NCBI GenBank assembly: GCA_029820565.1
Contig: JALGUR010000059.1
Location: 1 to 36,694, forward strand
Origin: Candidatus Zipacnadia bacterium
GTDB lineage: Bacteria; Armatimonadota; Zipacnadia; Zipacnadales; Zipacnadaceae
DNA length: 36,694 nucleotides
Direction: 5' to 3'
In this document: positions 1-36,694 of the stretch, piece after piece
Layout of the letters: each line of letters starts with the position of its first letter
Numbering within the stretch: the stretch's first letter is position 1
Made by a program: the position numbers and the translations under genes
Notes under the pieces: generated by a model
What the model was told of the DNA's origin: nothing
The model's database searches: none
Seen by the model: only the letters and a program-made list of their open reading frames with translations

Positions 1-768
1 TCACAACTCGGTGCCGAACAAGTTGTGGACCGGATGAATCGCGACGGCATCACCCGAGCCGTGCTGCTGCCTATGGAGAGTCCCGAAGCAGATTGTGGGT
101 TGATGCTGACCGAAGACATCCTTGATGCGGTGCACCGCTATCCCGAGCGTTTCATTGCGTTTATGCACCTTGACCCACGGGTACCCGCGCTGGAGGAACA
201 AATAGAGTATTTTGCCACCCAGCACCGTTGCAAAGGGTTTGGGGAGATGTTGGACGGGCTGGCGATCGACGACCCGCTACACAAGCGCATCTACGCCAAG
301 TGCGCCGAGTTAGGACTGCCGGTGCTGTTTGATATGCGGGCTGATATATGCTGGGCTGAGCCTGGGCTGCCACGGCTGGAGAAGTGCCTGCGAGAGTTTC
401 CCGATTGCATTTTCATCGGGCATGGGCCGGCCTGGTGGGCCGCCATATCGGCTGATGATGACGGCAGCGGCAGCTATCCATCAGGACCCATCACCCCGAC
501 GGGTGCAGCCGACCGCTTGCTCAGTGAGTATGATAATATGTGGGCGGATATTTCGGCGATGTCGGGCTACAATGCGCTGACTCGCGACCCCGAGTTTACC
601 GAGGGCTTCATTGACCGACACTGGGGCAAATTGATGTTCGGCACCGACCGGGTGCGTCCCGGCGAGGACTTGGGACACGTGTCGTGGATGCGCGAGACTG
701 CTATGACCGAGGCGCAACGCCAAGCCATCGCCGAGGGCAACGCCATGCGACTGCTGCGGCTTGGATAG
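1..768 (+). CDS. Amidohydrolase family 2 (TIM-barrel metal-dependent hydrolase), 5'-truncated
   Basis: The reading frame is open from base 1, so the protein begins upstream of the window. An internal ATG at 25 is not the start, because the residues before it (SQLGAEQVVDRMNRDGI) align with residues 21 onward of the paralogue at 5086-5910. Shared landmarks are GFGE, the FIGHGPAWWAAISADDD block and FGTD near the C-terminus, typical of the amidohydrolase-2 (PF04909-like) fold. The expected reaction is hydrolysis or decarboxylation of a small cyclic or acyl substrate in the cytoplasm. Odd point: where the paralogue has LFHSD, this copy has LFDMR, so a candidate metal or catalytic His is replaced by Asp. 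The N-terminal HxH motif lies outside the window. The family is clear; the substrate is unknown. Confidence 0.85.
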   Translation, partial: SQLGAEQVVDRMNRDGITRAVLLPMESPEADCGLMLTEDILDAVHRYPERFIAFMHLDPRVPALEEQIEYFATQHRCKGFGEMLDGLAIDDPLHKRIYAKCAELGLPVLFDMRADICWAEPGLPRLEKCLREFPDCIFIGHGPAWWAAISADDDGSGSYPSGPITPTGAADRLLSEYDNMWADISAMSGYNALTRDPEFTEGFIDRHWGKLMFGTDRVRPGEDLGHVSWMRETAMTEAQRQAIAEGNAMRLLRLG

Positions 769-825
769 TATCAACTAAGATAGGTGCCTACTGTAACAGC
801 CTGTAAGATTAGGAGTCGCTGCTCG

Positions 826-1948
826 ATGACACCCGAGATGTCTTGCAGAGAACGACTACTGGCCACAATAAACTTTCAGCCGACCGACCGCGTGCCTATT
901 GTGTTGCGCAGTGTGGTGCCCCTCCAGCACAATTGGACAGATGCCGTAAGCCGAGCCGAGTATCTGTTGGGCTTGGGCATTGACGATGTAATCTCATTCG
1001 GCCCGCCCTGGCTTTATCATCCGGAAGTGACGACAGAATCCTGGCGCGAGGAGACCCAATCCTATCCTATCTTACACAAACGACGCGCGGCTCAGTGCTG
1101 ACTGGCAACCTGATGACTTGCCTCTGGCAGCCGACCACTTGTGGGCGCGGACCGTAGAGCCCTTGATCAAGACCGAGGCGGACTTGGACGCTCTGGACTA
1201 TATCCTGTATGATCCTTGCCAACTTAATCTTGACAGTTTCCGCGAACAGACCGCCTACTACAAGCGCGAAGCACAGCGCCTGGCAGTGCCCCTAATGGGT
1301 AGCATAACGGCCGCGCCCAACGCCGTGTTCTGCTTCCTGGGCGCCAAGGAAATAATGCTGACAATTCGCGATGACCCCGAATTAGTACGGGAAGCGCTGC
1401 AGCGCGCCCAAGCCTGGACCCGCGCCAACCTGGAACTGTTGCTGGAGTTCGGCGTTGACTTAGTATATTATAGTGGGTGCTATGAGACTGTTGATTTCTG
1501 GTCACCGACCGATGTGCGCGAGTTCTTCTTGCCGTTAGTCGCCGAATTGGTCGAGATTAGTCACCAGGCCGGCGCCAAGTTTCACTACTTTACCCAAACC
1601 GGGTCAATGCCCTTCCTGAATGATTATGCCCAGATGGGAGTGGATGTGCTCTCTGCTTTGGATAATTATGGCACCAATGGCACCGACCCGGTGGCCGCGA
1701 AGCGATTGATTGGTGACCAGGTCTGCCTGATGGGTGGAATAGACCCCCGAGAGCCATTCGAGCAGGGCAGCCCGGAGGATGTGCGCCGGGCGGTGCTGGA
1801 GATGCTACGAGTAATGGCACCCGGCGGTGGGTATATACTCTCTACCACCGGGAGTCTGTGGGCGCCGGCCCAACTGGAGAACATTAGGGCCTTCATCAAG
1901 TGGGGCCTGCAATACGGCAAGTATCCGCTGGACCTGCCCCAGGCCTGA
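826..1948 (+). pseudogene. URO-D/MtaA-family protein, frameshifted
   Basis: The N-terminal part (826 to about 1080) and the C-terminal part (about 1100 to 1948) are in different frames but together make one uroporphyrinogen-decarboxylase-like protein. It opens with the family's usual start (CRERLLATINFQPTDRVPI) and ends with MGGIDP...GGGYILSTTGS. Frame 1 is lost after PILHK. A short frame-3 stretch reads TTRGSV, then frame 2 resumes at DWQPDD. Two single-base deletions between about 1080 and 1105 would explain this. ATG 826 follows AGGAG at 811-815; a GTG at 784 is less likely. Proteins of this fold include true UroD and cobalamin:CoM-type methyltransferases such as MtaA. The usual HxC zinc motif is here HYFT, so a methyltransferase role is doubtful even if the gene is repaired. 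It may be a real pseudogene or contain sequencing errors. Confidence 0.75.
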
Positions 1949-2067
1949 GTTGCTCTCGTGCAGCGTCAGTTGCAGACTGGGAGACTGCTGCAAGCGGTAA
2001 TTGAGGACTACTTGGCAGAGCAAATTGTGTCAGTTTGGTGGAGCGAGCATAGGCACGAATCGGGGCA

Positions 2068-2090
2068 CCCTTCGGCAGGCTCAGGACAGA
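2068..2090. repeat. Short intergenic repeat-like motif (TTCGGCAGGCTCAGG)
   Basis: This lies in the 201-bp gap between the URO-D pseudogene and the ceramidase-like gene. The core TTCGGCAGGCTCAGG closely resembles a short sequence (CTTCGACAGGCTCAGG type) that I recall as scattered between genes in many environmental bacterial genomes. Only one copy is in this window, so its repeat status rests on memory. Confidence 0.35.
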
Positions 2091-2149
2091 GAGGATGTCC
2101 CTCCTACAGGTTTTGTGATGTTCCCACTAACTAAAGTGAGGTATCTATT

Positions 2150-3535
2150 ATGCCACGATTCTACGTCGGCTTCGCAACTGGTGACATCACGCCACCGGTC
2201 GGTGTGGCGATGGCCGGTTATGGCAACCGAGACCACGGGGCCGAGTCCGTCGAGACATCCTTGAGTGTCAAGGCTATGGTAGTGGAGAGTGACGGCGCCG
2301 CGGCGGCCCTGGCCGTAGCCGACCTCGTCGGCGTGAGTACTGACATTGTGGACGGTATCCGCCAGGCCGTGAGTGGTCAGACAGAAATCCCATCCGACGC
2401 ACTCATGGTCTGCGCCACTCACACCCACTGGGGACCAGCAGTGGGCGAATATGACTATCTGCCCACACACCTGAAGGCATGCGTTCCGTCCCAGTATATT
2501 GAATCTCTCACGCAAACCATTGCAGAGACGGTGATAGAGGCCTGGGAGCAACGCGCCGTAGCCGCTGTGGGGTGGGGCACTGGCCTCGCAGATGGTATTA
2601 GTTTCAATCGCCGACCAGTAGGAGCGGACGGTAAAACGGTCCAGAGTTTCGAGTTGCCTCCCGACCAGGCTATGATCGCCGCGGCCGCCGGGCGAGAGAT
2701 GCAACAAGCGTGGCGCAAAGGCGGGTGCGGAGGACCACGGTTGAGTCCACCCTTGGCAGACTTAGACGGCCTGCGGGCCGGCGTCACCGATCCCCAAATT
2801 CCCCTGCTCAAGGTCCAGAGCGCCGACGGGACCCCCTTGATGGGCTTGGTTAACTTCGCCTGCCATCCAGTGGTGGGTGGAGATGACAATTTCTATTCCA
2901 TTTCGCCCGATTATCCTTACCAGGCCCGGCAGTCATTTGAGGCGGTAGTCGGGGCGCCATTGATCTTCACTCTCGGCTGCGCGGGCGATCAGGTCCCGGC
3001 CTGGCGCCGGGGCGACTCCCGAGTGCGCGTGGGGCGCTCGTTGGGCGGGGCCGCCAGCCGACAGTGGTATCAGATTGAACACTGTACAGCCGAGCCACAA
3101 GTGGCCACGGCACGGCAGGAGATAACCCTTGCCCTCAAAGACCTGCCCTCCATTGCCGAAGCGCGCGAGGCCCTGTCCGCCTGCGATGACCCTGACGGCC
3201 CCGAGGCCGGCCACCAACGTCACCAGTTGGCTACAGCCGAAAAATATGCCAACCGGGCCGGTATTGAGACCGAGATTACCGCTCTGCGCATCGGCGACTG
3301 GGCGGCCGTGGGAGTGCCCGGCGAAGTCTTGGCCGAGATCGGGCTGCAAATCAAGCAGCAATCGCCCTTCTCCGTGACGGCAGTGATTAGCTTAGCCAAC
3401 GACTCGGCGGGCTACATTTCCACGGCGCAGGCCCACCGCGAGGGCGGTTACGAGCCTAAGTGGAGCCCCGCCGGCCCCGAGGCCGAGCGCCAAGTCGTTG
3501 ATGCCGCCGTGGCTTTGCTGCGGTCCCTGGTTTAG
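2150..3535 (+). CDS. Neutral/alkaline ceramidase-like hydrolase
   Basis: The 461-residue protein opens with FATGDITPPVGVAMAGYGNR, the hallmark of the neutral/alkaline non-lysosomal ceramidase N-terminal domain (PF04734-like). It continues with ATHTHWGP near residue 85 (the paired His being candidate Zn ligands), NFACHPVV near 235 and ISPDYPYQAR with GCAGDQVP shortly after. Real ceramidases are longer (over 600 residues) and secreted. This one lacks a signal peptide and the C-terminal domain, like the many short cytoplasmic homologues annotated only as hypothetical hydrolases. The amide or ester substrate is unknown. ATG 2150 follows GTGAGG at 2136-2141 with good spacing. Its neighbours are other metal-dependent hydrolases. 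It converges on the URO-D gene at 3707-4840, with an imperfect palindrome between them. Confidence 0.85.
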   Translation: MPRFYVGFATGDITPPVGVAMAGYGNRDHGAESVETSLSVKAMVVESDGAAAALAVADLVGVSTDIVDGIRQAVSGQTEIPSDALMVCATHTHWGPAVGEYDYLPTHLKACVPSQYIESLTQTIAETVIEAWEQRAVAAVGWGTGLADGISFNRRPVGADGKTVQSFELPPDQAMIAAAAGREMQQAWRKGGCGGPRLSPPLADLDGLRAGVTDPQIPLLKVQSADGTPLMGLVNFACHPVVGGDDNFYSISPDYPYQARQSFEAVVGAPLIFTLGCAGDQVPAWRRGDSRVRVGRSLGGAASRQWYQIEHCTAEPQVATARQEITLALKDLPSIAEAREALSACDDPDGPEAGHQRHQLATAEKYANRAGIETEITALRIGDWAAVGVPGEVLAEIGLQIKQQSPFSVTAVISLANDSAGYISTAQAHREGGYEPKWSPAGPEAERQVVDAAVALLRSLV

Positions 3536-3541
3536 GCTAAA

Positions 3542-3642
3542 TGTAGGGGCGAAATTTGCTGCGCAGTAGCAAGTTCCGCCCGCTGTAGCCTATGGCAAAA
3601 GGCACAGGCGGGCGGAAGTTATGGCCGAAGTCCGCCCTTACA
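3542..3642. repeat. Imperfect palindrome between convergent genes (possible bidirectional terminator or MITE-like repeat)
   Basis: Outer arms TGTAGGGGCG (3542-3551) and CGCCCTTACA (3633-3642) pair with one mismatch. Inner arms AAGTTCCGCCCG (from 3571) and CGGGCGGAAGTT (3609-3620) also pair with one mismatch. No U-run follows, so a classical terminator is not certain. The position between two convergent genes fits termination. The outer arm resembles 7022-7048. Confidence 0.5.
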
Positions 3643-3706
3643 GACGACAGCGACTAGCCGAGAACCGCGAGCTATTGCCGCAAATCTGCTGGTGCCGGGC
3701 TGAGCC

Positions 3707-4840
3707 TTATACGCGCGCGTTGACCGCAGCCATTAATTCCTGGCCCTGACGGATGTCGTCCACAGTAGTGGCGAACGAAACGCCGGTGGGAAAGCGCCTC
3801 CGGTAAGCCCCGTTGGCTATATCCTGCCCGGGATACAACAGGTTCATAATGGCCGCATTCTTCGCCTCAAGCGCCTGATACCAGGCGTCCAGGTCGTTGA
3901 GTTCGGGCTGGCCAAAGTCAATACCGGTCAGCCCTTCAGTGGCAACCAGTTGGTCGCGGCAATGGTCGGCGCTGCTGCAGAAATGAATACCTCCACCTCC
4001 GCAGGCTTGCATAATCTGTTCATCGTGAGGCCGAATGAACTCCTCATACATCTGGGCTGAGACCATCACCGGCGTATCGTTCTTAAGCAGGAAATTCCCC
4101 CGCATGATGGCCCAGTGCAGATATATACAGCCCTCGCCGACCTGATCAGTAGTGTATTGCTGCACTTCTTGCAGAAAAGCGATATAGGTCTGGGCAATGA
4201 GGTCCATTGCTTCATGGATAAGGGCGGGATCGTCATAGAGGTGGACGAACAGATCGCCGCCCCACAGCAGGTGCAGGATATCCATTACGCCCTGCAAATC
4301 GGGTTGGGTGATATGGATCGCCTGGCGGCACTTGGGGTACTCAGCTAACTTCTGTTGGTACAAGGCCATAGTTGCAAAGACCTTATCCGCTACCCCGCCG
4401 TGCAGGTCAGGAATCCCCTGGTCCAAGGCTTGGCGTACCCCCTCCTCCCCTATCGGCCTGACCCAGGGCATATTGTCGCCCAGCAGCCAGGTCTGCGCTC
4501 CAAACAGCGAGGCGATGATGATTACGCCATGATTAGAGCGAATCTGCCAGGGGAAGTCGTCGCCGGTCTCGGCTGAACGAACGACGCACTGGCACGGATG
4601 AACACTTGGCCGGACCAGTTCGTTGACCATCATCTTCACCGGATCATCAAAGCCCTCGGCGTACGGAAAGGCGGGAAACCGTCCGCTGGCCGGGCACACC
4701 AAACTTACCGGCGGCCGGTCCACTGCTCGCCAATAGAGCACATCGCGGTGCCGTTTGGCCACTTGCTCCCGGTGCGCCAGGTCAACCTGCTCCTCCAGCC
4801 AATCCAGAATGCGACTGAGGATTTCCTCTGCTGGTCTCAT
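3707..4840 (-). CDS. URO-D-family protein (uroporphyrinogen decarboxylase-like / corrinoid methyltransferase-like)
   Basis: The protein is about 377 residues of the uroporphyrinogen decarboxylase superfamily. Visible family features are YWRAVDRPPVSLVC at the N-terminus, the MDILHLLWGGDLFVHLYDDP helix region, and GIHFCSSADHC, which keeps the HxC pattern used for zinc by MtaA-type methyltransferases. The start is set at 4840 because AAGGAG lies six bases upstream; an upstream in-frame ATG at 4885 would add 15 residues without support. True UroD is unlikely: no haem gene is nearby, and the neighbours are amidohydrolases and glycoside hydrolases. Related proteins in uncultured bacteria are usually of unknown substrate. 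The gene is divergent from the amidohydrolase at 5086, with a shared 245-bp control region. Confidence 0.8.
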   Translation of the reverse strand: MRPAEEILSRILDWLEEQVDLAHREQVAKRHRDVLYWRAVDRPPVSLVCPASGRFPAFPYAEGFDDPVKMMVNELVRPSVHPCQCVVRSAETGDDFPWQIRSNHGVIIIASLFGAQTWLLGDNMPWVRPIGEEGVRQALDQGIPDLHGGVADKVFATMALYQQKLAEYPKCRQAIHITQPDLQGVMDILHLLWGGDLFVHLYDDPALIHEAMDLIAQTYIAFLQEVQQYTTDQVGEGCIYLHWAIMRGNFLLKNDTPVMVSAQMYEEFIRPHDEQIMQACGGGGIHFCSSADHCRDQLVATEGLTGIDFGQPELNDLDAWYQALEAKNAAIMNLLYPGQDIANGAYRRRFPTGVSFATTVDDIRQGQELMAAVNARV

Positions 4841-4998
4841 TGTGTACTCCTTCGCGCGCGGCCCGACTATTGGTAGTAGAGCCACCGTCTCATCAGATAC
4901 TGGGTCAATGCGCCGGCCCGCCCGATGTCAGTGTAAAGCCGTTGGCTCAGCAGGTCAAGCCCTGAACTGGCCGCTGCCTATGTGAGTTGCCGGTAGGC

Positions 4999-5027
4999 TT
5001 GACTTTACCGACAGATTGCGTTACTCT
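4999..5027 (+). promoter_or_regulatory. Candidate sigma70 promoter for the 5086-6999 genes
   Basis: TTGACT at 4999-5004, a 17-bp spacer and TACTCT at 5022-5027. The predicted transcript would start about 50 bases before the ATG at 5086. The -35 is near consensus; the -10 is moderate. Confidence 0.45.
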
Positions 5028-5085
5028 TCGCCCAATGTTTGTACGCTAATAGCTCCTGATAATACGTGTAAGCGAGGAACCTATT

Positions 5086-5910
5086 ATGATTGACATCCAT
5101 ACCCATCTAAAACTCGGCGGTCGGATGCCGGACGAACCACAGCCATTGACTGCGGACCAACTGGTGGATGCTATGAACCGAAACGGTATTGATCAGTCGG
5201 TTTTGCTGCCGCTGGAGAGTCCCGACGCCGAGACCTGCCACTATTTTATGACCGAAGACGCCGTGGCCGCCAGTGCACAGTATCCGGAGCGGCTCATCCC
5301 CTTTGTGTCCGTTGACCCGCGGATGCGCAACAATCAGAAGTCCGTTGAGTACTTCGTCAAAGCCCATAACGTCAAGGGCTTCGGCGAGTTGAAGAATGGG
5401 CTGGCCTTTGATGATCCGCTACATAAGAAAATCTATGCCAAGTGCAGTGACCTGGGCCTGCCCGTGCTTTTCCACAGCGACCCGACGCTGTGCTGGGATG
5501 AGGTCGGCCTGCCCCGGCTGGAGAAGTGTCTGCAGGAGTTTGCGGACCTGGTCATCATTGGTCATGGCCCGGGCTGGTGGGCGGCAATATCCGCGGATGA
5601 TGACCGCAGCGGCGGATATCCTGATGAGCCTGTAACTCCCACTGGAGCCCTTGACCGGCTGCTGGGCGAGTATGACAACCTTTACGCCGATATCTCAGCC
5701 GGCTCGGGCTACAATGCGTTGACCCGGGACCCGGACTTCACCATCGGTTTCTTGGAGCGGCACTGGCGCAAACTACTGTTCGGCACCGATTACCTGAGCG
5801 CTTTCCAGGATTTGCCCCAGTTTGAATGGATAAAACAAGCGCCGCTGACTGACGAGCAGCGTCAGGCCATTGCCGATGGCAATGCGCGGCGGGTCCTGGG
5901 ACTGCAATAG
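5086..5910 (+). CDS. Amidohydrolase family 2 (TIM-barrel metal-dependent hydrolase)
   Basis: This 274-residue protein begins MIDIHTH, giving the HxH metal motif at H5/H7 on beta-strand 1. It also has LFHSD (H130), IIGHGPG (H160) and FGTD (D235), the complete set expected for a PF04909-type amidohydrolase with a single divalent metal. Members hydrolyse lactones or amides, or decarboxylate aromatic acids. The substrate here is unknown. ATG 5086 follows GCGAGGA. The protein is closely related along its length to the truncated copy at 1-768, which implies a local duplication with URO-D genes in between. The GH29 gene starts 57 bases downstream on the same strand, so cotranscription is likely. Confidence 0.9.
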   Translation: MIDIHTHLKLGGRMPDEPQPLTADQLVDAMNRNGIDQSVLLPLESPDAETCHYFMTEDAVAASAQYPERLIPFVSVDPRMRNNQKSVEYFVKAHNVKGFGELKNGLAFDDPLHKKIYAKCSDLGLPVLFHSDPTLCWDEVGLPRLEKCLQEFADLVIIGHGPGWWAAISADDDRSGGYPDEPVTPTGALDRLLGEYDNLYADISAGSGYNALTRDPDFTIGFLERHWRKLLFGTDYLSAFQDLPQFEWIKQAPLTDEQRQAIADGNARRVLGLQ

Positions 5911-5967
5911 TCCGAGCGCCGCGGCTGCATAGGCGCAAAGATGTCAACTCAAAAGGGGGACAGACCT

Positions 5968-6999
5968 ATGGCCAGGGTTCCGTCGTACCTGAGAGACTAC
6001 GCTGACCTGTACCAAGCGGATCCCCGGCAGGCGGCCACCGAGTGGTTCCGTAATGCGAAGTATGGCCTTTTCTTACACTATGGTCTCTACTCTTTGCTAG
6101 GCCGGCATGAATGGGTCCAGTTTCGCGAAAACATCCCGGTGGCTGAGTATGCTGTATTGAAAGATGAGTTCAGTATGGAAAACTTCGACGCTGACTACAT
6201 CGCCAACTTTGCCGTGGACTGCGAGATCAAGTACATCAACATCACCACGCGACACCACGACTCCTTTTGCCTATTCGGTACTGTCCAAACCGGTTTTAAC
6301 AGTGTGAACTGTCCCGCAGGTCGTGACCTGGTAGGGGAGTTAGCCACAGCTTGCGAGGTGAGAGGCCTGGGCTTATTCCTGTACTATTCTCATGGACGCG
6401 ACTGGCGACATCCCCATGCCCCCAATAATGATGAATGGGGTGGAAACGCACGACCGGACTACGATCCGCCTGAGCCGTCCTATGCCCACGGCCAAGAGCA
6501 CAACCTCCAGGTCTACCTGGACTTCGTACAGGCACAAATCAACGAACTCCTGACCAACTATGGCCCCGTCGCTGGAATTTGGCTCGATGGTATTGCTGTG
6601 CCCCTGTCCGGGGATCACTTGAAGTTCAAGTGCCAAGAACTATACGATCACATCCATAGTCTCCAGCCTCAGGTGCTCATTTCATACAAGCAGGGGCTAT
6701 TGGGAACCGAGGACTTCTTCGCGCCTGAACTCGAGAAGACCTTACGTTTTGAGCAACCCGAAACGCCCTGCGAAATCGCTACCTTCATGGCTCCCGGATC
6801 GTGGGGATACACGGCCGAACTTGCCGGTAAGCATAGAACAGCCGAGGAAGTGTGGACAACGCTGGACGAGGCCCGGCGTTGTAATTGTAATCTGCTGCTA
6901 AATACCGGGCCCCTTCCTGACGGCTCCCTGGACCCAGAGGACGAGCCCGTCCTACGTGAGGTAGGCGCTCGTATCCGCCAAGCAGGGCTCCCCGAGTGA
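5968..6999 (+). CDS. Alpha-L-fucosidase-like glycoside hydrolase (GH29)
   Basis: The 343-residue protein has GH29 catalytic-domain landmarks: WFRNAKYGLFLHYGLYS at the N-terminus, ITTRHHDSF (usually TxKHHDGF), LYYSHGRDW, and GIWLDGI with D207 as the likely nucleophile. Length fits a bare catalytic barrel without the usual C-terminal beta-sandwich. No signal peptide is visible, so it should act in the cytoplasm on imported oligosaccharides. ATG 5968 is preferred over ATG 5941 because AGGGGGA lies a few bases upstream of it. It could act on fucose-like or other 6-deoxy substrates; many bacterial GH29-like proteins are not true fucosidases. It sits between the amidohydrolase and the aldehyde dehydrogenase. 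Confidence 0.85.
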   Translation: MARVPSYLRDYADLYQADPRQAATEWFRNAKYGLFLHYGLYSLLGRHEWVQFRENIPVAEYAVLKDEFSMENFDADYIANFAVDCEIKYINITTRHHDSFCLFGTVQTGFNSVNCPAGRDLVGELATACEVRGLGLFLYYSHGRDWRHPHAPNNDEWGGNARPDYDPPEPSYAHGQEHNLQVYLDFVQAQINELLTNYGPVAGIWLDGIAVPLSGDHLKFKCQELYDHIHSLQPQVLISYKQGLLGTEDFFAPELEKTLRFEQPETPCEIATFMAPGSWGYTAELAGKHRTAEEVWTTLDEARRCNCNLLLNTGPLPDGSLDPEDEPVLREVGARIRQAGLPE

Positions 7000-7134
7000 G
7001 ATAACGTATTGTTGGTGATGCGTAGGAGCGACATTCTTGTCTTCGCAGGCCTGTCGCGATGGTCGTTATATGTAGTAGTCACCAAAGTTGGGCCAGGGGC
7101 GGGCCTCCTGCAATAAGAAAGGAGATGACTCAAT

Positions 7135-8574
7135 ATGGACAAAGTCTTACATTGGATAAATGGGGAGTCAGTGCCGCCGCATTCCGATCAATGGTTTGCC
7201 ACAGTTAACCCTGCCACGGGAAAAATACTGGCTGAAGTAGCCGAAGGCGACGCCGAAGATGTAGACCAGGCAGTGCAGGCTGCCTGGGTAGCCTACCGGG
7301 ATGTGTGGGGCCAAATGCGACCGCGGGACCGGGGGCGACTGTTGTGGGAGGTAGGCCGGCTGATCCGGCAACGGACCGAGGAGATAGCGGATATTGAATG
7401 CGCCGATGCGGGCCGCCTGCGCGGTGATGTGATTGAGGGCGATTTGGTGGAGGGTGCTGAATTATTTGAGTTTTTCGGGGGCTTTGCTGATAAGATGGGG
7501 GGCAAGACCGTTTGGAGTGAGCCGGCAACTCATCGTTATAACATCCGCGAGCCTTACGGGGTAATCTGTGCCATTCTGCCCTGGAACTATCCCGCCTATC
7601 TATTTTGCTCCCGCGTGGCTCCGGCGTTAGCGGCAGGCAATGCTATTGTGGTGAAGATGGCTGAGCAGGCTCCGCTGTCAGCGTTAGAACTGGTCAAGTT
7701 ATGCGAAGAGGCTGGCATCCCTCCCGGAGTAGTCAATGTCATCAACGGCGGCCCCGCCACCGGCGCAGCCCTGGCCCAGCATCCGCGAGTGGCTAAGATT
7801 ACGTTTGTGGGCAGCACCGCCGTGGGCCAGAGCCTTATGCACACCGGCGCCGACCAAGTCAAACCCTGTTTCTTGGAGATGGGCGGTAAATCGCCCAATA
7901 TCATTTTTGAGGATGCTGACCTGGATGAGGCCCTGGACAGCACCTTTGAGGCGATTTTCTACCACCAGGGGCAAACTTGTGTAGCCGGCAGCCGCCTCCT
8001 CCTCCACCAGCCAATTGCCGAAGAGTTTATGGCTCGTCTGGTGGAGCGCACTGAGCAATTGAAGATTGGCGACCCACGAGACCCAGATACTGATATTGGG
8101 CCAGTTATCTCCCCGGCGCAATTAGACCGGATAATGAATTATATTCAACTCGGCCAGCAGGAAGGAGCGCGCCTGGTTATGGGAGGAGAAAGGCCCCCAA
8201 TGCCGGGTCATTTGGCGGGGGGATACTTTGTGGAGCCTACCATCTTCGACCAAGTTAATATGGACATGCGCATTGCCCAGGAGGAGATTTTTGGGCCAGT
8301 GCTCTGTGTGCTGACCTTTACGGATGAAGAGGACCTGATCAAGCAGGCCAATGCCACCGTCTACGGCCTGGCTTCAATGGTGTGGACTCACGATGTCAGT
8401 CGCGCCCTGCGGATGGCCGAGGCCCTGGAGTCGGCTTTTGTCTGGATTAACACTGGGTTTGTGTTTGACTTTGGCCTGGCGCGGGGCGGCTACAAGCATA
8501 GTAGCCTGGGGGCAGAATTCGGCGAAGAGGGCCTGAGCGAGTTCACACGGATTAAGAGTGTCGCGATAAAGTAG
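7135..8574 (+). CDS. NAD(P)+-dependent aldehyde dehydrogenase
   Basis: This 479-residue protein is the full length for the ALDH superfamily. It carries LPWNYP (N151, oxyanion hole), FVGSTAVG (cofactor binding), LEMGGKSPN (E248, general base) and GQTCVAGSR (C282, catalytic thiol). It oxidises an aldehyde to a carboxylate in the cytoplasm. The closest-looking groups are betaine-aldehyde and gamma-aminobutyraldehyde dehydrogenases, but substrate cannot be assigned. ATG 7135 follows AAAGGAG. The class-III aminotransferase begins 23 bases downstream. The pairing suggests that an amine is first transaminated to an aldehyde, then oxidised, as in polyamine, omega-amino acid or taurine-type catabolism. 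Confidence 0.93.
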   Translation: MDKVLHWINGESVPPHSDQWFATVNPATGKILAEVAEGDAEDVDQAVQAAWVAYRDVWGQMRPRDRGRLLWEVGRLIRQRTEEIADIECADAGRLRGDVIEGDLVEGAELFEFFGGFADKMGGKTVWSEPATHRYNIREPYGVICAILPWNYPAYLFCSRVAPALAAGNAIVVKMAEQAPLSALELVKLCEEAGIPPGVVNVINGGPATGAALAQHPRVAKITFVGSTAVGQSLMHTGADQVKPCFLEMGGKSPNIIFEDADLDEALDSTFEAIFYHQGQTCVAGSRLLLHQPIAEEFMARLVERTEQLKIGDPRDPDTDIGPVISPAQLDRIMNYIQLGQQEGARLVMGGERPPMPGHLAGGYFVEPTIFDQVNMDMRIAQEEIFGPVLCVLTFTDEEDLIKQANATVYGLASMVWTHDVSRALRMAEALESAFVWINTGFVFDFGLARGGYKHSSLGAEFGEEGLSEFTRIKSVAIK

Positions 8575-8597
8575 TAGAGGAAAGGCCTGGAGATCCG

Positions 8598-9971
8598 ATG
8601 AAGGAACGCACCTATAGCCTGGAGCCTAAGGCGGTGCCCCAAGTCCACACCCGTTACCGAAGGATTGTCACTCCGTTGCCGGTGCCTGAGTCGCTTCCCC
8701 TGTTGCAGACCAGTCTGCGCTATGAGCCGCGGTCTGTGCACGTTACTCCCCCGGCGGTCTGGGATCGGGCGCAGAATTTCCAGGTCCACGACGCCTACGG
8801 CAACTGCTGGTTGGACTTTTCGTCGGGGGTGCTAATCACCAACTCGGGCCATGGCCGCCCTGCCCTGGTCCAAGCACTGCGCGAGATGGCGGATAAGCCG
8901 CTGCTGGCGACCTATTGCTGGCCGCATGAGCCGCGCATCGAGTTAGCCAAGGCCATTGTTGAACTCACGCCCTCTTTTTTGGACCGGGTGTTGCTACTGA
9001 GCACTGGCTCTGAGGCAATTGAAGCAGCGCTGAAGATAGCCCTCAAGTATGCCCGCAGCCTTCGGCCCACTAAGAATAAGATAATCTCCTACGAGTGGTC
9101 GTTTCACGGACGGACTTTAGGGGCACAAATAGTAGGTGGCATTGACTCTCTGAAGGACTGGATTGCCTACTCTGACCCCGGGGTGGCCTTTGCCCCGTTC
9201 CCGGATGGCTATTTCACCAAGGATACCTCATTTGATACCTTCTTAGAAACTGTGGAGCAAACCGGTTGGCATCCAGATGAGGTGGCCGCGGTCATAGTAG
9301 AAGCCTATCATGGCCGACATATAGCTCTGGCGCCAGTGGAATATATGCAAGCGTTGCGGGAATGGTGTGACGAACATCAGGTAATCCTCATCTTTGATGA
9401 GGTGCAGTCAGGCTTCGGACGGCTGGGCAAAATGTTCGGTTTTGAGCACTACGGAATCGTGCCCGACCTCGTAGTGTGTGGCAAGGGCATGGGTGGCGCT
9501 ATGCCGGTTTCAGCAGTGGTCGGCAATCACAAATACTTGGACGTATTCCCCGGGGGCGCTATGAGCAGTACTCACGCCGGCAATCCGATATGTGCGCGCG
9601 TAGCGTTGGCGAATATCAGGCTGATCCAGGAGGAAAAGCTGGTAGACAATGCCGCGCAGATGGGCCGTGTGATGGCCGAGGAACTCAAGCGTATTCAGCA
9701 AAAATACTCCCCCGTCATAAGTCATGCTAATGCGGTAGGGGCAGTCGGGGCTTTGTTTACCTGCGCCCCGGAAACCTGCCAGCCCGATGGCGATTTGGCC
9801 TGGGATATGCACGTCAGGTGCTTTGAGAAGGGACTGCTGGTGATCTCGCCCTGTGGGATTGATGAGTCAACCTTCAAGTTCCATCCGCCCTTAACCATCA
9901 CCGAAGACGCGCTACGAGAGGGCCTCGCCGTCATTGAGGAAAGCCTGGTGGAGTGTATCGGGTCGGTCTGA
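8598..9971 (+). CDS. Class-III PLP-dependent aminotransferase
   Basis: The protein is 457 residues with the fold-type I omega-aminotransferase signatures: STGSEAIEAALKIA (phosphate cup), SFHGRT, IFDEVQSGFGR (D267 contacts the pyridine nitrogen) and CGKGMGG (K296, Schiff-base lysine). It belongs to the GabT / putrescine / beta-alanine group. An N-terminal extension of about 45 residues precedes the core. The start at 8598 follows a weak GGAGA. It is transcribed with the upstream aldehyde dehydrogenase and is the last gene before the sigma70-type promoter of the exporter operon. The amino donor is unknown. Confidence 0.92.
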   Translation: MKERTYSLEPKAVPQVHTRYRRIVTPLPVPESLPLLQTSLRYEPRSVHVTPPAVWDRAQNFQVHDAYGNCWLDFSSGVLITNSGHGRPALVQALREMADKPLLATYCWPHEPRIELAKAIVELTPSFLDRVLLLSTGSEAIEAALKIALKYARSLRPTKNKIISYEWSFHGRTLGAQIVGGIDSLKDWIAYSDPGVAFAPFPDGYFTKDTSFDTFLETVEQTGWHPDEVAAVIVEAYHGRHIALAPVEYMQALREWCDEHQVILIFDEVQSGFGRLGKMFGFEHYGIVPDLVVCGKGMGGAMPVSAVVGNHKYLDVFPGGAMSSTHAGNPICARVALANIRLIQEEKLVDNAAQMGRVMAEELKRIQQKYSPVISHANAVGAVGALFTCAPETCQPDGDLAWDMHVRCFEKGLLVISPCGIDESTFKFHPPLTITEDALREGLAVIEESLVECIGSV

Positions 9972-10004
9972 TCGGCAATATTGCAGAAGACTTTAGCCTA
10001 CCTC

Positions 10005-10035
10005 TTGACTTCTACCCCCGCCGCCCTGCTATAAT
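10005..10035 (+). promoter_or_regulatory. Candidate sigma70 promoter of the adaptor/ABC exporter operon
   Basis: TTGACT at 10005-10010, a 19-bp spacer and a perfect TATAAT at 10030-10035. The spacer is slightly long. It implies a 5' leader of about 185 bases before ATG 10229, in which I see no convincing riboswitch or small ORF. Confidence 0.6.
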
Positions 10036-10228
10036 AGAAGGCGATTTTCGCAACAGTCTCTTCTTGGGCATAAGGAGACAGAATTACAAGGTGTAACACT
10101 CGGCTCCTTGCCTGTGGTTTGGTCGCGATAGTCGCGCAATCTGCTCGCCCAGCAGGTACTTCCCTACTAAACGACGAATTATTTCAACTGAGCCTCTTGC
10201 ATACGGTGTGCAGTTTGAAGCGCGTATC

Positions 10229-11155
10229 ATGATTGACTGGATTAGGCATTTCAAATACTACTTAGTGGCGGCCGCTGTTCTTCTGGTCCTGGTGGGCGCC
10301 AGGACCATTCGTAACTGGAGCCATGAGGTGGCGGTGGCTGAGGCCCATATTGGATCCCTGAATCTGCAAATTGCGGCATCAGGCTTGGTGGAGTCGGAAA
10401 GTACTGACCTTGCCTTTGTAGGCGGGGGCCGCATTGTGAAACTGTATGTCAAAGAAGGAGACACCGTCACGGAATCAGACCTACTGGCCCGACTGGCGCC
10501 GGTGGAAGCAGCGCCCAATCTGGTGGACATCGCCGACGTCATCAAGGCGCCCTACGATGGCCACGTGGTGACTATTTACCAACGCGCCGGCTCAGTCGTT
10601 GGTCCCGGCCAGCCAGTGTTGCGGCTGGTCTCGTCGCTTTCCCCATGGGTCGTTGCGTTTGTAGAGAGCGAAGATGCTGTGCACCTGCAGCGCGGCCAGA
10701 AGTTGAGTTGCCGCGCCGGGGGCTACCTCAGCCAGGCTTGGAACCTGACTGTTGAAGAAATCGGCAAGGAGGCCGTGACTCGGCCCGACCTGCCCGGCTC
10801 TGCTGCTCAGGTGCGAGCGAGATGTAGCGTGGATGACCCCGCCTTCCCCCTTCCGCCGGGCACGGAAGTTGATGTAGATGGTAATATCCTGTTGGCAGGC
10901 CACGGTGTACTCGTCCCCACTGCAGCCGTAGTCCACGAGGGCTCACAGGACTGGGTGTGGACTGTAGAGGATAACAAAGTCCGCCGCCGCCCAGTCGAGG
11001 TCGGGCCCAATAATTTCGACCTGATCCAAATACGCTCTGGGGTCAGGCCCACAGATTTAGTGGTCGTAAATGGGAAAGAGGGTCTGGAAGAAGGTCAGCG
11101 CGTAACGGCGCAGCCTGTCCCGCCAATGGACCAGGCCACCGCAAGGGGCGATTAG
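10229..11155 (+). CDS. Periplasmic adaptor (HlyD/DevB-like membrane fusion protein)
   Basis: The 308-residue protein has one N-terminal membrane anchor (about residues 8-22, YLVAAAVLLVLVGA). This is followed by a barrel-sandwich/lipoyl-like half (GGGRIVKLYVKEGDTV and KAPYDGHVVTIYQRAGSVVGPGQP) and beta-barrel/membrane-proximal domains ending in LEEGQRVT. This is the layout of adaptors that link an inner-membrane ABC transporter to the periplasm or an outer-membrane channel. The alpha-helical hairpin between the two lipoyl halves is very short or missing, as in some DevB- or MacA-like proteins. ATG 10229 is chosen over GTG 10208, which would put charged residues before the anchor. The ATPase follows two bases after the stop, and the permease after that, so the three form one exporter. 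Cargo is unknown. Confidence 0.82.
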   Translation: MIDWIRHFKYYLVAAAVLLVLVGARTIRNWSHEVAVAEAHIGSLNLQIAASGLVESESTDLAFVGGGRIVKLYVKEGDTVTESDLLARLAPVEAAPNLVDIADVIKAPYDGHVVTIYQRAGSVVGPGQPVLRLVSSLSPWVVAFVESEDAVHLQRGQKLSCRAGGYLSQAWNLTVEEIGKEAVTRPDLPGSAAQVRARCSVDDPAFPLPPGTEVDVDGNILLAGHGVLVPTAAVVHEGSQDWVWTVEDNKVRRRPVEVGPNNFDLIQIRSGVRPTDLVVVNGKEGLEEGQRVTAQPVPPMDQATARGD

Positions 11156-11157
11156 GA

Positions 11158-11877
11158 GTGTCCTCACCCCCCGCAGACGTGGGAAAGGCGTTAATCACCC
11201 GGGACGTGTGGAAGCAATACCCTATGGGGGACGTGACTGTAGATGCCCTCCGGGGTGTTGATTTGGACCTGCCCGCGGGCTGCTTCGTTATGCTCCTGGG
11301 CCCCAGTGGGTCGGGTAAGACCACTCTGCTGAATCTGGCTGGGGGACTGGACACCCCGACCCGGGGTGAGGTAATTGTCTTTGGGCAGCGACTCTCGGGC
11401 ATGAACGAGGAGCAACTCACTCGCTACCGCCGCGAGACGGTAGGCTTCATATTCCAGATGTTTAACCTCGTCCCTACCCTTACCGCTTTGGAAAACGTGC
11501 GCCTCGTTGCGCAACTGGTAGGTAATGACCCATTGTCGCAGGGTGCGCTGGCGGATGTTGGCCTCGAGCATCAGGCCGACCAACTACCTGCTCAACTCAG
11601 TGGTGGTGAGCAGCAACGAGTGGCTATCGCGCGAGCCCTCGTTAAGCAGCCTCGCCTGCTGCTGGCGGACGAGCCAACCGGCTCAGTGGATTTTGAAACT
11701 GGCATTGAAGTCCTCTCTTTACTGTGGGAGGAAACGCGCCGTCGTGACATGACAGTGATAATGGTCACCCACGATACCAATTTGGCGAGCATGGGCGATT
11801 TGGCTATTCGTTTACACAGCGGTGAGGTGGTGGAGGTGAGCGAAGGTGCGGCGCTCCACCCCCGTGAACTCCAATGA
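11158..11877 (+). CDS. ABC transporter ATP-binding protein (LolD/MacB/DevA-like)
   Basis: The 239-residue nucleotide-binding protein has Walker A GPSGSGKT (48-55), Q-loop Q100 in FIFQMFNLVPTLTA, signature LSGGE (147-151), Walker B LLLADE (167-172) and H-loop H205 in VTHD. ALENV after the Q-loop is typical of the MacB/LolD/DevA subgroup that drives mechanotransmission-type FtsX permeases. The start appears to be GTG 11158, just after the adaptor stop. The AGGAG at 11153-11157 is too close to serve it, so GGGG at 11145-11148 or translational coupling is likely. The following permease overlaps or abuts its 3' end. Confidence 0.92.
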   Translation: MSSPPADVGKALITRDVWKQYPMGDVTVDALRGVDLDLPAGCFVMLLGPSGSGKTTLLNLAGGLDTPTRGEVIVFGQRLSGMNEEQLTRYRRETVGFIFQMFNLVPTLTALENVRLVAQLVGNDPLSQGALADVGLEHQADQLPAQLSGGEQQRVAIARALVKQPRLLLADEPTGSVDFETGIEVLSLLWEETRRRDMTVIMVTHDTNLASMGDLAIRLHSGEVVEVSEGAALHPRELQ

Positions 11878-11902
11878 CGTAGCGCGACAGATAGTGGGGA
11901 CG

Positions 11903-14275
11903 ATGCTTTGGCGCAAGTTGTGGGCCGACACGCGTGCCTTGGCGGGACAGACCATTGCCCTCGCAGTCCTAATTGGCCTCGGGGTATTGCTCTTCATCGG
12001 CCTCTACGAAGCCTACCAAAATCTCACTCTGGTCTACAACAGAATCTACGACTCCACGCGCTTTGCCGATGCCTCGGTGCTCCTGGAGTCGGCGCCCGCC
12101 AGCCTCGTGGATACTGCCCGCACCATTCCCCATGTCCGCGCCGCGATTGGCCGGGTGGTCAGGGATGGTGCTATCATCCAGCCGGGGCGCAAGCGCGAGC
12201 GGGTTCTGGGGCGCTTCATTGGCGTCCCTCGGGGCCACCGTCCCCAGGTCAATGACCTGTGGATTTTGGATGGGGGCTACGTGTCAAATACTGAAGAAGC
12301 TGTTCTCGAGCACCAGTTCGCCCGGGACAATGATTACGAGGTCGGTGACCGGATTAAGTGCTCGTACCAGTCCCGGGAACGCGAGTTCACTGTGGTAGGC
12401 CTGGCCGCCAGCCCCGAATATGTTTATCCGGTCCCTTCCAAGCATACAATGTTCGTGGCCCGCGGCATTTTCGGGGTCGTTTTCATTCTCGAGGACCGCG
12501 TCCGGGAGTGGTGTGGCGTGGGCCCGCAGATCAACGAAATTCATTGCCTCACCGACCCCGGGTATGAGCATCAGGTGCTGGAGAAGTTAGAGGGCCTGAC
12601 CCGTTCCTATGGGCTGGAATTCGCTTACGTGCAGGACGAACAGCCCAGCAAGCGCCTGCTTGATATGGACCAGCAGGGGTTCGCGCAGCTCAGCGTCTTC
12701 TTCCCCATACTCTTTCTGACCTCGGCAGGCCTTTCTCTGTATGGCGCCCTGACCCGCATAGTGCGGCTCCAGGTGACAGTCATCGGCACGCTGCGAGCCT
12801 GTGGTTTCGGTAGACAGCAGATACTCGTCCAGTATGTGATGCAGGGCGTATTGGTCGCCCTGGGGGGCGCTGTTCCGGGCGTGGCTCTGGGGCACTTACT
12901 GGCTGTAGGGATGAATCGGCTCTATGCTGATGCTCTCCATCTGCCCGTGGCCTCGGCAGTGCCCCAGTGGGGCACTATTCTCACGGGGCTGGCTTTGGCC
13001 GCCGGGACCGGTCTGGCAGCGGCCTACCTGCCCGCGCGCTTAGCCGCGAACCTGCTCCCGGCCGTCGCTATGCGCGGGGAGGTAGAAAGCGGGCGGCGAC
13101 TACAGGCCCAGCGACTGCTGGTGAAGTGGACACGCTTGGTCCGCGTCGTCTACCGCATCCCGCTGCGCGGTATCTTTCGTCGAGCTTCGCGCACGCTCTT
13201 CGCCGTTGCCGGCATCGCAGGAGGCGCCAGTATCATCATCACGACCTTTGGGACATATATCTCCACCATGGACGCCATTGACGAGTACATAACCGACAGC
13301 CGCAAGTACCACATAGACCTGCAGTTCGCGCGCCCGGGCGCCGGCGTTCTCGCCCAGGCGGCAAGCGGCCTGCCGGGTGGTCGGGCAGCCAGTCTTACTG
13401 TGAGTGTCCCGGTGAGGATTCGCAGCAGTTGGGGTTCTGGAGAACTGATCCTGACCGGACTGGAGCGCGGCCAGAAGCTCCTGCGGGTGAATACAGTATC
13501 CGGCAGACCGATGACGGTTGAGCCCGGCAAAGTTTGGTTACCCAAGCAGTTAGGCCATCAGCTGCACGTGGAGGCGGGAGACCCCGTCCGCATGGAATGG
13601 GTGAAAGCTAGCCGACGCCGGCGGCTGCGGACCACCATGCAGGTTGCCGGCCTGCTGGACGTGGCGATGGGCAATAGCGCCTATGGCGAGTTCCACGACG
13701 TGCGCCGCACGCTTGCCGACCAGGCCTGGCCGTACAGTTCCTACGGGGCTAACTTTGAGTGCGATCCGACCACCGTGGACGGCTTTAAGCACCGCTTCGA
13801 GCGATCAGACGATGTCATGTTGGTTTCCACGACCGCGGACGTAATCAAGGAGATTAACGAGCAAATGGCCATGCTATACGTCTTTATCGGCGTCCTGCTC
13901 GGCTTCGGCAGCGTGCTCGCCGGCTCGGCAATTCACAGCGTGGCCTCGGTTTCCCTACTGGAGCGCACCCGCGAGTTGGCAAGTCTGCGCAGCCTCGGGT
14001 TCTCAGCGTGGACTACCGCCTGGCTGGCGGGCGTCGAACTGTTCTTCTTGGCTGTGGTAGGGCTCATCGTGGGACTGCCCCTGGGAGCGGTGCTCAACAG
14101 GTTGTTCATGGGCGCCTATCAGACCGAGAATATGCAGTTTCGGGCAATTCTGCACTGGTGGGTCTACCTTATCACCATCATCATTGTCCTGGTGCTCGTC
14201 ATCTTCTCGGCCTATATAGGGGCCCGACGCCTGCGGGCCATAGACCTTTCCCAGGCCACCAAGGCTCTCGAATAG
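11903..14275 (+). CDS. ABC transporter permease with two FtsX domains (MacB/LolC/DevC class)
   Basis: The protein is about 790 residues. A first membrane segment (about 16-34) is followed by a large periplasmic MacB-core-like domain, then three segments (about 264-281, 312-334, 356-375) forming an FtsX domain. A second copy follows: segment about 432-451, another periplasmic region, and three C-terminal segments. The C-terminal unit includes LLERTRELASLRSLGF, the coupling-helix motif of this superfamily, and ends LRAIDLSQATKALE. It is therefore a fused tandem permease needing one homodimeric ATPase. ATG 11903 begins MLWRKLWADTR, a plausible cytoplasmic lead. GTG 11846 would overlap the ATPase by 32 bases. 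It probably exports lipid, lipoprotein or an antibiotic through the upstream adaptor. Confidence 0.85.
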   Translation: MLWRKLWADTRALAGQTIALAVLIGLGVLLFIGLYEAYQNLTLVYNRIYDSTRFADASVLLESAPASLVDTARTIPHVRAAIGRVVRDGAIIQPGRKRERVLGRFIGVPRGHRPQVNDLWILDGGYVSNTEEAVLEHQFARDNDYEVGDRIKCSYQSREREFTVVGLAASPEYVYPVPSKHTMFVARGIFGVVFILEDRVREWCGVGPQINEIHCLTDPGYEHQVLEKLEGLTRSYGLEFAYVQDEQPSKRLLDMDQQGFAQLSVFFPILFLTSAGLSLYGALTRIVRLQVTVIGTLRACGFGRQQILVQYVMQGVLVALGGAVPGVALGHLLAVGMNRLYADALHLPVASAVPQWGTILTGLALAAGTGLAAAYLPARLAANLLPAVAMRGEVESGRRLQAQRLLVKWTRLVRVVYRIPLRGIFRRASRTLFAVAGIAGGASIIITTFGTYISTMDAIDEYITDSRKYHIDLQFARPGAGVLAQAASGLPGGRAASLTVSVPVRIRSSWGSGELILTGLERGQKLLRVNTVSGRPMTVEPGKVWLPKQLGHQLHVEAGDPVRMEWVKASRRRRLRTTMQVAGLLDVAMGNSAYGEFHDVRRTLADQAWPYSSYGANFECDPTTVDGFKHRFERSDDVMLVSTTADVIKEINEQMAMLYVFIGVLLGFGSVLAGSAIHSVASVSLLERTRELASLRSLGFSAWTTAWLAGVELFFLAVVGLIVGLPLGAVLNRLFMGAYQTENMQFRAILHWWVYLITIIIVLVLVIFSAYIGARRLRAIDLSQATKALE

Positions 14276-14444
14276 TGCGTGTTGTCAGATGCCGACGGGC
14301 GACAGCATTGATGGAGAGGCCCCGGTGGTGCATATCCACCAGCCATTCGCGGACCATCGTGGCACTTACGTGCCGGGGATCAGAAGATGCGTCGCGACTG
14401 CTGAGTAATTGGCAGAACTGGCGCAGGTCGGGGATCGTCAGTGG
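14276..14444 (-). pseudogene. Remnant of a tyrosine recombinase N-terminal (core-binding) domain
   Basis: On the minus strand, DLRQFCQLLSSRD, then ATMVREWLVDMHHRG and LSINAVARRHLT match the pattern of the SAM-like core-binding domain of XerC/phage-integrase proteins (DLRxFxxFL...VRxWLxxLxxRGLSxxTVxRRLSAL). There is no catalytic domain: the frame runs straight into the 3' end of the permease gene on the other strand. The sequence upstream of it (to 14597) does not resemble an integrase. I read it as a fragment left by a past insertion or rearrangement. The match is by eye and only about 55 residues long. Confidence 0.5.
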
Positions 14445-14562
14445 CGCTCCGCCCAGCTCAGCCGACTTGTTGGCGATGATCCCCGGAAGGGCACATTTGA
14501 CGCCGCGATAGATGTCTATGGGTGAGCGTTCGCCTGCCAGTACAGCCCGCTGACCAGCCGTG

Positions 14563-15282
14563 CTATTTAGACTCCCGCGCGGCAAAGAATTCGTCACTCA
14601 GACCGGTGTTAATCCGGTAGTTGCTGAAAGTGAGGGTAATGGTGCCCGCACTCAACATGGGCAGCGTTCCGTCACCCAGGCGGCAGACCAGGCGCGTGGG
14701 CATCCAGAACTGCTTATTGACCTGCGTATACTTCCACAATACTGTCGCCAGCTTGTTAGGGCCAGCCCATATCTCGCTCTTGGTCAAAGTCCAGGTGTTG
14801 GCAGCAACCCATAGCAGCAGCCGGCCCCGGTTTGCGTTTCCTTTGGGCACAATCTTCAGGCAATATACCGGCGGGGACGCACTGACATCGGTCCCCACCA
14901 GCATCACCTGGGTGTCTTCTGTCAGGTGGCGTCGCAAGTTGCCCAACAGCAGGGCATCTCTGGGGAGAATGACGATGCTGCGGGATTCAATGTGCACTTT
15001 ATCCGGTGGTTTCACGTAAACGGTCATCCGGCTCACCGGCATGTTGAGGTCAGGAATATCCGTCTCTACGCAGACGTCGGCGATGTAATCGGTGATGCCT
15101 TTGTGTAGGTCGAGGGCGTTGGCCAGGATCTCCTGGGCGGAAAGCGCCGCATACACCGGGCCTGTGGTCAGCATCACCAAAGCCAAGACCACACACGACA
15201 GCCCACTCCGCGCCGCGCTGCACTGTCGAGGGAGGCGCCGGGTGAGCCAGTCTCTTGTCGTTGTAAGCCTGATCATTAACAT
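14563..15282 (-). CDS. Secreted LolA-like (outer-membrane lipoprotein-sorting type) protein
   Basis: The protein is about 239 residues. A signal peptide is clear: basic N-region (TTTRDWLTRRLPRQ), hydrophobic core (about 29-40, SCVVLALVMLTT) and cleavage after GPVYA near residue 45. The mature part has alternating beta-strand patterns (MTVYVKPPDKVHIES, CLKIVPKG, WTLTKSEIWAG, ITLTFSNYRINTGLSDEFF) resembling LolA/LolB-type half-barrels that carry lipoproteins or other lipids across the periplasm. The start is ATG 15282; the longer frame to 15459 lies inside the permease gene. It begins 5 bases after the permease stop, so it is the third gene of the ABC-2 operon. It could be the periplasmic partner of that exporter. 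Confidence 0.65.
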   Translation of the reverse strand: MLMIRLTTTRDWLTRRLPRQCSAARSGLSCVVLALVMLTTGPVYAALSAQEILANALDLHKGITDYIADVCVETDIPDLNMPVSRMTVYVKPPDKVHIESRSIVILPRDALLLGNLRRHLTEDTQVMLVGTDVSASPPVYCLKIVPKGNANRGRLLLWVAANTWTLTKSEIWAGPNKLATVLWKYTQVNKQFWMPTRLVCRLGDGTLPMLSAGTITLTFSNYRINTGLSDEFFAARESK

Positions 15283-15287
15283 CGCAT

Positions 15288-16133
15288 TCAGCAAAGAATG
15301 TCCCTCCGCTGAAAAATCGCGGCGGCCAAGCCCGCCGGAATCAGGATGTAGCCGGCCAGATAGACACCTGATCGGCCAATGTCTGCCCAGGCTACCGAGG
15401 AAGCGAACGCCCGGGTATGAACCGTGATGTGTTCGGTAAGTAGATAGGGCCATAGCCACTCGAAATATGGTATCTGCTTGAGTACCGCACAGACCAGCAG
15501 GACAGCCACAGTCAGACCGGCTGCCGTCAGGGGATTATCGCAGAGCACTGACAGAAACAGGGCCAGCGAGGCCACCGCCATCATGGCCACAGCGGCCAGC
15601 CCATAGCCAAGGGCCAATCGCAGCCAGGCCTGCTGCTCCGCTATTATATTCAGACCCGGCGCGTCTAACTCCAAGGCCAGCAGGTCCCCACCACCAAAAA
15701 CTGCATAGCCTAAGATCAGGGCGAACACGCCCATGAAAACGGTCAGAGCGCCCGCGTAAGCCCAGGCCACCACGAGTTTGGCGCTCAGTACCACTCCCCG
15801 CGAAACCGGCCGGGTCATCAAGGTGCGCAGTGTGCCAGATTTGCGCTCGCCGGCAACTGAACCGCCCACCGTAGTGGCAATCAGCAGAGGAATGAACACC
15901 GCCAGAGCGACACGCATTTCCAGGAGTACGTAGGGTATCAGCACGCCGGTGACGAGTTTGCCCGCGACGATGAAATCCTCGGGCACCGACCAGGCTTTCA
16001 GAGGCGGACCCGCCCGCCAGGTGCCCCAGACAAAGAGGCCGACCAGAAGGGCCAGGGCCCCAAAACCTACGTAGGTGGCTCGCTGAGCCGCCAGTTTGCG
16101 CAGTTCGATTCTAATTGCCACCAGGAGTCTCAT
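15288..16133 (-). CDS. ABC-2 type transporter permease
   Basis: This 281-residue integral membrane protein has about six hydrophobic segments: YVGFGALALLVGLFVWGTW near the N-terminus, VALAVFIPLLIATTVGG, AGALTVFMGVFALILGYAVF, LAAVAMMAVASLALFLSVL, AAGLTVAVLLVCAVL and SGVYLAGYILIPAGLAAAIF. The ABC-2 signature GERKSGTLRTLMTRPVSR lies between the second and third, as in NatB- or CcmB-like permeases. The start overlaps the upstream ATPase stop by four bases (ATGA), so the two are translationally coupled. Substrate unknown. The LolA-like protein downstream hints at an envelope lipid or lipoprotein role. Confidence 0.9.
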   Translation of the reverse strand: MRLLVAIRIELRKLAAQRATYVGFGALALLVGLFVWGTWRAGPPLKAWSVPEDFIVAGKLVTGVLIPYVLLEMRVALAVFIPLLIATTVGGSVAGERKSGTLRTLMTRPVSRGVVLSAKLVVAWAYAGALTVFMGVFALILGYAVFGGGDLLALELDAPGLNIIAEQQAWLRLALGYGLAAVAMMAVASLALFLSVLCDNPLTAAGLTVAVLLVCAVLKQIPYFEWLWPYLLTEHITVHTRAFASSVAWADIGRSGVYLAGYILIPAGLAAAIFQRRDILC

Positions 16134-17059
16134 CTCCCGGCATCCTCGCTCTCACCAGTCAGGCGCAGATACAACTCTTCCAGGGTCTCGCGGTGCGGCA
16201 TCAATGCTGACACGGCTATGTTGTTCGCTATTAGAGCTACATTGATCTCGGCGACCTCTCCTGGCGCACAAGTCAGACGCACGACTTCGTTGATGTGCTC
16301 AACATCGCTGACCCCATCATAGTCGCGCAGGATCTCTGCGGTGCGGGCGGGATCGTCGGTGCGCAATTCCAGATGAATCTGAGGGACGGATAGCAGTTCG
16401 GCCACTGACCCTTGAGCTACAAGCCTACCCGCGACGATGATGCCGACATGAGTGCACAGTTGCTCCACCTCGTGCAGCAGATGGCTGGATAGAAACACGG
16501 TGACGCCTTCTTCGCGGGTAAGCTGGTGCAGTAGGGTCCGCACCTCCACCAGGCCGCGCGGGTCCAAGCCCGAAGCGGGCTCATCAAGGATGAGAAGTTC
16601 CGGGGCCGGCAACAACGCCTGGGCTAGCCCCAGCCGCTGGCGCATGCCTGCGGAGTAGGCCGCTACTCTCTGGTGCTGGCGCTCGGTCAGACCCACTATC
16701 TCCAGAGCCCGGTCGATATCGTGGGGATTACAACCGCCGGACAGGTCAGCCAGCAACTGTAGGTTGCGACGCCCCGACAGATACCTATAAAAGGCCGGCT
16801 GCTCGACGATGGCTCCAACCACCCCGTTGCGTCGGGCGGCCGACGATCCCACTCTGTGCCCCAGCACCCAGGCCTGACCGGCCGTGGGCCGGACCAAGCC
16901 CACCAGGATGCGGATCAGCGTGCTCTTGCCTGCGCCGTTGGGGCCTAATAAGCCAAAGATCTCGCCCTGCTGCACGGCCAGACTTACGCCACGAAGCGCC
17001 TGCACGTGGCCATAGCGTTTGCTGAGCTGGGTGGTATTGACAACAGTCCGCGGGCACAC
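16130..17059 (-). CDS. ABC-2 type transporter ATP-binding protein
   Basis: The protein is about 309 residues, with Walker A GPNGAGKS (39-46), signature YSAGMRQR, Walker B LLILDEP followed by ASGLDP, and H-loop SSHLLHEVE. This is the NatA/CcmA-like subgroup that pairs with ABC-2 permeases. A C-terminal domain of about 85 residues (LELRTDDPARTAEIL...) is typical of the DrrA-type tail. GTG 17059 is preferred to ATG 17116: GGAG sits seven bases before it, and a promoter-like -10 lies between the two starts, so the longer form would not be transcribed from it. Confidence 0.9.
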   Translation of the reverse strand: MCPRTVVNTTQLSKRYGHVQALRGVSLAVQQGEIFGLLGPNGAGKSTLIRILVGLVRPTAGQAWVLGHRVGSSAARRNGVVGAIVEQPAFYRYLSGRRNLQLLADLSGGCNPHDIDRALEIVGLTERQHQRVAAYSAGMRQRLGLAQALLPAPELLILDEPASGLDPRGLVEVRTLLHQLTREEGVTVFLSSHLLHEVEQLCTHVGIIVAGRLVAQGSVAELLSVPQIHLELRTDDPARTAEILRDYDGVSDVEHINEVVRLTCAPGEVAEINVALIANNIAVSALMPHRETLEELYLRLTGESEDAGR

Positions 17060-17075
17060 TGCGAGTCTCCACTGT

Positions 17076-17105
17076 ATAATACTCGAACGGTAAACATCAT
17101 ACCAA
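17076..17105 (-). promoter_or_regulatory. Candidate promoter of the ABC-2/LolA-like operon
   Basis: Read on the minus strand: TTGGTA (17105-17100), 18-bp spacer, TATTAT (17081-17076). Transcription would start near 17069, giving a very short leader to GTG 17059. This supports the shorter ATPase start. Confidence 0.45.
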
Positions 17106-17476
17106 ATGGCCGCCACTGTGTCTATACCCTGGATTCTGCAGTTTATGAGGGACTAACAAGGTGAAGCGCCTGGCAATGGCGGTATGAGGGCCCGTTCGGA
17201 GTACCACAGGCCACTGGCTGCGGCAGCTGCGTTACCCGCCCAGACTGCTTATCGGCCTGTGCATTAGAGCCACCAAAGTAGCCTTGTCCCCCGACATACT
17301 CCAGCAGCCCCAGCACAAGACGCCGCTTGCGCTCCTCGATGGGGCTGTTGCCGTCCACAGCTATCAGGAAGCCGGCAAGCATAACGCCGTCGCTGGGGAA
17401 CCTTTAGACCGGATCCTCAACGCTGGCTACCGCGGGTGGGGAGTCACACACCCGGCCTGAGTGCCTTCCTGCCCGC
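17106..17476. other. Gap without a supported gene; possible coding remnant
   Basis: No intact gene is visible. A minus-strand frame at 17143-17382 contains IEERKRRLVLGLLEY. This loosely recalls the helix before the QD motif in phosphotriesterase-like proteins and so may be a second scrap of the neighbouring remnant. The similarity is too short to claim. Confidence 0.3.
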
Positions 17477-17835
17477 CTATCCGCCCTCGGCCCCCCGTTT
17501 GAATTGAGGCTCCCGAATAGCGAACGCCCGCACCGGGTTGCGCACCAAGAGCTGGTCAACCTCCTTCTGGCTCACACCGGCTGCCCGAAGCATAGGTACG
17601 AATTCTCGTGCAAGCCAGTCAAAGGGCACAATCTCCCCGCCATCGGGCTCACCGACGTGGTACCAGCCCGCATCCTGGCTAATGAGCAATTGATCCGCCC
17701 ACTTGCCCAGGGCCCCCACAACCAGCCTCCCCTTCTGCTCGGCGCTGCTCTCACGGATGCCGTCATATGAAAGCCAGGCACGGTCTGAATGGTCATCTCG
17801 TAGCTCTCCAACGTCTGGCTGACTCCCAGGGTCTC
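17477..17835 (-). pseudogene. Phosphotriesterase-family remnant, frameshifted
   Basis: The last 100 residues of a minus-strand frame read AWLSYDGIRESSAEQKG, then ADQLLISQDAGWYHVGEP and REFVPMLRAAGVSQKEVDQLLVRNPVRAFAI. This matches the C-terminal third of phosphotriesterase-like TIM-barrel hydrolases (LLISQDAGWY, with the Asp as metal ligand, and the LRxxGVSxxxIDQLLxxNP helix). Upstream, ETLGVSQTLESYEMTIQT continues the protein in a different frame (about 17780-17835), so at least one frameshift is present. The N-terminal two thirds, with the HxH motif, are missing or unrecognisable up to about 18052. It is non-functional as read. The family is also metal-dependent amidohydrolase-like, echoing region 1. 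Confidence 0.6.
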
Positions 17836-18052
17836 GGCCGGGGGCTCGGCTTGACGCCGGCTTTCCCGCTTGGTACCGCGGCCTGCGCAGCGCGCCTGAC
17901 GGACCGTGAGCATCTACGGCAAGAAGTCTCGGGGCTCTACAATGACCGTTGGGAATCCCACCCGCTGAAGAAAACGAGCGAACCAGGATTTCCAGCGCGG
18001 ACGTGAATATCGTAAGAAAACGAGGGGCTATCACTTGCTGCAAAGGGGGCAA

Positions 18053-18292
18053 CCCGATGGCGGAAGGTCGTCATGATCAGCTTGCTCGTGTCTGACAGGG
18101 GACGACGCCAATGACAGTGCGGCTAAACGCACACGTACCGGTGGAAGGTGGCGCAAGCCGTCTTACAGTGGCCGATACAAATCAACAAAGTCGGTCGAGG
18201 TCCGGATTCGGAGATGAGATAGGCTCCGATGAAGCAGAAACCGGAAGTAATCGCTGACCCTAAAGGAACGGCGATGAATTTGTCAGTAGTAC
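18053..18292. other. Gap without a supported gene
   Basis: Between the phosphotriesterase remnant and the promoter of the nuclease fragment I see no open frame with recognisable content, no tRNA-like cloverleaf and no clear repeat. It is probably degraded accessory DNA. Confidence 0.4.
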
Positions 18293-18349
18293 TTGACGAC
18301 AAAAGTAACCGGATGGTATAGTGGGGGTACGCCAAGGAAAGCTACCCCC
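18293..18349 (+). promoter_or_regulatory. Candidate promoter with an overlapping GGGGGTA/TACCCCC inverted repeat
   Basis: TTGACG at 18293-18298, an 18-bp spacer and TATAGT at 18317-18322. Immediately downstream, GGGGGTA (18323-18329) and TACCCCC (18343-18349) form a perfect 7-bp inverted repeat around the expected start site. It could be an operator for an autoregulated defence operon, or a leader hairpin. About 150 bases separate it from the ATG at 18497. Confidence 0.5.
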
Positions 18350-18496
18350 CTCAAATTGGCACCTGAACAGCGGACAGAACTGGAACGGCGCAGGCAACCG
18401 GGGCGATGAGCTGCCCGAAGAGTTGCGTTTGCGCCAGCGACAAACCTCTCAGCATACGCCTGGAGATGGTTCCCCACGAGGAGGTCGGGGCAGAAG

Positions 18497-18979
18497 ATGA
18501 ATAATATAGAGCAACTAATCGCAGAACATGCCCAGACTATGGCTGAGCAGATGCACGAGATCACCGGCTTTGCAAAATCAGAAGAAGATGTCCGCCATGC
18601 GGTCAACAACCTCATTGACGAGTTCATAAGCAAAGCTAAACTCGAAATTCGGGGGCGCCACGAATACGACTTGGTGGGCGGGCGAGTTGACTCCAAATAT
18701 GGCGGCGTCATCCACGAATACGACTTGGTGGGCGGGCGAGTTGACTCCAAATATGGCGGCGTCATAATCGAGTACAAGCCAGCCCACGGGCCAGCCAAGA
18801 TAACCGAAGATGCAGAGTCGCCCGGCACCCGCAAGGTCGTCGAGCAGATTCAGAAGCGCTTTCGTGATTTCCAGAAGCAGGAGAACATTGACCCCAGCCG
18901 CATCTTCGGGGTCGGCTGCGATGGCGACACATTCGTTTTCGTCCGACATGGGGGGGCCGCCGAGCAGGAGGCCAGCTAA
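18497..18979 (+). CDS. PD-(D/E)XK-type restriction nuclease fragment (N-terminal domain of a type IIG-like R-M protein)
   Basis: This 160-residue protein resembles the N-terminal nuclease domain of large restriction-modification enzymes. A helical start is followed by the beta-hairpin GRVDSKYGGVIIEYK, where D...ExK fits the PD-(D/E)XK active site. Then come IQKRFRDFQKQENIDPSRIFGVGCDGDTFVFVRHGG. Full-length relatives carry an N6-adenine methyltransferase domain afterwards; none follows here. Unusually, an 18-residue block containing GRVD is present twice in tandem, so the first copy reads VIHEYD and only the second gives VIIEYK. That insertion would probably distort the active-site hairpin. 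ATG 18497 follows AGGAGG at a rather long spacing. The stop (TAA) directly abuts the ATG of the TIR gene. It may be an inactive relic or a stand-alone small nuclease. Confidence 0.6.
   Translation: MNNIEQLIAEHAQTMAEQMHEITGFAKSEEDVRHAVNNLIDEFISKAKLEIRGRHEYDLVGGRVDSKYGGVIHEYDLVGGRVDSKYGGVIIEYKPAHGPAKITEDAESPGTRKVVEQIQKRFRDFQKQENIDPSRIFGVGCDGDTFVFVRHGGAAEQEAS
18658..18765 (+). repeat. Perfect 54-bp tandem duplication inside the nuclease gene
   Basis: Two identical 54-base units (18658-18711 and 18712-18765) lie head to tail, in frame, each encoding HEYDLVGGRVDSKYGGVI apart from the border codon. No differences between units are visible, so the event is very recent or an assembly artefact. Confidence 0.95.
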
Positions 18980-19984
18980 ATGCCTGACGAACTTGGACGC
19001 TCCTTCCCGAAGTTGGTCGGGGTACTGATCGCGGACTTCGAGCGCAAGGGACAAGTGCTTCTGCGTGATCTGCTGCAAACATCCACGCATACTTTGGAAG
19101 AGCAGCGCGAGTACGATAACTGGGACGGCGGCACGTCTGGCCATGCGATCCACTTCATTGTGCCACCGGAAGTGTTCATGCGCATTGATTTCGATAGACT
19201 CCCTGACCTGTAGGCGACGCTCCGAGAGGGACTCAATAAGCTGAACCGTGTACGAGACGAATACGTCTGCGAAGTCGCTATCGAGGTAAGCGAAGCGCCC
19301 GTCATCGGTCAGCCGATGCCTCCGCCTTCACGTGACCGCGACGTTGATCTATGGGGTGACGCCGAGTTCCTGCGGTTGTTCATCACCCACAAGGCAGATG
19401 ACAAAGCACTGGCATCAGAGATCAAGACCGCCTGCCTGGCCCTCGGCATTTCATGCTTCGTTGCCCACGAGGACATAGAACCCACGGCTGAATGGGTGTC
19501 GGAGATTGAGCGCGCGCTTCGCAGCATGGATGCTCTGCTGGCGCTGCTCACCCCCGTTTTCCACGACAGCGACTGGACCGACCAAGAGCTGGGCGTGGCC
19601 ATGGGGCGAGCTGTCCCGGTGATCACGGTAAGACTCGGTCGGGACCCGTACGGTTTTATCGGCAGGTACCAGGCCATCGCCGGGTCAGGCTACCCCGGCG
19701 CTTATCTGGGGCAGGAGATATTCGACACACTGCTCGACCACGTATCCGCCACTCAGCAACGAATCCAGACGGCCTTGGTCGCGCGATTCGAGCAGGCTGT
19801 TGACTTCGAACATGCGAAAACGCTGATGAAGCTCTTGCTCAAGCTCGACACACTGCCAGACAGCCTGATCGACAGGCTTGAGGCAGCGCCCGAGGGCAAC
19901 TACCAAGTCAGCCATTGTTTTGCCGTCGAGGGACAGCTGCCCGGACTTCTGCAGCGGCTTCGCCAGGCACCAGGCACCCAGTGA
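18980..19984 (+). pseudogene. TIR-domain defence-type protein interrupted by one in-frame TAG
   Basis: One frame runs from ATG 18980 to the stop at 19984, broken only by TAG at 19211-19213. The part before it (77 residues, with EYDNWDGGTSGHAIHF) and about 30 residues after it match the N-terminal domain I recall in many bacterial TIR proteins (YDNWNGGT motif). The TIR domain follows: LFITHKADDKALASEI, CFVAHEDIEPTAEW, LLALLTPVFHDSDW, then TDQELG. The Glu of DWTDQE (codon 203) corresponds to the catalytic Glu of NAD-cleaving TIRs such as SARM1. A C-terminal helical region of about 100 residues ends at 19984. Reverting TAG to CAG (Gln) restores a 334-residue protein. As written, translation could restart at ATG 19316 and give a 222-residue protein containing the whole TIR domain. 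TAG is an ordinary stop elsewhere in the window. Confidence 0.75.
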
Positions 19985-20234
19985 ATGGCGTCCCGGGGAA
20001 AAGCCTTCGGCAGCTTCGGCAACGACTCTACCCGGAATCACCAAGGGGCGGACCCGGGAGCGATGCAGCGCAAGGGGATACCTTCTCTCAGCCGGTTACC
20101 AGCGCCGAGGAGATGGCCGCGTGGCTCAGCGAATTACAAGGTCACCTGCCGGTATTGCTGCCGGCGAGGCGCTCAGCAGTAGTTCGCCCCTTCTCTAACA
20201 GGTTGGCCGCAGGACCTATGACGGCAAGGGCCTC
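19985..20234. other. Gap without a supported gene
   Basis: Short overlapping frames exist in the 250 bases after the TIR gene, but none has a ribosome-binding site or recognisable domain. One frame contains QPVTSAEEM (about 20095-20121), vaguely like the N-terminus of HydB. The likeness is too weak to call. Confidence 0.4.
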
Positions 20235-20263
20235 TTGCAATTTTTCGGCGAATGTGTTATACT
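20235..20263 (+). promoter_or_regulatory. Candidate sigma70 promoter of the hydrogenase operon
   Basis: TTGCAA at 20235-20240, a 17-bp spacer and TATACT at 20258-20263. Spacing is ideal. It would produce a transcript with a leader of roughly 245 bases before ATG 20516. It is the only strong promoter I find ahead of the + strand genes from 20516 to 35615. Confidence 0.65.
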
Positions 20264-20271
20264 ACACTTAG

Positions 20272-20301
20272 TGAGCAAGGGCGAATTATGTTCCTTGCTC
20301 A
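20272..20301 (+). promoter_or_regulatory. Leader hairpin or operator: perfect 9-bp inverted repeat
   Basis: TGAGCAAGG (20272-20280) and CCTTGCTCA (20293-20301) flank a 12-base loop just at the expected transcription start. No U-run follows, so it is not a simple terminator. It may bind a regulator or stabilise the mRNA 5' end. The rest of the leader (20302-20515) is A/T-rich around 20385-20412 and shows no riboswitch class that I recognise. Confidence 0.6.
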
Positions 20302-20515
20302 ATTATTGTGTGTTAGGCGGCGAATTGGCAGCGAAGCGTAACTGTATCTCACCATCTATCAGAGACTGTTCCCCCTGGTGAGTCCACAAAGTTTTTGAAA
20401 AAATTTTGTCTGCGCAAAGAATTTCGTCTGAAGGAAGGAATCTACAAAGCGGCAAGGAATATGGGCTTCGGTTTGTCTACAAACTTGGTGTTATGCGCCT
20501 TGAGGATAGATAGTG

Positions 20516-22345
20516 ATGAATGAACTAATTCCAGTAGTGTGCCCCTTTTGCGGGGTTGGCTGCGGGATGTACTTGCAGCGGCTCAGTGGCGGCGTCATAG
20601 CAACAGTCCCCAGCCGCAGTGATGTGGTATCCGAAGGCCGGCTGTGCGTGCGCGGTTGGCAGACGGGCGATTTGCTACGCAACTCGCAGCGACTGACCTC
20701 ACCGCTGGTAGATGGTCGCCCCGTATCCTGGCCCGAGGCCCTGGAGGAAGTGACCCGGCTCCTCAGGCAGATACTCGGGAGTCGAGTAGGGATATTGACG
20801 GCCGGCCATTTGACAAATGAAGAAGGCGCTGCCGTCAGTTATTTCGGGCGGGAAGTCCTGGGCACTGCTCATCTGGACAACTTTGGTAGAATGGTGGACG
20901 GTCCTGCCATTTGGGGACTACAATACAGCCTTGGCCAGCCCTACCAGCGGCCTTCAGTGGATACCTTACCCGATTATGATCTGGTCGTGTGCCTAAACTC
21001 CAATCTTGGTGACTTGAATGCGCAAGCCGGCACCTGGGTACATAAAGCCCAGCAAGCCGGAACCAAACTAATAGTCATTGATGCAGCAGACGACGGATTG
21101 GGCCAGGATGCACAGGTCTATGTCCAACACATTCCGGGAGCCACGGCCGCGCTGCTGCGGGAACTCTTAAGTCAACTAAACAGCCAAGATGTGCCTCTTC
21201 CCTCCCCCGATCTTGCTAAGTTAGGCCCGGCGAGCCTTAGTGAAGCATTGCTGCAAACCACGGAGATGATGCAAGCGGCCACGCGAGTAGCCATTGTATT
21301 GTCAACCCGCGCCATTGCCACTCCTGAGCCGGCCATAATGGCCGCCGAAGTAGCCAAATACATTAACGGTACTGACGGCCACCATGCCGAAGTGTTTGCG
21401 GTAGGCGGAACTCCTAACGCCGTTGGATTGATTCACATGGGAGTTGCCCCTCGGGGGCCAGATAGCGAGGGGCTGAGCGTAGGTGAGATGCTGGCCCGAG
21501 AGCAACAGGGTCTGGACGGACTAATAGTCATCGGAGAAGAATTGGGAGCGTGGCTGGGCGAAGGAGGATTGCGGTCACTGCAGCAAAGGCTACAGGCCCT
21601 CATAGTAATAGATAGCTTTCTCACCCCTACCACCAAGATCGCTCATATAGCCTTACCGATGGCGGGCTTTGGGGAGAAAGAGGGCAGCTTTACCGGGCTG
21701 TATGGACAGGTTCGCTGGAGTGGCGCAGTGGCCCCTCCTTCTGAGGGGTGCCGCTACCTGCCCGAGATATTATCCGAACTGGCCACCGGGTTAGATAGGC
21801 CAGCCGGCGCTGTAGATGTTGAGTCTATCTGGCAACAAATCAACCAACTTATATCCGGTTATGAAAATATTCAACTCGCTGAGCTACGCCAGGAGGGCCA
21901 GGCACCGTTGGGGCAGACTGTGCTGGTGCCTCAAGCCGGCTCAGTTGAGTTGGATTATGAGCCCCTGGCCCGAGAAGAGTCCACGGACAGGCCATACACG
22001 CTAATTAGCCGCTATGACGAGAATTGGTGGACTTTGGACGGGCGAGTGCCCGCGGTGCCGGCGCTATATCGCGAGGCCCGTGACCTGCAAGCCGGCTATG
22101 CCCTGATGAACCCGGCGGATATGGAAAAGGAACAGGTCCGCCCGGGCCGCTCGGCGATTATCCAGACCGTGGAGGGCGGCGGGCGATTGGCACTTCATCC
22201 CCACGTCGGTATACCCGAGGGGTACATAGTCCTGCCCGCGCACCAGCTAAAATTCCTCCAGCGGCTTATGGGATTTGGCCGGTACGACGGGGCGAGCAGT
22301 GCTATATATCGCCGCTCCGTTGCGGCAGAGCTGAAGAAAGGCTAA
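20516..22345 (+). CDS. Molybdopterin-oxidoreductase-like (FdhF/NuoG-like) subunit lacking the Cys/Sec metal ligand
   Basis: The 609-residue protein begins with a [4Fe-4S] site, C9-x2-C12-x3-C16-x27-C44, as in formate dehydrogenases, NuoG and Nap/Nas. It continues with molybdopterin-type domains (WPEALEEV, GSRVGILTAGHLTNEE, GEKEGSFTGLYGQVRWSG) and a C-terminal molydopterin-dinucleotide-binding-like barrel (MNPADMEKEQVRPGRSAII). In FdhF the Mo ligand lies in ARVUHGP; here the aligned stretch is GRMVDGP, with Val127 and Asp128 replacing Sec/Cys and His. The conserved Lys after the last cluster Cys (LCLKG in FdhF) is Arg46 (LCVRG). Formate oxidation at a Mo site is therefore unlikely, and the protein is probably an electron-wiring or structural subunit like NuoG. 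ATG 20516 follows GAGGA. HydB-like starts 3 bases after the stop. Confidence 0.85.
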   Translation: MNELIPVVCPFCGVGCGMYLQRLSGGVIATVPSRSDVVSEGRLCVRGWQTGDLLRNSQRLTSPLVDGRPVSWPEALEEVTRLLRQILGSRVGILTAGHLTNEEGAAVSYFGREVLGTAHLDNFGRMVDGPAIWGLQYSLGQPYQRPSVDTLPDYDLVVCLNSNLGDLNAQAGTWVHKAQQAGTKLIVIDAADDGLGQDAQVYVQHIPGATAALLRELLSQLNSQDVPLPSPDLAKLGPASLSEALLQTTEMMQAATRVAIVLSTRAIATPEPAIMAAEVAKYINGTDGHHAEVFAVGGTPNAVGLIHMGVAPRGPDSEGLSVGEMLAREQQGLDGLIVIGEELGAWLGEGGLRSLQQRLQALIVIDSFLTPTTKIAHIALPMAGFGEKEGSFTGLYGQVRWSGAVAPPSEGCRYLPEILSELATGLDRPAGAVDVESIWQQINQLISGYENIQLAELRQEGQAPLGQTVLVPQAGSVELDYEPLAREESTDRPYTLISRYDENWWTLDGRVPAVPALYREARDLQAGYALMNPADMEKEQVRPGRSAIIQTVEGGGRLALHPHVGIPEGYIVLPAHQLKFLQRLMGFGRYDGASSAIYRRSVAAELKKG

Positions 22346-22348
22346 TCT

Positions 22349-23425
22349 ATGAACAATACTCAGAGATATGCCTTGCCCGATGAGAGGCTACCGGAGGCAG
22401 TTCGCCGGCTCTTTGACCTTCCTGAGCAGATCATCGCTCCCGCTGGAGCGCCGCGGGGAGATATTTTCTATCAGCCGGTAGATAGCGCCGATGAGATACA
22501 GTTGGATTTCGGTATCGCTCTGGTCTCGCCGGTACAGTATCTATTGCCCGCTGCGGAAGTGCTGTTTGAGTACCGACAAAATGGCGACGGTTCACCTCAG
22601 TTCAGCGCACCAGCAACTCCTCCGGAGCGCATCATTTTCGGCATTCGCCCGTGTGACATCGCCGCTATTCAATACCTTGACCAATTCTATATGGAGCGTG
22701 AGCCAGTAGACACCCTGTACGCGGCGCGACGCGAGGCAACTACGCTGATCGCCCTGGCCTGCGCCGAGCCAGCCGCTGACACCTGCTTCTGTTCCTGCTG
22801 CGAAGGAGGCGGACCGGTCGCTGAAGGGGGCTTTGATGTCCAGTTAAGCCCGGTAGGAGACCGGTATCTGGTCGAAGTCGCCACGGAGAAAGGTCAACAG
22901 ATCCTCCAGCAGTGGCAGGATTTGCTCGAGCCGGCTTCTGAGGAACTGGTCGCGGCGCGGGATGCGCAGATGCGTCGCGCAATAGAAGAGCAGCTCCAGA
23001 CCGTATCCAACCTGGCGGCAGCAATTCGGCGCATTAGCGCCGATCGCGTCAATCCTGAGACTTGGGAGACTATTGGCCACGATTGCTACAGTTGCGGGGG
23101 CTGCTCGTATCTGTGTCCGGTTTGCACTTGCTACGACGTGGTAGATATCAAGTACGATGATAATAGCGGCACCCGGATAAGGCGAGTAGACTCGTGCCGT
23201 CTGGCCGGATTTACCCGAGAGGCTACCGGTCATATTCCCCGGCCTACTCCTGCGTCCCGCGCTCGCTGGTATGCCTATCATAAACTTAGCTACGACTATC
23301 ACCAGGAGCGCGACCGTTATGGATGTGTAGGCTGCGGGCGGTGCATTATTACCTGCCTCGGGGAAATAGGTATGCCCAGGGTCTGCGAGTTGGTGCGCCA
23401 GCCCGAAGCAGAAAAGATAGGTTAA
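22349..23425 (+). CDS. hydB: Sulfhydrogenase beta-subunit-like iron-sulfur protein (HydB/AsrA-like)
   Basis: This 358-residue protein matches the beta subunit of sulfhydrogenase and the A subunit of anaerobic sulfite reductase. It has an N-terminal domain (FYQPVDSADEI, LLPAAEVLF, FGIRPCDIAAI) and two ferredoxin-type [4Fe-4S] motifs: C246-x2-C249-x2-C252-x3-C256 and C327-x2-C330-x2-C333-x3-C337. Further Cys pairs occur at CFCSCC near 146-151 and CTC at 259-261. It passes electrons between the flavoprotein gamma subunit and the catalytic module. ATG 22349 follows AAAGG, with only three bases after the upstream stop, implying tight coupling. No group-3b alpha/delta hydrogenase subunits are present here, so its partner is more likely the Hyf complex below. 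Confidence 0.9.
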   Translation: MNNTQRYALPDERLPEAVRRLFDLPEQIIAPAGAPRGDIFYQPVDSADEIQLDFGIALVSPVQYLLPAAEVLFEYRQNGDGSPQFSAPATPPERIIFGIRPCDIAAIQYLDQFYMEREPVDTLYAARREATTLIALACAEPAADTCFCSCCEGGGPVAEGGFDVQLSPVGDRYLVEVATEKGQQILQQWQDLLEPASEELVAARDAQMRRAIEEQLQTVSNLAAAIRRISADRVNPETWETIGHDCYSCGGCSYLCPVCTCYDVVDIKYDDNSGTRIRRVDSCRLAGFTREATGHIPRPTPASRARWYAYHKLSYDYHQERDRYGCVGCGRCIITCLGEIGMPRVCELVRQPEAEKIG

Positions 23426-23553
23426 TCATCGCCTCACAACTGTGGCATTCGGTGGCGCAGCCTTCCAGCCTGTGGACAAGAACAGTAAGTCTCACGGAGG
23501 CGGGAAGCCCGAACCACTAAGAATGGTATAAGGTGAGGTGCGAAGGAGACAAA

Positions 23554-24384
23554 ATGGAGCAAGTTGATTACATTCCTCAACCGGCCATTATCGACGAGAT
23601 TCGGGCCGAGACACCGACGGAGAAGAGTTTCACCCTTAGGTTCACTGACGGCAAAGAATTCAACTTCCGCCCCGGCCAGTTTGTCGAGGTGTCAGTACTG
23701 GGCGCCGGGGAGGCTCCTTTCTGTATCGCCTCTTCACCGGCTCAGACCGACGCGATTCAAATAACGGTCCGGCGCTACCCCCAGGGAACGGTTAGTGCCG
23801 CTCTGCACGAACTGGAGGAGGGCGATTATGCCGGGGTGCGTGGGCCGCTGGGCAACGGCTTCCCGTTAGAGGAATTTAAGGGGAGAGACATACTCGTTGT
23901 CGCTGGTGGCATTGGCCTGCCCGCTGTCCGCGCCACTATTCTGTATATCCTGGACCATCGCAGTGAATATGGAAACTTCATCTTCCTGTACGGGGCGCGT
24001 ACGCCAGCCGATCGGGTCTACACCGACGAGTTAGAAATATGGGAGGGCTCGCCGCAGATTGAATGCATGCAAACTGTAGATGTCAAAGATGAGGGTAGTT
24101 CATGGGATGGCCATGTCGGCCTTATCACTACCTTATTTGAACCTTTGGAAATTGATGGGCCTCAGACTACGGCTATCATCGTGGGGCCGGCGGTTATGTA
24201 TCCCTTCGTGGTAGCCGAATGTCGGCAAAAGGGTGTTGCCGACGAGAATCTGTACTTTTCACTCGAGCGACATATGAAGTGTGGCGTTGGCAAGTGCGGT
24301 CATTGTACCATTGGGGATAAATATGTATGCCTGGATGGCCCAGTCTTCACTTACGCGCAGATGCAGCAAATGCAGGGAGAGTAG
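23554..24384 (+). CDS. hydG: Sulfhydrogenase gamma-subunit-like FAD/NAD(P)-binding reductase (HydG/AsrB-like)
   Basis: The 276-residue protein has a ferredoxin-reductase FAD domain (RPGQFV at 39-44, FCIASSP), an NAD(P) domain (VVAGGIGLPAVR near 115-126, FLYGAR) and a C-terminal [2Fe-2S] motif C243-x4-C248-x2-C251-x7-C259 (MKCGVGKCGHC...YVC). This is the PyrK/AsrB/HydG architecture, exchanging electrons between NAD(P)H and an Fe-S partner. ATG 23554 has AAGGAG five bases upstream, which decides it over GTG 23533. The symbol here means sulfhydrogenase gamma, not the HydG radical-SAM maturase of [FeFe]-hydrogenases. Together with hydB it forms a ready NAD(P)H module for the hydrogenase. Confidence 0.92.
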   Translation: MEQVDYIPQPAIIDEIRAETPTEKSFTLRFTDGKEFNFRPGQFVEVSVLGAGEAPFCIASSPAQTDAIQITVRRYPQGTVSAALHELEEGDYAGVRGPLGNGFPLEEFKGRDILVVAGGIGLPAVRATILYILDHRSEYGNFIFLYGARTPADRVYTDELEIWEGSPQIECMQTVDVKDEGSSWDGHVGLITTLFEPLEIDGPQTTAIIVGPAVMYPFVVAECRQKGVADENLYFSLERHMKCGVGKCGHCTIGDKYVCLDGPVFTYAQMQQMQGE

Positions 24385-24461
24385 CACTATACACAGCCGG
24401 CATCTGGAGGGAGCGAGGGACAGTCGGCGCCACTTGCTGTCGCAGCAGACTGTCAGAGATA

Positions 24462-24923
24462 ATGAACGAACTGGAACAATATGTAGGCCAGGATTTATTG
24501 GTAGTAGGAGTAGGTAATCCGCTGCGCGGTGATGATGCCGCCGGGCTGGCTCTGGGTGAGCAACTCGCCGAGAAACTGCACTGGCCATATCTGTGCTGTG
24601 AAGAGGTCCCGGAGAACTACCTGACCGAGATGCTTGACAGTCCCGCCGAGACCATTCTGATGGTGGACGCGGTTAGTCTGGGCACCACGCCCGGTGATAT
24701 TAAGGTTCTGTCGCCCGACCAGTTGGCCGGTGACAATATATCCACCCATAACTGTTCAGTGAGTCTGTTAGCCACTGTGCTGGAAAAAGCGGCAAACAAA
24801 CGGGTTTTGGTATTGGGCATCCAGCCTGCCAACATGGGATGGGGTAGTCACTTGAGTCAGCCTGTTACTGAGGCTATTGATAATTTTGTGGCCGGTCTGT
24901 CCGATAAAGGCGGACACGCGTAG
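24462..24923 (+). CDS. hycI: Hydrogenase maturation endopeptidase (HycI-type)
   Basis: The 153-residue protease has VVGVGNPLRGDDAAG at the N-terminus and the expected nickel-sensing residues: D24 or D25 (HycI D16), D69 in MVDAV (D62) and H96 in STHNCS (H90). It removes the C-terminal extension of the [NiFe] large subunit after nickel insertion. The large subunit here (HyfG) does carry such an extension after DPCFSCTER, so substrate and protease match. ATG 24462 is preferred, because the open frame upstream overlaps hydG. The stop codon TAG lies inside a palindromic repeat (24917-24985). Confidence 0.9.
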   Translation: MNELEQYVGQDLLVVGVGNPLRGDDAAGLALGEQLAEKLHWPYLCCEEVPENYLTEMLDSPAETILMVDAVSLGTTPGDIKVLSPDQLAGDNISTHNCSVSLLATVLEKAANKRVLVLGIQPANMGWGSHLSQPVTEAIDNFVAGLSDKGGHA

Positions 24924-24985
24924 CGCAGGTTCTCAACCTGCGTGCGTTGGTGATCACGGCGGGGTTGGAGAACCCCGCCTACGCG
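24917..24985. repeat. Palindromic intergenic repeat, copy 1 (CGCGTAG...CTACGCG)
   Basis: Outer arms CGCGTAG (24917-24923) and CTACGCG (24979-24985). Inside are two perfect hairpins: CGCAGGTT/AACCTGCG around 24924-24942 and GGCGGGGTT/AACCCCGCC around 24958-24979. An A-run follows at 24986-24991. The TAG of the left arm is the stop of hycI. It is related to the copies at 28575-28616 and 35051-35084. It may act as a terminator or RNA processing site. Confidence 0.8.
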
Positions 24986-25086
24986 AAAAAAGGGACATTT
25001 GTACCTGTACCAGACTTCAATGGTGGCCTAATGGTGCCGGCTGGATTAGTGGTCAGTGCCCCAGGCCGAGTGCAGAGTGTAGATAA

Positions 25087-26529
25087 ATGAGTGCATTATT
25101 ACAGATGTCAGCGCGCGATCTACTGGTGCCCTTAGTGGCTGCTCCTTTAATAGGAGCGTTGCTGTGCATATTTCTGAAAAGACGCCTCAGTGATTTCGTG
25201 GCGGCTATCTTTGCCGCTATTACCTTGGTGCTGGCCATAGGGACCATCGGCGATGTCTTTGCTAACCTAAGCCACACCGTCAGTGTGCCGCTGGCCAGGC
25301 TGGCGATGTTGGGCGGCGAGACCGGCCCTGCGCCCCTGGTCTTTGAACTGTCTATAGATGCTCTCGGAGCATTGATGTTATTCATAGTAACGGTGATTGG
25401 CTTTCTGGTCGTCGTTTACTCCTCCGCGTACCTCAGCCCCAACAACGTCGAACACCCCGCGGGCGAAGCCAAGGGCAGATATTATGCCTGGTTGTTGTTG
25501 TTCCTGGGCGCGATGGTAGGCATAGCACTGGCCGGCAACTTTTTCCAGTTGTTCATCTTCTGGGAGTTGACTACACTATGCTCGTGGGCGCTAATCTCTC
25601 ATTATCAGAATGAAGAGTCGCTGCGGGCCGGTTTTAAGGCCCTGATAATGACGGCCATTGGCGGATTGTTCTTTATCCTGGCGCTGGTGCTGATGTACCT
25701 TAGCGCCGACAGTGAGCCGTTCGCGTTTGATGTTTTGAGCCGGGTTGCTCCTGGAGTGCGCACCACGATTTTCGTATTTCTGCTTATCGCTGCCTGGGCC
25801 AAAGCCGCTCAGTTTCCCTTCTTTACCTGGCTGCCCGATGCTATGGCGGCTCCTACCCCAATTAGTTGTTACCTGCACGCGGCGGCCCGGACCGTCTCGG
25901 CCAGTTTCGGGCTATCCTACGGCGTTGGCCTGTTGATGGGTATTATGGCCCTGGGCACAATCTTCATCGTTGTTTTCCTGTTCTTGTTCCAGGATGACCT
26001 GAAGAAGATATTGGCACTTTCCACTATCGCCCACCTTGGCTACATATTAGTGGCCTGTGCCATGGGAATTTGGGGTTCCACTACGGCCTTCCAGGGCGGG
26101 CTGCTGCACATCGCCGCCCACGGCTGTGGCAAGGGCCTGCTGTTCCTATCGGTTGGCATGTTGACCTATTACACCGGCACCCGGCAGGTCTCTGAACTCT
26201 CTGGAGTCGGCGCCAAATTGCCGCTTGTTGCCTTGGCCTTCTTTGTAGGAGCGTTCACGATTGCCGGCGTTCCCCCCTTGGCCGGTTTCTGGAGCAAGTT
26301 CTTGGGCGCAGTGATAGCTATACTGCTGCTGGCAGAAAGCGCGATTGCCTTTGGGTTCTTCCTGTGGATAGGGCATAGAGTATTCTTTGGCAAGCCGTCG
26401 GCCGCAGTGGCTCAGGTGGAGAAATCGATCGGAGTCATGCACGTTGTGATTGTTCTTCTAGCGATACTCTGTGCCACAGTACATATATATGCAATTCCAT
26501 TAGCAGAACACATACCGCTCGGGATGTGA
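25087..26529 (+). CDS. hyfD: Antiporter-like membrane subunit (HyfD/NuoL/MrpA-D superfamily)
   Basis: The 480-residue protein with about 14 membrane segments is close to E. coli HyfD in length. It shows the proton-channel landmarks of the family: FWELTTLCSW (Glu in TM5), WAKAAQFPFFTWLPDAM (Lys in TM7), PTPISCYLHAA, QDDLKKILALSTIAHLGY and HGCGKGLLFLSVG (Lys in the discontinuous helix). After LHAA the sequence runs ARTVSASFGLSYG instead of the usual MVKAG type, and this stretch looks shorter than in relatives. It should move H+ or Na+ across the membrane, driven by the hydrogenase redox reaction. It precedes hyfB, unlike the B-C-D order of E. coli. There is no obvious Shine-Dalgarno at 25087; ATG 25105 is an alternative. 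Confidence 0.82.
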   Translation: MSALLQMSARDLLVPLVAAPLIGALLCIFLKRRLSDFVAAIFAAITLVLAIGTIGDVFANLSHTVSVPLARLAMLGGETGPAPLVFELSIDALGALMLFIVTVIGFLVVVYSSAYLSPNNVEHPAGEAKGRYYAWLLLFLGAMVGIALAGNFFQLFIFWELTTLCSWALISHYQNEESLRAGFKALIMTAIGGLFFILALVLMYLSADSEPFAFDVLSRVAPGVRTTIFVFLLIAAWAKAAQFPFFTWLPDAMAAPTPISCYLHAAARTVSASFGLSYGVGLLMGIMALGTIFIVVFLFLFQDDLKKILALSTIAHLGYILVACAMGIWGSTTAFQGGLLHIAAHGCGKGLLFLSVGMLTYYTGTRQVSELSGVGAKLPLVALAFFVGAFTIAGVPPLAGFWSKFLGAVIAILLLAESAIAFGFFLWIGHRVFFGKPSAAVAQVEKSIGVMHVVIVLLAILCATVHIYAIPLAEHIPLGM

Positions 26530-26536
26530 ACAAGTA

Positions 26537-28564
26537 ATGGTTGATGCTGACCTACTGATTGCTGCATTGGTGTTATTGGTCGCGGGCGCTATTATCACGA
26601 CGGTGATCGCTCGGTACCGCAGACTTTGTGGTTATGTGGCGTTCGTGACTGCACTTATTGCCGCCATCTGGGTTACTATGGTGGCCTGGCAGGCTCTCAC
26701 CGTTGGGCCGGTACAGGCCAGAGTTCCGCTGCTGACTATTACCGAGCTGGGTAGCCCCCTGCTCTTCGTTGTGGACCAGTTGAGTGCGGTCTTTCTGCTG
26801 ATTACTGCCCTAATAATGGTGTGTACTACCTTGTTCTCCATGCGCTATATCCTGATTTATGAGCGCTACAGCCTGGCGCGGTATTATCCGCTATTGCTGT
26901 TGTTCTTCGGTAGCGTCATCAGTGTGCTCTCAGTGCACAATATGCTTTTTTTCTTGCACTTTTGGGAGTTCATGACTCTGACTTCGTATGTTTTGGTAGT
27001 TTTCCATTGGGTCAATCCGGACTCGGGCCCGGCCGGGCTGAGATACTTCATAGCCACACATGTCGCCATGGTCTGCATGCTGATAGCCACTATCATTGTC
27101 TATCGCCAGGTGGGTTCACTGGAGTTCGCGGCAGTGCGGGAGGCCATAGCCGAACTGACAGTTACTAGCCCCGCTACAGTTCATCTGATCCTGGCGCTGT
27201 TTGTTGTCGGCTTTGCCACCAAAGCGGGCATTCTGCCTTTTGGTTTCTGGATGCCCGACGCTTACCCGGCCGCTCCTACTGCTGCTTCAGCAGCTTTTGT
27301 CGGCACGATGTGCAAGCTGGGCGTCTACGGTATCGTACGTTTCTTCACTACCTGCCTACCGTTGTCACACTTCGTGACAACTTGGGGCATCATAATCGCG
27401 GTTCTGGGTACCATTTCTATCTTTATCGGGACCATTACTGCTCTACAACAAACTGATTCAAAGCGCTTACTCACCTTTCACGCCATCGGCCAGACCGGTT
27501 ATATGTGGCTGGCGGTCGGCCTTGGCCTGGCCCTGCTACGCATTAGTCCTGCGGTGGCCACTCTCGCCCTACTCGCCGGTCTATTCCACACAGTTAATAA
27601 TGCGTTGTTTAAGCCCTTGTTATTCCTTAACGCCGGCGCGGCCCTGTACCGAACTGGCACCCGCGATATGGATAAGGCGGGTGGGCTGATGGCGATAATG
27701 CCGGTCACGGCCGTCACCGCCATAATAGCCTCGCTGGCCATTGCCGGAATCCCCGGTCTCAATGGCTTTGTCAGCAAGTGGCTCATCTTCCAAAGTACCG
27801 TTGTAGGCGGGTTTGAACTGCCCGTGTTTGTGTTCCTCGGTATCGTCGCCATCTTTATCTCCGCGGTCACGCTGGCCTCCTTCCTGAAATTCCTGGGCAT
27901 GCTGTTTGTGGGTAGGCTACACGTAAGTCCAGAGGTGGAGCGTCGCGAAGTGCCACTGACTATGGTCATCCCCCAGGTGACGATCGCCATCTTCTGCGTA
28001 CTGTTCGGGGTGCTACCGATACTGGTGATGAGGCATCTGTACACTGCGGTCAGCGCAATTCTACCCAGCGGTTATTCGCCCGCGTTTGCCTCTCTGTTCG
28101 GCACTTCACCCCTCACGGTCAACCTAAGCCTGAGCGGGGCACCCGCCGGGGCCTGGGGGCCGATAGTCATCCTGGTAGCCTTTGCCGGGTGCTTGGCCCT
28201 GGCCTACCTTATTTTCCGCATGGGTGGGGCCCGGACCCGAGAGGTGCCAATGTGGCTGTGCGGGGAGGAACACGATTTCGCTGAAGTCCGGTATCCCGTC
28301 CACAGTTTTCTGCTGACCTTCAATCGTTATTTCGCTAAGATATATCCATCTATCCCATTCGCTCAGTTGGCCCGGCCCACGGCCGTGCTGAAACTACTCG
28401 ATATTGACCGTTGGGTCTATGATCCTATGTTCAGAGCGTTACGGTGGATTATGCGAGGCATGAGCGCTAGCCATACAGGATTGCCTCAATTTTACATGCT
28501 GTGGATGATTGTGGGGGCGGCTCTGGCGGTAATTGTGCTATTCAGTATGGCAGGCGGGCTGTAG
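26537..28564 (+). CDS. hyfB: Large antiporter-like membrane subunit (HyfB/NuoL-like)
   Basis: This 675-residue protein, matching E. coli HyfB in length, has 14-16 membrane segments. Landmarks are FFLHFWEFMTLTSYVLVVFHW (TM5 Glu), GFATKAGILPFGFWMPDAYP and APTAASAAFVGTM (TM7-8), QTDSKRLLTFHAIGQTGYMW, HTVNNALFKPLLFLNAGA (TM12 Lys) and the C-terminal lateral region with EEHDFAEVRYPVHSF. It forms the distal ion-pumping arm. The start lies 7 bases after the hyfD stop. Downstream is the second palindromic repeat, then hyfC. Confidence 0.88.
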   Translation: MVDADLLIAALVLLVAGAIITTVIARYRRLCGYVAFVTALIAAIWVTMVAWQALTVGPVQARVPLLTITELGSPLLFVVDQLSAVFLLITALIMVCTTLFSMRYILIYERYSLARYYPLLLLFFGSVISVLSVHNMLFFLHFWEFMTLTSYVLVVFHWVNPDSGPAGLRYFIATHVAMVCMLIATIIVYRQVGSLEFAAVREAIAELTVTSPATVHLILALFVVGFATKAGILPFGFWMPDAYPAAPTAASAAFVGTMCKLGVYGIVRFFTTCLPLSHFVTTWGIIIAVLGTISIFIGTITALQQTDSKRLLTFHAIGQTGYMWLAVGLGLALLRISPAVATLALLAGLFHTVNNALFKPLLFLNAGAALYRTGTRDMDKAGGLMAIMPVTAVTAIIASLAIAGIPGLNGFVSKWLIFQSTVVGGFELPVFVFLGIVAIFISAVTLASFLKFLGMLFVGRLHVSPEVERREVPLTMVIPQVTIAIFCVLFGVLPILVMRHLYTAVSAILPSGYSPAFASLFGTSPLTVNLSLSGAPAGAWGPIVILVAFAGCLALAYLIFRMGGARTREVPMWLCGEEHDFAEVRYPVHSFLLTFNRYFAKIYPSIPFAQLARPTAVLKLLDIDRWVYDPMFRALRWIMRGMSASHTGLPQFYMLWMIVGAALAVIVLFSMAGGL

Positions 28565-28574
28565 GCTCCCCAGC

Positions 28575-28616
28575 CGCGTAGCTCGGGAGGCAAGGTCGGA
28601 GAACATCGCCTACGCG
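28575..28616. repeat. Palindromic intergenic repeat, copy 2
   Basis: CGCGTAG (28575-28581) and CTACGCG (28610-28616) are perfect 7-bp arms around a degenerate centre. It sits in the 86-bp gap between hyfB and hyfC. Here the stop of hyfB lies 11 bases before the repeat rather than inside it. Confidence 0.7.
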
Positions 28617-28650
28617 ACAATGGGTTGGCGGAAAGAAAAGAAAGGTTGAG

Positions 28651-29547
28651 ATGATGACTTTTGCAATTAATATTGGGCTGGCTTTGCTGCTGGGGCCGTT
28701 GCTGGCGGGAGTGGTGCGCAAGATGATTCGGGCCCGGGTCCACTCGCGCCAGGGCCCGCCTATCGTCCAGCCCTTCTACGATCTATTCAAACTGTTAGGT
28801 AAAGAAGACCTGGAGTCGGGGCCCGGCCTGGTTCTGCGCTATGCACCAATGGTTGCCTTCGCCGCTATCCTGGCGGCTGCTCTGCTGACGCCGATGGGGC
28901 TCCGGCCACCCCTGGGCGGGTACGGAGATATGATAGTTTTTACCTATTTCATCACCATCGCCGTGGTAGGGGTAATCATGACGGGACTGACCAGCGCCAG
29001 TCCGTACTCGATGCTGGGCGCCGGTCGGGAGATAATGATGCACCTGATAGTCGAACCGGTGCTAATCATTTGCCTGGTGACCGCGGCTATCAAGTGCGGT
29101 TCGCTGCTGATGTGGGACATGGCCGCATCAAATTATGTAAATGGTCCCAGCATTTCCATGGTGGTGGCGGCGGTAGCCTTGTTCTTGGCTTTGCAGGCCC
29201 AGATAGGTAAGCTGCCCTTTGATATTCCCGAGGCCGAGACCGAGATTATGGGCGGCCCGTTCATTGAGCTCAGTGGGCCTAAGTTGGCCTTGTTTCAGTG
29301 GGCCTTCTTTGCTCGCCAGATTGTCTACGCTTCGGTACTGGCGGCCATTTTTATCCCGTGGGGAACCGGCTTTGCTCTCCCCTGGAATATCGCCGCGCAC
29401 CTGCTGAAGGTGATTGTGATTATATTGCTGGTGGGTCTGATTGACGTGGTGAATCCGCGCCTCAGAATAGACCAAGCGATGACATACTTTTTCGGGGTGA
29501 TTTTTGTGGCGTTAGTGGGTATGGGGTTTGCACTGATTGGCGCTTAG
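28651..29547 (+). CDS. hyfC: Membrane anchor subunit (HyfC/HycD/NuoH-like)
   Basis: The 298-residue protein has about eight membrane helices. It carries the NuoH-family signatures RARVHSRQGPPIVQPFYDL near the N-terminus, MLGAGREIMMHLIVEP and LPFDIPEAETEIMGGP (acidic loop contacting the quinone- or hydrogenase-side subunits). It links the hydrophilic HyfGHI arm to the ion-pumping subunits. ATG 28651 (or 28654) follows AAAGG and GAG. hyfE begins 37 bases after the stop, in the order of the E. coli operon. Confidence 0.92.
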   Translation: MMTFAINIGLALLLGPLLAGVVRKMIRARVHSRQGPPIVQPFYDLFKLLGKEDLESGPGLVLRYAPMVAFAAILAAALLTPMGLRPPLGGYGDMIVFTYFITIAVVGVIMTGLTSASPYSMLGAGREIMMHLIVEPVLIICLVTAAIKCGSLLMWDMAASNYVNGPSISMVVAAVALFLALQAQIGKLPFDIPEAETEIMGGPFIELSGPKLALFQWAFFARQIVYASVLAAIFIPWGTGFALPWNIAAHLLKVIVIILLVGLIDVVNPRLRIDQAMTYFFGVIFVALVGMGFALIGA

Positions 29548-29584
29548 TTAAGTAACAGCAAGCGATACGGAGAGAAAATCAACG

Positions 29585-30250
29585 ATGCATTACAGCCCTA
29601 TCTTAACTATGACATTGGGTGCACTACTAACTGGCGTCTTGGCGGCGGAAGTGCGGAATCTACGTGTTTCAACCTGGGCCTATCTGGTACATTCGCTGTT
29701 TCTGGCCGCTACCATTGCGGTCTTCGGTAGCGTAACTAATACCCCCCGGTTGTATTGGTGGGTATTGAGTACGGTTCTAAGTAAGGTTATCTTCATCCCT
29801 TTGGTACTGCGCTGGTACACTATAAAGTATCCGGCGACTGAATTGCGCCCGATACTGGGGTTCCGGGTGTCTTTGATTGTTATGTCAGTGGTCTTACTGG
29901 CCTGCTTCAAACTGGTGCATACCTATATAGATTTTGTCGCTCCCACCGAGGCTGCCACTTTGGAGCCGGCCCGCTCCAGCCTGGCCGTAGCTTTTACTGT
30001 ATTTGCCTTGGGACTGTATATCCTGGTGACTCGGCGGGACGCGATAAAGAATGTTATTGGTATATGTCTATTGGAAAACGGGGCACATTTGTCTCTGGTG
30101 GTGCTCGCCCCTACTATGCCGGAAACTGCACTGTTGGGCATTACGAGCAGCATCGTCCTATCCGCGTGGATGCTCATATACGTGACCGGCGGGGTGTATG
30201 AGGTATATGGTGGGCCAGATACCTTTAAGCTGTCTAAGTTGCGCGGGTAG
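29585..30250 (+). CDS. hyfE: NuoK-like membrane subunit (HyfE)
   Basis: The 221-residue membrane protein (E. coli HyfE is 216) has about seven helices. The second half carries the NuoK-like motif TRRDAIKNVIGICLLENGAHL with a membrane Glu, and ends VYGGPDTFKLSKLRG. It belongs to the proton-translocating part of hydrogenase-4-type complexes. Its presence, with HyfD and HyfF, points to the larger hyf-type complex instead of the smaller hyc-type. ATG 29585 follows GGAGAG. Confidence 0.9.
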   Translation: MHYSPILTMTLGALLTGVLAAEVRNLRVSTWAYLVHSLFLAATIAVFGSVTNTPRLYWWVLSTVLSKVIFIPLVLRWYTIKYPATELRPILGFRVSLIVMSVVLLACFKLVHTYIDFVAPTEAATLEPARSSLAVAFTVFALGLYILVTRRDAIKNVIGICLLENGAHLSLVVLAPTMPETALLGITSSIVLSAWMLIYVTGGVYEVYGGPDTFKLSKLRG

Positions 30251-30293
30251 GGCCTTAATGCTCAGCCCCTAACAATTGGGAGTGTACGAATGG

Positions 30294-31799
30294 ATGACTG
30301 AATCGTTTCTTCCTGTGGCTTTAATTGGTGTGCCCTTAATCGCGTCGCTAGTTATCTTCACACTGGGACGTTGGTCCCAACGATGCCGCGAGGGGGTGGC
30401 TGTGGGCGGCGGGCTACTGACCCTATATCTCAGTGTGCTCATTACCAGAGCGATTATCGGGGGAGGCGTCTTACACGGTTACCTGCAGACCTACGCGGAC
30501 GGCCTTAGCGCTTTAGTAGTGCTGTTAGTGAGCATTGTAACCCTAATCATCATCGGATACTCAATCCCGTATATGAATCGGCAAGTCCAGCAAGGGAAGA
30601 CCACCGCCCAGCGACTGGTGATTTACTACGGGCTCGTCATGCTCTTTTTGGCCGTGATGATGTGGGTTTGCTTGACCAACAATATGATATGGCTATACGT
30701 AGCCTTGGAAGGCATCACGCTGGCTACTGCCTTGTTAGTATGTTTTTACTGGAATCGGGAAGGATTGGAGGCGAGCTACAAGTATCTGATATTGGTGGTA
30801 ACCGGTTTGTGTTTTGCTCTTTTCGCCACTGTACTGCTCTATTCCGCAGCAGGCCAATACGCACCAGGGCTTCCCGCTCTAATGCTAACTGAACTGGGTC
30901 GCATAATCCCCAAGATCCCCCGCAGTATCAATCTGTTGGCGGTCGCCTTCTTCATAGTCGGCTTTGGTACCAAGGCCGGATTGGTTCCCTTTCATGCCTG
31001 GCTGCCCGACTCTCACTCCGAGGCCCCTGCCCCGATTAGTGCGCTATTGTCAGGCCTGGTAATTAAGGTGGGGGCTTATGCGCTGGCCCGAACTATCACC
31101 ATATTCGCCCCTCACTACAACGCAGTAATCGTCTTCGTGGCCATTATGGCTTCGGCCAGTATGTTGATTGGCATATTTATGGCTTGGGCCCAGGACGACC
31201 TCAAGCGGCTCTTGGCCTTCCATAGCGTCAGCCAGATTGGGTACGTAATTGAGGGGCTGGGATTTGGCACATATTTGGGAGTCTATGGCGGCCTGTTCCA
31301 TCTGGTAAACCATACCATATTCAAGTCGCTGCTGTTCCTCAGCGTCGGGGCGGTGATGTACGCGACCGGAGGACTACGCCGTATCAGCCAGCTTAAGGGA
31401 TTGGGCCGCAAGATGCCGATAACTGCGGTCTGCTTCTTCATTGGCGCTGTGGCTATGGGCGGATTGCCCCCGTTTAATGGCTTTTGGAGCAAACTGACTC
31501 TGTTTATGGCCGGTGGAGAATTACATCTGTGGTGGGCCGTAGCCATAGGTATGCTGGTTAGCATCTTAACTTTAGGCTGTATGGTCCATGCTGGTTACAA
31601 GGTGTTCTGGGGGCATCCGACCACCGAACCGGCGACTAACCCTGGCCTTAAGGAAGTTCCGGCCGCCATGTGGGTGGGTATGGGCGTGCTGGCCGCACTT
31701 TGTCTTATTATAGGCGTTTATCCGCAACTGATTCATCCACTGCTGCACCGGGGCACCGAGTGCATTCTTGCCGTCTACCGCGCCGGTGCGGTGCCATAA
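30294..31799 (+). CDS. hyfF: Antiporter-like membrane subunit (HyfF)
   Basis: The protein is about 501 residues with 14 membrane segments. Family landmarks are WLYVALEGITLATALLV (TM5 Glu), GFGTKAGLVPFHAWLPDSHSEAPAPISALLSG, QDDLKRLLAFHSVSQIGYV and HLVNHTIFKSLLFLSVG. The SHSEAPAPISALLSG wording is specific to the HyfF/HycC-like clade. It is the third antiporter-like subunit of the complex after HyfD and HyfB. ATG 30294 is chosen, with GGGAG 11 bases upstream; the open frame also allows TTG 30276 or GTG 30282. The PhnD-like gene starts 44 bases after the stop. Confidence 0.88.
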   Translation: MTESFLPVALIGVPLIASLVIFTLGRWSQRCREGVAVGGGLLTLYLSVLITRAIIGGGVLHGYLQTYADGLSALVVLLVSIVTLIIIGYSIPYMNRQVQQGKTTAQRLVIYYGLVMLFLAVMMWVCLTNNMIWLYVALEGITLATALLVCFYWNREGLEASYKYLILVVTGLCFALFATVLLYSAAGQYAPGLPALMLTELGRIIPKIPRSINLLAVAFFIVGFGTKAGLVPFHAWLPDSHSEAPAPISALLSGLVIKVGAYALARTITIFAPHYNAVIVFVAIMASASMLIGIFMAWAQDDLKRLLAFHSVSQIGYVIEGLGFGTYLGVYGGLFHLVNHTIFKSLLFLSVGAVMYATGGLRRISQLKGLGRKMPITAVCFFIGAVAMGGLPPFNGFWSKLTLFMAGGELHLWWAVAIGMLVSILTLGCMVHAGYKVFWGHPTTEPATNPGLKEVPAAMWVGMGVLAALCLIIGVYPQLIHPLLHRGTECILAVYRAGAVP

Positions 31800-31843
31800 C
31801 CGCAGTACAGATGAGTCAGGCGACAAAAAGAAGGTGGCTTGTA

Positions 31844-32758
31844 GTGTGTAGAACTGACCGCATCCGAATTATACTGGGGCTTGTTGCAGGAGTAGTGATG
31901 GCCCGCTGCGCGGCCGGGTGTGGGCCCATTCACCCGGTCGAGTCGGCCCCGCCGCCCAAACCTGTAGTCAAAATAGCCATTATGCCCCGATATTCACCTT
32001 ACACTATGACCAAACGCTATATGCCACTGGTTAAGTATCTGCGTCAGGAAACTGGCTACGACATTAGCTATGTCTCTGCAGTAGGGTATCGCGGCTTTCT
32101 GAGCGCGGTAGAACGTGCTGATGCCGACTTGGTCTTTGTTAATCCGATGGCCTATGTAACCTTACAGAAAACTCGCGGCGCCTATCCGTTGGTCATAGCT
32201 GTGGAACCAGACTTTGCAGGCGGTGTTCCTCGGACCAGATACCGGGGCGTTATTCTGACGCGAGCTAATAGCGGCATTACTCGCATTGCTGACCTAAAAG
32301 GTAAGATAATAGCCACGGGCTCAGAAATGGCCGTAGCCGGCTATCTGGCTCCCAAGGCCCTTTGTCGACAGGAAGGTTTGGACATAGACCAAGACGCCAC
32401 TATCACTGTCTGCCCTACTCAAGAAGACGTAATCAAACGGTTGCGCCAAGGCCGAGTCCAAGTGGGCTTTGTCCGCGAAGCCATCTGGCAGGAGGCCGTC
32501 ACCAGTGGCTCGCCCAGCACCGAGCTAAGACCCATTGCCTACACTATGATGTTCCCGGGCTGGTGCGTTTGTGCCCTGGGCGATACTGATGAGAGTGTAG
32601 CGCAAACCGCCAAAGAGGCCCTGCTGAAGTTGGACTGGAGCAGACTACAGTCCCGCACAGTGTTGGGTCAAGCGGGTCTGCGCGGCTTCGTAGAAGCTGA
32701 TGATGAAGAGTATGGCACCGTCCGTCACCTGCTGCAAAGTCTAAGAATGCCCTACTAA
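31844..32758 (+). CDS. PhnD-like periplasmic substrate-binding lipoprotein inside the hyf operon
   Basis: This 304-residue protein has a lipoprotein signal: basic start (CRTDRIR), hydrophobic core (IILGLVAGVVMA) and a lipobox-like AAGC. A phosphonate/phosphite-binding domain (PF12974-like) follows: IAIMPRYSPYTMTKRYMPLVKYL, then DADLVFVNPMAYV, IADLKGKIIATGS and a QEDVIKRLRQGRVQVGFV segment. GTG 31844 is favoured: AAGGTGG lies six bases upstream and it gives a normal-length signal peptide. ATG 31811 is an alternative. No ABC ATPase or permease for such a ligand is in the window. It lies between hyfF and hyfG on the same strand, so it may be an accessory, sensory or assembly factor of the hydrogenase. 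Ligand unknown. Confidence 0.8.
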   Translation: MCRTDRIRIILGLVAGVVMARCAAGCGPIHPVESAPPPKPVVKIAIMPRYSPYTMTKRYMPLVKYLRQETGYDISYVSAVGYRGFLSAVERADADLVFVNPMAYVTLQKTRGAYPLVIAVEPDFAGGVPRTRYRGVILTRANSGITRIADLKGKIIATGSEMAVAGYLAPKALCRQEGLDIDQDATITVCPTQEDVIKRLRQGRVQVGFVREAIWQEAVTSGSPSTELRPIAYTMMFPGWCVCALGDTDESVAQTAKEALLKLDWSRLQSRTVLGQAGLRGFVEADDEEYGTVRHLLQSLRMPY

Positions 32759-32825
32759 ACATTGCTGGACTATTGGGCGTCAGTAACTTGACAGCCAGTT
32801 AATAACTTTGGGAAGAGAAGATACG

Positions 32826-34502
32826 ATGAGTGCACAACAATTGGGTGAGAGTGTAAAACAGAGATTTGGCGATAAGGTGATAAGCTTTAGTGTGCCTCAG
32901 CCTGACCAACTATACTTGACGGTAACTTCCGACAGCATAGTACCGGTGGCCGAGTATCTGTATAAGGATCAGGGCTGTAGGTTCATTATCAACTCGGGCA
33001 CCGACCGCCGCCAGCAGCGTGGCAAGTTTCTGATTACTCATTTCTTCGCTCAAGATAAAGAGAAGTTCTATATTGCTGTGCATACTGAGGTGGATGAGGA
33101 CGAGCCTCAGATAGATTCCATCACTCCCTCAGTGCCGGCGGCTAATTGGAGTGAGCGGGAGACGCGGGATATGGTGGGGGTGGTCCCGACCGGCCATCCC
33201 GACCCCCGGCGCCTGGTACTATCCGACGACTGGCCGGAGGACCTTTTCCCACTAAGGTGGGATGTGGAGCACGGCGTGAAGCCTCCGTCTGTGGAAGGGG
33301 TGGCCCCCGAACGCTTGGCTCCCCCTGAGGGCGCCAGTGTTGTGCCCATCGGCCCATATTTTCCGGTTTTAGAAGAGCCGGCTTATTTCCGCGTATTTGT
33401 GGAGGGCGAGGAGGTAGTGGGCGCTGATTATAGAGGTTTTTACAGTCACCGCGGCGTGGAGAAGCTGGGTTGCAGCGTCCTGACCTACAATCAGATACCC
33501 TTCATTGCCGAGCGCATCTGCGGCATCTGTGGCTTCGTTCACAGTTGCTCTTATTGCCAGGCAGTAGAACGGGCGGCCGGCATTGAGGTTCCGCCGCGCG
33601 CTGAGTATATTCGCACCATCATGCTGGAGTTAGAGCGCATTGAGAGCCATACACTCTGGCTGGGCATTGCGGGACACATAATCGGGTTTGACACCGTCCT
33701 GATGCAGACGTGGCGGATGCGCGAACCGTTAATGTGGCTGTGCGAGCGCATCTCGGGTAATCGCAAGACCTACGGAATGAACTTAGTCGGCGGGGTGCGG
33801 CGTGATATTAAGCCCGAGATATACGATGATATTCGTCAGGTCTTGACCGATATTGAACGAGAGTGGCAAGAACTCTACGATGCCATCCCTGGCGATAGCA
33901 CCCTGATGGCTCGCCTGCAGGGCACCGGTATTCTGCCGACGGAAGTTGCCCGATCCCTCGGCGCCGCAGGACCCACCGCTCGCGGTTCAGGTTTAGCCAT
34001 TGATGTGCGGGTGGATCATCCCTTTGCCGCCTACGATCGCCTGGAAGTTACCAAGTGCGTCTATGACGGGTGCGATAACCTGGCGAGGACCCTGGTGCGG
34101 TTAGACGAGACCGTAGATTCAATTAAGATAATCCGCCAGGCCCTACAGGATATGCCCGAGGGGCCGATAATGGCTGAGATCGATGAGGAAATTCCAGCTG
34201 GCTGCGAGGGAATGAGCGCCGTCGAGGCACCACGGGGTGAGGTTTTCCACTGGGTACTGACCGGTACTGAAAATCGCCCCGAGCGCTGGCGGGTACGAGC
34301 GCCCACCTATGCTAATCTCCAAAACGTGCCGCCGATGCTGGAAGGCAATGCCCTGGCCGATGTCCCCATTTGTATCGGCAGCTACGATCCGTGCTTCTCA
34401 TGCACCGAACGGATGGAAATAGTGGATGTCAACTCGGGGCAGGTGCGCGTGTACAGTCAAGAAGAGATACTGAACGGGGACTATCGCCGCCAGGATGACT
34501 GA
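32826..34502 (+). CDS. hyfG: Group-4 [NiFe]-hydrogenase large subunit, NuoC-NuoD fusion (HyfG/HycE-like)
   Basis: The 558-residue protein has an N-terminal NuoC-like domain (about 1-155, with WSERETRDMVGVVPTGHPDP) fused to the NuoD-like catalytic subunit. Motif L1 is RICGICGFVHSC with C232 and C235; motif L2 is DPCFSCTER with C523 and C526. All four Cys ligands of the Ni-Fe site are present, so this is a true hydrogenase, not a complex I relative. The 30-odd residues after L2 are the extension removed by HycI. It evolves or takes up H2 at the cytoplasmic face. ATG 32826 follows GGAAGAGA; an upstream TTG at 32808 is unlikely. Confidence 0.96.
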   Translation: MSAQQLGESVKQRFGDKVISFSVPQPDQLYLTVTSDSIVPVAEYLYKDQGCRFIINSGTDRRQQRGKFLITHFFAQDKEKFYIAVHTEVDEDEPQIDSITPSVPAANWSERETRDMVGVVPTGHPDPRRLVLSDDWPEDLFPLRWDVEHGVKPPSVEGVAPERLAPPEGASVVPIGPYFPVLEEPAYFRVFVEGEEVVGADYRGFYSHRGVEKLGCSVLTYNQIPFIAERICGICGFVHSCSYCQAVERAAGIEVPPRAEYIRTIMLELERIESHTLWLGIAGHIIGFDTVLMQTWRMREPLMWLCERISGNRKTYGMNLVGGVRRDIKPEIYDDIRQVLTDIEREWQELYDAIPGDSTLMARLQGTGILPTEVARSLGAAGPTARGSGLAIDVRVDHPFAAYDRLEVTKCVYDGCDNLARTLVRLDETVDSIKIIRQALQDMPEGPIMAEIDEEIPAGCEGMSAVEAPRGEVFHWVLTGTENRPERWRVRAPTYANLQNVPPMLEGNALADVPICIGSYDPCFSCTERMEIVDVNSGQVRVYSQEEILNGDYRRQDD

Positions 34503-34568
34503 GAGGGCGAGATACCCACGTCATTTAACAGATAGTGCACTGGTTACATTATTGGAGGTTTAGATAAA

Positions 34569-35057
34569 GTGATTGCCAGTAAACTCAAGGAAGCGATTCT
34601 TTGTTTGCGTCCCGGGCTGGTGACTTTGAAGTATCCCTTCCAGCCCCATCCTCCCGAGGAAGACTTCCGGGGCTATCCGGAGGTTGATGCTGACAAGTGT
34701 ATCGGCTGTGGGGGCTGTGCGGCGGTTTGTCCGGCGCGGGCTATAATGATTCAGGATATTGACCAGAATACCCGCCGTATCGTCCGGCTTTTGGAGCGAT
34801 GTATATTCTGCGGGCGCTGTGCCGACGTCTGTCCTGAAGATGCCATTACTATGACAAAGCAGTTTGAACTCTCCTCAGATATGGGGCGGGAGGATATGGA
34901 ATCAGAATGTCAGGTATTTATGGCTACCTGCCAGCGCTGCGGACGTTGCTATGAGCCGGCGACTCCGCTGGACAGGATTATGCAGCCAGGCTTCCGCCAC
35001 GACGAGATTAAGCGCGGCGGGCAGGACTCCCCCTATGAGCCAGTAAAACCCGCGTAG
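34569..35057 (+). CDS. hyfH: Polyferredoxin-like subunit (HyfH/HycF/NuoI-like)
   Basis: This 162-residue protein has two full [4Fe-4S] motifs: C44-x2-C47-x2-C50-x3-C54 and C78-x2-C81-x2-C84-x3-C88. A third CxxCxxC (C121, C124, C127) lies near the C-terminus, matching the extra zinc- or rubredoxin-like knuckle seen in HycF/HyfH. It relays electrons from the input module to HyfI. Translation begins at GTG 34569 with GGAGG ten bases upstream. The C-terminal codons and the TAG stop run into the third palindromic repeat. Confidence 0.93.
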   Translation: MIASKLKEAILCLRPGLVTLKYPFQPHPPEEDFRGYPEVDADKCIGCGGCAAVCPARAIMIQDIDQNTRRIVRLLERCIFCGRCADVCPEDAITMTKQFELSSDMGREDMESECQVFMATCQRCGRCYEPATPLDRIMQPGFRHDEIKRGGQDSPYEPVKPA

Positions 35058-35084
35058 GCGGGGTTTGACAACCTCCGCTACGTG
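35051..35084. repeat. Palindromic intergenic repeat, copy 3
   Basis: CGCGTAG (35051-35057) and CTACGTG (35078-35084) enclose GCGGGGTT and AACCTCCGC. The TAG of the left arm is the stop of hyfH, exactly as in copy 1 for hycI. It lies in the 60-bp gap before hyfI. Confidence 0.75.
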
Positions 35085-35117
35085 AGACGCCGTGACAATC
35101 GTGCCAGGAGGAAGAGA

Positions 35118-35615
35118 ATGTTCAAAGAGTTGTGCCAGAAGGCTTTTCCCAAATCGTTGTGGGTATATCACACCAATACTGGTGCCTGCAACGGTTGTGA
35201 TATAGAGGTAATTGATGTACTGACACCCTACTATGATGCCGAACGATTCGGTATCAAATTGGTGGGTTCCCCGCGTCATGCTGATGTGCTGCTGGTCTGC
35301 GGACCGGTTACCCGCCAGGTGGTCCCGGCCCTCAAACGGCTCTATGACGCGGTGCCTGACCCCAAATTGGTTATTGCCATCGGTTCCTGTGCCGTCGGGG
35401 GAGGCATCTGGTTTGACAGTTACAATATCGTCGGCGGAGCCGATACGATTCTGCCCGTAGACTATTACATTCCCGGCTGCCCGCCTCGCCCCGAAGCAAT
35501 CCTGCACGGAGTCGCGATGGCTCTGGGACTGGTCGAGAAGCAAGTAGAGCCGGTTCACCTCAAACAACTCCCCGACCGCCCCGAATCAATACCAGTAGAG
35601 TCTGAGACCCCTTAA
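35118..35615 (+). CDS. hyfI: [NiFe]-hydrogenase small subunit (HyfI/HycG/NuoB-like)
   Basis: The 165-residue protein has the NuoB-type proximal [4Fe-4S] ligands: TGACNGCDIEV (C24, C27), IGSCAV and IPGCPPRPEAI. This is the short group-4 form without the distal cluster domain or Tat signal of uptake hydrogenases. It sits next to HyfG and hands electrons to the Ni-Fe centre. ATG 35118 has AGGAGG six bases upstream and is preferred to ATG 35082, which lies in the repeat region. It is the last + strand gene before hypA, which converges on it with 14 bases between stops. Confidence 0.95.
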   Translation: MFKELCQKAFPKSLWVYHTNTGACNGCDIEVIDVLTPYYDAERFGIKLVGSPRHADVLLVCGPVTRQVVPALKRLYDAVPDPKLVIAIGSCAVGGGIWFDSYNIVGGADTILPVDYYIPGCPPRPEAILHGVAMALGLVEKQVEPVHLKQLPDRPESIPVESETP

Positions 35616-35629
35616 CCGGGCTTGATGAT

Positions 35630-35995
35630 TTAAGCCTTCTGCATTATCTCACCGCTTTCGCGCAGTTCGGCACTGATTAATTGCAGTTCATAGCCTGACT
35701 TTATTTTCAAGTTCAAACTGCCACATTCACTACACTCCACAAAGGGTTCGTAGGCTTCGGTCTCGGCTCCACATTCGTTGCAAACAGCGGTGATAGGAAC
35801 TTGCTGGATGTGCAGTTCCGAGCCGGCCAGCGGAGTATCTTCGGTCAGCGCCTGATAGGCGGACGTAAGCAAATCCGGAACGATCATACTCATCGGTCCA
35901 ACGGCCACGGTCGCCGCGACGACTTGCTGGTCATATTCCTCGGCCACCGATATGAGTGTCCTAACAATGTTACTCGCGATGGAAAACTCGTGCAT
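35630..35995 (-). CDS. hypA: Hydrogenase nickel-insertion protein HypA
   Basis: This 121-residue protein begins MHEFSI, with the nickel-binding His2-Glu3. It carries a zinc site C72-x2-C75 and C88-x2-C91 (VCNECG, VECSECG). It hands nickel to the large-subunit precursor together with HypB. Length is normal for the family. The start has AGGAGAG five bases upstream. It is divergent from hypB across 144 bases, so the two genes probably share a control region, while hyfI converges on it from the other side. Confidence 0.96.
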   Translation of the reverse strand: MHEFSIASNIVRTLISVAEEYDQQVVAATVAVGPMSMIVPDLLTSAYQALTEDTPLAGSELHIQQVPITAVCNECGAETEAYEPFVECSECGSLNLKIKSGYELQLISAELRESGEIMQKA

Positions 35996-36020
35996 AACTC
36001 TCTCCTATTTCCTGATACAC

Positions 36021-36050
36021 ATTGTAGCATCATAAGTTACTGGCAGGCAA
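36021..36050 (-). promoter_or_regulatory. Candidate hypA promoter in the hypA-hypB divergent region
   Basis: Read on the minus strand: TTGCCT (36050-36045), 18-bp spacer, TACAAT (36026-36021). On the plus strand a perfect TATAAT at 36105-36110 could serve hypB, but it lacks a good -35 box. Confidence 0.4.
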
Positions 36051-36139
36051 GTGTCAGGCTCCCACGAACCTATCGTGCAGGAAGGACGTCTGCTTATCAG
36101 GAAGTATAATCTGGCAAGCCGACAGGATAGATTGTAACT

Positions 36140-36694
36140 ATGAAAGTTGAACTGATGAAAAATCTTCTGGGCGATAATGATGCGGTTGCCCAGGAGAATC
36201 AGCAGTTGTTCCAGAGCCAGGGAGTGCTGGCGGTGGATTTTATGGGCAGTCCCGGTAGCGGCAAGACCAGCATCCTGCAGCGGCTAATAGAATTAGTAGA
36301 TGACCTGACTATCAAGGTCATAGAAGGCGATGTGGCTACGGCCAACGATGCGCGGCGCATTGAAGCAGCCGGCGCCGAGGCTTTTCAGATAAACGCCGAG
36401 GCTTTTCAGATAAACACCGGCGGCGCGTGTCATCTGGACGCGCCCATGATCCGCCGCGCCGTAGCCCAGATGGACCTGAGTAGCACTGACCTGCTGCTGA
36501 TTGAGAATGTCGGCAATTTAGTGTGCCCGGCGGCGTTTAAGTTAGGCGTGCATGCCCGCATAGTGGTGAGCAGCCTTCCCGAGGGAGATGACAAGCCAGA
36601 GAAGTATCCGGTGGCGTTTCGCGGCTGCCAGGGCGTGATTCTGAACAAAATTGACCTGTTAGATTATCTTGATTTTGACACTGATACATTCTGG
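36140..36694 (+). CDS. hypB: Hydrogenase/urease nickel-incorporation GTPase HypB, 3'-truncated by the window
   Basis: The frame is open from ATG 36140 to the window end (185 codons). Features are P-loop GSPGSGKT (36-43), IEGDVATANDARRIE, GGACHLDA with the metal-site Cys-His, LLIENVGNLVCPA, VSSLPEGDDKPEKYP and the NKxD motif NKIDL. It supplies nickel to the hydrogenase with GTP hydrolysis. There is no His-rich or CxxCGC N-terminal nickel store. A perfect 21-bp tandem duplication inserts an extra AEAFQIN just before TGGACHLDA, next to the metal-binding site. It lies immediately after hypA, divergently. Confidence 0.94.
   Translation, partial: MKVELMKNLLGDNDAVAQENQQLFQSQGVLAVDFMGSPGSGKTSILQRLIELVDDLTIKVIEGDVATANDARRIEAAGAEAFQINAEAFQINTGGACHLDAPMIRRAVAQMDLSSTDLLLIENVGNLVCPAAFKLGVHARIVVSSLPEGDDKPEKYPVAFRGCQGVILNKIDLLDYLDFDTDTFW
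36374..36415 (+). repeat. Perfect 21-bp tandem duplication inside hypB
   Basis: Units 36374-36394 and 36395-36415 are identical and in frame, each coding AEAFQIN. Other HypB proteins have this segment once before TGxxCHLDA. Confidence 0.93.

Follow-up and report, generated by a model that had tools for sequence, protein, structure and literature searches.

The window analysed here, a stretch of 36,694 nucleotides from a Candidatus Zipacnadia bacterium, carries a hyf-type hydrogenase operon in which the gene of a PhnD-fold lipoprotein is placed between hyfF and hyfG (Table 1). The reading frame opens with a GTG at 31844 and stays open until the stop at 32758. Its product matches the PF12974 (Phosphonate-bd) domain over the full length (E 6.7e-52, 177 bits against a cut-off of 27) and falls below the cut-off of the NCBIfam PhnD equivalog TIGR03431 (71.7 against 261.1 bits). 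The GTG start is well supported, since in the relatives G006 and G012 in-frame stops lie immediately 5′ of the corresponding codon and a probable ribosome-binding site, GAAGGTGG, stands ahead of it. In all five families carrying the gene, a lipobox cysteine recognized by eye follows a hydrophobic stretch (AAGC/TTGC, VIAGC, FCGC, LLGGC and LAGC). The initial annotation described a PhnD-like binding lipoprotein with hyfF and hyfG as its flanks, and the domain match, the lipobox and the neighbouring genes bear this out.

Table 1. Features of the window and the basis on which each was assigned
Feature	Position	Strand	Basis
Molybdopterin/FdhA-like subunit, sulfhydrogenase beta- and gamma-like subunits, HycI protease	20513..24923	+	Profile matches
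hyfD, hyfB, hyfC, hyfE, membrane arm	25087..30250	+	Profile matches
hyfF, antiporter-like membrane subunit	30276..31799	+	Profile matches; orthologues elsewhere in the phylum
Probable ribosome-binding site	31830..31837	+	Read directly; 7-14 bases 5′ of GTG 31844
hyf-linked PhnD-fold lipoprotein gene, 304 aa	31844..32758	+	PF12974 match; stops in relatives fix the start
Lipoprotein signal peptide, lipobox AAGC, Cys26 at 31919-31921	31844..31921	+	Lipobox by eye
Ala163-Val164-Ala165, replacing the oxyanion-binding Ser-Thr-Ser	32330..32338	+	Sequence alignment to Te_PtxB and PhnDs of the phylum
Arg211-Glu212, clade motif F[VI][RK]E, Te_PtxB S178 position	32474..32479	+	Alignment
Trp240 (capping Tyr position), then Cys241	32561..32566	+	Alignment
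hyfG, group 4 [NiFe]-hydrogenase large subunit	32808..34502	+	Profile matches; ATG 32827 is an alternative start
hyfH and hyfI	34569..35615	+	
hypA and hypB	35630..36694	hypA -, hypB +	

An AlphaFold2 model of the window protein and one relative reached a pLDDT of 43 and a pTM of 0.35, too low for use. In the G260 protein (L100, 4889-6019), the lipobox is separated from the PhnD domain by a CorC_HlyC domain (PF03471, E 4e-16). A third PF12974 match in the window's genome (22.5 bits) was set aside, as its reading frame reads like HisG.

The hyf operon of the window

The large subunit HyfG resembles that of a true [NiFe] hydrogenase, as it contains the motifs RICGIC and DPCFSC. The membrane arm and this subunit are similar to those of the Hyf/Hyc formate hydrogenlyases of E. 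coli and Pantoea, with 42% identity between HyfG and HycE. The Pantoea hyc cluster differs in having no binding protein, and the window operon departs from the Hyf/Hyc type in two further respects, its FdhA-like subunit and its extra sulfhydrogenase-like beta and gamma subunits. In formate dehydrogenase H, the active site reads Arg-Val-Sec-His. At the matching position, the FdhA-like subunit (20513-22345) reads GRMVDGP, and the Sec/Cys-His pair is missing from it as well as from the aligned relatives. The complex is therefore probably no formate hydrogenlyase, its Hyf membrane arm notwithstanding, and for the same reason formate, one of the ligands suggested at first, becomes less likely. Sulfhydrogenase beta/AsrA-like and gamma/diaphorase-like subunits are encoded within the operon at 22349-24384, which suggests that electrons enter from NAD(P)H or ferredoxin.

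No ABC importer subunits were found in the whole window; its two ABC sets are a MacAB-like one (10208-14275) and an ABC-2 one (15288-17116). A simple scan of the hyfF-hyfG interval returned no promoter-like site. Upstream of the hydrogenase operon, a TIR-domain protein (PF13676) is encoded at 19316-19984.

Distribution and loss of the inserted gene

The operon context was compared among the genomes of the window's phylum. The order hyfF-PhnD-hyfG is found in family f1 in the window's own genome (G000), G006, G011 and G012, and in two further f1 genomes, G001 and G014, the contig starts within the PhnD gene and hyfG comes next. Three other families have the order hyfF-hyfI-PhnD, represented by G017 (f4), where hyfF is divided over two contigs meeting at residues 432/430, G054 (f19) and G260 (f41). 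In G247 (f38) the order is hyfF-PhnD-hyfH-hyfI, beside a run of N. Two distant places on one scaffold of this genome (L101 and L102) hold parts of the hyf operon, with hyfF bordering the N run, and the split is a probable scaffolding error. The gene order thus varies among families, and the PhnD gene keeps its place beside hyfF or hyfF-hyfI. Retention in five families indicates neither chance nor a single-genome event, and the linkage of the lipoprotein to the hydrogenase, proposed from the window's operon, is supported by this placement. Contig C24 of the window's genome (L019) bears another copy, which was considered as a paralogue and rejected: over 2913 bases this contig matches one from G012 at 99.97% identity and is therefore probably mis-binned.

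Of the phylum's 291 genomes, 30 have a HyfF orthologue and 10 the hyf-linked PhnD, which makes the latter an accessory gene. Three genomes, G016 (contig C81), G053 and G248, have hyfE, hyfF and hyfI without it. An association between the presence of the PhnD gene and that of hyfF was considered and dropped, because several operons end at contig ends. At L091, L095, L097, L098, L099 and L108 the hyf operon is shortened: hyfE and hyfF are missing, in some cases hyfD too, and the remaining genes keep the order of the full operons. Beyond the operon comparison, a scan of genome contigs yielded one relative only, the viral contigs scanned contained none, and the best plasmid matches were ordinary PhnDs of about 25% identity. 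In the open-access literature subset, no published link between PhnD and a hydrogenase operon was found.

Conservation in relatives, as envisaged in the initial annotation, holds for the locus but not for every member of the group. In G003, 28 residues of the PhnD C-terminus are left in the hyfF-hyfG gap, and in G009 a still shorter end, DGQYNVVRRLLYELGISY-stop, was matched by eye; G002 lacks the gene together with hyfD, hyfE and hyfF. In the HyfG tree, G003 groups with G011 (support 100/100) and G009 with G006 and G012 (99/94). Such nesting among carriers implies at least two losses of the PhnD gene with the operon kept. Since only a 3′ remnant persists in these two genomes, the gene is dispensable, and the losses together with the many hyfF operons that lack it mean that its product is no core subunit. 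These losses in close relatives are ready-made natural comparisons.

Where it is retained, the gene is under purifying selection, with weaker constraint than the hydrogenase enzyme. The dN/dS ratio is 0.12 for G000-G001, 0.15 for G000-G006 and 0.05 for G000-G011, dS being saturated in the more distant pairs, including the last. In the closest and least saturated pair, G012-G006, it amounts to 0.31 against 0.08 for hyfG.

Descent and ligand pocket

In a tree that also includes Te_PtxB and 25 of the phylum's other PhnD-domain proteins, a branch supported at 99/99 separates nine hyf-linked sequences from all the rest. A model built from this clade scores its members at 390-504 bits and other PhnDs at no more than 130. 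The sequences of G054 and G260 pair in the PhnD tree and in the HyfG tree alike, as expected where the gene travels with its operon.

The clade is also set apart by its missing transporter. In the window's genome, which is 89.5% complete, the best PhnE match scores 31.8 bits against a cut-off of 216.7 and the best PhnC match 173.8 against 266.1. No orphan PhnC/PhnE pair above the family cut-offs is thus present elsewhere in that genome, and the protein does appear to lack transporter subunits, as first noted for its surroundings. Across the window's genome and the eleven others with the gene or a remnant, the best PhnE match reaches 45 bits against the same cut-off. None of the 10 carriers has PhnE above the cut-off, against 16 of 17 genomes with ordinary PhnD-domain proteins, a contrast that is descriptive because the 17 were picked from the PhnD match list and are mutually related. 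In those 16 genomes PhnE mostly lies a few kilobases from PhnD; the exception, G024, has a PhnD-PAS-HisKA kinase. The genes tested downstream of the hyf operon in other families included no transporter genes.

In Te_PtxB and Pm_PhnD, a Ser-Thr-Ser motif, a His and Tyr residues bind the oxygen atoms of the ligand, and a Tyr caps the site (PMC5700983). Searched against the PDB, the clade profile matches Te_PtxB (5jvb) best (E 3e-30). The hyf-linked proteins share its fold family but differ from it in the pocket, in the lack of PhnE and, in the window's genome, of PhnC above cut-off, and in their hydrogenase operon. The counterpart of Ser-Thr-Ser, located like all pocket positions by sequence alignment, is AVA in five f1 sequences and G017, GVG in G247, LLF in G054 and SFF in G260. 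The motif is whole in no clade member; its first Ser is kept by G260 only, against 25 of 25 other PhnDs, and the pocket His likewise survives in G260 only. The position of Te_PtxB S178 is occupied by Arg (Lys in G260) and that of the capping Tyr by Trp (Pro in G054). The Cys that follows is present in 10 of 10 clade sequences and absent from all others, and the alignment places it at or beside the pocket.

A ligand of the phosphonate/phosphite type, assumed in the initial annotation, is disfavoured by these replacements, as the Ser-Thr-Ser that grips such ligands in PtxB and PhnD is gone. The "phosphonate binding" label of PF12974 is probably misleading for the hyf-linked protein. A sulfur-containing ligand may be guessed at by analogy. 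The conserved Cys, the arsenite-binding Cys of AioX (at a different position), the precedents of TtrS and ThsS and the sulfhydrogenase/AsrA-like subunits of the operon would be in line with such a guess.

Proposed role and competing explanations

The hyf-linked PhnD may be a dedicated lipid-anchored accessory or sensory protein on the membrane arm of the Hyf hydrogenase, and no phosphonate importer, a reading to which we give about an even chance. Its ancestor would have been a PhnD-family periplasmic binding protein deprived of its ABC transporter, in which the phosphonate-type oxyanion site was lost and a different pocket was gained, with Arg or Lys, usually Trp, and Cys. The catalytic arm of Hyf-type enzymes is on the cytoplasmic side, which limits any contact with the lipoprotein to the outer face of the membrane arm. 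The most likely seat of the protein would be there, near HyfF. A small molecule bound by it, perhaps a carboxylate or an anion containing sulfur, could tune the complex or report on it, which would make the role regulatory rather than one in assembly. In a stronger version, a binding protein has turned into a ligand-responsive regulatory subunit, through which an extracellular molecule, perhaps via the Cys, controls proton-coupled H2 metabolism at the membrane arm; this version is speculative and rather unlikely. We are aware of no complex-I-like hydrogenase that has a solute-binding protein anchored by a lipid. Should the protein dock on the complex, it would open a way for an external ligand to control a proton-pumping enzyme.

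Alternatively, the protein could be the periplasmic sensor of a two-component system encoded elsewhere, similar to AioX or ArrX, with the hydrogenase operon as its target. AioX and TtrS are PhnD-fold sensors, and ArrX is among the PDB relatives of the clade. AioX, a transporter-free PhnD-fold protein linked to a respiratory enzyme, senses arsenite via Cys106 (PMC5908839), and TtrS carries a PhnD-like sensor domain (PMC5408782). The sensor explanation also draws on a TtrS/ThsS-type kinase at L017, whose residues at two positions of the pocket are likewise Arg and Trp, and on a response regulator near the G017 copy. However, AioX has a partner kinase and retains its Ser and His residues, whereas in the hyf-linked protein the counterparts of Ser161, Ser163 and His192 are replaced in the alignment and the Cys is elsewhere. 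The TtrS/ThsS-type kinases differ in that their PhnD-like domain is fused to the kinase, the hyf-linked protein being a stand-alone lipoprotein. Run against the whole phylum, the TtrS model gave nothing but kinase domains among the matches listed and was uninformative. No sensor kinase or regulator gene was found in the window's hyf operon, and the lipoprotein gene has structural genes of the enzyme, not a regulator, as its neighbours. A sensor of this kind is rather unlikely. A role in assembling or stabilizing the membrane arm, with the fold retained as a ligand-free scaffold, would explain the vanished oxyanion motif and the position of the gene after hyfF, and the additional domain of the G260 protein could suit a scaffold. 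Hyf operons without the gene are nevertheless common in the phylum, and residues of the pocket region are conserved throughout the clade, which leaves this explanation quite doubtful.

The protein might still be the binding component of an ABC importer, if the permease gene lay elsewhere and had diverged beyond recognition. The importer-type fold, the lipoprotein form and the many ABC ATPases in the genome are compatible with this, but it is improbable given that no carrier genome has PhnE above the cut-off, that PhnC is below it in the window's genome, that the ligand motif is gone and that the gene is linked to the hyf operon. Finally, the gene could be a neutral or decaying passenger. The remnants in G003 and G009 and the raised dN/dS of the closest pair relative to hyfG would fit a passenger gene; such an origin is nonetheless very improbable, as the frame and the motifs are intact over five families and dN/dS is far below 1.
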